A stretch of DNA of 52,643 nucleotides from a virus. The position numbers and the translations under genes are program-made. The DNA lies in IMG/VR virus record IMGVR_UViG_3300023116_000065, positions 1 to 52,643 of that record, one strand, 5' to 3'. Positions 1 through 52,643 of this stretch are shown in pieces. Numbering within the stretch: position 1 is the first letter of the stretch; each line of letters starts with the position of its first letter. The notes beneath the pieces are model-generated. The model saw only the letters and a program-made list of their open reading frames with translations. It did not search any database and had not been told where the DNA came from.

Positions 1-60
1 TGTAGTCATCTAAGCGAGCATGTTAACACAAAACTCTGAAAATGTCAAGACCTCAAAAAT

Positions 61-364
61 CTAGTCTAGGGGTTGACAAAAATCTCGACTAGGTTTATAA
101 TAACTCTACTAGATTCAACTAGATTTCATATAATCTCGACTAGATCATAACTAGCTCATAAAACTCTACTAGACCCCTCTAGAATCGTCTATAACACGTC
201 TAAACTAGATCTCTACTAGATTGTACTAGATTCTTCGTAATTCATAACTAGACGCACTAGATCATGTATACGTATATGTACTAGATCATAACTAGATCAT
301 GTATACATGTGTACTAGATCATGCGTGTATATGTGTACTAGATGAGCGAGAATGCGTGTACTAG
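61..364. repeat. Helically phased CTAG array (19 sites)
   Basis: The tetramer CTAG occurs 19 times here, starting at 61, 66, 89, 109, 119, 140, 151, 169, 179, 205, 216, 226, 248, 257, 281, 292, 314, 338 and 361. About one would be expected in random sequence of this length. Most copies lie in the heptamer ACTAGAT. Nearly all neighbour distances are 9-11 or 18-26 bp, close to one or two helical turns. From 257 the array becomes tandem 22-24-bp units beginning CTAGAT and ending TGTA. No supported gene overlaps it. An iteron-like protein-binding array, a bent-DNA element or a transcribed repeat RNA are the plausible readings. Confidence 0.85.
73..101 (+). promoter_or_regulatory. Consensus sigma70-type promoter
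   Basis: TTGACA at 73-78 and TATAAT at 96-101 are separated by exactly 17 bp, a full match to the bacterial sigma70 consensus. Transcription would start near 108 and run rightward through the CTAG array. There is no convincing reading frame for the next 600 bases, so the product may be a non-coding or leader RNA. It is the best promoter match seen in the window. Confidence 0.75.
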
Positions 365-396
365 ATGTACATGTACATACATACACACGCTCACCC

Positions 397-492
397 CACT
401 CACCCCTACCCACACCATTAATGCGTGTTATGTGATATTATGTGTGTGCATGTATGTACGTTGTGTATACATGGTGTGGGTAGGGGTGAGTG
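397..492. repeat. Perfect 22-bp inverted repeat with 52-nt loop
   Basis: Positions 397-418 and 471-492 are exact reverse complements over 22 bp (left arm begins CACTCACCCC, right arm ends GGGGTGAGTG). The 52-base spacer is rich in alternating purine-pyrimidine steps. As RNA it would form a very stable stem, and as DNA it could extrude a cruciform or bind a dimeric protein. No run of T follows the right arm directly, so it is not a simple intrinsic terminator. Confidence 0.9.
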
Positions 493-496
493 ATAG

Positions 497-581
497 TTTT
501 CCCCAGAATTTCTGTCTCAAGGGGGGAGAATCGATGAAATTCTTATAGTTTTCCACAGAATATTATAAAACTGTGGAAAAC
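497..581. promoter_or_regulatory. DnaA-box-like trio and 11-bp hairpin
   Basis: TTTTCCCCA (497-505) and TTTTCCACA (549-557) lie on the + strand, and TTTTCCACA is on the - strand (572-580). TTTTCCACA fits the DnaA-box pattern TTWTNCACA and the form reported for cyanobacterial origins. The first two lie within a 17-bp direct repeat with one mismatch (493-509 and 545-561). The last two face each other as an 11-bp perfect inverted repeat (548-558 and 571-581) around a purely A/T 12-base loop, followed by TTTTGTTTT (582-590). An equally valid reading is an intrinsic terminator for RNA begun near 108. Confidence 0.5.
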
Positions 582-591
582 TTTTGTTTTG

Positions 592-616
592 CTAATATTA
601 GTGATATCACGTATAC
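592..616. repeat. Back-to-back palindromes
   Basis: CTAATATTAG (592-601), GTGATATCAC (601-610) and GTATAC (611-616) are three perfect palindromes in a row, just upstream of the first gene's promoter elements. They could be operator half-sites; this is inferred from position only. Confidence 0.4.
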
Positions 617-647
617 ACCACGTAATCAAGTACTATTGTGACAGTTT

Positions 648-694
648 CTGAACTGTCCACTAATTGCCCCATTCGTGCTCGGATGGGGTATTAT
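648..694 (+). promoter_or_regulatory. TGTCCAC-box promoter of the first small gene
   Basis: TGTCCAC at 654-660 lies 35 bp (start to start) upstream of TATTAT at 689-694, which is 27 bp before the ATG at 716. The 14-bp context CTGAACTGTCCACT (648-661) recurs exactly at 2158-2171. Four copies of the box in this window keep the same distance to a -10-like hexamer. Confidence 0.5.
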
Positions 695-715
695 ATTATC
701 AATCGCAAGAATTCC

Positions 716-922
716 ATGGCAGATCGTATCATCGATCGTGACAAGTTGCAAGATCTTTATATCAATGAGATAATTGATGGAATGGATGTTAAAGATCTGT
801 GTGCGTTAGTTTATGACTACATGGACCAAAATCTTGAGTCGTATAGTGTTAATGAACTGATCGCAGAAGTTGAAGAGTATTACCCTGAACTTCTGGTAGA
901 AAGTGAAGCAAACTCTCAGTGA
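716..922 (+). CDS. Small acidic phage protein, unknown function
   Basis: The 68-residue product begins MADRIIDRDKLQDLY. It is acidic, with a predicted helical body and an E/D-rich tail (VEEYYPELL). The pattern of an LYINEIIDGMD-like segment followed by a YSVNELIAE-like segment recurs in small hypothetical proteins of T4-like cyanophages; no function is known to me. The frame opens in-frame at 638, but the TATTAT element at 689 and the TGTCCAC box would then lie inside the gene, so 716 is chosen. The next gene is separated by a 50-bp repeated cassette. It is less G+C-rich than the genes that follow. Confidence 0.75.
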   Translation: MADRIIDRDKLQDLYINEIIDGMDVKDLCALVYDYMDQNLESYSVNELIAEVEEYYPELLVESEANSQ

Positions 923-926
923 GTTC

Positions 927-1009
927 TTAACACAAACTGGGCAGCCGCCCGTGGACGGTTGGCACAGTGTCCACCATTCGCCCCATTGCCCCCGATTCTG
1001 TGCCATCAT
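927..1009 (+). promoter_or_regulatory. Repeated intergenic cassette with TGTCCAC box (copy 1)
   Basis: Positions 927-976 match 1553-1600 closely: both start TTAACACAAACTGGGC, have a G+C core able to form a GGGC/GCCC hairpin, and end GTGTCCACCA. The two cores (GGGCAGCCGCCC here, GGGCGGCTGCCC there) are exact reverse complements of each other. TGTCCAC at 968-974 lies 36 bp before CATCAT (1004-1009, preceded by TGC), a weak -10. If that is the true -10, the next gene (ATG 1016) would be leaderless. Confidence 0.5.
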
Positions 1010-1015
1010 ACCTGT

Positions 1016-1186
1016 ATGAACAAAACCACTTCCAATCCCTACATCGCTCAGATCTACGCCAAGGGTCGCGACTACGTGCCCACCCCTGCTAAGATGGGTG
1101 AGTTCCCCAAGACCGTTCACGGTCGCGTCTTTGAGACTGAAGAAGAGTATCGCGAGGCAATCGCTGACATGCTCAACGGTCTCTGA
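1016..1186 (+). CDS. Small hypothetical protein (56 aa)
   Basis: The product is 56 residues, beginning MNKTTSNPYIAQIYAKGRDY and ending in an acidic helix (ETEEEYREAIADMLNGL). I do not recognise a function. The frame is open from 959, but that stretch is the repeated intergenic cassette with its TGTCCAC box, so the ATG at 1016 is preferred. Codons end mostly in C or G, unlike the A+T-rich structural genes downstream. The next ATG follows the stop by two bases, suggesting co-transcription with the following two small genes. Confidence 0.7.
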   Translation: MNKTTSNPYIAQIYAKGRDYVPTPAKMGEFPKTVHGRVFETEEEYREAIADMLNGL

Positions 1187-1188
1187 TT

Positions 1189-1389
1189 ATGTACACTGAT
1201 CCTTGCACTTTTGCCATGAATTCCTTCAACTTTTATCTGCAATCGCTTCCCTCATTCATCACTCAAAACGATGCCGATTGGTGCATGGTTTATGATTGGA
1301 TGGAGGATATGTGTGGTCCTCTGAAAGATTATCACTGGGAAGAAGTTGCCCAAGTGTATAAAGAATTCAACAACGATTCTCGCTACTGA
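1189..1389 (+). CDS. Small hypothetical protein (66 aa)
   Basis: The 66-residue product has many aromatic and acidic residues (DADWCMVYDWMEDMCGPL; EEVAQVYKEF). It starts two bases after the preceding stop and ends five bases before the next ATG, so it sits in a tight three-gene unit. A second in-frame ATG at 1216 gives a 57-residue alternative, but the upstream start fits the spacing. There are no membrane segments or nuclease/kinase motifs. Function is not recognised. Confidence 0.7.
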   Translation: MYTDPCTFAMNSFNFYLQSLPSFITQNDADWCMVYDWMEDMCGPLKDYHWEEVAQVYKEFNNDSRY

Positions 1390-1394
1390 TACAA

Positions 1395-1556
1395 ATGACC
1401 ATCACAGAACGTAATCAGAAACTCTACGAACTGCGTGAGAGTTTGCTTAAGGCAAGGGCACAAGTTGCCTGGATCGAACAAGAGATCTGGTTGACCAACC
1501 AAAGGTATAAGAACCAGGATCTTGATTTGTATCAAGAAATGTTCGGCACTAATTAA
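1395..1556 (+). CDS. Small helical hypothetical protein (53 aa)
   Basis: The ATG at 1395 opens a 53-residue frame (MTITERNQKLYELRESLLKA...) ending with TAA at 1554-1556. It is mostly charged and helix-forming, with heptad-like leucines (LYELRESLL, AQVAWIEQEIWL) suggesting a short coiled coil. It completes the 1016-1556 unit, and its stop overlaps the start of the second TTAACACAAACTGGGC cassette. Function unknown; support is spacing, codon use and lack of any competing frame. Confidence 0.65.
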   Translation: MTITERNQKLYELRESLLKARAQVAWIEQEIWLTNQRYKNQDLDLYQEMFGTN

Positions 1557-1633
1557 CACAAACTGGGCGGCTGCCCGACCAGTTGGGCAAGTGTCCACCA
1601 AATCCCCCAGACCCTGCCAGGGGATGCCATACT
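1553..1633 (+). promoter_or_regulatory. Repeated intergenic cassette with TGTCCAC promoter (copy 2)
   Basis: This is the second copy of the TTAACACAAACTGGGC...GTGTCCACCA cassette (1553-1600). TGTCCAC at 1592-1598 is 36 bp upstream of CATACT (1628-1633), which is preceded by TGC as an extended -10. The ATG at 1659 is 31 bp beyond the -10 start. The hairpin core (GGGCGGCTGCCC) may end transcription from the previous unit. Confidence 0.5.
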
Positions 1634-1658
1634 AATCACATCAACCAAACGAACCACC

Positions 1659-1910
1659 ATGAACGGTTACGCCAACTACGAAACCTGGAACGCTGCCCTC
1701 TGGATCGGCAACGATGAGTTTCTCTACAACACTGCTAAGGCATGTGTGACCTACCGTGAGGTGGGCATTGAGACTGCCTGGGAGAAGTTCGTGCGCTGCA
1801 TGACTGACGGGCAGATCGGTCGCCATCTGGAAACCACGGGTGACGGTGTGCGCTGGGATGACCCTGCCATCGATGCCCAAGAGATGGAGGAGATGATCTG
1901 GGAACTGTGA
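1659..1910 (+). CDS. NYETWN-type small phage protein (83 aa)
   Basis: The 83-residue product begins MNGYANYETWNAALWIGNDE, an N-terminal signature (NYETWN..LWI.ND) shared by small proteins in many phages, including cyanophages. The rest is helical and ends with an acidic tail (DAQEMEEMIWEL). No catalytic motif is visible and the family's function is not known to me. It has its own TGTCCAC-type promoter upstream. Codons are strongly G+C-ending. A 381-residue antisense frame covers this and neighbouring genes but is a composition shadow. Confidence 0.85.
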   Translation: MNGYANYETWNAALWIGNDEFLYNTAKACVTYREVGIETAWEKFVRCMTDGQIGRHLETTGDGVRWDDPAIDAQEMEEMIWEL

Positions 1911-1927
1911 GGGGTCGCCCCTTCCCG

Positions 1928-1936
1928 TGATACAAT
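1928..1936 (+). promoter_or_regulatory. Extended -10 promoter TGATACAAT
   Basis: TG-A-TACAAT at 1928-1936 is a 5/6 match to TATAAT with the extended -10 TG. It lies 27 bp (hexamer start to ATG) upstream of 1958 and just after the preceding stop. The same arrangement occurs at 2571 and 2832. Confidence 0.55.
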
Positions 1937-1957
1937 ACCACCAACGACACCCGAACC

Positions 1958-2161
1958 ATGTTTGCAGTCCAACCCATCGCCTGGAAAAAATTCGATGAGC
2001 ACGGCGCCCAGTACTCCTGCAGCATTCACAGCGCCTATAGGATCGGGCAGCAGTGGGGAGAGCCCTGCATGATCTGGCGCCTGACCTCAGGTCAACCGAT
2101 CCGCTGGTGTCGCACCGATGCCAACACCAATGCCATCGCTGATCTGGTGTTCGGTTGCTGA
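1958..2161 (+). CDS. Small hypothetical protein (67 aa)
   Basis: The 67-residue product (MFAVQPIAWKKFDEHGAQYSC...) has a beta-rich look, ends DLVFGC and contains four cysteines. I do not recognise it. It is monocistronic, with an extended -10 right upstream and a TGTCCAC promoter for the next gene overlapping its stop codon (CTGAACTGTCCACT from 2158). No Shine-Dalgarno is apparent before the ATG. Confidence 0.7.
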   Translation: MFAVQPIAWKKFDEHGAQYSCSIHSAYRIGQQWGEPCMIWRLTSGQPIRWCRTDANTNAIADLVFGC

Positions 2162-2204
2162 ACTGTCCACTTTTGTGGCACAGCGCCCCCATCTCCTGTA
2201 TCTT
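2158..2204 (+). promoter_or_regulatory. TGTCCAC-box promoter (copy 4)
   Basis: TGTCCAC at 2164-2170 is 35 bp upstream of TATCTT at 2199-2204, which is preceded directly by TG. The ATG at 2232 lies 33 bp beyond the hexamer start. The 14 bp at 2158-2171 are identical to 648-661 and overlap the preceding gene's TGA. Confidence 0.5.
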
Positions 2205-2231
2205 TAAGAAGTCAACCGCACAGCACCTAAC

Positions 2232-2558
2232 ATGCGAAAGATCGAATCCCAAATGAACGCTGCCATCTCCAACGGCAAGAACTGGAGCAGCGCCAACACC
2301 AGCGTGACCCATACTGATGAGGTCGCCCAGGTCCGACTCCATGGCAACCTGATCGCTGAGATCGGTGACAATTTCATCCGCCTGTTTGATGGTGGGCATC
2401 AGACCAACACCACCAAGTCGCGCCTGAATGCCATCCTGGCAGAGCACGGCGAACCCTGTGATCGCGTCTTTCAGAAGGATTGGTCCTGGTTCGTGACCAT
2501 GGGAACCGCTCAGGGTCCGACCACCGTTCCGTTCTTCTCCTCCATGCGCCTGGGGTGA
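2232..2558 (+). CDS. Conserved phage protein of unknown function (108 aa)
   Basis: The 108-residue product begins MRKIESQMNAAISNGKNW and contains a TTKSRLNAILAEHG segment. This layout recurs in small proteins of many cyanophages (N-terminal MRKIE.QMN.AI....NW, a VRLHGN.IA beta region, then a TTKSRLNA helix). Function is unknown. It looks like a compact alpha/beta protein that includes a WSWFV strand. It has its own TGTCCAC promoter, is G+C-rich in third positions, and its stop is 16 bp before the next TACAAT. Confidence 0.85.
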   Translation: MRKIESQMNAAISNGKNWSSANTSVTHTDEVAQVRLHGNLIAEIGDNFIRLFDGGHQTNTTKSRLNAILAEHGEPCDRVFQKDWSWFVTMGTAQGPTTVPFFSSMRLG

Positions 2559-2570
2559 TCCCCCCCGATC

Positions 2571-2579
2571 TGCTACAAT
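2571..2579 (+). promoter_or_regulatory. Extended -10 promoter TGCTACAAT
   Basis: TG-C-TACAAT at 2571-2579, 28 bp (hexamer start to ATG) upstream of 2602. The surrounding ATCTGCTACAATATC is repeated exactly at 2829-2843. Confidence 0.6.
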
Positions 2580-2601
2580 ATCAAAGAACGACACCGACAC
2601 C

Positions 2602-2829
2602 ATGCGCGACTTCGCCATCATCCTGGAAACCGACTCCACTGCCACCGCTGAGATCCGATTGTTCCCCCTTCGCCGTCGTGCCATGATTTTCTGGCACAGC
2701 GGCAGCATCTCATCCCACACCGTCCGCCGTCGTGATATGGTCCGCCTGCTTGCTGACCTTAAGCAATCGGCAGGGCAATGGGTCAACCGCTACGCCTTCG
2801 ATTATCCGACGACTTCCCTCGTCTGGTGA
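2602..2829 (+). CDS. Small basic hypothetical protein (75 aa)
   Basis: The 75-residue product begins MRDFAIILETDSTATAEIRLFPLRRRAMIFW and contains an HTVRRRDMVRLLADL helix. It is beta-rich at the N-terminus and basic in the middle. No family is recognised. It has a private extended -10 promoter and stops six bases before the next one. Codon use matches the other small genes of this block. Confidence 0.7.
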   Translation: MRDFAIILETDSTATAEIRLFPLRRRAMIFWHSGSISSHTVRRRDMVRLLADLKQSAGQWVNRYAFDYPTTSLVW

Positions 2830-2831
2830 TC

Positions 2832-2840
2832 TGCTACAAT
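2832..2840 (+). promoter_or_regulatory. Extended -10 promoter TGCTACAAT
   Basis: TG-C-TACAAT at 2832-2840, 33 bp (hexamer start to ATG) upstream of 2868. Together with the copies at 1928 and 2571 it defines a recurring promoter type without the TGTCCAC box. Its position also argues against the in-frame upstream ATG at 2778. Confidence 0.6.
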
Positions 2841-2867
2841 ATCCCTAACGATCCAAACCAACGGACC

Positions 2868-3365
2868 ATGACTCACACCGCTCTCATCGAATCCCTCCCC
2901 ATCTATCAGAAGTGGGAGAGCAGCAAGCAAAGCATCTGGGAAGGCAGCAAGTTTCAGTCCTTCCGAAACATCCCCTCTCCCAAATCCAAAGGCGCCCAGG
3001 GCGAGCGTCTGGTTGAGCAGGTGATGGAGGCGCTCGGGCATCGTGTCGATCGTCCCGCTTCGTCGGAGCATGATCGGATCATCAACGGCATTAAGACTGA
3101 GATCAAGGTGAGCACCACCTGGAATGAGACCCTGGACAATTGGACCTGGCAGCAGATCAGGGAACAGGATTACGATCGGATCATCTTCGTCGGCATCAAC
3201 CCCAACGACGTGAGCATCTGGTGGGCGACGAAGGATGACCTCCGCCAGTTCGTGCTTGGTCGTGATGACCACCGCCAACATGCTGGCAAGGACGGCGGGC
3301 AGGAACTTTACTGGATCCAAGGCAGCGGCAAGCGCCCCTGGTTTCGTGATCTGGCAGACTTCTGA
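2868..3365 (+). CDS. PD-(D/E)XK superfamily nuclease-like protein
   Basis: The 165-residue product has the layout of a small restriction-endonuclease-fold enzyme. An N-terminal helix carries GERLVEQVMEALGH (glutamate near residue 45). Then comes an aspartate in SEHDRIINGIKTEIKVS, followed ten residues later by E-I-K on the next strand, the D-x(n)-ExK active site. A core strand DRIIFVGI follows. Size and order fit Holliday-junction-resolvase-like or type II nuclease domains of phages. The substrate cannot be told; host DNA degradation, recombination or defence are options. The start at 2868 follows its own TGCTACAAT promoter; the frame is open from 2778, but that lies inside the previous gene. 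A strong terminator follows. Confidence 0.75.
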   Translation: MTHTALIESLPIYQKWESSKQSIWEGSKFQSFRNIPSPKSKGAQGERLVEQVMEALGHRVDRPASSEHDRIINGIKTEIKVSTTWNETLDNWTWQQIREQDYDRIIFVGINPNDVSIWWATKDDLRQFVLGRDDHRQHAGKDGGQELYWIQGSGKRPWFRDLADF

Positions 3366-3374
3366 TCCTACCAC

Positions 3375-3400
3375 GGCGGGGCGGGTGCCTCGCCTTTTTT
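3375..3400 (+). terminator. Intrinsic terminator after the nuclease gene
   Basis: GGCG/CGCC and GGC/GCC arms, joined through a G-T wobble, form an 8-bp stem (3375-3382 with 3387-3394). The tetraloop is GGGT and six T follow (3395-3400). It starts 10 bp after the nuclease stop and closes the G+C-rich block. Confidence 0.9.
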
Positions 3401-3429
3401 GAAAAAACAAAAAAGGTGTTTTGGCAGTG

Positions 3430-3461
3430 TTATTGAGAACGGTCGCGTCTTATTGCGAACG
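3430..3461 (+). repeat. Direct repeat TTATTGnGAACG, two copies
   Basis: TTATTGAGAACG (3430-3441) and TTATTGCGAACG (3450-3461) are 20 bp apart start to start, about two helical turns. They lie between the terminator of the accessory block and the first promoter of the structural region, which suggests a tandem regulator-binding site. The remaining 3401-3575 shows no gene. Confidence 0.5.
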
Positions 3462-3575
3462 CACCGTATATTAATCTAATGGGTCCCTCTAACCTACAAA
3501 ACTTTGAAAACGAGCGATAAGTATTCTGTTTTCGAATTTGCAAAAGGGGAACCTAGTGATCAAAAAAATTTTCCG

Positions 3576-3584
3576 TGGTATAAT
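3576..3584 (+). promoter_or_regulatory. Extended -10 promoter TGGTATAAT
   Basis: TG-G-TATAAT at 3576-3584 is a perfect -10 with extended TG and no convincing -35. The next ATG (3608) is 29 bp past the hexamer start. It would transcribe into the first structural genes and argues that the frame opening at 3504 is not the real gene. Confidence 0.65.
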
Positions 3585-3607
3585 ACATACTATAGGTCAT
3601 TCAAATT

Positions 3608-3802
3608 ATGGACAATTACAACATCTATTGCCGAGGTCGCCGTATTTACTCCGAGGTTTCCGAAGACGAAATGTTGGATATTCTCGCAGGATTCGCAGAA
3701 GACTTTCATAGTACGGGCGAGCCTGATCCTGACGAAATTGCTGTAGAATTGATAGAAAACAATGGAAAAGCAAGATACCTCACAAAACCCCCCACAGTTT
3801 GA
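3608..3802 (+). CDS. Small acidic cyanophage protein (64 aa)
   Basis: The 64-residue product begins MDNYNIYCRGRRIYSEVSEDEMLDILAGFAEDF. The pattern (short beta hairpin, then S/T-EDE..D.L..FAE.F...G.P.PD) recurs in small cyanophage proteins of unknown function. A separate frame opening at 3504 overlaps it but contains the promoter and has no recognisable pattern. Its 3' end overlaps the next gene by 41 bp. It marks the change to A+T-rich composition. Confidence 0.75.
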   Translation: MDNYNIYCRGRRIYSEVSEDEMLDILAGFAEDFHSTGEPDPDEIAVELIENNGKARYLTKPPTV

Positions 3803-3950
3803 ATTATATTATCGAGTGCCGATGCGAACAGATCATGTATTACTTTCAGAAGCACTTGATGAACTTTTCAGAAGATTAGAAAAATTAGAAAAAAATCTCG
3901 ATGTCATTTCACGCCGCCTACCCCCTGACAGTGGGGTACACACTAGTTGA
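3762..3950 (+). CDS. Small coiled-coil protein (62 aa)
   Basis: The 62-residue product contains a clear amphipathic helix, LSEALDELFRRLEKLEKNLDVIS (residues about 28-50), followed by a polar tail. It overlaps its upstream neighbour by 41 bp and its downstream neighbour by 50 bp, in other frames. Overlaps this long are unusual even for phages, so either this gene's start or the next gene's start may be misplaced. The helix pattern and codon use favour a real gene. Function not recognised; it may be a small virion assembly factor. Confidence 0.55.
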   Translation: MEKQDTSQNPPQFELYYRVPMRTDHVLLSEALDELFRRLEKLEKNLDVISRRLPPDSGVHTS

Positions 3951-4716
3951 TAAGAATCTATTATCTACTGTCAGACTTCATGATTCATGGTCTGATGTAA
4001 TTGTAGTATCAATTGCACCAAGTCCATTAGGGACACCATGGCCAATTACAATTATTGAAGCGAGGGTAGAGTTTGATAATTTTGCGAAGACAGTTATAAG
4101 AGCACCTGGTAGTGGACAACCAGGGGATTGTAAAGCATGGACTGAGGGATCAGTTGATATTTTATCAAAAGAGATGAAGATTTTAGATCCCGATAATGAT
4201 TCAACGAAAGTGATTAGTGGAGTTACGTATCCGATAATTTTTGCACCAGGGGGAATGACATTTTCTGGTCAATACACTAAGGTATTATTTCCATGTGATA
4301 AGGTTGAATATTTGGATGATAATACTACAGATGCAAATATAGTTGAAGCTCATCCTTATGCGGATGAGGAAGGTACGAAAAGTTTATATATTGAAAAACT
4401 ACCAAGTTCATATGATCATCTTACCGAGTTTAGACCTGATCCAACACATGACGTAACATTAACATATCATATTCATGTTGTATATCAGGGTGGATTTTTT
4501 CCTGGTGATCCTGCGAATGGTATTGCTCCAATTACGATTCCATCTGGGTATGAGATTCATACAATTACTCAGAAGGTACTAAATAATCCAGATGATAATG
4601 TTCCAATTATTAACTACTTGCTACGTAAAGAAATTGGTGTAACTGCACAGCAAGAGAAGTATGGTTGGGGTGAAGAGGATCCAAAATATAAAGCATATAG
4701 TTTATACGAAGAATAA
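3901..4716 (+). CDS. Unrecognised protein upstream of the PAAR gene (271 aa)
   Basis: The 271-residue product starts MSFHAAYPLTVGYTLVDKNL. It looks all-beta, with many short strands, prolines and acidic loops, and no signal peptide or membrane segment. I do not recognise the family. Its place just before the PAAR spike-tip gene and ahead of gp25/gp6 suggests a baseplate or tail component. The start at 3901 has no Shine-Dalgarno and lies inside the previous gene. No good alternative ATG exists before residue 90, so the start is uncertain. Two base pairs separate its stop from the next ATG. Confidence 0.7.
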   Translation: MSFHAAYPLTVGYTLVDKNLLSTVRLHDSWSDVIVVSIAPSPLGTPWPITIIEARVEFDNFAKTVIRAPGSGQPGDCKAWTEGSVDILSKEMKILDPDNDSTKVISGVTYPIIFAPGGMTFSGQYTKVLFPCDKVEYLDDNTTDANIVEAHPYADEEGTKSLYIEKLPSSYDHLTEFRPDPTHDVTLTYHIHVVYQGGFFPGDPANGIAPITIPSGYEIHTITQKVLNNPDDNVPIINYLLRKEIGVTAQQEKYGWGEEDPKYKAYSLYEE

Positions 4717-4717
4717 A

Positions 4718-5062
4718 ATGCCAGCAGCGACTCGAATTGGTGATGCAGATCTTGTCCATTGTTCTGGAATGGTTAGAGCAAAGGGATCTAGGGATGTTTT
4801 TGTCAACGGAATTTCATGGAGTTTACAGACACATAACAATACTGCACACTTACTTCCTGGTGATCCTTGCCCCACACATGCAGCACCCATCAGTCGTGGC
4901 GATCAAACGGTATTTGTTAATAATATTCCTTGCGGAAGAATTGGAGATCCAACGTGTACCGCAGTAGGAAAAGGATCTAGGAATGTTTTCGCAGGTGATG
5001 CTGCAGCTGCACTCAATGCACCAACTAATGTAACACTTACAACCGCACAAGTGAACGCATGA
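4718..5062 (+). CDS. 5.4: PAAR-repeat spike-tip protein (T4 gp5.4-like)
   Basis: The 114-residue product starts MPAATRIGDADLVHCSG and has the repeated PAAR hairpin pattern: G.RDVFVNGI, then GD.C..H...I..GDQTVFVNNIP.GRIGDPT, then GKGSRNVFAG. Histidines and cysteines (H14, C15, the C.TH segment and a late cysteine) are placed as in metal-binding PAAR cones. PAAR proteins cap the central spike of contractile tails and sharpen it for membrane piercing; T4 gp5.4 is the phage example. The frame is open from 4661, but the ATG at 4718, two bases past the preceding stop, gives the family's usual length and N-terminus. Confidence 0.92.
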   Translation: MPAATRIGDADLVHCSGMVRAKGSRDVFVNGISWSLQTHNNTAHLLPGDPCPTHAAPISRGDQTVFVNNIPCGRIGDPTCTAVGKGSRNVFAGDAAAALNAPTNVTLTTAQVNA

Positions 5063-5063
5063 T

Positions 5064-8048
5064 ATGGCACTCAAGACAGAATATACCTTTGCAATTGGTA
5101 GCACTTTTACACCAGACAGGTTCAATGAGGACGTAAATCACGTTGCAACCTCATGGCAGGTGTCAAATCAACCTGAATTTGGTGATGATGGGCGTGTAGG
5201 TGACCGTGATTTTATTGTTTATGAGTCATTAGTTGATACAACCGCGTTAAAAACCCTTCGGTTTTTTGCAGAAGACGTATTAGAACCGTTTAAAGACTAT
5301 TATTTACGCGCAAAATACCATTCTGACCTCAAATCTGGTCGTTCTTTGGACCCTTTGGTGCTGAAATGTACTAATGGGTCCAATGTTGTAGAAATTTTAG
5401 GGCGTCAAAATGCGGAAACTGGTCTTATTGTCGCAGATTCTGTAGCAATTCAAGAAATTGAGTATGCAATGAGAGTAGATTACAAGAGTAATCTGAAGGG
5501 ATTGGTTGGTGGAAACATGTTTTCTGCGGTTTCTATCATCAAAAGCATTGATTATACTAATCAAACGCTCACATTGTCGCAAAACTGCTTATTTTCTGGA
5601 GCTTTTATCTTTGATTTGCATGAAACTTTTCAAAGTGTATGGAGTTCTGCGATCAGATTTGATTCTGATGAAGGTCTTTGGGCAACAATTGAGATTGTTA
5701 CTCAACCAACAGACATTTCTATTCCACTTACACAGTCTGGAATCCTTACTGTTCTGGCACAAATGTCAGATTCAAGTACAGTTTCTTACCAGTGGCAAAT
5801 TAGAAACTCTTTAGGGCAGTTTCAGGACATTTCTGGAGCTACAGGAACGAATCTAAACATATCAAATGTTGCTCTAACTGATGATCAGAGTGTTTATCGT
5901 GTTATAGCAACATCAATTTATGGTCAAGTTCTGATTTCAAATGAAGTAACACTGACTGTTATCCCAATTACACTCACAATTCTCAGAAATCCAAGAGATT
6001 CTACGTTTGTTCAGGGTGGAACCGCATCGTTTGACGTGGTTGCTGAGATTAATGGTAATGCAAATCTTACATATCAGTGGCAAAAACAAGAAGCAGTTGA
6101 TGACCAATGGGTAGACATTACTGGTGCAACTAGTGTGACTTATGTAACAGGAACACTTGACTCTGTAAATGATCTTGGTGACAAGTATCGTGTCAAGGTC
6201 AGTAATGATGTTGCACCTGATATCTTTATATTTTCTGAACAAGCTGAACTACTTGCACAACCATACGATCTTACTCTTGTTTATCCAGACAATACAACGC
6301 AAAACTGGATATTTGACATCGATGGTCCAGTGATTTGTGATAGTAGTGTTGGTACTACGTGGAACGTAATTCCACAGTCACCACAGGATGTTGATATTAA
6401 GATGTGGGGTAAGAGTACAAGTAGTGAGTATGCTGGATATAGTGAAGGTAGGGTTACCCTAACACAAGGAAATGACTATAGAATTCATACAAATGTTGGT
6501 GGTGGATCACATGGAACTGGGTATGGTTGGCCATCAAATGAAAATGGTGGTGGTTATACTGGAATTTTTGATGGTCTAAGTGCATCTCAATCATCAGCAA
6601 TTATGATTGCTGGTGGATCTGGTGGTAGAGGATATGGTCATGGATCATCTGCTGGTGGTCGTGGTGGTGGTAATAGTGGTAGTGCAGGTACAAACTCCAA
6701 TGATACTCAAATTGGATCCACTGGTGGTGGAGGTGGTTCTCAAACCTCTGGCGGTGGAGGAGGTGGTGCAGGGGGATCCTCTGGTAGCGCCTTACAAGGT
6801 GGTAGAGGTGGTGATGGATATAGAGGTGGTTACCCCAACGCTGGAGGCGGTGGCGGTGGCGGCGGCGGTTACTACGGCGGCGGTGGCGGCGGTGGTGGTA
6901 ATGACAATGGTTCATCCACTCGTAATGCATCTGGTGGTGGAGGAGGATCTGGTTACATTAATCAATCACTAGTTACTAATGGTCTTACCTCCAATGTCAA
7001 TACAAATAATTTGTTATCAAATGGTGGTACTTGGGATGATCTGGATCCAAACCGCAATAATGCAGGATATAATTCTAATGGATCCGCTCGTCTTGTCATG
7101 TCTTCTGTTTTAGGTCAATATTATACAGATCCCGATGGAAGATTCCTCATCTTTTCCAACTGTACTTACATGACTCCACCATCATCGATGCAGAAGACAT
7201 TCGGTACTGTATATCCAGGAGATACTAAGTGTATTGATAATGCAAGATGGCAGAGTATTCGTAGTTCTGCTGGTAACACCTCTGCTACAAATTATCGTAT
7301 TCAATTTACAATCGGTGGATCTAAGAAACCATGGGCAACAGGAAATCCCACTGATTATAATCTTTACAAGATGAGAACTGCAAATGTCTTACCATTGGTA
7401 ACTGATCTTACTGATTGGGGTAGTTTTGCAGATGTTTCAACAGCAGATTCATATAGAAATTTGGTATATTTTGCTTGGCATGAAGATGCTCTTGATAGTT
7501 ATGCTGGTCCTTATTGGGGATATGGTTTGGATTACACTGGATTATCTTATGGGGATTATAATAGTTCTCCTCAATATTATACTAGTCCAGGAACTAGTGC
7601 ATTTGCACAGTCAGTTAATTCATCAATACCTACATTTTCTGGTTCATACGACAGTGAAAGAACAATCTCAATGTGGATCATTCCACCAGGGGTAACACCA
7701 ATTACAGGAAGTAGTAGAACTGCAACAGCTGATGTATATGAAAACCCAGCATGTAATCCTTCAACATATTCAAATGGGTGGTACACAAGAACTGGTGGTA
7801 GTGAGACTACTCCTAGTAGTTGGAGACAGATTGTTATCATTTTTGATGGTGTTGTTGTTGTGAACACTCAAACTGATTCTGTCACTATAAATCCATTTGA
7901 TGGTACGATTACTAAAGATGGGTGGACTTATGAAGCATCTACCCATAGGGGATCAGTTTATGGTTGGGCTTCGGATGGAACTTCTTGTGGTCAGCAGTCA
8001 AGTCCTAATGGGGACTTCTGCAATTCATTTGACGTTATCAGGTATTGA
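5064..8048 (+). CDS. Ig-like and polyglycine tail adhesin (994 aa)
   Basis: Residues 1-200 form an unrecognised N-terminal domain that may anchor it to the virion. Two Ig-like domains follow (about 210-298 and 303-397), each with the SYQWQ/TYQWQ strand and a late VYRV/KYRV strand. Residues about 478-630 are extremely glycine-rich, with runs of up to nine G separated by Y, S and N. This recalls the polyglycine-helix adhesins at fibre tips of T-even-like phages. The last 350 residues are aromatic, with several cysteines, and may carry receptor binding. It follows the PAAR gene by one base. The G-rich DNA at 6840-6900 is a local G+C spike. The exact role is inferred. Confidence 0.8.
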   Translation: MALKTEYTFAIGSTFTPDRFNEDVNHVATSWQVSNQPEFGDDGRVGDRDFIVYESLVDTTALKTLRFFAEDVLEPFKDYYLRAKYHSDLKSGRSLDPLVLKCTNGSNVVEILGRQNAETGLIVADSVAIQEIEYAMRVDYKSNLKGLVGGNMFSAVSIIKSIDYTNQTLTLSQNCLFSGAFIFDLHETFQSVWSSAIRFDSDEGLWATIEIVTQPTDISIPLTQSGILTVLAQMSDSSTVSYQWQIRNSLGQFQDISGATGTNLNISNVALTDDQSVYRVIATSIYGQVLISNEVTLTVIPITLTILRNPRDSTFVQGGTASFDVVAEINGNANLTYQWQKQEAVDDQWVDITGATSVTYVTGTLDSVNDLGDKYRVKVSNDVAPDIFIFSEQAELLAQPYDLTLVYPDNTTQNWIFDIDGPVICDSSVGTTWNVIPQSPQDVDIKMWGKSTSSEYAGYSEGRVTLTQGNDYRIHTNVGGGSHGTGYGWPSNENGGGYTGIFDGLSASQSSAIMIAGGSGGRGYGHGSSAGGRGGGNSGSAGTNSNDTQIGSTGGGGGSQTSGGGGGGAGGSSGSALQGGRGGDGYRGGYPNAGGGGGGGGGYYGGGGGGGGNDNGSSTRNASGGGGGSGYINQSLVTNGLTSNVNTNNLLSNGGTWDDLDPNRNNAGYNSNGSARLVMSSVLGQYYTDPDGRFLIFSNCTYMTPPSSMQKTFGTVYPGDTKCIDNARWQSIRSSAGNTSATNYRIQFTIGGSKKPWATGNPTDYNLYKMRTANVLPLVTDLTDWGSFADVSTADSYRNLVYFAWHEDALDSYAGPYWGYGLDYTGLSYGDYNSSPQYYTSPGTSAFAQSVNSSIPTFSGSYDSERTISMWIIPPGVTPITGSSRTATADVYENPACNPSTYSNGWYTRTGGSETTPSSWRQIVIIFDGVVVVNTQTDSVTINPFDGTITKDGWTYEASTHRGSVYGWASDGTSCGQQSSPNGDFCNSFDVIRY

Positions 8049-8081
8049 TGCTATACTGATCCTTTCAAGAGAACTTTACAA

Positions 8082-8231
8082 ATGGCAAAAGCAAAAGGTG
8101 GTTTGAACAAGAGTGTTGGATACGTTCCAGGAAAACCTAAATTGACTCGTCAAGGACGTTCTGCCAATACTAAGTATGCTGCCACTAGTCGTAATAATGC
8201 ACGTAAACCATACCGAGGTCAAGGTAAGTAA
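8082..8231 (+). CDS. Small basic cyanophage protein (49 aa)
   Basis: An ATG at 8082 opens a 49-residue frame (MAKAKGGLNKSVGYVPGKPK...) ending in TAA at 8229-8231. It is very basic (many K/R, almost no D/E) with conserved-looking SVGYVPGKPKLTRQGRSANTKYAATSR-type sequence. Proteins of this type recur in T4-like cyanophages without known function. The charge suggests nucleic-acid or virion-interior binding. It lies between the adhesin gene and a terminator/antiterminator element. Confidence 0.8.
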   Translation: MAKAKGGLNKSVGYVPGKPKLTRQGRSANTKYAATSRNNARKPYRGQGK

Positions 8232-8247
8232 TTAGAGACTAAATACC

Positions 8248-8300
8248 TTAGGAGATAGCAACCTCCTAAAAAGTTCTTATGGACTTTTAGGAGGTTTTTT
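8248..8300 (+). terminator. Terminator with competing arm and embedded Shine-Dalgarno
   Basis: Segment B (8260-8276) pairs with segment C (8281-8296) in a 17-position stem with one bulged A and a TTAT tetraloop; a T run (8295-8300) overlaps the foot of the right arm, making an intrinsic terminator. An upstream segment A, TTAGGAG (8248-8254), pairs perfectly with CTCCTAA (8263-8269) inside B, so A:B and B:C exclude each other. C also contains AGGAGG (8289-8294), an ideal Shine-Dalgarno seven bases before the ATG at 8302. Pairing B:C would end transcription and hide the ribosome site; A:B would free it. Confidence 0.8.
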
Positions 8301-8301
8301 C

Positions 8302-8508
8302 ATGGGAAATCATCATCACGTAGACAAAAGTGAAGAATTTATTAATGAGGGTATGACTCTAATTACTGAGGTGGAGTCAGAAAAATGGTTGAAAATGCAT
8401 GAAGAAAATAAGAAAAGAGCAGCATCTAAACCACCAGCAGACAGACTTTCGAGACCTTGTGGAGGTCCTGGTGGATTTGATGATTTTGTAGAAAGGTGGC
8501 ATCAATAG
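8302..8508 (+). CDS. Small histidine- and charge-rich protein (68 aa)
   Basis: The 68-residue product begins MGNHHHVDKSEEFINEGMTL, has a charged central helix (KWLKMHEENKKRAASK), then a proline/glycine segment (CGGPGGFDDFVERW). Function is not recognised. It is the only gene here with a clean AGGAGG Shine-Dalgarno, and that site is inside a terminator hairpin with a rival upstream arm. Its expression is therefore likely controlled by RNA structure, and it may be translated only when the antiterminator form is adopted. It ends just before the late promoter of the gp25 unit. Confidence 0.75.
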   Translation: MGNHHHVDKSEEFINEGMTLITEVESEKWLKMHEENKKRAASKPPADRLSRPCGGPGGFDDFVERWHQ

Positions 8509-8514
8509 AGTCTA

Positions 8515-8522
8515 AATAAATA
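8515..8522 (+). promoter_or_regulatory. T4-type late promoter of the gp25 unit
   Basis: AATAAATA at 8515-8522 fits the NATAAATA late-promoter motif described for T4-like cyanophages. It is 24 bp before the gp25 ATG (8546), seven bases after the preceding stop. Confidence 0.7.
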
Positions 8523-8545
8523 TAAGACGACGTTATTAGTGCCTT

Positions 8546-8941
8546 ATGGCGCAACAAAAATCTAGGTCATTTAAAGATATTTCATTTTCTTTTGATCGGC
8601 ATCCAAAAACAAAGGATGTTCTGATCAAAAGAAATGAGCAGGCTATTGCATCTGCATTAAAGCATTTGATTCTGACGAATGAAGGTGAAAGACCTTTTCA
8701 ACCCAATTTGGGTACGAACATAAATCGTCTCCTATTTGAAAATATAGACGTTGGTATTGCGGCAGCATTATCTCAAGAAATTGAGAGTCTTATCAAGACA
8801 TATGAACCGAGAGTTGAATTGGAATCTGTAGAGGTAACTCCAGATTTTGAAAACAACGGATTCTCTGCCCAACTGAACTTTTTCATCATTGGTATACCAT
8901 ATCTTCAGACCGTAGACATGTTTTTAGAGAGCACTAGGTAA
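8546..8941 (+). CDS. 25: Baseplate wedge protein gp25
   Basis: The 131-residue product matches the T4 gp25 family in length and layout: a leading DISFSFDRHPKTKDVL segment, the helix NEQAIASALKHLILTNEGERPFQPNLGTNI (the TN.GER.F.P..G conserved core, about residues 32-60), then a helix ending near LIKTYEPRVEL and strands VEVTPDF and SAQLNFFI. gp25 joins the wedge to the sheath and belongs to the gp25/lysozyme-like fold, without lysozyme activity in this family. It is transcribed from the late promoter just upstream. Its TAA overlaps the gp6 ATG by one base. Confidence 0.95.
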   Translation: MAQQKSRSFKDISFSFDRHPKTKDVLIKRNEQAIASALKHLILTNEGERPFQPNLGTNINRLLFENIDVGIAAALSQEIESLIKTYEPRVELESVEVTPDFENNGFSAQLNFFIIGIPYLQTVDMFLESTR

Positions 8942-10818
8942 TGGCAAATACAAAACTAACAGATTTAGATTTTGAGCAGATAAAAGCAGTATTAAAAGAC
9001 TATCTAAAGAATAATACTGATTTTAGCGATTATGACTTTGATGGATCTGCACTTTCAAATATTGTAGATCTTCTAGCATATAACACATCATATCAGGCAT
9101 TTATGTCTAATATGGTGGCAAATGAATCATTCCTAAGTTCAGCGGTTCTTAGGGATAATATTATTTTACATGCCAGAAATTTAGGGTATTTGCCAAGATC
9201 CACAAAGTCATCTAAAGCAGCATTTACTTTCAATATTTTTTCAACATTTGATGGATTGACTGGTAGTGCTCCAGCATCAATCACTATCAGATCAGGAGCA
9301 GTATTTACTGCAATAAAAGATAATAATTCATATACATTTTCGACTCCAACAGACATTACCACACCTTTGGTGTATGTGGATCCCCAGTCCCCTTCTTTAG
9401 GCGCTACAGCGGCTTTTACAGGGGTCTCACTGTATGAAGGGACATACCTCACATCTACCTTCAATGTAAATCGTCAGGATCTAGATCAAAGATTTGTATT
9501 AGAGAATTCTGGAATCGATCTTGACACTTTAGTTGTATATGTTTCCCCATCAGCATCCAGTACAGAGCAAGTAACCTATACTAGATCCACTAATATCACT
9601 CAACTCGATTCTGAATCAAAAGTATATTTTATTCAGGAGATTGAAGATGAGCGTTATGAACTCATTTTTGGTGATGGAGTAATTGGGCAGCAGTTGGACG
9701 ATGGATCTCAAGTTACTGTCACATACATCATTTCAAGTGGAAGTGATGCAAATGGTATTCAAGGTAATGAAAACTTTGTATTTTCTGGAAATGTAACCAA
9801 TAATATTGGTGCTGTACCTGCTTTGCAGACTATTACAATTGCAAATTCACCAGTAACTGAAGGTGGTGCAGAAATTGAGTCAATTGATTCAATTAAATTC
9901 CAAGCACCTAGGTTCTATTCTACTCAGAATAGAGCAGTGACTGCTTCTGACTACGAAACTATTACTAGACTTGTTTATCCCAATGTTGATGACTTATTTG
10001 CCTTTGGTGGTGAGGAATCATCTCCACCAGAATATGGAAGAGTAAAAATTGTTATCAAACCAAAGTCTGGAGATAAATTATCAGCAAGTTCTAAAAACTT
10101 CATCAAGCAAAAACTTCAGAAATATAAAGTAGCATCTCTATCGGTTGATATTATTGACCCAGCAGTAGTTTACCCTGTAATTGATTCTGTCATATATTAC
10201 AATGCAGATGAAACAACTTCAACTGCATCTGAAATCAAAAGTTTAGTAGAAACTGCTATCGATTTACATGAAGCATCAACTGCATTGAGTAAATTTGGCG
10301 GTAAACTAAAATATAGTAAATTGGTATCAGTTATTGATGATGCTGACATTTCTATCAGCAGAAATGACACTAAGGTGTTTATCAGAAGAGATTTGCAGGC
10401 AGTTTTGAATACTAATGCATCTTATGAACTGTGTTATGTAAATGCTTTTCAGATTGACACTGATGCACCTATTCTATCCTCTACGGGATTCAATATTCAG
10501 GGATATGACAATACACTATTTCTTGAAGATGACTACTCTGGATCCTATGTAAATAGTAATAGAACTACAAAGAATGTTCTTGCATATTATCTCAACAATT
10601 CCATCAAAACATATCTTGGGGAACCAATTGGGACAATTAATTATGAAACGGGTGAGATTTTATTAGGTCAAAAATCATCATTAGTTATTACTGGAACTTC
10701 TGAACCTGGATCAGTTGTAAAAGTAACGGTGAAACCTAGAAGTTATGATATCTTCGCAAGAAGAGAAGTATTTTTATCCTTAGTCAAGAGAAGCATTCAA
10801 GTTTTAGCGGAGTCATAA
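8941..10818 (+). CDS. 6: Baseplate wedge protein gp6
   Basis: The 625-residue product is close to T4 gp6 in size. The N-terminal part (TDLDFEQIKAVLKDYLKNNTDFSDYDFDGSALSNIVDLLAYNTSYQAFM) carries the gp6 / baseplate J-like signature, followed by LRDNIILHARNLGYLPRS. The middle contains the YELIFGDGVIGQQLDDG turn and the RAVTASDYETITRLVYP segment typical of this family. Gp6 dimers form the inner ring that holds the wedges together. The start overlaps the gp25 stop (TAATG), which suggests translational coupling. Only three bases separate it from the next gene. Confidence 0.95.
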   Translation: MANTKLTDLDFEQIKAVLKDYLKNNTDFSDYDFDGSALSNIVDLLAYNTSYQAFMSNMVANESFLSSAVLRDNIILHARNLGYLPRSTKSSKAAFTFNIFSTFDGLTGSAPASITIRSGAVFTAIKDNNSYTFSTPTDITTPLVYVDPQSPSLGATAAFTGVSLYEGTYLTSTFNVNRQDLDQRFVLENSGIDLDTLVVYVSPSASSTEQVTYTRSTNITQLDSESKVYFIQEIEDERYELIFGDGVIGQQLDDGSQVTVTYIISSGSDANGIQGNENFVFSGNVTNNIGAVPALQTITIANSPVTEGGAEIESIDSIKFQAPRFYSTQNRAVTASDYETITRLVYPNVDDLFAFGGEESSPPEYGRVKIVIKPKSGDKLSASSKNFIKQKLQKYKVASLSVDIIDPAVVYPVIDSVIYYNADETTSTASEIKSLVETAIDLHEASTALSKFGGKLKYSKLVSVIDDADISISRNDTKVFIRRDLQAVLNTNASYELCYVNAFQIDTDAPILSSTGFNIQGYDNTLFLEDDYSGSYVNSNRTTKNVLAYYLNNSIKTYLGEPIGTINYETGEILLGQKSSLVITGTSEPGSVVKVTVKPRSYDIFARREVFLSLVKRSIQVLAES

Positions 10819-10821
10819 AGA

Positions 10822-13800
10822 ATGATCAACATTTCCCAATTAGTCGATAACCAGTTACCAGACTTTTTTGTCCAGGAATATCCGCTATTTGTTGAATTTT
10901 TCAAACAGTATTATAAGTATACTGAAATTGATAATTCTTCGTCTTCAATCCTGAAAAAAATTCAGACATATCAAAGTTCTGATTTTTATAAGGATGGTAT
11001 TATTCTTGAGACAGTGTTAGCAAATGATGTGTCTGTTACAGACACCCAAATTGTGCTATCTAGTGATGTAAATAATGCTGATGCTGTAGATAAAAATAAT
11101 ATTCCAATTTTTGAGAGATTTCCAAAAGAAGGATTGCTTCTTCTAAAATCTTCAAACGGAAATGAAATTGTTCAGTATAAAAATATCAATAAACAAACTG
11201 GTGTTGTCAGTCAGATTAAGAGAGGGGCTGCTGGAACCGTCAAATTAGGCGATCTTCTACTAGAATCTAATTCATATACCAGCACCGAGGTTATTGAACA
11301 TGCTGCTAATGATACTGAAGTAATTAATATTACTCATCTATTCTTAGCATCTTTATTCAAGAACCTAAAAACTCAGTATTTTTCTGGTTTGCCCGTAGAA
11401 AGGCTAAATGAAGGGGTAAATGTACCAACTGTACTGAAGTATATTAAAGATTTCTATAGATCTAAAGGAACAAGTCCTGCTGTAGAGTTTTTATTCAGAA
11501 GTTCCTTTAATGATGATAAAGTTCTCATAAGATATCCAAATGAGCAACTAATTAAAGCATCTGAGTCTACTTGGTCTGTAGATACTATTATCCAAGCAGA
11601 TTTAGTAAATCTTTCTAATGGATATACTACAGACGATCTTTCTGGATTGGTTCTGAAACAAGTAAAATATGCACATGACACTTCTATTGAGGAAGCATCT
11701 GCATCTATTGAAAGAGTTATTTCTCTAAAGAGTGGAGAAAGACAATTATATAGAATTTATGTAAATAGCGAAAGCGTTACTGGTAATTTTTCTCCAATCA
11801 ACCAAACTCTTAGTAGAGTAAACTTTTCTTTTGGACAAAAATCTTTAGTTGTAGATTCTACAGTAGGATTTCCAGAAATCAATGGTGTATTTTACATTGA
11901 AGGAGTAGTGGATGCAAATGGTGAGTCTGTTGCATTTACTTATGCAGAAAAAACTGGAACTGAGTTTTATGGTATTGAAAGTGATGCCCTAGGATTTACT
12001 ACTGCAAGAAAAAATGCAAGAGTTTATAGTGGGAATGTAGTATCTGTAGTAGAAGATATCACTTCATCAGTATCATCACCATTTGCTACGTTTAGACCAA
12101 CAGGAATTATTAGTGACTTTGATATTGTTAATACTGGATTATTATTATCAGAGGGCGACAAGTTTGATTTTGTACAATCGGGTATTGAAGGCAATTTACC
12201 AATTCAAACCTCTTGGTCACAAAATGCGCCAGGAAATGAAGCAAATGTGTCTTTGGTGAGTGTTTCTGGTCAGATGAGATCGACTTATTTGCAAAATGAT
12301 TATAAAGTTACCAAGAGTGTAAATGGGGTATATGATGATGGTGATTATGTGTATGTTTCTTCTAACGGATTTCCAGATGTAGTCGGATCTATTGGTAATA
12401 TTAATGGTGGTCCTAATGCATTATTGAATCCAGCTTCTCAAAGGCATCTAAAAAAGATTCCTAAGAATCTAAGTTTTGCACAAACATTATATCCTCTTCC
12501 AGATGATAATACAGTTGCTGTCTCTGTTGACGGTGTACCTATTATTTCACCTACAGGAACGAATGAATCTCTATCTAATAGAGAATTAGTAACTCAAGGT
12601 GAGATTATTAAAATTAACGTTACTAATGGAGGATCTGGGTATTCTGAAGCACCTAGAGTATCGATTAGTGGTGTAGGTGGTGCAACAGGAACTGCAGTTG
12701 TCACAAATGGAAGTGTTACTGCAATTACAATTACTGCTGCAGGTCAAGGTTACACCTATAGACCAGAAATTACCATTTCTACGGGTTCTGGTGCAGTTTT
12801 GGAAGCTAATTTTGGATCTAACAATAGATTAGGTGATATTCAATCTCTGGATATTGTAAATAGTGGATCTTTCTATACTCAAGCACCAGATATCGAAGTT
12901 GTAGACGAATCTGGGAGGGGTAGAGGCGCTAAATTTATTGTCCAGTCTATTGATCCAGTAAATGGTAACATTACTGCTATTAAGAAAGTATCTGGTGGAT
13001 TTGATTATGATCAGACTAAAACCAAGATATATGTAGTATCTACTGGAACAGGGGCAACTGCAGAAGCAGAAGTAAGAAGTTGGCATAGAGATAATTATGC
13101 GGCATATACTCAGTTTGCCGATGATGCTAATGGATACCCTTTCCAAGGTAGATTTCCTGAATATAATGATGCTTACTATTATGTTGGAAATCCTAGGGGA
13201 TATAGAATTACTAAGAATGACAACATTACTTCTGGTGGAGTCGAATTACCATCCGACCTAACCCACTCACCAATTGTTGCTTGGTCTTATGATGGTGTTC
13301 CAATTTATGGTCCAGTTGGATATTCAGATCCGACGGATTCTAACTCTGCCCTAAAGAGAGTTGAGTCTTCATATTACTTGAGAGATGATAGAGGTGAAAA
13401 TGGTCCTAGTGCTGTTGAATTTACTATGGGCAGTTTCGTAGAGGATTATGAGTACAAACCAGAGGGTAATCCTCTACATAAAGACTTAGATAAGCATAAT
13501 GGTCGATTCTGTGTCACTCCAGATTTTCCAGAAGGTAGATATTGCTATTTCTTGACGATTCATAGTAGTGATGATATTAATCAAAGGAATAGACAGGATG
13601 CTAGACCAAGATATCCTTATATGATTGGTCCAACTTATAAATTCAATCCTGAGACCTCCAATTTCACAAAAGAATCGATTCTTTCATCTTTACCATCTAA
13701 TGCCATTAGAATTAGAGATGTTAATGATAATGTTCCTAATTTTGGAACTAATTTAGAAGCATCTGTTACTGCAGTTTCTTCTGGATCTGTAGATTCGGTA

Positions 13801-16800
13801 ATTATTGAAAATCCAGGAAATAATTATTCAGTTGGAACTGATAATTATATCCCAAGATTTGTTGCTGGAGATAAACTTTTTGTAGACGATACAAATACTC
13901 AAGGTGTAGGATTTGCTGGTAAAGTTGCTTCTATTGTTGCTAAAAACAACTCAGGAAATGATATTGGAGTATCTTCAATTTCATATTCCACAATCACTGG
14001 ATCCTTAGATGTTAGAAAACAGGTTCTAAACATTGCTCCACCAACATTTGATGGAACTGATTTTCAGTATAACAAAATTTTTGAAAATGACACTATCGTA
14101 GATACATCTAAGACCAAGTATGCTATTGAAACAGCAATTGCATGTTCTGCTACAGATACTGTACTTAGATTTAGAACTGCAAATACTTCTAATGTAAATA
14201 TTGGAGATACGATTGACATTCAATCAGAAAGTGTATATATCAATAGTGCATTTACTAATAGTTCCAGATATGTATATCTTAGTGTAGCAAATATACAATC
14301 ATCGGATCCCGTTTCTCCACAAACTGATCAAGGATTCTTCTATAAGTACGAAAACGGTAAAGAATTATTTGATGAGATTTATGTTGATTCTGGAGATCAA
14401 TCTACTAAGGTGGGTAGAATCTTAGAAATTAATGCAGTCTCAAATATATTGAAGGTTGAGATGTATATTGATCCAGATACTCAGAATTACTATGCAATCC
14501 CAGCATTAGCAACAGGTATCTCAAACCAAATCCAAACAGAACCTCGTTATAGTCAGAATGTTAGTTCTATCGAATATGTAAAAGAAGTTACAGTTATTAG
14601 AGGATATGATGGATCTAAGGCATCCAGGCATCCTTTTGGTGTTGAGTGCTCAACTCAAGTACCTACAGCAAATATTGATGACTATAAAGTAAGACTTCAG
14701 TTTACTGGCGCCGATCCATCACTATTTGTTCCTGGTGTTTATATCCAGGGTCAGAACTCAGATACTACTGCTCGTATTGAGTTGGTAGAAACTATTTCTG
14801 CAACTTCAGGATATTTGTACTTAACAGATGTAAAAGAAGGTCCAAATGCTAGTGATATTCCTAGATTTGGTATTTACAACAATGGTTCTTTTGGACCAGA
14901 GACTATCAATGAAATTGGTGCAGGAGTGACAACAACGCTCATCGCAGATATTGATGAAGATGATACAATCTTGAAAGTTGTCAATAGTGATCTATTCTAT
15001 GTCAATCGATATATCAATATTGGCACAGAGATTATGAGAATCACTGATAAAAAATCGGGTCAGTTGACAGTGACTAGAGCACAAGGTGGGACAGTGGCAG
15101 ATGAGCATTCTGTAAATGCTAGCGTAAGTATTTCAAATCATAGTGCTACAACAGCAGGAGACACATATCAACTAACAGTTTCTTTGGAGAACGCACAAAG
15201 ATTCTCTAATACTAGTACGTTTGATGATAATAATGGTGATAGTATCACAGTAAATGCTGTCGTAGATGGTAGTATTTCAGACGAAGATATTACCTTAAAT
15301 ATTGACGCAGAAAATTATGAAAAGTTCTCTCTTGGCGATGTAATTGAGATTGGAACAGAACAACTTAGAATTGATAGTAAGAGAACTAATTTGCTAACTG
15401 TTACAAGAGGTTTCAATCAAACTACAGCAAGTCATCATAGTCACAATGCTTCCATAGAAAACATTAGTAAGTATGATGCTGTTGTAACTACAAATACCAA
15501 TCATGATTTACTTGAAAGTGATCTAATTGAAATTAGTGGAGATCCTTCATTAGAAACAATTCAAGAGACTGGTATTTCGGTAAGAATTGTAAATGGTCAG
15601 TTTGAATTTAGTAGCGTCCACACTGACTCTAATTATCAACAAAATCCATCATTGACTCTTGTTTATGGGCATAAGTATGTCTTTGATGTTTCAGAGTCAA
15701 CTAATTCAAATACTACTCTTGGTTTCTATTCTGATAGAGATTTTAATAATGAAATTTCAGTGGAAAGAATTGGTGTTCCAGGTTCTTTGAACTCAAAGGT
15801 TATCCTCAAAAACAACAATAGAGACTATACCAATATCTATTATAATAATCCTAATGCACTTATTTCTGGACTAACCAGTAAACTCACTTTTATTGAGGAT
15901 CCATATAATGTATCTTTGACTGGCGTATTTGATCTGACCGACACAACGTTCAAGTATATTGTTAGAACTAAGCCAGAAGGCAATGCTAGAGGAACTAAGA
16001 CACTAGCATTACAAAGTCATAGATATTCTGGTAAAATCCATAGAATTTCTATTACAGATGCAGGCAGAGGGTATCAGTCATTACCAACAATCAAAGGTGT
16101 TTACTTTAGAGAAGAAGATGCATTTAGAGGGACCGTTATTACTGATGATGATGGCACGATTCAAAGAGTAGATATTGATTTTGGTGGAACTAGATATGTC
16201 TCACCAAAAGTTTATGTTATTGGTAATGGAAGTGGTGCATCAATGACTGCTGATGTTCTTGACAACAGTATTCGTAGAATCACTATTAATAGTGGAGGTT
16301 TTGGGTATGACAAAAACACAAAACTAGTTTTAGTTGAGGAAGATTCTAGAAATGTAAGAATCCTTCCAGCAACCACGTCTATTGGTAAGATTTCAGCATT
16401 CAGTATCAAAAATCCTGGATATGATCTGACAAGCAACTATACAATGGCACCTCAGGTTAGAATTCCTACCACTATTCAGGTCATCAATATCAATGGGGAA
16501 TATAGAAAGGGTGAAACTGTATATCAAGGAAATGTAAATACTCCTTCTGGTCAAGGTGTTGTTGATTCATTCAATTCTACTACTAACGTACTTAAACTAA
16601 TTTCGGTTACAGGTCGTTTTGTTGATGGTGTGCAAGTTGTAGGTTATACCTCTTCGGCAACTAGCACTGCAAGTAAAGTAAATCTATCTAAGATTTCTGC
16701 AACTGTAGGTGCTCTAACTTCTATTGAGGGAGTATTTACTGATGAATTTGGTAAGTTGAATACTGCATCTCAAAAGATTCAGGATTCTTATTTCTACCAA

Positions 16801-19800
16801 GATTTTTCTTATGTAATTAGATCACAAATTCCAGTTTCTGACTGGAGACAAACTATCAAGACATCAACCCACCCTGCAGGTTTTGTTGTATTTGGTGAGG
16901 TTATTATTGACTCTTCTCAGAGCGTGGCAATGCTACCTGTTCTAGGTGAGGTCAAATGTCCAGCAAATGCTGCGACTTCTTCTTGGAAATTTGATACTAG
17001 AACGGAGATCTCAACTACTGGTGACACTGCTGGTGCTCTATATCTTAGAAATGCGTTTGGTATTCAGGTTGGGGATGCTCTGAAGTATCGTTCTACAAGT
17101 CAAGATGAGGTTATTTCTTGGAATGCTACAAATCTTGCAGGAGATCAGGTAACTGGAAGACTAGTTCATGATCGTATTTACTATGTATTAGAGATTACTT
17201 CTACTGATCAGTATGGAACTTGGATCAAATTTGGTCAATATCACCCAGAGGACAAGTTTGCTGATGTTGATCATAACAAAGAAAATTACATTTATAATTT
17301 AGTACCAACTGATATTTCATACAAACACGAATTTAGATGTGATACCCAAAATCCAAAAACATTGATTACTATCAATGTTCTGAAGAAATTTGTTGAAATT
17401 AGAGATACTAGACCACAACTTGGTCCTTCACTCAAAACTATTCAAATCAATAAGTTCTTCCAATTCAATAGGAAGCGTGGTATTGGTTCTCTTATTGTAT
17501 CTGAGGGATCTGTTGCTGTTGATCTCAAACAAGTTGATGATCTAACTCCAACCTTTGCTGAGGGAGTTAAGATGTATGACTTGAGAAGTCTTGGAACTAA
17601 CTTTATTCCTTATAGCGAAAATACATTACTTATTACTCTTGATGGTGTTGTCCAAGAACCAGGAAAATCATTTAGTATTATTAATGATAGAAAGTTAGAT
17701 GAATTAGAAATCACAACGACTGGTGCAGGAGAACTTGAATTTGATTCTTGGAGAGTTACTAATACCTCAACTAATGCAGGTATTGCTGATGTAAGAACAG
17801 TATATAATGATGTAGATTTTGTTTATATCAAGGCAGAAAGTTTACCTTCATACACAACAACTTTCAGTGGATATGATACTGCACCCTCTGCACAAGGATT
17901 CATCAGAAGATTCCCTAAAGTTCCATTCTCTCCTGTTGAAAAACCCAGAAAACCTTTAGGAACTTTTGGTACATTTGTAAATGGTGTTCAAATTTACAAC
18001 GTTCTGCAAGGAGATAGTTATAAGAATAGAGGTGATTGGAATATTAACCACGGAAATTGGTCGGGTAATGAAGACACCTATAATGGTTTAGTTGATGTTG
18101 CTGGAACTTATTTTCATTACAATAACCCAATTGAACTGAGAAGACAACTATCAGACAATATTTCATCTAGTGGTGCATATGTTGAGGCAACTACACTAAC
18201 CCACTCACCAATCCTCGGTTGGGCATATGATGGCACACCAATTTATGGTCCATACGGTTATTCCAATCCAAATGAAGTTTCTTCCATCGTAAAGATCAAC
18301 AGCAGTTACGCTAAGAGATCTATTACTACTAGAAACGTTCTCCCTGATGGAACCATCCTACCTGATGCTGAAGTTGGACCACCAGTCAATTCTGTAGAAT
18401 TTACAGTAACTTCTTTTGTCGATTTTACTGGATCTACAGAAGAATTTGCACAAGACCAAAATATTCTTCAGGTCAATAGTGGAACGGATAGTGGTGTAAT
18501 TGCAGGAGTTTCAGGAACTGTTGTTTCTTATGATCCTGTTACAAGACAAGTTCTTCTCAGAAATGTAGTTGGAACTTTTGCTGAAGGTATGTGGATCAAG
18601 TCTCAGACTGGTTGGGCACAAATCAATAGCACACCTATTCGTTATAATCTTGGATATTTTGCTGAAGATTATGTTTATACTAATGGATCAGGTCATCTTG
18701 ATCAATATAATGGAAGATTCTGTGTAACTCCAGAATTTCCTAACGGAAGGTATTGCTATTTTAGTACCATTGAATCAACAACTGCCACATATGGTGGAAC
18801 AAATAATGGTGCGTATCCATATATCGCTGGTGTTGACCTGTATCATAGATTCTATGAGGAAAACCGCCTCAGAGCATCTGAATTGAGAGATAAGATTATC
18901 TTTAATGACCCTCCTCTCAAGTATACTGATCCAATCAATGGGCAAGTAAACGTACAACAATTCCAGGGAAGACTGTTCAGTTTTGTTGATGATTCAAATA
19001 ATAATCAATATGCCAAGAAATATAAAGATATCTCTGACCAGTTTGATGGCAATAAGACTACATTCAATTTAGAATTTACAAACGGACAAGCATTATATTC
19101 ACCTACAGATCCAACAGAAGCAAATGAATATGCTTTTGTTTGTGTTGATGGTATTCCTCAGGTATATGGTGAAGCATATACTATCAATGATGCACAAAAC
19201 ACGATTACATTTACTAATCCACCAAAGAGAATTGGTAAAGTAATCAATATGAGTGAGGTTACAAACTTATCTCAGTTTGCTGATAGTGAAATCGTTGTTG
19301 GGCAGACTTCACAAGCAGAGGGTAAAGTTCTCAGTAGAACAACTTCTGGATATGAAGGTAAAGGTATCATGAAAGTTGAAGTTACCCGTGGAGACTTCGT
19401 AGATGAAATTATTGTTGGTCAAACGTCAAATACTACAGGTTCTATCAAACTAACGGGTACTATCACCACAGGTCAAGACAGATTCCTTGATGCTGCCAAT
19501 TTGATTGAAGCTAATAAGCAGTTGATTGCAGAAGAAGCAGTTGACATCATGTTGGATTACTCTGCATATAGAGGAACATTTAGCGTTCCTGGTGGAAATC
19601 AGAACTGTATTGATGATGTTATGGATGTTATCGGTGCAGTAGTCAATAACTTAAGATTTGGTGGAAATGATTATACTTGGGATGCTGCAAATCTATATGC
19701 AACTGGTGGAGCACTTCAGCATCTTGTAGGTGAGGAAGAGCAATCTAAATTAGTATTCAGATGGGCAAAAGATCTCTGTATTCTTGCAATGCAGAACAGA

Positions 19801-22800
19801 CTAGGATATAACCCTGTTGATGGTGCAGGATATCCAACAAACCCAGTTGAAGATAGATTTGTTGATGCGGCGAATTTGATTACAAGTAATAAAGATTTCA
19901 TCGCAAATGAGGCAGTTCAAAGAATGCTTCTAGATCCAGCAAACTCTGGATTCTCAGTTCCTAATGGAACTGTAAATTGTGTTGATGATGTCAAGGATGT
20001 TCTAGATTCTATGGCATTCAATATGAGATATGGTGGAAATAGTAAGGTTTGGGATTCTGCAAACTTCTATGCTACAACAACTAATCTTCAAGGCGAAGAA
20101 GATGAATCTATCGAGGTCTTCAACCATGCTAGAGGAATCGCAATTCAAGTAATCCAAAACGTTGCTGTAACAGTTCAGGGATCACATGGTCTTACCCAAA
20201 CATTTGACAATAGTATTACTGTTGATGCTGGTGGGTGTGCAAATGTTCAGTCAGCAATTACCACATATATTAGTATTATTACAAGTACTATCAATGATAA
20301 TACATATCTGAATGGTATTACCAGAACATCACCTAAAGCATATCCAATTACATATAATGGTCAAATTAACGTAATTACTGACAATTCAATTATTATTGAT
20401 GGTTCAAGTTACACTGCATCATGTGCAAATATTGAATCTGCAATTTATACGTTATTTGATATTGTAATCAATACTATTTCAGATCCAACAACATTATCCT
20501 CTATCAATAGGACATCAGGTAAGGGATATGTAGAGAAGGAAGGATTCCCACAAAAGTTCTTTGCTTTTGCTAATGGTAAGTATTCTGTTCTCGACTCTTT
20601 TGATACTTCACTCCAAGATAACACAACGTTCTTACTGAAGAGATCTGGTGACCTTATTGTACCAACTAGTTCTCTTCAAATTATTATGATGGTTGATGGT
20701 GTTATTCAGGAATTTGGCAAATCATATGTTTTGAATGAGGCATTAGTTGAATTCTATGAACCAGTAAGAAAAGGATCTAAGGTTGTTGCACTTTACTGGT
20801 ATGGTAAGGATCTTGAGAAGATTCTTCAGGGTTATAACATGCCATTATATGAACCAAACTTTATCAAGAGAAATCTTATCACTGGCACTGCAGTTACATA
20901 TACTGATCCAGGTGGATTCAGTACAAATAAACTGATTAGATCTATTAAGTCTGAGGATGTTCCAGTATTTGAATATTTGGATACTTCCAAGAAAGTTCAA
21001 ATTGATGGGGAAGCACAACCAAGAACTATTTTCAGTGTCTCTAACAGGGACATCATTCAGTGGGAGACAGATGATACTGAGAGCAATACATATTCGTTTG
21101 ATGCAACAAACATTAATACCATATTCAGTAAAGTATATCTTGATGAATATACTGGAACAGCACAAACTTCTGATGTTATTGAGCCTGGTACAAGAGTAAC
21201 TTACAACAATAATGGAAATCCTGATATTCCTGGATTGACTGGTGGTCAGCAATATTATGTTGGATATCGTTATCCTGAAAGAGCAGTTCTGTTCTACAAT
21301 GATTATCAATCTTCATTATCATCAGATGAAACATATGCTATTGCGATTGGAACCAGTACAGGTGTTCATAGTATTACTATTCCATCAGATCTTTATGGTC
21401 TGAGACAGGCAAACATTACAACTAGTGATTATGGTGGCATCACAAGAGGTCAGGGTGCTGATCTGGTTGCTAGAGTTAGATGGACTGCAACTGTTGCTAG
21501 CACTGCAGCATATGCACCAGAGCAATTACTATTTTCTGCTGGGGAAAATGTCGCTAAAGTGATTGAAGTAATTTCGGCAACGGAAGTCGAAATTCAAATG
21601 TTCCCTGACAGAGTAATCCCACTAAACTCGGTGATTACAACTGATCTTGGTGGATCCAATCCACAAACAGTTACTGGAAGAGTAAATGGTAGAGTTGTCG
21701 CCATTGAACCAGTTCAAGGTGCGTTCCCAATTGGATCAGACTATGAAACTGCTCCAATTATTGTAATTAGACCATCTAGAAATGATACTGGTAGATATGC
21801 AACTGCATATTCTCAGATTAATAGAAATAATCAACTCGAAAATTGTGTTGTAACTAATGAAGGTGAAGAATACTATGAAGTTCCTGATGTACTTGTTAGT
21901 AGAGAATATGATGTCATTTCACCAGTATATCCAACAGTCAAGACTGCAGGATATCTAAACTTCTGGACTTCTCAAGATACTCAGATTTCTGTTAGCACAT
22001 TTATTGATGCTCGCTCTGAAGTTGAGGTTCAAATTCTAAGGAATGTTGATATTGGTGTAGATGATCCACTTAATGATCAAGTAGTCACTATAAATCTTGA
22101 GCCACAGATTCTTGATGATTTTATTACCACACCAGGAAAAACTTACTCATATAATGGTGCAGCACCATTTGAAGAAGATTTAGCAGATGCAGTTCCAGCA
22201 ACAGTTACTTCTGTTGGTCTCTTGAGATTGACACCTACGTTTAGTCTCCTTGAGGAAGATAGATTTGCTCTTGAAACCTCCTTTGAGATTGGTAGTCTAG
22301 ATCAATTCCAAGACTTAACTATTGGAACGGTAAGTGATAGATATTATTCCTCAATCTACAAGGATCTAAATAACCGCGTGACTAGATATAATATGTCGCC
22401 AATTACATCGACAGTTGAGGCAGTAGCAACACTAACTGCAAATTATCAAGTTGTTGATTCTGAGATGTCTATTTCCAGTGTTGCTGGATTCAATAGACTT
22501 TATGTTGAAGGAACTACATTCTGGATTTATCCTGGAGCAGAAATTTATAATGAAGTTTCTACTGATCTAATTGGTAGAGTTGAAAGAATCATTGATTCAA
22601 ATACTTGGGTAATTCAGTTAGAAAGAGGAAAACAACTCACCGTTGGTCAAGGATTGACATATGCCAAGAATACTGTGAAGGTGACAGAAGTTGCTGATAG
22701 ATATGGGTACGTTCAATTTGCTGAAGCAGGCAAAGTTGAGACAGTACGATATGGAAGTATTGATTGGACATTCAATAAGTTGACCGAGGTTGAAAATAAC

Positions 22801-22851
22801 TCCTATCCACATAGCTCGAACGTGGAAATAAGGACAGCATACGAGCACTGA
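10822..22851 (+). CDS. Giant gp7-slot baseplate protein with YHYH modules (4009 aa)
   Basis: The N-terminus (residues 1-240) has the LPDFFVQEYPLFVEFFKQYY motif and the later VLKYIKDFYRSKGTSPAVEFLFR segment, seen at the start of large tail proteins of marine phages. GSGY..P.V.I beta repeats appear from about residue 600 and again near 1750. A YHYH module spans about 810-935 and a second, interrupted one about 2457-2670. Paired IGTE..RI...LTVTR modules lie near 1370 and 1490, and a degenerate cupredoxin-like segment at about 1603-1683. A helical module is duplicated in tandem at 2886 and 3011. Its place between gp6 and gp8 matches gp7 of T4 (about 1030 residues), but it is four times longer. 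Probably a baseplate-periphery protein; the gp7 link is positional. Confidence 0.85.
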   Translation: MINISQLVDNQLPDFFVQEYPLFVEFFKQYYKYTEIDNSSSSILKKIQTYQSSDFYKDGIILETVLANDVSVTDTQIVLSSDVNNADAVDKNNIPIFERFPKEGLLLLKSSNGNEIVQYKNINKQTGVVSQIKRGAAGTVKLGDLLLESNSYTSTEVIEHAANDTEVINITHLFLASLFKNLKTQYFSGLPVERLNEGVNVPTVLKYIKDFYRSKGTSPAVEFLFRSSFNDDKVLIRYPNEQLIKASESTWSVDTIIQADLVNLSNGYTTDDLSGLVLKQVKYAHDTSIEEASASIERVISLKSGERQLYRIYVNSESVTGNFSPINQTLSRVNFSFGQKSLVVDSTVGFPEINGVFYIEGVVDANGESVAFTYAEKTGTEFYGIESDALGFTTARKNARVYSGNVVSVVEDITSSVSSPFATFRPTGIISDFDIVNTGLLLSEGDKFDFVQSGIEGNLPIQTSWSQNAPGNEANVSLVSVSGQMRSTYLQNDYKVTKSVNGVYDDGDYVYVSSNGFPDVVGSIGNINGGPNALLNPASQRHLKKIPKNLSFAQTLYPLPDDNTVAVSVDGVPIISPTGTNESLSNRELVTQGEIIKINVTNGGSGYSEAPRVSISGVGGATGTAVVTNGSVTAITITAAGQGYTYRPEITISTGSGAVLEANFGSNNRLGDIQSLDIVNSGSFYTQAPDIEVVDESGRGRGAKFIVQSIDPVNGNITAIKKVSGGFDYDQTKTKIYVVSTGTGATAEAEVRSWHRDNYAAYTQFADDANGYPFQGRFPEYNDAYYYVGNPRGYRITKNDNITSGGVELPSDLTHSPIVAWSYDGVPIYGPVGYSDPTDSNSALKRVESSYYLRDDRGENGPSAVEFTMGSFVEDYEYKPEGNPLHKDLDKHNGRFCVTPDFPEGRYCYFLTIHSSDDINQRNRQDARPRYPYMIGPTYKFNPETSNFTKESILSSLPSNAIRIRDVNDNVPNFGTNLEASVTAVSSGSVDSVIIENPGNNYSVGTDNYIPRFVAGDKLFVDDTNTQGVGFAGKVASIVAKNNSGNDIGVSSISYSTITGSLDVRKQVLNIAPPTFDGTDFQYNKIFENDTIVDTSKTKYAIETAIACSATDTVLRFRTANTSNVNIGDTIDIQSESVYINSAFTNSSRYVYLSVANIQSSDPVSPQTDQGFFYKYENGKELFDEIYVDSGDQSTKVGRILEINAVSNILKVEMYIDPDTQNYYAIPALATGISNQIQTEPRYSQNVSSIEYVKEVTVIRGYDGSKASRHPFGVECSTQVPTANIDDYKVRLQFTGADPSLFVPGVYIQGQNSDTTARIELVETISATSGYLYLTDVKEGPNASDIPRFGIYNNGSFGPETINEIGAGVTTTLIADIDEDDTILKVVNSDLFYVNRYINIGTEIMRITDKKSGQLTVTRAQGGTVADEHSVNASVSISNHSATTAGDTYQLTVSLENAQRFSNTSTFDDNNGDSITVNAVVDGSISDEDITLNIDAENYEKFSLGDVIEIGTEQLRIDSKRTNLLTVTRGFNQTTASHHSHNASIENISKYDAVVTTNTNHDLLESDLIEISGDPSLETIQETGISVRIVNGQFEFSSVHTDSNYQQNPSLTLVYGHKYVFDVSESTNSNTTLGFYSDRDFNNEISVERIGVPGSLNSKVILKNNNRDYTNIYYNNPNALISGLTSKLTFIEDPYNVSLTGVFDLTDTTFKYIVRTKPEGNARGTKTLALQSHRYSGKIHRISITDAGRGYQSLPTIKGVYFREEDAFRGTVITDDDGTIQRVDIDFGGTRYVSPKVYVIGNGSGASMTADVLDNSIRRITINSGGFGYDKNTKLVLVEEDSRNVRILPATTSIGKISAFSIKNPGYDLTSNYTMAPQVRIPTTIQVININGEYRKGETVYQGNVNTPSGQGVVDSFNSTTNVLKLISVTGRFVDGVQVVGYTSSATSTASKVNLSKISATVGALTSIEGVFTDEFGKLNTASQKIQDSYFYQDFSYVIRSQIPVSDWRQTIKTSTHPAGFVVFGEVIIDSSQSVAMLPVLGEVKCPANAATSSWKFDTRTEISTTGDTAGALYLRNAFGIQVGDALKYRSTSQDEVISWNATNLAGDQVTGRLVHDRIYYVLEITSTDQYGTWIKFGQYHPEDKFADVDHNKENYIYNLVPTDISYKHEFRCDTQNPKTLITINVLKKFVEIRDTRPQLGPSLKTIQINKFFQFNRKRGIGSLIVSEGSVAVDLKQVDDLTPTFAEGVKMYDLRSLGTNFIPYSENTLLITLDGVVQEPGKSFSIINDRKLDELEITTTGAGELEFDSWRVTNTSTNAGIADVRTVYNDVDFVYIKAESLPSYTTTFSGYDTAPSAQGFIRRFPKVPFSPVEKPRKPLGTFGTFVNGVQIYNVLQGDSYKNRGDWNINHGNWSGNEDTYNGLVDVAGTYFHYNNPIELRRQLSDNISSSGAYVEATTLTHSPILGWAYDGTPIYGPYGYSNPNEVSSIVKINSSYAKRSITTRNVLPDGTILPDAEVGPPVNSVEFTVTSFVDFTGSTEEFAQDQNILQVNSGTDSGVIAGVSGTVVSYDPVTRQVLLRNVVGTFAEGMWIKSQTGWAQINSTPIRYNLGYFAEDYVYTNGSGHLDQYNGRFCVTPEFPNGRYCYFSTIESTTATYGGTNNGAYPYIAGVDLYHRFYEENRLRASELRDKIIFNDPPLKYTDPINGQVNVQQFQGRLFSFVDDSNNNQYAKKYKDISDQFDGNKTTFNLEFTNGQALYSPTDPTEANEYAFVCVDGIPQVYGEAYTINDAQNTITFTNPPKRIGKVINMSEVTNLSQFADSEIVVGQTSQAEGKVLSRTTSGYEGKGIMKVEVTRGDFVDEIIVGQTSNTTGSIKLTGTITTGQDRFLDAANLIEANKQLIAEEAVDIMLDYSAYRGTFSVPGGNQNCIDDVMDVIGAVVNNLRFGGNDYTWDAANLYATGGALQHLVGEEEQSKLVFRWAKDLCILAMQNRLGYNPVDGAGYPTNPVEDRFVDAANLITSNKDFIANEAVQRMLLDPANSGFSVPNGTVNCVDDVKDVLDSMAFNMRYGGNSKVWDSANFYATTTNLQGEEDESIEVFNHARGIAIQVIQNVAVTVQGSHGLTQTFDNSITVDAGGCANVQSAITTYISIITSTINDNTYLNGITRTSPKAYPITYNGQINVITDNSIIIDGSSYTASCANIESAIYTLFDIVINTISDPTTLSSINRTSGKGYVEKEGFPQKFFAFANGKYSVLDSFDTSLQDNTTFLLKRSGDLIVPTSSLQIIMMVDGVIQEFGKSYVLNEALVEFYEPVRKGSKVVALYWYGKDLEKILQGYNMPLYEPNFIKRNLITGTAVTYTDPGGFSTNKLIRSIKSEDVPVFEYLDTSKKVQIDGEAQPRTIFSVSNRDIIQWETDDTESNTYSFDATNINTIFSKVYLDEYTGTAQTSDVIEPGTRVTYNNNGNPDIPGLTGGQQYYVGYRYPERAVLFYNDYQSSLSSDETYAIAIGTSTGVHSITIPSDLYGLRQANITTSDYGGITRGQGADLVARVRWTATVASTAAYAPEQLLFSAGENVAKVIEVISATEVEIQMFPDRVIPLNSVITTDLGGSNPQTVTGRVNGRVVAIEPVQGAFPIGSDYETAPIIVIRPSRNDTGRYATAYSQINRNNQLENCVVTNEGEEYYEVPDVLVSREYDVISPVYPTVKTAGYLNFWTSQDTQISVSTFIDARSEVEVQILRNVDIGVDDPLNDQVVTINLEPQILDDFITTPGKTYSYNGAAPFEEDLADAVPATVTSVGLLRLTPTFSLLEEDRFALETSFEIGSLDQFQDLTIGTVSDRYYSSIYKDLNNRVTRYNMSPITSTVEAVATLTANYQVVDSEMSISSVAGFNRLYVEGTTFWIYPGAEIYNEVSTDLIGRVERIIDSNTWVIQLERGKQLTVGQGLTYAKNTVKVTEVADRYGYVQFAEAGKVETVRYGSIDWTFNKLTEVENNSYPHSSNVEIRTAYEH
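13250..13626 (+). other. YHYH-type module 1 in the 4009-aa protein
   Basis: This encodes LTHSPIVAWSYDGVPIYGP..GYSDP, then GSFVEDYEYK, then HNGRFCVTPDFPEGRYCYF and YPYMIG. The order and the paired DGVPIYG / GRFCVTP.FP.G.YCYF blocks are those of YHYH-domain proteins. The function of the domain in phages is unknown; it may bind carbohydrate or metal. Confidence 0.75.
18190..18830 (+). other. YHYH-type module 2, interrupted
   Basis: Begins LTHSPILGWAYDGTPIYGP and ends YNGRFCVTPEFPNGRYCYF with YPYIAG, as in module 1. Between the SFVD strand and the FAEDYVY strand there is about 65 extra residues (roughly 18424-18640) containing a beta-rich segment TDSGVIAGVSGTVVSYDP. A small domain appears to have been inserted into the YHYH fold. 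Confidence 0.7.
19477..20160 (+). repeat. Tandem helical protein module, two copies
   Basis: Two adjacent copies of a 125-residue module begin at residues 2886 (19477) and 3011 (19852). Shared pattern: DRF.DAANLI..NK..IA.EAV..ML, then FSVP.G..NC.DDV.DV, then N.R.GGN...WD.AN.YAT, then GEE. The protein copies are diverged, so the duplication is old. The following 120 residues contain a second, weaker pair (CANVQSAITTYISIITSTI and CANIESAIYTLFDIVINTI). Confidence 0.85.
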
Positions 22852-22868
22852 CCCTTCCAGTTATCCCC

Positions 22869-22882
22869 TATAAATATAAATA
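22869..22882 (+). promoter_or_regulatory. Double T4-type late promoter before gp8
   Basis: Two overlapping TATAAATA boxes (22869-22876 and 22875-22882) lie 38-51 bp upstream of the gp8 ATG at 22920, in a 68-bp gap between genes. Both fit the NATAAATA late motif; the two starts would be six bases apart. Confidence 0.8.
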
Positions 22883-22919
22883 ATCGAAGGACTTAGACCC
22901 TTACTCTAGAGATATAACA

Positions 22920-24581
22920 ATGTCAAGCAGCATCATTACTGAACAGTTTAGAGTGCATAATGCCGACAAATTTGTTAAGTCGTTTGATGTCACCAACAGT
23001 GGCACAAACTCTAACAATATGTACTTCTTTATCGGAAGACATAGAGCATGGTACTCAACTTACGCAACCAATTCAAATTATGGAACGTCAACTACTCCTA
23101 CATTAGATGAAGGAAACGTTCCTGTACCATATGACAACAACGACTTCTATAGCGAAGTTTACGATGATGTCCTTTCTCTAAAAAAGATCGGATTTTCTAA
23201 CGTAAGAAAAGTTGTTAGAAGGTACAATTGGCAGCAAGGTAAGAAATTTACCATGTATCGCCCAAACTATAGTGTACAGAATCAGACAGCAACTGGTACT
23301 TCAAGTCTGTTTGACTCCGAATTCTATGTAATGAATCCAGATACCTATGAGGTATTCAAAGTTCTAAACAATGGTGTAAGTCCTTCTAACCCTACTGGAA
23401 CTTCGACTGGTTCAGTTGCTCCAACCGCTGCTGTTGCTGACTCAAATAACATTGTTGACTTCACGTCAACTGATGGTTATGTCTATCAATATCTCTATAA
23501 GTTAGAGACGAACGACGTTCTTTTCTTCACCACTACTGATTTTATTCCAGTAAAGGATACCAGTTATGCTGGTTCGGTAGTTGATGGAGCAATTGACATC
23601 GCTCTTCTCAAGAGTTCTGGGTCTGGAATGCCAGTTGGAACAGATCTGTATTTCCGTATTTATGGTGATGGTGATGATTCCACTAATGGTTTTGCTGTAC
23701 TGAAACTAACTACCGATGCTGGTGGTACTTGTACTGCTGCAGAAATCACCACAAGAGGTAGAAACTACACTTATGGTATTGTTGATCTTACTGCATCTGC
23801 AACTTACTACGCTTCTGAGGCAGATCTCAGAGCAGGTACATCACCACTGACTCTACCAAGCAGTGGATATACTGCACCTACCGTTGAAATCGTAATTCCA
23901 CCTCAAGGTGGACATGGTTCCAATACAGCACTAGAGATGGGTGCTAAGCGAGTTATGCTTAATACTCGCCTTGTATATGGTAACAGATCGACCGCTGCAG
24001 ATAAGACATCTGATTTCTATGTTGATCAAGATTTCAGAAGAATCGGAATTATTAAGGATCCCCTGAATACATCCGCTGCTGCCCTAACCACCGATACTGC
24101 TAGCGGAACTCATGCAATTATTATTGACACTTCCAGTGGTAGTGGAATTTTCTCTAGAGACGAAGTTATTACCCAAACTTACACGGTCACTAGAGGTACT
24201 GCAAGTTTGACTGTTACTGCAAAAGGCAGGGTAGTTGATTACAATCAGTATGATACTTCAAGCAATCTTGCAATTCTACGTTATACCCAAGCACCAAATG
24301 ATGCTGAACTAAGAGATTCTGATGGTTCTATTTGGCCATTCTTTACAGCAGCAACTGGTGGCGGAACTGTAAATAATATCAACGGTGTTGACTCAAGTTC
24401 CGATAGACCAATCAACAGAAGCAGTCAGGGTGTTATTGAAAACCAAGGTGTATTTGTGAATGGCATTTGCCCTCCAGAATATGAGAAGTATAGTGGTGAA
24501 GTCATCTATGTTGAGAACAGAAGAGTCATCACAAGAGCTGCTGACCAAATCGAAGACGTAAAACTCGTTATTGAGTTCTGA
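22920..24581 (+). CDS. 8: Baseplate wedge protein gp8
   Basis: The 553-residue product begins MSSSIITEQFRVHNADKFVKSF and contains YFFIGRHRAWYS..., then DDVLSLKKIGFSNVRKVVRRYNWQQGKKFTMYRPNY. These match the cyanophage form of T4 gp8, which in T4 is 334 residues, so this version is larger. It ends with the conserved-looking GEVIYVENRRVITRAADQIEDVKLVIEF. Gp8 dimers sit between gp6/gp7 and gp10 in each wedge. The double late promoter upstream starts a new transcription unit that probably continues through the next genes. Confidence 0.92.
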   Translation: MSSSIITEQFRVHNADKFVKSFDVTNSGTNSNNMYFFIGRHRAWYSTYATNSNYGTSTTPTLDEGNVPVPYDNNDFYSEVYDDVLSLKKIGFSNVRKVVRRYNWQQGKKFTMYRPNYSVQNQTATGTSSLFDSEFYVMNPDTYEVFKVLNNGVSPSNPTGTSTGSVAPTAAVADSNNIVDFTSTDGYVYQYLYKLETNDVLFFTTTDFIPVKDTSYAGSVVDGAIDIALLKSSGSGMPVGTDLYFRIYGDGDDSTNGFAVLKLTTDAGGTCTAAEITTRGRNYTYGIVDLTASATYYASEADLRAGTSPLTLPSSGYTAPTVEIVIPPQGGHGSNTALEMGAKRVMLNTRLVYGNRSTAADKTSDFYVDQDFRRIGIIKDPLNTSAAALTTDTASGTHAIIIDTSSGSGIFSRDEVITQTYTVTRGTASLTVTAKGRVVDYNQYDTSSNLAILRYTQAPNDAELRDSDGSIWPFFTAATGGGTVNNINGVDSSSDRPINRSSQGVIENQGVFVNGICPPEYEKYSGEVIYVENRRVITRAADQIEDVKLVIEF

Positions 24582-24614
24582 TTCCAATTACACTAACTTC
24601 AGGAAGAATAGACA

Positions 24615-27600
24615 ATGCCACAGAGTACTAATCTAAACGTATCTCCTTATTATGATGATTTTGATGTAAATAAAGATTTTTATAGAGTATTATTCCGACC
24701 TGGATATTCTATTCAGTCTAGAGAATTAACTACTCTACAATCTATTCTCCAAAATCAAGTTGAGAGTATTGGAAAAAATATTGTAAAAGAGGGATCCATG
24801 GTGGTCCCTGGTGAAGTCTCATATAATAACTCATACAATTATATCAAACTCTCAAGTTTCTCCCAGGGATTTGCTTTATCTCAATTTTTGGGTTCAACTC
24901 TAACTGGAGAAACAACTGGAGTTACTGCTAAGGTAATTAATGTATCTGAAGAAACTTCATCAGATGCAGTCACTTTATATGTAAATTATGTTTCTAGTGG
25001 AACATCAAATACAAATAGAGTTTTCCAAGAAGGTGAAATCTTATCAACTGATATTGTAGGATCTCCGACAGCTGTTGTTGGTATTACAGGAAGCACAAAA
25101 CCAACGGTATACCGACCAGTTGGTTCATCATCAGATCTTGTTCAAAATTCTGCTGTAGGTAAAGGGTCTGCAGTATTTGTGCAGGAGGGAATTTACTTTA
25201 CCAATGGGCATTATGTTCGTAATGCAACTCAAACTCTCATCATTGATAAGTATTCAGTTACTCCAACCTGTAGGGTTGGATTTCTTGTACAAGAAGAAGT
25301 TGTTACTCCAGAAGAAGATGAGTCATTGAATGACAATGCTGCTGGTTACAGTAACTATGCTGCACCTGGTGGTCATAGACTAAAAATTACTCTAACTCTA
25401 GCTTCTAGGGATATTGATTCTGTAGTTGAGAGTAATTTTATTGAGCTTCTCAGAATTCGTAATGGTGTTATTGAGAGAAAGATCGAGAAAAAAACTTGGT
25501 CAGATCTAGAAGAGATTTTAGCTAGAAGAACTTACGATGAGTCAGGAGACTACATTGTAAAAAACTATACTGTTGATCTAAAAGAACATAAAAATAATGG
25601 AACCAACAATGGTTTCTATAGTTTAGATCCTGAAGATAATTTGTATGATGGACTGACATCTCAAGAGTCTGATGATTCTATGGTTGCTGCCATCAGTCCT
25701 GGTAAGGCATATGTTCGTGGATATGAAATTGAAAATGTAGGTACTAAGTTCAAAACACTCTCAAAGGCTAGAGATACCTTTGTCAAAGAGAGATCTTCAC
25801 TAACAGTTCCTACTGGGTCTTATCTAAACGTACAGAATGTTTATGGATCTACAGATGTATCAAACGTTTCTACTAGTGGAATTACAACAGAAACTAGTGA
25901 GCAGGTACTTTTTTACAATGCATTCACTGACAGTTATCTAGGAAATACTAAACTGGGTAGAGGTGATGCCCCTCAAACTAGATATCTTGTTCAGATTGAA
26001 AATCTTTCTGCACAAGCAACATATGAATGGACTAATAGTGTTGTTGGTATGAAGTCTTCTTCATACCCAGCTGGCGCCTTTAGTGCAACTATTAATAAAG
26101 TTGATAAATTAGGATTTACTGCAGTATCTGGGACCATTCAAAATGGTGCAGCATCCACTGCAGATTGCGATACCTATCTTGCTTTAGTTACTCTTGGTTC
26201 GGGAGCTTTTCTTCCTATTTCAGGTCAAACCATTGAGGATGCCGATGTAAACCTCAATGGAAGTGGAATCCCAAGAGGAATTATCAGAAGAGTTTGGGAA
26301 CTGCCTGGTAGACCTATTGGATGTGCTCATCCAAAGTATATGAGACTTTCTAATGGTGTTGTTGATGCAAATGGTAAGATTGCAGGTAATGAGAATATTG
26401 ATTCAGTATTTAGACTAGGACTATTTGATACCTCAACATTTACAACGATCAAGTGTTTCGGTACTGCTCCTGTTGGAAACTTTACTAATGGTATCAAAAC
26501 TCTCGGAGCAAGACTAACTGGTTCTTCTAGTGGAGCAACTGGTATTGTTGAGTCTTCATATACTGGTGATGGATATGATGAAGTATTTTTATCAAATGTC
26601 AAGGGTACTTTCATTGAAGGTGAGGTTCTTGTAACTGATCCTGATTATGGTAATGATGGTAAGAGAGCACAAGGGACTATTATCAAAAGTGGAACCATTA
26701 GAAAAATCCACATCAGTGATCCTGGTACTGGATATTCAACCACGTCAAATCCTGCTGCAGCAGTAGCATTATCAATTAATGGTGAGCAGGTAAAGGTAAC
26801 AAGAACTCTCGGCAATGATGTATATGCTTTCCAATTGACTGCTGATACTAATGGTGGTGTTTATTCATTACCTATTGATGATGGCACTAATACTGCCTCT
26901 GTATTCCCCAATAAGTGGAGCTACAAGAGTCCTAATGCCACTGTATATACAAAGACCCCAACAGCGTCAATTCTTGCTAATGTTGGATATGTTGCTGCAA
27001 CTCTTGAGGTTGAACTCTGGGGAGAAACAATCACAACTAATGGTGTTAGCGACTTTAAGTCAGTAACAATTCCTGGTGGAAATAAGTTCAGTGCAGATGT
27101 AGTATCAAATTCAGTATCCTTTACTAATCTAGTTGAAGTATGTCAAGTTTCTGCTTCTACTGGAAATGATTATTTTGAGGTTACTTCTTTAGATAAAGAT
27201 CCTCGCATTCTTCTCAATAACAATGATGTAATCAAAGTTGTTGATGATAGTGGAGCGGAGAGAAGGTATTTAGTCTACAGGGTAGAGAAAAGTGATATTC
27301 TCTCTAGATCAAGAATTTACATTGCAGGAACTATTACTTCTTCTAGTACTAATGCACTTCTTTATAAGGTAGAATCATTATTTGGTGGATTTGGTCAGAA
27401 TAGCCTGGTCATTCCAATGCCAGATTCTACTATCAAGACTGTTGCTAGAGATAAGAATAAGACTAAGTTTAGTCTAAAGGCACAGAAACAACTGGTATCA
27501 ACTATTGGTAATGATGGAACAATTTCTTTCAACCTCAGTGGTGTTGATCAAGACTTCCAAGATTTCTCAGAGCAACGTTTTACTGCAGTTGTAGCAGATC

Positions 27601-30600
27601 CTGGTTCTGCTTCTGGTCTAGAGCAAGGTGATATTATTGATCTTGCAAGATATCAGGTACAGAGAGTATCTGCAACTGCTGGTGTCAATGCATCTATCTC
27701 TTTCTCGGGTCTACCTGCTACTTTCTATGGTGGAAAAATTAAGTTGACTGCTGCAGTCATCTTGAATAATTCAAAACCAAGAACTAAGATTCTGAGAAAT
27801 GTCCAAGTTCAGGTTTCTACTTATAATAAGAAAGATATCATCAGTCTCGGAAAGACTGATGGATTTAGATTGAATGCTGTTTATATGTCGGCAGACCCAG
27901 ATTCTGCAGCAACAGTAACTGATATTGATATCAAAGATAGATTCTACTTTGATAATGGTCAAAGAGACAACCTTTATGATATTGTAAGGATTATTAGAGG
28001 TAAAAATACTGAAGAACCATCAGGACAACTTCTTGTAGACTTTGATTATTTTGATCACACGTCAAATGATGGTGATTATTTCTCGGTTGATTCGTATATC
28101 AATCCAAATAACCTAAGCCTGTCTTATGGTGATATTCCAGCATATCGTTCTGAAAAATATGGAATTATTGAACTCAGAGATGCATTGGACTTCCGCTTAT
28201 CTGCAGACACTGGATTTTCAAGTACAAATGTTGGTAAGGTTGCTGGTGCAGAAGACAAGAGAGAGATTGGAGCACTTACATTCCAATCGATCAATAATGT
28301 AATCCCCACACCAGGTGATAGTGCTGAGTATGAATGTGAATTTTATCTAGCAAGGAGAGATAGTGTTTATCTGTCGAAGAGTGGTGCTTTCGAAATTGTC
28401 AGCGGAAAACCTTCAACAAATCCACAATATCCAAAACCAATTGAAGATGCATTAAGATTGTTTGATCTGGATATTCCTGCATATACTTTTAGTCCAAAGA
28501 ATGTAAAGGTACAGACATATAACTATAGACGCTATACCATGTCAGATCTTCGTACTCTTGAGAAGAGAGTTGAGAAGATTGAATATTATACTCAATTGAG
28601 TATGCTTGAGCAAGATACCCTCAATACATCAATCAAAGATGCCGTAACTGGTTTAGATAGATTTAAGAGTGGTATCATTGTAGATAACTTTGCAGGTCAC
28701 AATATTGGTGATGCATTGTCCAACGACTATCGTTGTGCAGTTGACATGCAATCTCAGCAATTGAGACCAAGACACTTTACTGATCAGATTGAACTTGAAG
28801 AAAGTGTTAGTGATGATGCATCTAGAGCATCTCTAGGATATAGAAAGAGTGGTAGTATTGTTACTCTTGACTATACTTCAGATGAGTTTGTCTCAAACAA
28901 ATTTGCTACCAAGACTATCAATCTAAACCCATTTCTACAATTCCAATACAAAGGTGTAATGGAAATTTCACCTGAAATGGACGAATGGAAAGATACAGAA
29001 TCCAGACCAGATTTGATTGTTCAAAATAATACACTTTTTGATACAATCTCTAGCATGGCAGATGAAAGAGGTGTTCTAGGCACAATCTGGAACGAGTGGC
29101 AGACTTCTTGGAGTGGATCTGAAGTAATTGCTTCTGATGAGGCAATTATTGATTCCAGAACTGGTCGTTTTGCAACAGGATCTTCAACTACAGTTCAAAG
29201 GGGTGGGCAAGGAATTAGAAATGTTACAACTACTAACTTCCAAAACTTCCGTGATGATGATGTTTTGACAACTGCGATTACTGCTCGCACAAGAACTAGA
29301 ACTAGAACAGGAACTAGAAATCAACTAACTGGTTTTGATACTGTCAATCAAGCATTTGGCAATAGAGTTGTTGGGGTAAACTTTATCCCATTTATGCGAT
29401 CCAGAGCAGTTGGATGGAGAGTCACTGGACTAAAACCAAATACAAGACTCTATGCATTCTTTGATTCTGTTGATGTTAATGCTTGGGTATGTCCAGATTC
29501 ATCATATACTGGTGAACCAGAAAGTTCACCTAAAGGATTTGGGCAACCAATCATTAGTGATGGTGAAGGTAGTGTTAGTGGTATCTTCATTGTTCCTAAT
29601 GGATTTCCACCCATCAATGTTTTTGATGACAACGTTGTAACCGAACTTGCTTCCAGAGGAATCTCTGGTGATGATCTAAACAGAAGAAGAGTAAGTCAAA
29701 GTTCTTCTACCGCAGATTTCAATAAGCAGAAGTTTACTGGTAGTGTAGATGACATTATCTACAACTCTGAAGGTGATTTCAGACAATTCAGAGTTGGTGA
29801 AAGCGTTCTTAGATTTACTTCTAGCGCGAAGAATTCTGCAAGAGAAGATGAAGTTGATACTTTCGCAGAGAAAGAGTATTTTGCAATTGGTCTCATGGAG
29901 ACTCAAGAAAATACTATCATGTCAACTAGAGTCCCAACAATTGCACAGAGAACTGTATCTGATCAGGATACTGCACAATTTGTTGATGGTGTTAGAACTA
30001 ACGTTGATACAAGAAGAACAAATACTGGAACTAGCACTGCGACTGCAACAGGTAACTGGTTCGATCCAGTTGCACAGACATTCCTAGTTGAAGGATATGG
30101 TGAAGGTGTCTTCATGACAGAACTCGATGTCTTCTTCAAGACTAAGAGTGATGTTACTCCTACTGAATGTTATCTGACAGAGACAAAAATTGGTACTCCT
30201 GGCAAGAAGATTATTCCATTCAGTAATGTTCAGGTACAACCAGACACTAAACTAAAAATTGTTAGTGATTCTTCTATTAGTTTTATTGATGGTGAAACTG
30301 TTGTTGGTATTACCTCTGGTGCTTCTGGAACGGTCAAGAGTGATTTAGATATTGCAGGTGTAACTGCAAATATCAATTTCTCAAATACTGTATATACTCT
30401 TGTCTTGGATAACCATAATGGTATTGAGTTCTTACCTGGAGAGCAAATCAAGATTCAAAGATTCCCAGAACCCACTTCAGTTATTAATATTGCAGAACAA
30501 TCCCATGCAGTTTCTGGTGGTTTCATGAGAACTGGTGGTACTGGATACACTAGTGCCAGTGTTACAATTTCAGCTCCAGAACAAGTTGGTGGTGTTCAAG

Positions 30601-33260
30601 CAACTGCAACTGCATCAGTTTCTACTGATGGATCTATCAATCATATTACAATCACTAATCCTGGTTCTGGATATATTTCCGAACCTTCAATTAATATTCA
30701 AGGTGACGGTGCTGGAGCTACAGCAGTAACAAGTATCAGATTGATTCAAAACCCAGTATCTATGGGTGTTTCTACATCAGAAGATGCTAGTGCAGCAACT
30801 AAATTTAAGTTTGCAGCACCAGTATTCTTAGAGAACAATAAAGAATATGCCTTTGTTGTTCTGTCCAATAGTCTTGACTACAACATGTATGTTTCTAGAC
30901 TTGGTGATACTGAAATTGGAACCACTCAAAGAGTTTCTCAGCAACCATTACTTGGTTCTTTATTCAAGTCCCAGAACTCTACTGTTTGGACTGCAGATCA
31001 GTTTGAAGATGTTAAGTTTACACTATACAGAGCTAAGTTTGACACCAATTCTACTGCTGTTGTTGAATTCAACAACAAAGCACTTCCTATGAAGTCTCTG
31101 GAAAATAGACCTCTTGAGACTAATAAACTATCTTACAGAGGTGGACAAGCAATTGGTGAAAGTATCTTTACATCATCTTCCGCACCAACAACATATTCAG
31201 ATTCAGTGTTTGGTGGTAACCCAAGAATTGTAAGAGTTCATCATTATAATCATGGCATGAACGAAGGCGATTATGTAATTGTAAATGGAATTACTGGTGT
31301 TGGTACTGGCGATCCAGTAGCAAATGGTATTGGTATTTCTAAAATTAATACCTTACATCAAATTGAAAACGTAAGTCATAATTCATATGAAATCCTTATT
31401 CCTAAGGATTCAGGATCAACTGCTGATCAAGCAACTGAAAGTGGTAGAGTTGGTGGTAACTTTGCTTTTGCATCACAAAATCAACAGTTCCAAGTAATTC
31501 AACCACAAGTTGGATTATTACAATTTGCAGGAACTTCTGTTGGTCATACAGTCAGTGCTTTGAAATCTTCATCAATTGACTATTCAAATCCAAGTGCATA
31601 TAGTATTGGGCAGTTCTCAGTAAGTCCTGGATCAAATACTTATTTGACAGATAACTATCAAATTCTTTCTGAAATTAATGAAGTCAAAAAGAATAATGGT
31701 GACAAATCATTTAAGTATTCAGTAACTCTAAGTACATCAAATGATGCAGTGTCTCCAGTAATTGACTTGGATAGAGTCAACATGTTTGTTACGATGAATC
31801 TCATTGATAATCCAAAACCAACTGCGTCTAGGTTTGGATATCATGTCTATAGAATTTATCCATTCAATAACGCACCTAATAGTGGTGGAGAACCAACTAC
31901 AACAGGTCTTGCATTAGGTTCTATTATTCAGCAAATTTACAAAGTAGATTCTAATGGTAATAGAAACTTCCTAACAGGAAGCGTTGAATCATTATCTTCT
32001 GTTCATATTCAAGCAGAAGTTGTTGGGATCAATACTACTGAAAATTATATTGATATTCGTTATTTGAAAGTTCCAACGGCAAATGTCAACGCTCAGTCTG
32101 GTATCAAAATTCTAAATGCAGGTCAAAGATTTGAACCACAGGATCCTTCAAATCCAGCATTGACTTCATACGTCTTCCAAGTTGCTGGAGCATCAACAGA
32201 TTATTATCTACATACTGCTACAGTTGATCTTGGGGGTTATCTCTATAGAGATGAAACAGAAAGTGAAATGGGATCTTTCGCTGCTAAGTATCAAACTAAG
32301 ACAATCAAACTAGAAAATGCAGCAACAAATATTGATCTTAGATTGACTGCTAATCTATTTGATAATAAAGATATCCAAGTTCTCTATAAGATCAAACCAA
32401 CCACTTCTGATAAGTCAATGAATCAGCAACCTTGGAATTATTTCAATCCAAAGACTGTTTCTACTTCTTCCCTGAAAGAAATCAAGGTTCTTGACAGTGG
32501 ATCAGGATATAGCAGTGCTCCAACGATTACTCTAAATCCACAAAATGGGGTCGAATTAACTCCTGTTATCAATAGTGGTACAGGAGAACTTGAAAAGGTT
32601 CTAGTTACTAAGAGAGGATCAGGATTCACTACTGCTCCAGAGGTTATTATTGATGCTGCCACAGGTGGTGCTGGTAATGCAATCAGCGCAAGATCTGTCA
32701 CCCAACCTGGATCTGGTTACTCCCCTGCAGTCGGATCACAAACTTATAATAACATTCCTGCAATTTATGATGCATCATCTCCACTAAACTTACCTTCTGC
32801 AGGTAGTAGTGCTACTTTTAATATTACTGTCAATAATGGTAGTGTCAGTGCGGCAGTTGTAAATGCTTCAGGTTCTGGCTATTCTGTTGGAGAAATCCTA
32901 ACGGTAGATCCAAACTTTGATGGTGCAGGTGCAGGTTCTGGTTTGACCATTGAGGTTACTGGTGTGACTGCAGCTGGTGCTCCAACTTCAGTAGCAATTG
33001 CAGAGGCAATTATCTTCCCAGTAGACTTTGATGAGGAAGAAAGTGGATTTGCTGATAATATTGACGAAGTACAAATTGAGAATTCAGACATTCTAGATCC
33101 CGCATTGGAAGATCCAAATGCATTCAAGGAATATAGATATAGTGTGGAAGATCTTCAGGAGTTTGATTCCTTCGCAATCAAGGTTCTGATGAGAGTCAAT
33201 AGCAACGGTCCCGCTTTTGTACCTAAGATTGAGGACCTCAGAGCAATCGCAAACATCTGA
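24615..33260 (+). CDS. DUF4815-type giant tail protein, gp10 slot (2881 aa)
   Basis: The N-terminus (NLNVSPYYDDFDVNKDFYRVLFRPGYSIQSRELTTLQSILQNQVESIGKNIVKEG) is the DUF4815 signature found in large cyanophage structural proteins. Conserved blocks continue, such as PGKAYVRGYEIE near residue 360. The middle contains a helical stretch TLEKRVEKIEYYTQLSMLEQDTLN (near 1320). Later parts carry GSGY..P.I.I beta repeats (near 1975, 2620-2700 and 2755). A GNWFDPVAQTFLVEG segment precedes a domain on conditional fibre-like strands. A Shine-Dalgarno-like AGGAAG lies at 24601. Position after gp8 suggests a baseplate or short-fibre connector like gp10; the assignment is by place and N-terminal family. Confidence 0.88.
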   Translation: MPQSTNLNVSPYYDDFDVNKDFYRVLFRPGYSIQSRELTTLQSILQNQVESIGKNIVKEGSMVVPGEVSYNNSYNYIKLSSFSQGFALSQFLGSTLTGETTGVTAKVINVSEETSSDAVTLYVNYVSSGTSNTNRVFQEGEILSTDIVGSPTAVVGITGSTKPTVYRPVGSSSDLVQNSAVGKGSAVFVQEGIYFTNGHYVRNATQTLIIDKYSVTPTCRVGFLVQEEVVTPEEDESLNDNAAGYSNYAAPGGHRLKITLTLASRDIDSVVESNFIELLRIRNGVIERKIEKKTWSDLEEILARRTYDESGDYIVKNYTVDLKEHKNNGTNNGFYSLDPEDNLYDGLTSQESDDSMVAAISPGKAYVRGYEIENVGTKFKTLSKARDTFVKERSSLTVPTGSYLNVQNVYGSTDVSNVSTSGITTETSEQVLFYNAFTDSYLGNTKLGRGDAPQTRYLVQIENLSAQATYEWTNSVVGMKSSSYPAGAFSATINKVDKLGFTAVSGTIQNGAASTADCDTYLALVTLGSGAFLPISGQTIEDADVNLNGSGIPRGIIRRVWELPGRPIGCAHPKYMRLSNGVVDANGKIAGNENIDSVFRLGLFDTSTFTTIKCFGTAPVGNFTNGIKTLGARLTGSSSGATGIVESSYTGDGYDEVFLSNVKGTFIEGEVLVTDPDYGNDGKRAQGTIIKSGTIRKIHISDPGTGYSTTSNPAAAVALSINGEQVKVTRTLGNDVYAFQLTADTNGGVYSLPIDDGTNTASVFPNKWSYKSPNATVYTKTPTASILANVGYVAATLEVELWGETITTNGVSDFKSVTIPGGNKFSADVVSNSVSFTNLVEVCQVSASTGNDYFEVTSLDKDPRILLNNNDVIKVVDDSGAERRYLVYRVEKSDILSRSRIYIAGTITSSSTNALLYKVESLFGGFGQNSLVIPMPDSTIKTVARDKNKTKFSLKAQKQLVSTIGNDGTISFNLSGVDQDFQDFSEQRFTAVVADPGSASGLEQGDIIDLARYQVQRVSATAGVNASISFSGLPATFYGGKIKLTAAVILNNSKPRTKILRNVQVQVSTYNKKDIISLGKTDGFRLNAVYMSADPDSAATVTDIDIKDRFYFDNGQRDNLYDIVRIIRGKNTEEPSGQLLVDFDYFDHTSNDGDYFSVDSYINPNNLSLSYGDIPAYRSEKYGIIELRDALDFRLSADTGFSSTNVGKVAGAEDKREIGALTFQSINNVIPTPGDSAEYECEFYLARRDSVYLSKSGAFEIVSGKPSTNPQYPKPIEDALRLFDLDIPAYTFSPKNVKVQTYNYRRYTMSDLRTLEKRVEKIEYYTQLSMLEQDTLNTSIKDAVTGLDRFKSGIIVDNFAGHNIGDALSNDYRCAVDMQSQQLRPRHFTDQIELEESVSDDASRASLGYRKSGSIVTLDYTSDEFVSNKFATKTINLNPFLQFQYKGVMEISPEMDEWKDTESRPDLIVQNNTLFDTISSMADERGVLGTIWNEWQTSWSGSEVIASDEAIIDSRTGRFATGSSTTVQRGGQGIRNVTTTNFQNFRDDDVLTTAITARTRTRTRTGTRNQLTGFDTVNQAFGNRVVGVNFIPFMRSRAVGWRVTGLKPNTRLYAFFDSVDVNAWVCPDSSYTGEPESSPKGFGQPIISDGEGSVSGIFIVPNGFPPINVFDDNVVTELASRGISGDDLNRRRVSQSSSTADFNKQKFTGSVDDIIYNSEGDFRQFRVGESVLRFTSSAKNSAREDEVDTFAEKEYFAIGLMETQENTIMSTRVPTIAQRTVSDQDTAQFVDGVRTNVDTRRTNTGTSTATATGNWFDPVAQTFLVEGYGEGVFMTELDVFFKTKSDVTPTECYLTETKIGTPGKKIIPFSNVQVQPDTKLKIVSDSSISFIDGETVVGITSGASGTVKSDLDIAGVTANINFSNTVYTLVLDNHNGIEFLPGEQIKIQRFPEPTSVINIAEQSHAVSGGFMRTGGTGYTSASVTISAPEQVGGVQATATASVSTDGSINHITITNPGSGYISEPSINIQGDGAGATAVTSIRLIQNPVSMGVSTSEDASAATKFKFAAPVFLENNKEYAFVVLSNSLDYNMYVSRLGDTEIGTTQRVSQQPLLGSLFKSQNSTVWTADQFEDVKFTLYRAKFDTNSTAVVEFNNKALPMKSLENRPLETNKLSYRGGQAIGESIFTSSSAPTTYSDSVFGGNPRIVRVHHYNHGMNEGDYVIVNGITGVGTGDPVANGIGISKINTLHQIENVSHNSYEILIPKDSGSTADQATESGRVGGNFAFASQNQQFQVIQPQVGLLQFAGTSVGHTVSALKSSSIDYSNPSAYSIGQFSVSPGSNTYLTDNYQILSEINEVKKNNGDKSFKYSVTLSTSNDAVSPVIDLDRVNMFVTMNLIDNPKPTASRFGYHVYRIYPFNNAPNSGGEPTTTGLALGSIIQQIYKVDSNGNRNFLTGSVESLSSVHIQAEVVGINTTENYIDIRYLKVPTANVNAQSGIKILNAGQRFEPQDPSNPALTSYVFQVAGASTDYYLHTATVDLGGYLYRDETESEMGSFAAKYQTKTIKLENAATNIDLRLTANLFDNKDIQVLYKIKPTTSDKSMNQQPWNYFNPKTVSTSSLKEIKVLDSGSGYSSAPTITLNPQNGVELTPVINSGTGELEKVLVTKRGSGFTTAPEVIIDAATGGAGNAISARSVTQPGSGYSPAVGSQTYNNIPAIYDASSPLNLPSAGSSATFNITVNNGSVSAAVVNASGSGYSVGEILTVDPNFDGAGAGSGLTIEVTGVTAAGAPTSVAIAEAIIFPVDFDEEESGFADNIDEVQIENSDILDPALEDPNAFKEYRYSVEDLQEFDSFAIKVLMRVNSNGPAFVPKIEDLRAIANI

Positions 33261-33261
33261 T

Positions 33262-33477
33262 ATGGACGAAGTAAAAATTGAAGGGCACTCCAATCTAAGC
33301 AAAAACTTAGATTCGGGTGCCATCGTCAACAAGGACAAAGTAGCATATCAAAGATATCTACAATCAAAAAAGAACATGAAAGAAATGCAGGACACTGTGA
33401 GCGATATAAATAAAATGAAGGAAGAGATGTCTGAAATCAAAACTCTACTGAAGGAATTGCTAAAGAAGAATGTCTAA
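33262..33477 (+). CDS. Coiled-coil miniprotein, VKIEGH family (71 aa)
   Basis: The 71-residue product begins MDEVKIEGHSNLSKNLDSGAIVN, an N-terminal signature (VKIEGH.NL.K...GAIVN) seen in short proteins next to tail genes of T4-like cyanophages. The C-terminal half is a heptad-patterned helix (MQDTVSDINKMKEEMSEIKTLLKELL). The frame is open from 33217, but that lies inside the previous gene; 33262 is one base past its stop. The 3' end overlaps the next gene by eight bases (ATGTCTAA), implying coupled translation. Role unknown; it may be a small assembly factor. Confidence 0.85.
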   Translation: MDEVKIEGHSNLSKNLDSGAIVNKDKVAYQRYLQSKKNMKEMQDTVSDINKMKEEMSEIKTLLKELLKKNV

Positions 33478-36400
33478 TAAAGTTCTCTTACAGAAATCAA
33501 AACTTTCTGAATTAAGTCTTACACAGATCGCAGAAGATGTTTCTTCAAAAGTATCTGTAGATAGTTACAAGATACTAAAAAACCAGAATCTCATCGTTTT
33601 TGACGGAGACGATCAAGATAGGTTATACGCTGAGATCAAGGATCTAGAACACGGAAAGGTTACTAAAGACCATAGCAATTTTGAGTTTCATGCTCAGAGA
33701 TCAACTATTGCACCAGGAACCAGTAATAGATATTGGCATCTGGATGCAATTACGCGACTAGATTATACACATAATGCTCCTTCAGGTAACGGCACATTCT
33801 CAACCATTAATAATGGTGAAGATATTGATATCTATATCATTGACTCTGGTATTCAGGGTGCGAGTAGACCTACAGGAACAAATGCGGCGCTCCACCCAGA
33901 ACTATTTGATCCTCAATATGTCACTGATTTGAATGGTGCAACTGAACAGGCATTCTATAGAGTATACGAACTTCCAACATCTGTTTATAATCCAGGAACT
34001 ACTGCTGGCAATGATCCTCAGTCTACTGGTAACATTGCTAATGATGGACACGGAACATATTGTGCCATCATGGCAGCAGGTAGATATGCTGGTGTAGCTA
34101 ACAAAGCCAAAGTCTATTCTCTTAGAGTTTCAGACGACTCTGGAGTTATTTACCTCTCCAAGATGATTGAGGCATATGAAGCAATTTATCGTCATAATGA
34201 CCCAGACGACTCTGAATATAAGGGTAATACTCTAGAGGGAAATACTAGACCCAGACCCTCTGTTGTAAACGTCAGTATTGGTGCAACAGCTCCAAACCCA
34301 AAAGCACCATATATTGATAGAAACGAAAATTATACTGGCAATGCTGTTGCTCTAACAGCATCTGCATCTAGTAGCAATGATTATACTATTAATGGAACTG
34401 ATGCTGCCACTACACACACTAATGCATTAGATCCAACGATCACTGTCAATGCAGGTGATACGCTGACCATTACAACATCAGCGGGTGCATCGCACCCAAT
34501 GTCGATTTGTGTTGAGGGTACAACCACATATAGTGAGGGTGCTCGCGTTGAGGTTGGTGTCACTGGTCAAGGTGAAACTAATGGTGATATTGTAATTGAT
34601 ACAACAGCACTACTAGCAGGAGAAAGAACTGGTAGTTTTGTTTACATCTGTCAGTCTCATGATGCAATGAGAGGGACGATTACTATTAATGATGCAAACT
34701 CTCCAACATCATCTAATGTAAATGAAATTCTGGATGATGGAGAATTTATTCTTTCTACCCAGAAAGGTGTTGCTGTTACCCGCTCTGCTGGTAATGGTAT
34801 GCAGTTTATTGATCCAGATATTGATCCAAATAATCCAGTTGACTATGGTCCACAAAACACCAAAATTACATATGGTTCTAGAAACGCAGGTAAACCATCA
34901 CTCCTAGATCCAGAGATTAGTATCGCACCAGAATACAACAGAAATGAGGTAAATAACGCAACTAAGTTTGTTGTTGGTGCAACTAAAATTGATTCAAATA
35001 ATAAACAATCTTTTGCTGATTTTACAAACTATGGTGAAGCAGTAACTTGTTACGCTCCAGGTCAAGGAATTTTATGTCCAAGATATGATTGGAATAGTGG
35101 AGACGATTATACTGCATCCCATATCACAATTAATGGTACATCATTCTCTGCACCTCTTGTTGCAGGTATGCTTGCAGTATGGAAGCAGATTCATGATGGA
35201 CCTGTGTGGTCCACAGGTTTACATAACGCATCCATTGCTACTGAGAGAAAGTATAAATTTGCCGATTATACAAATCCTAGCGTAATTACTCAAGGCGCAG
35301 TTGGTAATTTCCAAAACCCAACTAGGGCGTCTTCTGGATCTGCCGTAACAAGATATGGAAGCACATCCTCAGGTTCAAGTTGGTATAGATTCTCAACAAC
35401 ATCAGCGTCTAATGCTGTTGTTTTACAACTGACTGATGCTGAGTATACTGCACTATCTCCTGCTCAGAATGATGTATTTGAATTCGAATTCCCAAGAATT
35501 CAGGAAAATAATACTACGGGTGCAAATGGACTTGCAACGGAATACCTCCGAGATGCAATGCACTTGGGTGAAAGAAGAGATTATAATGTTACCGTAGCAC
35601 CAGGTGGTGGCGGTAACGTATATGAACTTGCTAGAGTTCAAAATGGTATTGCGGGAACAGCAACTGCTCAACCAGTTCTCCAATTAGATGATGGTGTTGT
35701 TTATCGTTTTGATCAATCGGATTCATCAAACGCAACACATCCTATTGCAATTTCAAATACTGGTGATGGTACTCATAGTGGTGGAGTTAATTTCCAGACT
35801 TATGTTTCTAACCTTGCTGGTCAGTTATCACAATCTTATAAGAAAAACCTAAGATTCTTCAAAGATGAGGGAACTGGTCCTGTAGAGATTGACCAGGATG
35901 CATATAATGGTCTTGTAGGTCAAGGTCCCGCAATCAAAACATGGATTGAATGGATCAATCCACAAAACAATACCCATCCAAAAGTTGATAGTTCTATCTA
36001 CGCATCAGTATTCCACTACTATTGTGTGAACCATCCAAATATGGGTAGTTCTTTGAATTCATCAGGAACTGTTCCATCTACTGTAAGTATTGGTGGTATT
36101 GATCTAAGAGAATTTGGTAAGAAGTGGAGAAAAGTACAATCAGTAGATGCCGTAAATAAGACTATTACTTTCCATGCAGATTCAAATGCAACAGGAACAG
36201 AAGTAGGTGGTGGTGGTGCGTTTGCACAAGCAGATGAAATTACTGATCAGGGTGCTTGGCCAAGATATCCATTGAGATTTACTAAGATTACTGGAACTTG
36301 GTTTGCTAATGATGCTGTTTGGAACTGGACTGAAAACCACTCATCAGTTCTATATCCCTTCACTAAGTATGCTGGAGGTTCTTTCTCTGCGGGTGAGTTC

Positions 36401-39400
36401 TATGCACAATTAGAGTCAGAAGAAGGTAATGCTGATGGTCAACTAGTCGAGTATTTCCCAATTCCAAAGGGAAGACTAGTTAGAGAAGGTATTGCTGGTG
36501 GCAATGAGCAGGCAACTCAGGCGCTTCAGGTAGGTGCTCGTTGGGGTACTGGTACAATTGCTGAACCAAGAGTATATACACCATTACCAGCAGGTCAATC
36601 ATCTGTCACTTATGATGGTGGGCAAGGTGTTTACTTCCCATTTATTGACCTTACTGCAACTTGGTCAGATGCTGATGGGAGTACAATCGCAACGTTTGCA
36701 CACAATGAGGTTGCAAGTAGAACTGTTAGTCTCTCAACCGTATCTACATTTGCTGGAGACTTAATTGCTGCAGAAGATCGTGAGCAGAATTATGAGTTAG
36801 TTTCTGGTGGATCTAATAGTGCGTTCACTCAAAATAATAACCTTTATACTATTACTGGTAGTGGTCTAACCTTTAACTCATCAACTGGAGAACTATTTGG
36901 TACTGCTACTGGTGGTGCTCAAGCAACTAATTATCAGTTTACTTTAAGAGAGACAACCTCTCAGGCAACAGTTACTTATAACTTTACTGTCAATGGTGCT
37001 CCAGTATCATCGACAATTACAGTTACATCACAACCACCTGCTACATTTATTGGGGATGCATCATTCCCTGTAGATCAAGGAACTATTCAAATTTCTATTG
37101 CTGCAACAGATTCTTTGAGCAGCACAATTACATATCAGTGGCAAGTTGCTGCGGATCTTGCTGCTGCTAACGCTGGAACTTTTGTCGATGTAACTGATAA
37201 TGATGGATTTAGTGGTTCTACAAATCCCACATTAACAATTCCAGATAAGTCTGAGCATGATGGTAAGTATTATCGTTGTAAACTAGACTCTAGTACAGCT
37301 CCAGCATCAGTATATACCGATACTTCACTTGCGGCGATTGCTCCTGTAATTACATGTAGAGTGCTGTGGAACGCAATCACTACGGTATATGCAACTGGAT
37401 CTCTTGCACTGGTTGAGATTGATTCAAATGTTTCTGATGGATCCACTCCTACACTAACACTTGCATATGATACTTCTCAGTTTACTCCAACTTCTCTAGA
37501 GACGGACATCCCCGACACTACATATGACCTAATATCTGCAGGTTATAATAGTGCTGCTGGAAATCCAATTTATTTTGCAAGACTTGGCGAGAATGCATTC
37601 AATACTTCCTCTGCTGGACAGACACCAATTGTTGGGACATACAAGTCCGATGATGGTGTATTTCTGAAAGTCACTGCAACATCTGGTTCAACAACACAAG
37701 ATGCAGTAGCACTATTCAGTCAGCAGATTGTACCATGTCTTGCTCTGATTGATGAAAATGATGGTCAGACACAGGGATCATTAGATGCTGACTGGACAAG
37801 TTTTAGAAGTTCTTGGCCTGATCGTCCATTCCACCTTCTACACGTTAAGAATAGCGCAGGAACTGGGTGGGGTAACCTTTCAACACCAACAGGAGCAGTT
37901 CAAGGAACTGATTACTTCTATTATCAAATTGAAAGAGATCCATCAACTGCACTAACTTCTTATAGTGGGGTTTATGATTGGTTCACTCTGACTGGAATGA
38001 ATACCTTGTCATCTGGAGCAACTCTTGCTCTGTTTATTGATGACTCTGGTAGTATGAACGTTGCCGACGTTCAAGACCAGTTAGATGAGTTTGAGGCAGA
38101 TTGTACTGCTGCAGGTATTAATATTATCAGACTTTATAATGGTAGTGAACAGTATGTAGCTCCATTTATTACCGAACTGACAATCACCGAACCAAACCCA
38201 TATCAGGGTCCGTTCACCGTTGAGAAGGCATACACTCTAACTTCAGACTTACCAAATACTCAAGATATTCCAAAGCAAACTAATACTGCGTTATCACCTT
38301 CTTGGGGTATTGCAAATAATACTGGTATTTCTGCTGCCACTGTTGTCTGGTATTATAAAAATGCTGGGGACCCTTCATTCACTAAGTTACTTTCAGCAAA
38401 TACTACATCACTTCCATGGTATGTCTCTGGTCATGGTACAGCAACTCTGACTGTTAATTTCCCAGATGATACTTATGATGGAATGTCGTTCTATGCAGTT
38501 GGTTATAACGACTTCCTAGGAACTAGCGGTGGTGATGATACTAATGATATTGCTAAGTATTCTGGAGTCAATACTGGAGTTTTAGCAACTAATGTATCAC
38601 CATTTACAGTTAGTGATGTAACAAACCCACCAGGGGTAACTGATCCAGAAGCAACAATTTCAAAAACTAGTGCTACGCTAAATGCATCTGAATATTTAAT
38701 TACTGTTAGTAGTGATAATCTTCCAGATCCTGCACAGTATGGGGTATTCCCAAATGACAATAACACAAACTCTGTAGAAGATAAGACATTTATTCACACA
38801 TTCCATTACAGAGGTGGTACAAATACATCTGCACTTACACCTGTAACTGATGATGCTCTTGCTATCACAACTAATGGTACTCCAATTTATGGTGCCAAAA
38901 TTAGTGGAAATCTAACTGGTGATACTGGTTCTGCAGCAGGTCTTGCTCCCGCAGGATTTAGTTGGAACGCAGGTCTTTACACCCTAGATACATCACTAGG
39001 TGGTAATATCTACGGTGCTGACCTTGCTGGTGGTTATGCAGATTCCAGTAATACCTATGTTTACCGTACAGGTAAGTTTGCTCTCTCTGGATCTGGTCCA
39101 TATTCTGCAGAAATGTGGGATGGCATTGGAAGATCCAATAATTATTACAGAACAGGTAACTTCTCTGGAGACTACCTACGTCATTCTGATGGTCACTCCA
39201 AGATTATTGGTATTGCATTCGATGGTCACCCAATTTATGGAACTTGGGGTTATAGTAGCGCACTAGACAATACTAGTGCTATTACTAGAATGACATCTTC
39301 TTATACTGCATATGCACAGGAGCAACCAGGAAGAACATATACATATGCACAATATCCCGCAGGGACATTTGTTGAAGACTATCAGTTTGTTTCATCATCA

Positions 39401-42073
39401 GGCACTCTAGACAGAAGTAATGGTCGATATTGTGTAACTCCTGAGTATCCAAATGGAACATATGCATACTTTGTATCTACAGACACTAATGGTGCTAACA
39501 CATATCCATATGTGATTGGTCCTCTGATGCGTCAGGGTTACAATGTTGTTGGTGGAACTGCTCCTACTGATCCTGGTGGTACAAACCTTCAGGGACCAGG
39601 TAATGGTGCTTTTGATATCAAGAGAGTATTTACTACTGGTGTCACAATTCAAGCGATTGCTGGAACAAGCACCAGACAAGTTTATGCAATTGAATCTGTA
39701 GATGCTACTGAACCTGTAACTTACCAGTGGCAAAGAAGTTCTGATAACTCAACCTGGACAAATATTGGACCTGGTGATACTGGTTATTCCAACTATACCA
39801 CCAATACACTAACAATTAATGATAGTGATAAGTCTATCGATGATCTGTATATTAGATTGCAGGTTACTGATAGTCTAAGTGTTATTGGTAATTCTGCGCC
39901 CATGGCGCTGGAATATGTTGGAGCAACTCTAGCAATTACAACTCAACCAACAACAGTATCCACTTTTTCTGGGGTGGGAGCGTCGTTCAACATTGCTGTT
40001 ACTGCAACTGATTCCAGTACAGTATCATATAGATGGCAGTATAGTTCTAACGGTGGATCTACATGGGCAAATGTTAGCACTTTAGGTGATTGGAGTGCAG
40101 TAAATGATACTCAGGCATCATTATCTTTGCCTGGTTCTACAATTACAACAACCAAAAATAATTATCAAATTAGATGTGTTGTTGACTCACCGTCTGCAGA
40201 GAATGGTCCACTAAACTCAAATGCAGCTACACTGACCGTAGGAAATACAACTGTTGCTGCTAGTGGAGTTGTTCATACTAATAATGCTAACAACCCAATT
40301 AAATCATATGATGAAGGTGAGACTATCTCCGTTGAAGCAACTATTACACCATCACAGAATGTTCCTGTAAACTATACCTGGAAGAGAAGTGTAGACAATG
40401 TAACTTATACTACAGCTGCTTCTGGATCTTTAACTCAAGCAAGTCCAACAACGACATTTACTGAAACTGCAGATCAAGCAACTCTTGGTGGTGCTACAAT
40501 TTATTATAAACTTGAATATGATATTCCTGGTGTTGTTACTGGTGCAAGTGCTCCTCAGATTGCAACATCAAATATCTTCAAAGCACTTACAATCACATCT
40601 CAACCATCAGATACTACAGTATATGTAACGCAACCAGCATCGTTTACTGTTGCTGCAACTGCAACTAGTGGTACTGAAACTTATCAATGGCAGTCATATG
40701 ATGGGTCTAGTTGGAATGATATCTCTGGTCAGACTACAAATACTTTGACCATCTCTAGCCCAACACTTGCAGATAATGCAAACACATATCGTGTAAAGGT
40801 TACTTTGGTTGGACAAAATCCATCAAGTACGGATCCTAATAGAGTTGGTGATGTTATTACATCTGGCACTGCCACATTATCAGTTGACGCTCAACCATCG
40901 ATTGGTATTACTGTACAACCAGCAAACTTGTCTGTATATCAACCCGATGTTGCAGTGTTTGCTGTTGAGGCAGCTGCTTCTGATGGATCTGACATTACAT
41001 ATCAGTGGCAAGAAAGTAGCGATACTGGAAATACTTGGAGTAATATTAGTAATGCAACTAGTAACTCGGTTAGTACTGGAGTTACAACTACTGCAGGATT
41101 CAATGGCAGACAGTACAGAGTTATCATTACCCACCCATACGGATCTAATAGTCCACTAACTTCAAACGTAGCAACTCTAACTGTACAGACTCCTGTAATT
41201 AATATTGCTACTCAACCACAAAGTTTCAACGTTACTGCAGGTATTCCAGTTACGTTTGCAGTTACTGCAACTGTAACTAGTGGTAAGACAATCAATTATC
41301 AGTGGCAATATAGCACTGATGGTGGAGCAAATTACTCCAGTATCTTTGATGAGAACAACCCATCACTAACGACAATTGGTGGAACTGAGAACAATGGTTG
41401 GTACTATCGTTGTGTACTCACATCTGAGGGTGCAGCAGATGTAAATTCTGATGCAGGTATTCTGAGTCTTGCATATCTTGCAAACCCAACAATTACGTCA
41501 AGTAGATTTATTGATACTGTCACTAATCTGACATTTACTAGATCACCAATTATCTACGCATCATCCTTCCAATCATACATTGGAAATGGTCACGAGTCTT
41601 CTTTCTGGACTATTAGAAGAACATCAGACAATGTGGTTGTATATCAAACTATCGACACGTTGCCAGATGGTGATACCGTACAAAAAATTGAATTACAAAC
41701 ACCTGAGTTGGATTGGGGAACTGAGTATACTGTTCAAGTCAAATATAGAGACTCTGCAGGATTTGAAACTGCAATTTCACCTGCAGCAACGTTTGTTACT
41801 CCTGTAGTAAATCAACCCACGTTCCAACCAATTCCAACTTCACTGAGACCAACTATCATTCTAAATAGTATTGAGTTCAACAGTGCGTTATATAACCATA
41901 GTTCAACATCGTGGCAGGTTGCATCTTCTGGTACATTTGCATCAAATGCAATTGTCTATGAGTCTCTAGATGATGTATCTAACAAGATTACAATTACAAT
42001 TCCAGAGACTGTAACACTAGATGCCTCTAGAAATTATTATGTGAGAGCGAAGATCAATCTAACAGCTATCTAA
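33470..42073 (+). CDS. Multidomain virion subtilisin with cupredoxin, VWA, YHYH and Ig domains (2867 aa)
   Basis: Residues about 90-580 form an S8 (subtilisin) peptidase with all key residues: D125 in IYIIDSG, H194 in DGHGTYC, oxyanion N442 in RSAGN, S558 in NGTSFSAP. Between VVNVSIG (265-271) and the RSAGN strand sits an inserted cupredoxin (about 290-407) with H342, C394, H397 and M400 as type-1 copper ligands. A second cupredoxin (about 720-865) has H757, C852, H855 and M858. Then follow an Ig-like domain (near 1180), a VWA-like MIDAS DDSGS (1524-1528), a YHYH module (near 1900-2020), about six more Ig-like domains with YQWQ strands (2050-2650) and a C-terminal fibronectin-like part. Likely a tail protein acting on host surface proteins or on virion assembly; the role is inferred. 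Confidence 0.88.
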   Translation: MSNKVLLQKSKLSELSLTQIAEDVSSKVSVDSYKILKNQNLIVFDGDDQDRLYAEIKDLEHGKVTKDHSNFEFHAQRSTIAPGTSNRYWHLDAITRLDYTHNAPSGNGTFSTINNGEDIDIYIIDSGIQGASRPTGTNAALHPELFDPQYVTDLNGATEQAFYRVYELPTSVYNPGTTAGNDPQSTGNIANDGHGTYCAIMAAGRYAGVANKAKVYSLRVSDDSGVIYLSKMIEAYEAIYRHNDPDDSEYKGNTLEGNTRPRPSVVNVSIGATAPNPKAPYIDRNENYTGNAVALTASASSSNDYTINGTDAATTHTNALDPTITVNAGDTLTITTSAGASHPMSICVEGTTTYSEGARVEVGVTGQGETNGDIVIDTTALLAGERTGSFVYICQSHDAMRGTITINDANSPTSSNVNEILDDGEFILSTQKGVAVTRSAGNGMQFIDPDIDPNNPVDYGPQNTKITYGSRNAGKPSLLDPEISIAPEYNRNEVNNATKFVVGATKIDSNNKQSFADFTNYGEAVTCYAPGQGILCPRYDWNSGDDYTASHITINGTSFSAPLVAGMLAVWKQIHDGPVWSTGLHNASIATERKYKFADYTNPSVITQGAVGNFQNPTRASSGSAVTRYGSTSSGSSWYRFSTTSASNAVVLQLTDAEYTALSPAQNDVFEFEFPRIQENNTTGANGLATEYLRDAMHLGERRDYNVTVAPGGGGNVYELARVQNGIAGTATAQPVLQLDDGVVYRFDQSDSSNATHPIAISNTGDGTHSGGVNFQTYVSNLAGQLSQSYKKNLRFFKDEGTGPVEIDQDAYNGLVGQGPAIKTWIEWINPQNNTHPKVDSSIYASVFHYYCVNHPNMGSSLNSSGTVPSTVSIGGIDLREFGKKWRKVQSVDAVNKTITFHADSNATGTEVGGGGAFAQADEITDQGAWPRYPLRFTKITGTWFANDAVWNWTENHSSVLYPFTKYAGGSFSAGEFYAQLESEEGNADGQLVEYFPIPKGRLVREGIAGGNEQATQALQVGARWGTGTIAEPRVYTPLPAGQSSVTYDGGQGVYFPFIDLTATWSDADGSTIATFAHNEVASRTVSLSTVSTFAGDLIAAEDREQNYELVSGGSNSAFTQNNNLYTITGSGLTFNSSTGELFGTATGGAQATNYQFTLRETTSQATVTYNFTVNGAPVSSTITVTSQPPATFIGDASFPVDQGTIQISIAATDSLSSTITYQWQVAADLAAANAGTFVDVTDNDGFSGSTNPTLTIPDKSEHDGKYYRCKLDSSTAPASVYTDTSLAAIAPVITCRVLWNAITTVYATGSLALVEIDSNVSDGSTPTLTLAYDTSQFTPTSLETDIPDTTYDLISAGYNSAAGNPIYFARLGENAFNTSSAGQTPIVGTYKSDDGVFLKVTATSGSTTQDAVALFSQQIVPCLALIDENDGQTQGSLDADWTSFRSSWPDRPFHLLHVKNSAGTGWGNLSTPTGAVQGTDYFYYQIERDPSTALTSYSGVYDWFTLTGMNTLSSGATLALFIDDSGSMNVADVQDQLDEFEADCTAAGINIIRLYNGSEQYVAPFITELTITEPNPYQGPFTVEKAYTLTSDLPNTQDIPKQTNTALSPSWGIANNTGISAATVVWYYKNAGDPSFTKLLSANTTSLPWYVSGHGTATLTVNFPDDTYDGMSFYAVGYNDFLGTSGGDDTNDIAKYSGVNTGVLATNVSPFTVSDVTNPPGVTDPEATISKTSATLNASEYLITVSSDNLPDPAQYGVFPNDNNTNSVEDKTFIHTFHYRGGTNTSALTPVTDDALAITTNGTPIYGAKISGNLTGDTGSAAGLAPAGFSWNAGLYTLDTSLGGNIYGADLAGGYADSSNTYVYRTGKFALSGSGPYSAEMWDGIGRSNNYYRTGNFSGDYLRHSDGHSKIIGIAFDGHPIYGTWGYSSALDNTSAITRMTSSYTAYAQEQPGRTYTYAQYPAGTFVEDYQFVSSSGTLDRSNGRYCVTPEYPNGTYAYFVSTDTNGANTYPYVIGPLMRQGYNVVGGTAPTDPGGTNLQGPGNGAFDIKRVFTTGVTIQAIAGTSTRQVYAIESVDATEPVTYQWQRSSDNSTWTNIGPGDTGYSNYTTNTLTINDSDKSIDDLYIRLQVTDSLSVIGNSAPMALEYVGATLAITTQPTTVSTFSGVGASFNIAVTATDSSTVSYRWQYSSNGGSTWANVSTLGDWSAVNDTQASLSLPGSTITTTKNNYQIRCVVDSPSAENGPLNSNAATLTVGNTTVAASGVVHTNNANNPIKSYDEGETISVEATITPSQNVPVNYTWKRSVDNVTYTTAASGSLTQASPTTTFTETADQATLGGATIYYKLEYDIPGVVTGASAPQIATSNIFKALTITSQPSDTTVYVTQPASFTVAATATSGTETYQWQSYDGSSWNDISGQTTNTLTISSPTLADNANTYRVKVTLVGQNPSSTDPNRVGDVITSGTATLSVDAQPSIGITVQPANLSVYQPDVAVFAVEAAASDGSDITYQWQESSDTGNTWSNISNATSNSVSTGVTTTAGFNGRQYRVIITHPYGSNSPLTSNVATLTVQTPVINIATQPQSFNVTAGIPVTFAVTATVTSGKTINYQWQYSTDGGANYSSIFDENNPSLTTIGGTENNGWYYRCVLTSEGAADVNSDAGILSLAYLANPTITSSRFIDTVTNLTFTRSPIIYASSFQSYIGNGHESSFWTIRRTSDNVVVYQTIDTLPDGDTVQKIELQTPELDWGTEYTVQVKYRDSAGFETAISPAATFVTPVVNQPTFQPIPTSLRPTIILNSIEFNSALYNHSSTSWQVASSGTFASNAIVYESLDDVSNKITITIPETVTLDASRNYYVRAKINLTAI
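34335..34690 (+). other. Cupredoxin-like domain nested inside the S8 peptidase
   Basis: Codes for residues about 289-407 of the 2867-aa protein. Strand pattern DPTITVNAGDTLTITTSAG, then SHPMSI, then SFVYICQSHDAMRGTITI. H342, C394, H397 and M400 form the H...C-x2-H-x2-M arrangement of type-1 copper sites. It lies between the subtilisin VVNVSIG strand and the helix before RSAGN, so it interrupts the catalytic domain rather than flanking it. Confidence 0.75.
35620..36070 (+). other. Second cupredoxin-like domain
   Basis: Residues about 718-867 of the 2867-aa protein: YELARVQNGI..., LQLDDGVVYRFDQSDSSNATHPIAIS, then FHYYCVNHPNMGSS. Ligands H757, C852, H855 and M858. The 95 residues between the first His and the Cys are more than in the nested copy, with an extra segment that includes YKKNLRFFKDEG. 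Confidence 0.7.
39190..39520 (+). other. YHYH-type module 3
   Basis: Encodes HSKIIGIAFDGHPIYGTWGY, then GTFVEDYQF, then SNGRYCVTPEYPNGTYAYF and YPYVIG, matching the two modules in the 4009-aa protein block for block. Confidence 0.75.
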
Positions 42074-42074
42074 A

Positions 42075-42323
42075 ATGACTACCTCATCTTGGGGTCAGGC
42101 GTTGTTTACAACGCCTACATCTCCTCACACAACAGCAAAACCAGTTGTTCTAACAACAGACACCTTTGAAACTCAAAGGAGAAAAATTAACCAGATTTCT
42201 GAGAATGTGGGAGATGTTTCCCAACTAGGCGGCAATTCTGGTAATCTTGTCGATGCTGTCAATAACTTGTCCTCAGGTCTAACCGACGATGAGGCAATCG
42301 CATTCGCAATTCTACTAGGATAA
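42075..42323 (+). CDS. Small fibre-associated protein (82 aa)
   Basis: The 82-residue product (MTTSSWGQALFTTPTSPHTT...) has a Thr/Pro-rich N-terminus, a helical middle (ETQRRKINQISENVGDVSQLGG) and ends TDDEAIAFAILLG. The ending resembles that of the 1439-aa fibre (DSTAIAYAIALS), suggesting a shared C-terminal packing or recognition motif. It starts one base after the preceding stop and ends three bases before the next ATG, inside the fibre operon. Function not recognised. Confidence 0.75.
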   Translation: MTTSSWGQALFTTPTSPHTTAKPVVLTTDTFETQRRKINQISENVGDVSQLGGNSGNLVDAVNNLSSGLTDDEAIAFAILLG

Positions 42324-42326
42324 ACA

Positions 42327-42722
42327 ATGGCAAACAAATTCCGTTCAGTATCAAAATCTTCCGTTGGTCTAGCCTTGACTGATATCTATGATCTTCAGTT
42401 AGGCACAGGACAGAGCGATAAGCAGACAGTTGTCGTTAGTATTTCTTTATGTAATACTACTCAATCTGCGATTACTGCTTCGGTCAAAATTGATAGACCA
42501 GCAACTACCCAAGACGTTTCAGGGCAGAATGCTATTCTGACTGAGGACATTTTCTTGGCAAAGAATATTCCCATCCCAGCAGGATCATCAGTTGAGATCA
42601 TGTCTGGTCAGAAGGTTGTACTTCAATTCAATAGCGTTGCAGGTGCTGGAGATAAAATCCAAGCACAGGCAAGTGCAACAGCAGCATTAGATGTTATTCT
42701 AAGTTACATGGAGCTAAGTTAA
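42327..42722 (+). CDS. Cyanophage structural protein, beta sandwich type (131 aa)
   Basis: The 131-residue product begins MANKFRSVSKSSVGLALTDIYDL and has strands VVVSISLCNTTQSAITASVKI, then FLAKNIPIPAGSSVEIMSGQKVVLQ, and a last strand LDVILSYMEL. This pattern (VVVS.SL.N, KD.PIP.G...E...G.K.VLQ) is shared by small virion proteins of cyanophages. It probably forms a small beta-sandwich fibre or decoration subunit. The spacing (three bases from the previous stop, one base to the next ATG) places it in the same operon. Catalytic residues are not apparent. Confidence 0.8.
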   Translation: MANKFRSVSKSSVGLALTDIYDLQLGTGQSDKQTVVVSISLCNTTQSAITASVKIDRPATTQDVSGQNAILTEDIFLAKNIPIPAGSSVEIMSGQKVVLQFNSVAGAGDKIQAQASATAALDVILSYMELS

Positions 42723-42723
42723 A

Positions 42724-45700
42724 ATGCCATTCATTGGATACGGTCTAGATACAAATACTCTTGATCTTTCCGAAGAAATTTTATCCGCCAGTGGCAATAG
42801 TAGTGAGACTCTATCAAGAAGTATTGGTAGTGATATTGAAGTTTTAGTATACGTAGCAGATAATCTACTTCATACTGATCAGTATAGCATTACTGGATCT
42901 CTAAGGAATGAGATCACATTTGATGGTGGATTTACTCCTACTGCAGGTGACGAAATTATCATTCGTTATCTTGGCAAATCGGTTGGCGCAACGATTATTG
43001 GGGTTGCTAACTTCCACGGAAGAAGTGGACAGGTAACTCTGATTAGTCAAGACCTTGCAGACAAAGTAAATACAGCAGCAATACAAGATGATGCTGTAAC
43101 TAGTGCAAAGATTACATCTAGTTCGACCAATGATGGTCTAAGAGCTATCTCGGGTGAGCACATCAAAGCAAACTCAATTAGCACTTCTAAACTTGTCAAT
43201 GAATCAGTAACTCATGATAAGTTGGCAACTAGTTTGCTCAACGATGTTGATAGGGCAGTTGACACTAATAATATAAAGTCCGATGCAGTAACTAGTAGGG
43301 TTATTGCAAATGACGCAGTAACTCCAGGAAAACTGAATTTAGGACTTAGTAGCAATACTGGATTAGGTCAAGGTGATATTTACTTTGATACTGGAGTAAA
43401 TAGATTCAAAGGAAATACTAATGGATCAAACTGGTATGAATTACTAGATACTTCTGGTGGTCAAACAATTTCAGGAAATCTACAAGTAGATAGTTTGACC
43501 ACTTCTGGAGGTACAATCCTCAATAGTGGTTCTGGAACATTAGCAGCAGACACAGTTGATACTGCATCTATCCAAGACACCGCTGTAACTTCAACTAAAC
43601 TGTCACATTCTAGTAGTGTTGATGGTGATCGAGCGGTAACTACTGATCACATTAGAGATGCTGCCATTCACTCATCAAAATTAGCAGCAAACTCTGTAAC
43701 TACCGTTAAAATCACAGATGCTAATGTAACTACTGCTAAAATTGCAGATCTAAATGTTACTACAGCAAAGATAGCAGCAGATGCTGTAGACTCAACTAAA
43801 CTAAAGGATAGTGCAAGTGTTGATGCTGATAGAGCAGTAACCACAGATCACATCAGAGATCTTGCAATCAATACATCAAAGATTACTGATTCTGCTGTCA
43901 CTGCTGCAAAAATTGGATCAAATGCAGTAACAGAAGTTAAGATCTCAAATCTCAATGTTACTACTGCAAAACTTGCTGACGGTGCAGTAACAACTGTAAA
44001 AATTAATGATGCAAACGTAACCACCGCTAAGATTGCCGATGCTAACGTTACTACCGCTAAGATTGCCGATGCCAATGTAACTACCACTAAGATTGCTGAT
44101 CTAGGTGTAACTGAGGCAAAGATAAACACTGCTGCAGTAACCTCTGGAAAATTAGCAACAGATGCTGTAACTACAGTCAAGATTACTGACCTAAATGTAA
44201 CTACGGCAAAGATTGCTGATGCTAATGTAACCACAGCAAAGATTGCTGACGATGCAGTAACAAATGCTAAGATTGGACTATCTGCAGTTGGAACAACAGA
44301 AATTGCTGATGCAAGTGTAACTACCGCTAAGATCGCTGATGACAATATCACCACTGCTAAAATCGCAGATGCTAATGTAACAACAGCGAAGATTGCTGAT
44401 CTAAATATCACCACTGGCAAGATTGCAGATCTTGGAGTAACCGAAGGTAAGATTGCAGGTTCTGCAGTTACTACTGGAAAGATTGCTGATGCTAATGTAA
44501 CTACAGCGAAGATTCTAGATGCTAATGTAACCACCGCTAAGATTGCAGATTCTAATGTAACCACCGCTAAGATTGCTGATGCCAATGTTACTACAGTAAA
44601 GATTGCTGATCTAAATGTTACTACGGGAAAACTTGCTGATGATGCAGTAACGGGTGCAAAGATCGCTGATGATTCAATTGACTCTGAGCACTATGTTGAT
44701 GGATCTATTGATACTGCACATATTGCAGATGTTGCTGTAACCACAGCAAAGATTGCTGATTCTGCAATTACTGCCATAAAACTTGATAATGATTCTGTAA
44801 ATCCTAAGAAACTCAGTCTGGGATTGACTAATTCTTCCCATAGTATGGTTGCAAATCTCACCGATGAAGGTGATATTTACTTTGACCAATCTACCGATAG
44901 AGTAAATGTATATAATGGTTCTGCGTGGAGACAGTTACTTGACACCCATGGTAATCAAACTATCACCAATGATCTAACGATCAGTGGTGACTTGACTGTT
45001 ACTGGTACAACAACTTACAGTAACACAACTAACCTTAGTACTGACGCTGCATTCATCACTCTCAACACTGACGTTACTGCAGCACCATCTGAAGATGCAT
45101 ATCTCGAAGTTGAGAGAGGTACTTCAACAAATGTCAGAATTCAATGGAATGAAACCAGTGACAAATGGGAGTTTACTAATGATGGATCGACATACTATGA
45201 TCTGCCAGTACAGGTAAGTGATCTTTCCAACGATGCAGGTTATCTGACAGCAGAAACATCTCACGCCGATGTTGTTGTTGATGGAGACTTTACTGCTAAT
45301 GGTCTTTTGAAGCGTACAGGTGCAGGAGCATACACATCAGTTACAGATAACTCATCCAACTGGGATACTGCCTATGGTTGGGGTGATCATAGCACTGCAG
45401 GGTATCTAACATCTGAGACTTCTCATGCTGATGTTGTTGTTGATGGAGACTTTGCAACAGCAGGTCTGATGACCACAGATGGTTCTGGAACATATACAGT
45501 AACTACAAACAATTCATCTAATTGGGATACTGCATATGGATGGGGTGACCATAGCACAGAAGGATATCTAACAGCAGAGGCAGATACGTTTGCTACTGTC
45601 ACTGGTAGAGGTGCTACAACAACCACTGCAATCACTATTAATAATACAGGCGATGCTATTACCACTACTGGTAAGATCCTGTATTCAAACATGTATGCTA

Positions 45701-47043
45701 CTACAGGTGATCTACCAAACGCAACCAATTATCATGGCATGTTTGCCCATGTTCATGGTACTGGTAAAGGATATTTTGCTCATGCTGGAAACTGGGTTGA
45801 ACTTCTTGATACTGGATCTAGTATTGATAAACTTTCGGATGTTGATACATCCACTGTTGCACCAACAGATGGACAGGTTCTCGTTTGGGATAATACAAAT
45901 AGTAAGTGGGAACCAGGTACAGTCGCTGCAGCAAGCAGTGGTATTACCGTCAAGCAGGTCCAAGGTAGTGGTGGAACTGTAGATGTTACTGCTACAAGTA
46001 TCACTGAACTTCAGTTTGACAAAAACACAGGTTTCAACGTTACAGATTTAGGTAGTGGTGTTGCTTTTGTTGACTTTGGTAGTGCATTCAAAACTTGGTA
46101 TGTTTCTGGACAAACTACTCTGGTTGCATCTGGTGAGGACGAGATTGAACTGATCGCTGGTACAGGAATTACTCTTACTACTACAACTACACATACTGGA
46201 TCAGCAACCAAAGCAATTACCATCGCCGCATCAGGTGGTGGTGGAGGTGGTAGTATCAGTGATGGAGACAAAGGGGACATCACCGTCTCTAATAGTGGCG
46301 CAACCTGGTCTATTGATGCTGGTGTTGTTGGTTCAACTGAACTGGATAACACAGGCGTAACTGCTGGATCATACACCAACGCAGACATCACCGTAGACGC
46401 TCAGGGTAGAATTACCGCAGCATCTAATGGTACTGGTGGTGGCGGTGGAAGTGCTACTGCAATTGAAGATGGTGATTTTACTACGAATGGTTTAATGAAG
46501 CGCACTGGCGCTGGAACCTATACGTCGATTACTGATAACTCTTCTAACTGGAATAATGCATACAGTTGGGGAGATCATAGTACTGCGGGTTATATAACTA
46601 CATATACAGTTCAAGCATCTGATCTCAATGGAATTTCAATTGATGCACTATCAGATGTAGACACTACAACAACTGCACCGTCTTCAGGAGATGTACTGAA
46701 ATGGGATGGTAGTAAGTGGGCTCCAGGAACAGATAATTCGGGTTCGGGTGGAGTTTCTAGTGAAACAGATCCAGTATTTACTGCTTCTCCAGCGTATGCA
46801 ATTACATCAACAAATACGACAAACTGGAATACTGCATATAACTGGGGAGATCACTCTCAGGCTGGATATTTGACTAGTGTTCCTAATGCATCTTCTACCA
46901 CATACGGTAAAGTAAAAATTGACAATGTGTCAATTCAGATTAATGCCAGTGGGCAAATTTTTGCTACTGGTGTAACTGGTGGTACTGCAAACTTAGGAGT
47001 CAGCGATTCAACTGCAATCGCATACGCTATCGCACTATCCTGA
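42724..47043 (+). CDS. Tail fibre with decapeptide and WGDHS repeats (1439 aa)
   Basis: An N-terminal domain (about 1-110, MPFIGYGLDTNTLDLSEEIL... EIIIRYLGKSV) probably attaches to the tail. Decapeptide repeats follow, with consensus ANVTTAKIAD, in an unbroken run of 30 units at residues 390-689 and looser copies before it. Fibre segments GDIYFD.....V.NG..W..LLDT and LTISGDLTVTGTTT follow. The distal half has four SNW..AY.WGDHS..GYL motifs and two DVDT...P..G..L.WD...KW.PG motifs. It ends STAIAYAIALS. All point to a trimeric beta-structured fibre. A glycine stretch near 1170-1180 separates modules. It is the last gene of the operon before a new late promoter. Confidence 0.88.
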   Translation: MPFIGYGLDTNTLDLSEEILSASGNSSETLSRSIGSDIEVLVYVADNLLHTDQYSITGSLRNEITFDGGFTPTAGDEIIIRYLGKSVGATIIGVANFHGRSGQVTLISQDLADKVNTAAIQDDAVTSAKITSSSTNDGLRAISGEHIKANSISTSKLVNESVTHDKLATSLLNDVDRAVDTNNIKSDAVTSRVIANDAVTPGKLNLGLSSNTGLGQGDIYFDTGVNRFKGNTNGSNWYELLDTSGGQTISGNLQVDSLTTSGGTILNSGSGTLAADTVDTASIQDTAVTSTKLSHSSSVDGDRAVTTDHIRDAAIHSSKLAANSVTTVKITDANVTTAKIADLNVTTAKIAADAVDSTKLKDSASVDADRAVTTDHIRDLAINTSKITDSAVTAAKIGSNAVTEVKISNLNVTTAKLADGAVTTVKINDANVTTAKIADANVTTAKIADANVTTTKIADLGVTEAKINTAAVTSGKLATDAVTTVKITDLNVTTAKIADANVTTAKIADDAVTNAKIGLSAVGTTEIADASVTTAKIADDNITTAKIADANVTTAKIADLNITTGKIADLGVTEGKIAGSAVTTGKIADANVTTAKILDANVTTAKIADSNVTTAKIADANVTTVKIADLNVTTGKLADDAVTGAKIADDSIDSEHYVDGSIDTAHIADVAVTTAKIADSAITAIKLDNDSVNPKKLSLGLTNSSHSMVANLTDEGDIYFDQSTDRVNVYNGSAWRQLLDTHGNQTITNDLTISGDLTVTGTTTYSNTTNLSTDAAFITLNTDVTAAPSEDAYLEVERGTSTNVRIQWNETSDKWEFTNDGSTYYDLPVQVSDLSNDAGYLTAETSHADVVVDGDFTANGLLKRTGAGAYTSVTDNSSNWDTAYGWGDHSTAGYLTSETSHADVVVDGDFATAGLMTTDGSGTYTVTTNNSSNWDTAYGWGDHSTEGYLTAEADTFATVTGRGATTTTAITINNTGDAITTTGKILYSNMYATTGDLPNATNYHGMFAHVHGTGKGYFAHAGNWVELLDTGSSIDKLSDVDTSTVAPTDGQVLVWDNTNSKWEPGTVAAASSGITVKQVQGSGGTVDVTATSITELQFDKNTGFNVTDLGSGVAFVDFGSAFKTWYVSGQTTLVASGEDEIELIAGTGITLTTTTTHTGSATKAITIAASGGGGGGSISDGDKGDITVSNSGATWSIDAGVVGSTELDNTGVTAGSYTNADITVDAQGRITAASNGTGGGGGSATAIEDGDFTTNGLMKRTGAGTYTSITDNSSNWNNAYSWGDHSTAGYITTYTVQASDLNGISIDALSDVDTTTTAPSSGDVLKWDGSKWAPGTDNSGSGGVSSETDPVFTASPAYAITSTNTTNWNTAYNWGDHSQAGYLTSVPNASSTTYGKVKIDNVSIQINASGQIFATGVTGGTANLGVSDSTAIAYAIALS
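43891..44790 (+). repeat. 30 tandem 30-bp units encoding ANVTTAKIAD-type decapeptides
   Basis: Exactly 900 bp divide into 30 units of 30 bp with no indel, from SAVTAAKIGS to SAITAIKLDN. Many are near-identical at DNA level (GCTAATGTAACTACCGCTAA type). Looser units precede it from about 43651. This run also creates a 245-residue antisense frame that is only a shadow. Confidence 0.92.
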
Positions 47044-47049
47044 TAAATA
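47042..47049 (+). promoter_or_regulatory. T4-type late promoter before the terminal gene
   Basis: GATAAATA at 47042-47049 fits the NATAAATA late motif, overlaps the end of the fibre gene, and lies 31 bp before the ATG at 47080. Confidence 0.7.
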
Positions 47050-47079
47050 TAAAAAAGGTATCTCAGCATTTTATAGAAA

Positions 47080-50000
47080 ATGGCAAAGAAGTTAATTTAT
47101 AACTACGAATTTACTCCTGGCGGCGCAAATGCTGGAGTAATCAAGTTTAAGGGGAGACATCCACAGAGAACCTTGCTTCTGGTTACTAACGTTACTAGAA
47201 GCACCATTATCTATAACTTTGCGGGTGCTGGTTTTGGTGGAACCGTAACTTATGATGCAGCAAATGACGAATCCACTCTAACACTAGAAACAGATACATC
47301 TGCACAAAATAGTGCTGATGAATTACAGATCTTCCTTGATATCAGAGAAGATAAGGTTGATTTTTCAGAGACATTTACAGACCCAGTAAGTAAACTCAGA
47401 GTTTCCAATCCACAAAACCTGATTGATACTGACTTTGAGTATGGTCTCCAACCAACTAAATGGGAAACAGTTGAGTTAGTTAATAATATCCCATCATTCT
47501 TTGCAGCTAATGATTCGTATTCTATTGGTGATGTAGTTGCTGTAAACACTAGTTCTGGTTCTAAGTCAATTACAGTGATTACTCAAGAACCACATGGTCT
47601 ACAAGTTGGATCACCATTTGAAATTCAAGGTCTTTCTCAAAGAACTGCAGAAGGAAAATATCTAGTAACCTCAGTAGAAAGTACCACGGTATTTTCATAT
47701 AATGCCAAGAAAAAACAAACAGCCACTTCAGATGTCAGTGGTAGTTACACAGTTGTAACTCCAGGTCAATTCTATGAATCCGCAGATATCGCTACTTCTG
47801 GTGGTGTTGATACAAATGAAGCAACAAAATCTTCTCTATCAGTTACCACAGATTATACTCATGGATTTGAAACTGGGTCCTCTTTATATTTGACAAATAC
47901 ATATGGTAACGAGGCATATGTTGTCGATACTGGATCTGCAACTGCTGGAGATGGTAGACCTTTTATTGATTATGATCAAACTGTAACTACAACTATTGAT
48001 CTTGACGAATCAAAAATCGTTACACGACAGATGAATTCGATGTATTTTTATGAGTTTCAATCTTCCGATGTAGACGTAGCAAATAATACTATTACTTGGA
48101 ACAATCATAGTCTAAGAGCTGGTGATTGTTTGTTATATTTGAGCTCACCATATGATACTGCTATTGGTGGGTTACAAAGACAGCAAATTTACTATGTAAA
48201 AACTGCAACTACAAACACAATTACTTTATGTGAAACTACAAACGGAGCATTTACTACAAATTCTACTATCAATTTCAGTAGTGTTGGATCATATGATTAT
48301 GGACCACACTCTTTACATCTAGCATATGAAATTAGGAATCTAAACAAAAGTAGTTATAACTACTATCACTATGCAAAAACCAGATATCAGAGTGATGGTG
48401 TAGGTTCTGGATGGGATCTTGCATCTGGAATGAATAATAGTAGAGGACTAGGAGGTGCCGAGTTCTCCCCTAACTATACTGCATGGGTTGATAAAAAATC
48501 TACTGCAGGTAGTTTATATAGTTGGCATTCTGCTGGTTATGCATATGCAACCTATAATAATCCTGATTTTAGTATGGGCAAAACCAGCGTTGGTATTGTG
48601 AATGATAGTGAATTTATGGAAGGTTTCGATAGATATCGTTCATACTCTACTGCTTATTCACCAAATCGTTGGTTTACCAGCACAATAAGATGGTATAACG
48701 CAGGTACAAATTATTATAGTTACGTTAATAGAAACGTTGACGTAGGTACATTATTTGCTGTTTTCCTAAGAGTAAATACAGAATCTGAAACGTACTTCAA
48801 GCAAAATCATGGACTAGAAACTGGCGATACAGTTACTTATAGTGTGCAATCGGGTCAACCATTAGAATATCTCATTAGAACAAGCAATAACTATACTGTT
48901 GACGGAACATTACAGTCAGTTACCAGTGGAACTTCAGGCACAGTAACTAAAGTTGATGATAATAGATTCAAGATTGAGCTTGTAGCTCAACCTACTGGAT
49001 ATGGGGCAATTGCAAGAATGATCCACGTTCGTGGTCAGTATCAACTTACAGGTACTTTCAACAACAACGCTGCAAATTCAATTTATGTTGGATCTAATAA
49101 TCTAAATGAGAATCAAAAACTAACAGTTACTAGTATTGGAGGATTCCCGACAACCCAGACTGGAGTTTTGCAACCAACTATTAATACAATTACCAGTGTA
49201 TATAATGCAATAGAAACCTGGTGTGATGGGCAAGTTACTTCTAATGGAACTGATGCAGGAAAAATAGTTTATACTGGTTCAAATTTTTACAATCCAATCT
49301 CAAATAATCGGGTATTTATTACTGACTATGGTTACCAACAACTCTACCTGACTTGGTGGAGATATTCATACTCAAGATTTTATAGAAACTTTAACAACTA
49401 CTATATCGGACAGTGGAACCATGGTCATGGACCATTCCCTGCCGCAACCAATTCAGGTGTTCCAGCTGATTACCATAGTAATATAACCTTATTGCGTGAT
49501 CGAGGATTTTACTATTTGACTACTCCATATACGTATAATACTACTACAGATTATGTAATTGGTATTGCTCAAGTTCCAGATGCAACTTGGTGGTATAATG
49601 CAACTTCGATGCAATTGTATTCGCAATTGTATTCATACCAGTATTCAAATAGTACTAAGTACTCATACCTTACAAGTAATGGACCTTATTCTGTATGGAA
49701 AACAAAAGCAAATGGGTGGAGATATTCGTATAAGTACCATTATTCGCTTCCAACTGTAAATGATCAAGGTTTGATGGGTATCTCAGTTTGTCTAGAAAAT
49801 ACAAACTGGACTATGCAAGCAGATGATCAAAATAGAATACATTACATGGGAGATACTTCAAGTAGCCAACCCTTTGGTGATTTTGATAATTATCTTAGTG
49901 GTCAAAGATATCATATTCACCTTATGATACCACAGAAGAGAAATACTTCTGCCATTTATGCTACTAACCAGGTTGACGCTGAAGCACTAGTTGATTCAGC

Positions 50001-52643
50001 AGTAACAGCTGTTACTACAGGACTATCATATCCTGCATTTACTAGCCCATCTACAACTGCTTATGCAAATAAAATTGATAATAATAGAATTAAACTTTTA
50101 GGACTTCCTGATGGAGAATTCTTTAGGCTTACTAGTAGTGGATCAGACCTAACGCTATCTACAGAACTAAAACGAGGTGGTGTTGATGGTGAATATGTAA
50201 TCACTCACAGTTCAAGTGAAGAATTTAGGAGTATTACATCTTATAAAATTAATGGGCGAGATCTTTCCGTAACATTTAGTAATGTTACAAATTCACAATT
50301 CAATTCTACAAATCACAAACTACTGAATGGAACCAGAGTAACATATACTGAGAGTGGCGGGACTATTTCTGAACTCACATCTGGTGATGAATATTACGTA
50401 ATTGTAACTGGTCCAGATAGCTTCCAACTGGCATCTACATACCAGTCGGCAGAGAATGAACAACCAATTACATTGACTACTCCCACTTCAGGTACTTTTA
50501 CATTTGCAGTCAAAAACGTTACTGCAAGACAAGAGGCTGACGGAACTGTTACTTTAGAAGCGAACGAAAGAAGGGTAACAGGTACAGATACAGTATTTAC
50601 TCAATATTTCAAACCAGGTGATCGATTTGTTGTCAAAAATCCTGCAACAACTCCAGCAACTTTTGATGAATATACTGTTTCAGTTGTTACCGATGACGCA
50701 GAATTATATCTTCAGGAATCTCCTGGCGGCGCACTGACAAATACAAAATATTATATTGATACGAAAGTATATGTAAAACCTGATGGGTCTAGTCAGCATA
50801 GACCATTTGATGGTGGTGTTGAGATCAATGCTGGTTCTTCACCAAACAGTTCTATTGTTAGACAAACACGTAAATATTTCCGTTATCAGTCTGGTAAAGG
50901 TATTCAGTGCTCACTGGCAATTAATTTCAACCCATCACGATTGATTGATACAATTACTGGTGTGGCAAATTCAACTTTACCATCTAAAACCTCAGAAGTT
51001 ATTATTACCAATATACAAAGTTTCTCATACAATTCTTTTGGTGAAGATAGAACTGGTACTGTTATTGGTGATAATAAAACTATTACTGTTCTCAAGGGGG
51101 ATACATTAAGACTGACAGTATCTGCATCTGGGCATCCAACCTATATTCAAAGCAGTGCAAGAACTAGTGGTTCTGGTCAAACTAATGTCGTCACGACTGG
51201 GGTCTCAAATAACGGCACTGATGATGGAATTATTATTTGGGATACAACAAACATAACTCCAGGAACATATTACTACCAGTGCTCTAACCACCATACCATG
51301 GTTGGTCAAATCATAGTTGATTCTGCCCCAACAGCAACTTCTTTGGTTACCGTCACAACAGCAGAACCACATGGATTGACCAGAGGAAATACTGTTAAGA
51401 TTTCTGGTTCTTCTGATACGGAATATAATGGAACGTTTACTGTTGTTGATTCTGAGGACTTTAGTTTCATCTATGAATGTGTAGATGGTGGCGTAGCAAG
51501 AGCATTTACTACTGGTACTCCTTCTGGGCTTATCAATTATAATCCTGGAAATTATTCAAATACAGCAATCAGATGTGGGTTATTTGATTATCAAAATGGT
51601 TTCTTCTTCGAATATAATGGAACTGATCTGTATGCAGTAAGAAGATCATCAGTCCAACAAATTTCTGGGAGATCTAGCGTCACTTCTGGATCTAATATTG
51701 TAACAGGAACAAATACTGCATATAGTAGACAACTGTCTGATGGGGACATGATTGTTATTAGAGGATCATCTTATAGAATTACTGCTGTTGAAAACGATAC
51801 CTCTTTACATATCCAACCAGCATATAAAGGTATCAATTCTACAGATGCTGTAGTTACTAAAACTATTGACACTAAAGTTCCTCAATCAAATTGGAATATT
51901 GATAAAGCAGATGGAACTGGTCCATCTGGGTTTGATATTGATATCACCAAGATTCAAATGGCATATCTAGATTACTCTTGGTATGGTGCAGGTAAGATTC
52001 GCTTTGGATTCAAAGACACTCATGGACATGTCAAGTATATGCATGAGTTTATTCATAATAACCAGTTAGATGAAGCATACATGAGATCTGGTAACATTCC
52101 AGGTAGATATGAAATTGAAAATACTGGTGGCGAAGTTGGATATATCCCAGCACTGTTCCACTGGGGTACTTCAGTTATGATGGACGGTGGATTTGACGAT
52201 GATAAAGCGTATCTATTTACTGCAGCATCAAATGATCTGACTTTTACTAACGGGGACTCTGCTTCGATTAGTACCGTTGCAAATTCTTCACTAATCTATA
52301 ACTATAACTATGGACAGAGAAGATTCTATTGGTATGCCAAGATTCCATTTGCTACAACAGATGCTGGTAGTTTCTCTACTGGAGTTGAATTGTATACTGC
52401 AGGTGGAGAGTTGAATGGAGAAAAGGTCGATTACACAGATTATGCAGATGGAAACTTCAACGTTTATATCTATGTCAGCGACACAAGAAGATACACACCA
52501 CCAGCAATTTACCCTAGCGTGTCTAGCGGAACTGCGGTTAGCATTGGTGCTCCTGCAAGTGGTTCAACAGATACTGTTGACTTGACTCAAGATATTCCAT
52601 TAATTAGTATTCGTCTTGCACCATCAGTTGATAACAACCTGAC
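47080..52643 (+). CDS. Giant structural protein, partial (>1854 aa), with cupredoxin
   Basis: The ATG at 47080 opens a frame that stays open to the window edge, so the 3' end is missing. The N-terminus (MAKKLIYNYEFTPGGANAGV..., then FSETFTDPVSKLRVSNPQNLIDTDFEYGLQPTKWE) is a signature of very large virion proteins in T4-like cyanophages. Repeated beta modules such as EPHGL..G and TVVDSEDFSF/FSYN-type segments follow. A cupredoxin-like domain (about 1335-1415) carries H1352 in SGHPTYI and C1401, H1404 and M1407 in YYYQCSNHHTM, a complete type-1 copper set. No start-site Shine-Dalgarno is visible, but a late promoter lies 31 bp upstream. Likely a tail or fibre component. Confidence 0.85.
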   Translation, partial: MAKKLIYNYEFTPGGANAGVIKFKGRHPQRTLLLVTNVTRSTIIYNFAGAGFGGTVTYDAANDESTLTLETDTSAQNSADELQIFLDIREDKVDFSETFTDPVSKLRVSNPQNLIDTDFEYGLQPTKWETVELVNNIPSFFAANDSYSIGDVVAVNTSSGSKSITVITQEPHGLQVGSPFEIQGLSQRTAEGKYLVTSVESTTVFSYNAKKKQTATSDVSGSYTVVTPGQFYESADIATSGGVDTNEATKSSLSVTTDYTHGFETGSSLYLTNTYGNEAYVVDTGSATAGDGRPFIDYDQTVTTTIDLDESKIVTRQMNSMYFYEFQSSDVDVANNTITWNNHSLRAGDCLLYLSSPYDTAIGGLQRQQIYYVKTATTNTITLCETTNGAFTTNSTINFSSVGSYDYGPHSLHLAYEIRNLNKSSYNYYHYAKTRYQSDGVGSGWDLASGMNNSRGLGGAEFSPNYTAWVDKKSTAGSLYSWHSAGYAYATYNNPDFSMGKTSVGIVNDSEFMEGFDRYRSYSTAYSPNRWFTSTIRWYNAGTNYYSYVNRNVDVGTLFAVFLRVNTESETYFKQNHGLETGDTVTYSVQSGQPLEYLIRTSNNYTVDGTLQSVTSGTSGTVTKVDDNRFKIELVAQPTGYGAIARMIHVRGQYQLTGTFNNNAANSIYVGSNNLNENQKLTVTSIGGFPTTQTGVLQPTINTITSVYNAIETWCDGQVTSNGTDAGKIVYTGSNFYNPISNNRVFITDYGYQQLYLTWWRYSYSRFYRNFNNYYIGQWNHGHGPFPAATNSGVPADYHSNITLLRDRGFYYLTTPYTYNTTTDYVIGIAQVPDATWWYNATSMQLYSQLYSYQYSNSTKYSYLTSNGPYSVWKTKANGWRYSYKYHYSLPTVNDQGLMGISVCLENTNWTMQADDQNRIHYMGDTSSSQPFGDFDNYLSGQRYHIHLMIPQKRNTSAIYATNQVDAEALVDSAVTAVTTGLSYPAFTSPSTTAYANKIDNNRIKLLGLPDGEFFRLTSSGSDLTLSTELKRGGVDGEYVITHSSSEEFRSITSYKINGRDLSVTFSNVTNSQFNSTNHKLLNGTRVTYTESGGTISELTSGDEYYVIVTGPDSFQLASTYQSAENEQPITLTTPTSGTFTFAVKNVTARQEADGTVTLEANERRVTGTDTVFTQYFKPGDRFVVKNPATTPATFDEYTVSVVTDDAELYLQESPGGALTNTKYYIDTKVYVKPDGSSQHRPFDGGVEINAGSSPNSSIVRQTRKYFRYQSGKGIQCSLAINFNPSRLIDTITGVANSTLPSKTSEVIITNIQSFSYNSFGEDRTGTVIGDNKTITVLKGDTLRLTVSASGHPTYIQSSARTSGSGQTNVVTTGVSNNGTDDGIIIWDTTNITPGTYYYQCSNHHTMVGQIIVDSAPTATSLVTVTTAEPHGLTRGNTVKISGSSDTEYNGTFTVVDSEDFSFIYECVDGGVARAFTTGTPSGLINYNPGNYSNTAIRCGLFDYQNGFFFEYNGTDLYAVRRSSVQQISGRSSVTSGSNIVTGTNTAYSRQLSDGDMIVIRGSSYRITAVENDTSLHIQPAYKGINSTDAVVTKTIDTKVPQSNWNIDKADGTGPSGFDIDITKIQMAYLDYSWYGAGKIRFGFKDTHGHVKYMHEFIHNNQLDEAYMRSGNIPGRYEIENTGGEVGYIPALFHWGTSVMMDGGFDDDKAYLFTAASNDLTFTNGDSASISTVANSSLIYNYNYGQRRFYWYAKIPFATTDAGSFSTGVELYTAGGELNGEKVDYTDYADGNFNVYIYVSDTRRYTPPAIYPSVSSGTAVSIGAPASGSTDTVDLTQDIPLISIRLAPSVDNNL
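51080..51325 (+). other. Third cupredoxin-like domain, in the partial terminal gene
   Basis: Codes for KTITVLKGDTLRLTVSASGHPTYI, then GTYYYQCSNHHTMVGQIIV. H1352, C1401, H1404 and M1407 repeat the H...C-x2-H-x2-M spacing of the two domains in the subtilisin protein, with 48 residues between first His and Cys. Confidence 0.75.

Follow-up and report, generated by a model that had tools for sequence, protein, structure and literature searches.

A recurrent, operator-like dyad array at a probable early promoter in T4-like cyanophages

The described systems closest to the locus reported here are certain multi-operator phage promoters, replication origins and the stoperators of mycobacteriophages. 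At the promoters of lambda and 434 there are about three operators, with the repressor gene next to them. The replication origins of T4 use strong promoters that supply a primer transcript. Phi11 likewise has about three operators beside its repressor gene (PMC3991615). The stoperators of Cluster A mycobacteriophages, such as L5 and Bxb1, are short and numerous sites for a repressor, most of which share one orientation with respect to transcription (PMC6550527); the repressor bound to them is reported to downregulate early promoters and to terminate elongation (PMC9283540).

We analyzed the linear IMG/VR record IMGVR_UViG_3300023116_000065 in its full length of 52,643 nt (the window), at whose start lies an array of short sites. 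Like the stoperators, the sites are many and short, and the half-sites of the window are co-directional. Unlike the stoperators, which are asymmetric and distributed genome-wide, the wider family is built from a dyad, and its sites are restricted to a single locus of at most about 8 kb; furthermore, stoperators occur in temperate phages whose repressor is known, whereas the cyanophages considered here are regarded as lytic. The likeness to the lambda/434-type and Phi11 promoters lies in dyads placed like operators over probable early promoter elements with a divergent promoter adjacent; the difference lies in up to 19 half-sites here and in the absence of a detected repressor gene. With the T4 origins and the cyanobacterial oriC the locus has in common a promoter and DnaA-box sequences in an AT-rich intergenic region, but the dyads are distinct from DnaA boxes, and across cyanophages the presence of one feature is not tied to that of the other. 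Our preferred reading, to which we assign a probability of about two in three, is that the array serves as operator region for a strong early promoter of the host-sigma-70 type in T4-like cyanophages, where a putative dimeric regulator would bind.

The array and the promoters at the start of the window

The window is a fragment of a T4-like cyanomyovirus (Kyanoviridae); it has T4-like baseplate genes of the gp25 and gp6 types and its closest similarity is to Synechococcus myoviruses. It begins within a conserved non-coding locus, with the array at its extreme start (61-364, plus strand), 5' of a run of small genes that precedes gp25. The first credible downstream gene belongs to PHROG 1352, a family with one member matching Pfam DUF7326, and is located at 713-922 on the plus strand (ORF 638-922, start probably at 713). 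The array region itself appears gene-free, as the initial annotation proposed: the ORFs found there are of low complexity, at most 68 aa long and none is a credible gene. The majority of CTAG spacings in the array are not multiples of 3.

All nineteen CTAG tetramers reported by that annotation were recovered with their spacings, mainly as ACTAGAT half-sites co-directional with the plus-strand promoter; the 22-24-bp iteron-like units from 257 onward are also present, as imperfect tandem repeats. Dinucleotide shuffles of 55-372 (n = 2000) gave a mean of 3.05 and a maximum of 9 CTAGs, and no other 310-bp stretch of the window has more than 5. The tetramer had been presented as normally rare in bacterial and phage DNA; across the window it is not rare (183 seen versus 176 expected) and, hence, the unusual aspect is its local density. 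As for other genomes, S-SM2 (GU071095) has zero CTAG in 190,789 bases, while three other cyanophages that were counted have 326-523. Helical phasing, which was likewise claimed, is weak: the neighbor spacings are better than those of random placement (p = 0.0016), but the positions are not significantly periodic (Rayleigh test, periods 10-11.5, p = 0.11). When ten array groups are pooled, the strongest periodicity is at 11.1 bp, with a small amplitude (0.11, p = 0.004), and a 10.5-bp signal is nearly absent.

The initial annotation made no mention of three further elements: a perfect sigma-70 promoter, a divergent promoter and a pair of DnaA-box sequences. The first of these, TTGACA-17-TATAAT at 73-101 on the plus strand, has 12/12 matches and is the only perfect one in the window. 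Five sites in the window score as dyads. Three are strong: TCTCGACTAGG (83-93) within the 17-bp spacer, the exact dyad TCTCGACTAGA (134-144) 3' of the promoter and the near-dyad TCTCTACTAGA (210-220). Two are weaker: TCTAGTCTAGG (60-70), which lies 2 bp 5' of the -35 hexamer and is found in the same place in the contig piece L188, and a site near 204. The remaining CTAGs are half-sites, with 15 of 16 in one orientation; half-sites are mostly co-directional with transcription across all ten array groups (82:16), with a sign-test p of 0.002 that is optimistic because several of the groups are related.

The divergent promoter occupies 5-48 on the minus strand (10/12 matches), with its -35 TTGACA at 48-43, an extended -10 TGTTAACAT and then a conserved GCTCGCTTAGATGAC. 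It is conserved in about 45 loci, including those of S-BM3, S-SM2 and Bellamy, and the conserved start that follows TTGACA and the extended -10 is GCTCGCTTAG. The general form, TTGACA-N14-TGnTANNNT followed by a conserved GCNCGCTTAG..CACAAG start, is seen in cyanomyoviruses both with and without the array.

A 22-bp perfect inverted repeat lies 3' of the array (397-492; arms at 397-418 and 471-492). The block CACTCACCCCTACCCACACC, which is part of this repeat in the window, is common to several of a set comprising the window (397-418/471-492) and the loci L179, L180, L297 and L379-L382. The long repeat was rejected as a conserved hairpin: a close relative, L188 together with L382, is without it. 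These two are adjoining pieces of a single contig, for which reason the notion that contigs break at the array was also set aside.

A dyad associated with promoters at a single locus

The repeat unit had been taken to be CTAG; across IMG/VR contigs and in P-SSM2 the unit of the family is instead an 11-bp dyad, TCTMG-W-CKAGA, in which CTAG and CGAG are interchangeable half-sites. The base at its center is A or T in all of more than 430 sites, any base having been permitted. A paired-dyad scan of IMG/VR yielded at least 120 stretches, and in nine further IMG/VR records 61 dyads were counted, the reversed pattern occurring twice; the dyads form clusters separated by no more than a few kb, and two of the records repeat a cluster near both ends. 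Among isolates, P-SSM2 (252 kb) has 4 exact dyads, every one at 66030-66169, and S-BM3 (169 kb) also has 4, every one at 6487-6648. In S-BM3 a CTAG array occurs at the place matching that of the window, 3' of the same word, TGTAGTCATCTAAGCG. Two search handles were discarded: this upstream word, which in IMG/VR matched just one unrelated phage, and a triple ACTAGAT pattern, which returned mostly in-frame coding repeats.

The arrangement of dyads with a promoter is found in S-BM3, P-SSM2 and at least about a hundred IMG/VR contigs. Of 143 non-redundant dyad clusters, 25 have a perfect TTGACA-16..18-TATAAT promoter; among 287 intergenic windows without dyads, 5 do (p = 7e-9). Promoters with at most 2 mismatches are present in 83/143 clusters, 38 of these 83 having a dyad center in the spacer; the other 60/143 have no promoter within 2 mismatches. 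Twenty-seven dyads sit 13-14 bp from the center of the -10 box, and a dyad-promoter-dyad layout is common to S-BM3, P-SSM2, the contig L380 and the window. Repeated dyads, then, overlap promoter elements at fixed positions, and this placement is, to judge by sequence, the layout of a promoter operator.

The initial annotation also considered a repetitive RNA, and the leader transcript, from about 108, could in principle be a structured non-coding RNA or a protein sponge. The shared direction of half-sites and transcription in the ten array groups would suit such an RNA. In the subset with the least bias, the two halves of a dyad vary together (odds ratio 5.5), which fits the site of a homodimer and is also compatible with a short hairpin, as this would covary likewise; a pooled odds ratio of 1.0, once used to exclude RNA hairpins, was dropped on account of the bias of the scan pattern, the value of 5.5 coming from clusters without a scan match. 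In the same subset, 30% of the dyads (30/100) are mismatched hybrids. The RNA fold is unremarkable (z-score -1.29), and no Rfam family reaches its gathering score. Moreover, dyads occur in the spacer and 5' of the -35 box, beyond the expected transcript, which favors a function in DNA. We therefore view an RNA role as quite improbable.

The suggested identity as a non-coding array of a protein-binding type is supported. Other cyanophages have such arrays in the matching genomic position, so that this one is not a recent slippage product. Units are gained and lost between close relatives with fast turnover, each array using a dialect of its own (ACTAGAT, ACTAGCTC or CGACGAGAT), features that would be in keeping with slippage or recombination having multiplied the units in tandem, without function, around an otherwise ordinary promoter. 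Set against this are the occurrence of the same dyad with its invariant A/T center at one locus in distant lineages, the fixed promoter geometry and the preferential retention of CTAG between close pairs (44/48 versus 590/863 for other tetramers, p = 3e-4), and such an origin of the array appears very unlikely. The locus is without an array in S-SM2, Bellamy, S-RIM8, S-WAM2 and S-B43; as many cultured cyanophages do without it, the array is dispensable for the family. Mimicry of a host operator is ruled against by a scan for dyad pairs, which found none in 386 cyanobacterial genomes: the array is thus not a copy of a common host operator cluster.

A small acidic ORF (MYxxLDxxLD... or MYDDYDLDY...) contains dyads or half-sites in its coding sequence in P-SSM2 (66124-66279, PSSM2_098) and in the loci L027, L056 and L350. 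Since some of the dyads of P-SSM2, L027 and L056 fall within it, the pattern there may partly be coding.

DnaA boxes and a candidate replication origin

The inverted pair of TTTTCCACA sequences at 547-582 of the window (GTTTTCCACA at 548-557 and TGTGGAAAAC at 572-581) matches the cyanobacterial DnaA-box consensus (PMC4674748). It is conceivable that these are host DnaA boxes, that the dyads and half-sites serve a phage initiator as iterons and that the strong promoters give a primer transcript in the manner of T4 origins. In line with this, there is one dyad region per genome, divergent promoters are present at the locus, and DnaA boxes are found at it not only in the window but also in S-CREM1 (5/6 copies), S-RIM8 (3/5, a fourth being 1.6 kb off), S-SM2 (2/3) and S-BM3 (1/2). 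However, S-RIM8, S-CREM1 and S-SM2 have their DnaA-box clusters without a dyad array, and S-WAM2, S-B43, Bellamy and P-SSM2 have no DnaA boxes at the locus, so that the two features are separable. Some genomes, moreover, hold 2-4 dyad clusters inside 8 kb, the dyads take a fixed position in promoters, and the GC skew of four genomes does not turn at the locus. On this balance, we consider it unlikely, if worth keeping in view, that the dyads are iterons.

DnaA-box sites lie next to the array in the window, S-BM3 and L188, with none at the array of P-SSM2. Clusters of TTTTCCACA are located at 547-582 in the window, 87785-88433 in S-CREM1, 41476-41735 in S-RIM8 and 58064-58093 in S-SM2. Given the DnaA-box pairs and the conserved divergent promoter, an origin role is possible beside or together with promoter control, and the locus is a candidate cyanophage replication origin that would use host DnaA. 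For the packaging, partition or recombination roles that had been suggested, nothing was found.

The putative regulator and early gene control

Returning to the operator reading, we propose that a putative dimeric DNA-binding regulator, probably phage-encoded, would recognize the dyad in the extended form ATCTMG-W-CKAGAT. With one dyad abutting the -35 box, one filling the -35/-10 spacer and others downstream, occupancy should block RNA polymerase: the former sites would prevent its binding and the downstream sites, which in the lineage of the window are mostly ACTAGAT half-sites running with transcription, would block early elongation. The expected outcome is repression, rather than activation, of genes that are probably early, or their shut-off on a timer. 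A gene-content comparison found no DNA-binding gene common to P-SSM2, S-BM3 and the genome G001 that is absent from S-SM2, S-RIM8 and S-CREM1. One shared ORF, of 63 aa, turned out to be the terminal part of a protein of the ferredoxin-dependent bilin reductase type.

GIY-YIG homing endonucleases are encoded beside many arrays, and the dyads might be their recognition or operator sites: the 500 bp upstream contain a dyad for 37 of 42 GIY-YIG ORFs versus 24 of 517 other ORFs of at least 150 aa, and one GIY-YIG ORF carries a NUMOD1 domain. Nonetheless, P-SSM2, S-BM3, G001 and G002 have arrays yet no GIY-YIG gene above threshold, and only 37 of 134 dyad loci have such a gene within 700 bp. Complete array genomes without the gene led us to reject these enzymes as the universal dyad binder, and the dyads are most improbable as endonuclease sites. 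In 39 IMG/VR loci (e.g. L267, L278 and L351) a dyad nearly always precedes the GIY-YIG gene by at most 500 bp, and some of these genes follow the divergent promoter; a related GIY-YIG group follows that promoter in about a third of 41 loci.

No description of the array was found in the open-access papers searched, a set that most subscription journals fall outside; the array family is apparently new to the literature. It is real and widespread and, by its sequence features, seemingly of an operator type on a probable early promoter. A more speculative extension, which we rate as doubtful, is that a phage regulator acting on the dyads forms a repressor-type switch for the main early promoter, with superinfection immunity or a delayed pseudolysogenic state as possible consequences, and that the same divergent-promoter locus, with its host DnaA boxes, is also the replication origin. 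Recurring as it does on a perfect promoter of the host type, an array of operator type would imply a regulator apparently not described before. The marine T4-like cyanophages are among the most abundant viruses of the sea and their early gene control is poorly understood; the presence of the array in the cultured P-SSM2 and S-BM3 makes the idea testable.

Follow-up and report, generated by a model that had tools for sequence, protein, structure and literature searches.

A cupredoxin domain nested in the catalytic domain of a cyanophage tail-region S8 subtilase

An S8 peptidase of the cyanophages P-HM1 and P-HM2 was reported in 2010 (PMC3037559), and an S8 annotation is already on record for S-BM3, S-H9-1 and others. 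The P-HM1/P-HM2/MED4-213 proteins (T4-GC 518/519) have an S8 core homologous to that of the enzyme described here (~42–47% identity) and an Ig-rich C-terminus, but their protease is uninterrupted, and in P-HM2 cupredoxins lie both before and after it. The subtilisin-like serine proteases of S-H9-1, ACG-2014 and S-CAM4 combine S8 and cupredoxin domains in one protein, with a module related to the one reported below, although they belong to a distant S8 lineage (~20% identity) and their cupredoxin is C-terminal. Among enzymes of solved structure, proteinase K and aqualysin-1 (S8A) share the fold, the triad and the oxyanion Asn with the phage enzyme but contain no domain where it has ~130 extra residues. 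Amicyanin and plastocyanin, to which the phage module shows profile matches, are soluble electron carriers, whereas the phage module is nested in a protease; the amicyanin His and C-x2-H-x2-M spacing is common to both. Whole domains inserted in the catalytic domain are found in the PA-domain subtilases (cucumisin, C5a peptidase), where the PA domain follows the oxyanion Asn, unlike the phage cupredoxin insert.

The window, meaning the whole stretch of DNA that was analysed, is a 52,643-bp IMG/VR virus record (IMGVR_UViG_3300023116_000065, positions 1 to 52,643). Its ORF at 33470–42073 on the plus strand is uninterrupted over 2867 aa and is preceded by gp25-like, gp6-like, 4009-aa wedge-like, gp8-like and DUF4815 genes and followed by a tail-fibre gene. 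Synechococcus phage S-BM3 has a matching gene order (gp8, DUF4815-like or "virulence associated", peptidase S8, tail fibre), and its peptidase S8 (WDS61281.1), annotated only as such, has the same architecture including the nested cupredoxin; the two proteins are 54–55% identical over residues 19–677, but in S-BM3 the spacer is 10 aa shorter and the nested module is only 40% identical. A tail-region protein of a marine, Kyanoviridae-type cyanophage is the best explanation of the ORF, and its position among the baseplate genes and the gene order suggest that the product is a virion protein. The features discussed below are:

33470..42073, plus strand: tail/baseplate-cluster protein of 2867 aa with a putative prodomain, a subtilase with nested cupredoxin, a second cupredoxin, a YHYH domain and Ig-like repeats
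33470..33667, plus strand: N-terminal domain, residues 1–66, with a predicted beta-alpha-beta-beta-alpha-beta order, the topology of I9-type subtilase propeptides
33725..34309, plus strand: N-terminal part of the subtilase, residues 86–280, with D125, H194 and strand S269-x-G271
34325..34720, plus strand: nested insert, residues 286–417, missing in P-HM2-type homologues as judged by alignment and spacer length
34343..34693, plus strand: cupredoxin domain proper, residues ~292–408, with ligands H342, C394, H397 and M400
34721..35203, plus strand: C-terminal part of the subtilase, residues 418–578, with oxyanion N442 and nucleophile S558
35612..36064, plus strand: second cupredoxin-like module (type b), residues ~715–865, motif YRFDQSDSSN...HP...YYC-VN-H-PN-M
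38825..39490, plus strand: YHYH domain (PF14240), residues 1786–2007, E 3.9e-27
50989..51321, plus strand: third cupredoxin module, CSNHHTM, E 1.6e-24, in the virion-protein-like ORF 47080–52641+, which has no protease

Pfam places the protease in PF00082 with 61.9 bits over residues 178–580 against a cut-off of 21.8, and in a six-frame Pfam search the match is split into two pieces that flank the insert. The Asp/His/Ser triad and the oxyanion Asn sit in canonical S8 motifs at the residues named by the first-pass annotation (D125, codon at nt 33842; H194, nt 34049; S558, nt 35141; N442, nt 34793). A protease profile built from insert-free relatives matches aqualysin-1 (2e-27) and proteinase K (7e-23). 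The four residues are kept in 83–85 of 86 homologues, the remainder being truncated or frame-split, so that they are kept wherever the site is covered; they also align with the distant cyanophage S8 lineage, where all 23 rows have them. These comparisons confirm the window protease as an S8 subtilase of the proteinase K/aqualysin type with an apparently intact catalytic set. The N-terminal domain is propeptide-like by its predicted topology, with block pLDDT values of 57–86 across two AlphaFold2 models; Pfam I9 gave no match in the window protein and a weak one (E 0.027) in the S-H9-1 homologue. An earlier remark that an intact subtilisin in a phage tail protein is unusual has to be toned down, given the 2010 report cited above and the 174 S8 ORFs that we collected, nearly all of them on cyanophage-type contigs.

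When aligned with the uninterrupted P-HM2 protease, the window protein has an insert at residues ~286–417, between S269-I-G271 and R438-S-A-G-N442, as had been proposed from the sequence at the outset. The S-x-G strand of subtilases lines the substrate groove. The insert comes directly after this strand and ahead of the helix leading to N442, in a loop that adjoins the groove and borders the active-site cleft. Within the insert, the four copper ligands anticipated by the first-pass annotation are in place (H342, nt 34493; C394, nt 34649; H397, nt 34658; M400, nt 34667), in the order His, Cys, His, Met and with a C-x2-H-x2-M loop of amicyanin-type spacing, and the set is invariant in all 45 distinct modules. 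A profile of eight phage modules, the nested one included, matches PDB entries at 2e-6 to 1e-4, among them copper nitrite reductase (1.9e-6), amicyanin (1e-5), rusticyanin and plastocyanin. Scanned alone, the nested module scores 21.1 bits against Copper-bind (PF00127), 0.1 bit short of the 21.2-bit cut-off, and we therefore do not claim membership of that family. Ligand set and profile matches identify a complete cupredoxin of ~120 aa, amicyanin/plastocyanin-like and a predicted copper binder.

Structure prediction is in line with a nested arrangement. In the AlphaFold2 model used here (residues 1–605, 60 sequences, whole-model pTM 0.58) the nested domain is predicted with 8–9 strands and a pLDDT mostly of 91–94, above that of the surrounding protease, whose core elements lie mostly at 65–85, with several loops below 50 and the strand and helix order expected for a subtilase. 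The linkers at residues 272–287 and 411–416 (~16 and ~6 residues) have a pLDDT below 50 and are predicted to be flexible. An earlier model (residues 1–960, 32 sequences, pLDDT 50.5) was used for the N-terminal domain only. Foldseek returned proteinase K and aqualysin (probability 1.00, TM 0.61–0.68 by target length), and because proteinase K chains of 278–279 residues were aligned over ~500 model columns, the predicted match covers both halves around the insert. The nested module drew module-length matches to phage fibre proteins that carry the same module.

The nested arrangement is genuine and conserved, being present in six genomes: the window, four IMG/VR contigs (L009, L010, L011 and L008, the last being the same contig as L007) and S-BM3 (L003). 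No further nested homologue came from a second scan, run with an alignment specific to the clade. None of the four catalytic residues or the four copper ligands varies among the six proteins, and clade A retains the insert position throughout, with identities as low as 56–58%. The spacer from S-x-G to RSAGN measures 156–166 aa in the six sequences versus 43 aa in ~77 close relatives of the Prochlorococcus phage P-HM2 type, in which the same protease is uninterrupted and retains all catalytic residues; many of these relatives have cupredoxins before and/or after the protease. Every pair tested is under purifying selection in all regions, the insert included (insert dN/dS 0.14–0.54). Recurrence in six genomes together with this selection shows that the arrangement is no product of chance. 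An assembly artefact or a decayed gene, to which we assign next to no probability, is ruled out by the open frame and the purifying selection, and by the recurrence of the architecture in the isolate genome of S-BM3 and in four independent contigs.

Loop length at this position varies among lineages: two S8 proteins of the distant lineage that were measured (P-SSM2 and S-H9-1) have 72–74 aa before RSAGN, and in profile alignment the same loop is far shorter in keratinase and aqualysin. In these phage enzymes we therefore regard the loop as a hot spot for insertions, and any special regulatory role should be viewed with caution on that account. As to where the insert came from, relocation of a post-protease module of the P-HM2 type is disfavoured by the module tree, in which the nested modules group with the S-H9-1 C-terminal and fibre modules, away from those of the P-HM2 type, with low support within the group. 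Since the tree sets the nested module apart in this way, a separate acquisition appears likelier than a relocation, though unproven.

Beyond the nested form, S8 and cupredoxin domains have been joined repeatedly in cyanophages, in several topologies. At least 117 of the 174 S8 ORFs encode a cupredoxin in the same ORF, which is nested in 6, before and/or after the protease in 45 of the same lineage, and after it in 66 of the other lineage; the sample was gathered from protease-seeded searches and holds many ORFs of shared ancestry or truncated length, so these counts describe recurrence rather than an unbiased rate. Among 50,697 phage records, 35 contain relatives of the module, and with few exceptions these are cyanophages. 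Across 161 wider module matches, 151 have C-x2-H-x2-M; the rest are mostly truncated pieces, with a few truly degenerate modules, and those are in fibre ORFs without S8 or are extra copies. The type b module, with its C..H..M motif at residues 852–858 in the window protein, keeps C, H and M in 50 of 51 cases; it follows the protease in the window and precedes it in P-HM2-type proteins. A GTDB scan with the protease as query found no relative. The cupredoxin module as query, a scan that covers this module's relatives and has cellular subtilases with other nested cupredoxins outside its reach, gave 12 loci, none with S8 motifs, of which two resemble phage contigs binned into MAGs and the remainder resemble ordinary bacterial cupredoxins. 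In a full-text literature search, mostly of sources outside subscription journals, we found no account of a nested cupredoxin protease or of the recurrent S8–cupredoxin pairing. Cyanophage S8 peptidases are thus already known, while the nesting, for which the first-pass annotation likewise knew of no described enzyme, and the recurrent pairing are apparently undescribed.

The S8 ORF near position 863 of an IMG/VR contig (L157, 3300048034_000143) has five post-protease cupredoxin matches. In S-MbCM7/ACG-2014h (L094, 2418–5342) the S8 domain is separated from the C-terminal cupredoxin by an esterase-like stretch with weak AXE1, BD-FAE and DLH matches. Copper ligands are lost in cupredoxin-like modules of two ORFs without S8 (L139, ORF near 1233; L175, ORF near 9222). 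Phage-like ORFs with the module are present on two GTDB MAG contigs (L184, L185) titled Euryarchaeota and Gammaproteobacteria, which are probably mis-binned phage contigs.

For the function of the protein we favour a copper-binding accessory or exosite role of the nested module on a tail-associated subtilase. The full proposal, a self-processing S8 subtilase of the cyanophage tail region with a spliced-in copper-binding cupredoxin that acts as a tethered exosite, strikes us as evenly balanced between right and wrong. The N-terminal domain would chaperone folding and then be cleaved off; the protease would stay attached to the network of baseplate or fibres, and its substrate, which it would cleave during adsorption or assembly, would be a protein of the host envelope or one of its own giant partners. 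The cupredoxin, with copper bound, would act next to the cleft as a tethered exosite for docking or stabilisation; neither electron transfer nor tight on/off switching would be its task. Host surface proteins and the phage's own giant partners are guesses at the substrate.

Metal or redox gating, as first put forward for this protein, would have copper occupancy or oxidation state open or close the cleft, thereby limiting proteolysis to the host surface or to one redox environment. The loop that bears the insert does directly follow the substrate-binding strand, the copper ligands do not vary among the six nested homologues, and the pairing of S8 with cupredoxins is recurrent; against this, tight mechanical coupling is disfavoured because the linkers are predicted to be flexible, the ~77 insert-free homologues keep full catalytic residues, and the module also occurs elsewhere, outside or after the protease and in fibres that are not proteases. 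Gating is unsupported, and we consider it improbable; its most specific form, a virion-borne protease that is switched by whether a nested blue-copper domain holds copper or by its redox state, and that acts as a copper-sensing tail trigger, we consider slightly less probable still. A passive role is doubtful too but deserves more weight, with the cupredoxin as a beta-sandwich display module, like Ig-like or YHYH domains, that was shuffled into a tolerant loop and is irrelevant to proteolysis, any bound copper merely stabilising the fold or aiding adhesion. The module is found in P-SSM2 fibres, a gp10-like protein of P-TIM68, a YHYH protein of an actinobacterial phage and the window ORF at 47080–52641; since some carriers of the module have no protease, the cupredoxin need not serve proteolysis. 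The hot-spot loop and the type b module, which switches sides of the protease between clades, point the same way, but the retention of the nested position throughout clade A and the co-occurrence in the S8-gathered sample, with its shared ancestry, do not.

It is also rather unlikely that the enzyme is an assembly protease only, acting in cis on its propeptide, and possibly on the rest of its giant polypeptide or on neighbouring proteins as the tail matures, with no host target. Such a role would suit the propeptide-like topology and the location of the gene among baseplate genes; the propeptide, however, has no sequence confirmation in the window, and the related cyanophage S8 proteins vary so widely in size and domain make-up that a single conserved maturation step is not indicated. 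Should the copper site be filled and the protease be virion-borne, this would mean unusual metal chemistry built into the phage adsorption apparatus. S-BM3 is an isolate on Synechococcus WH7803, which makes the question testable, and the uninterrupted P-HM2-type enzyme provides a natural control.

Further observations concern the gene cluster itself. Besides the S8 protein, the 4009-aa wedge-like protein (window 10822–22851) also contains YHYH domains (PF14240); these domains are histidine-rich and share the cluster with the cupredoxins. A PAAR-like protein (phrog_281) is encoded at 4661–5062 of the window, near the baseplate genes.
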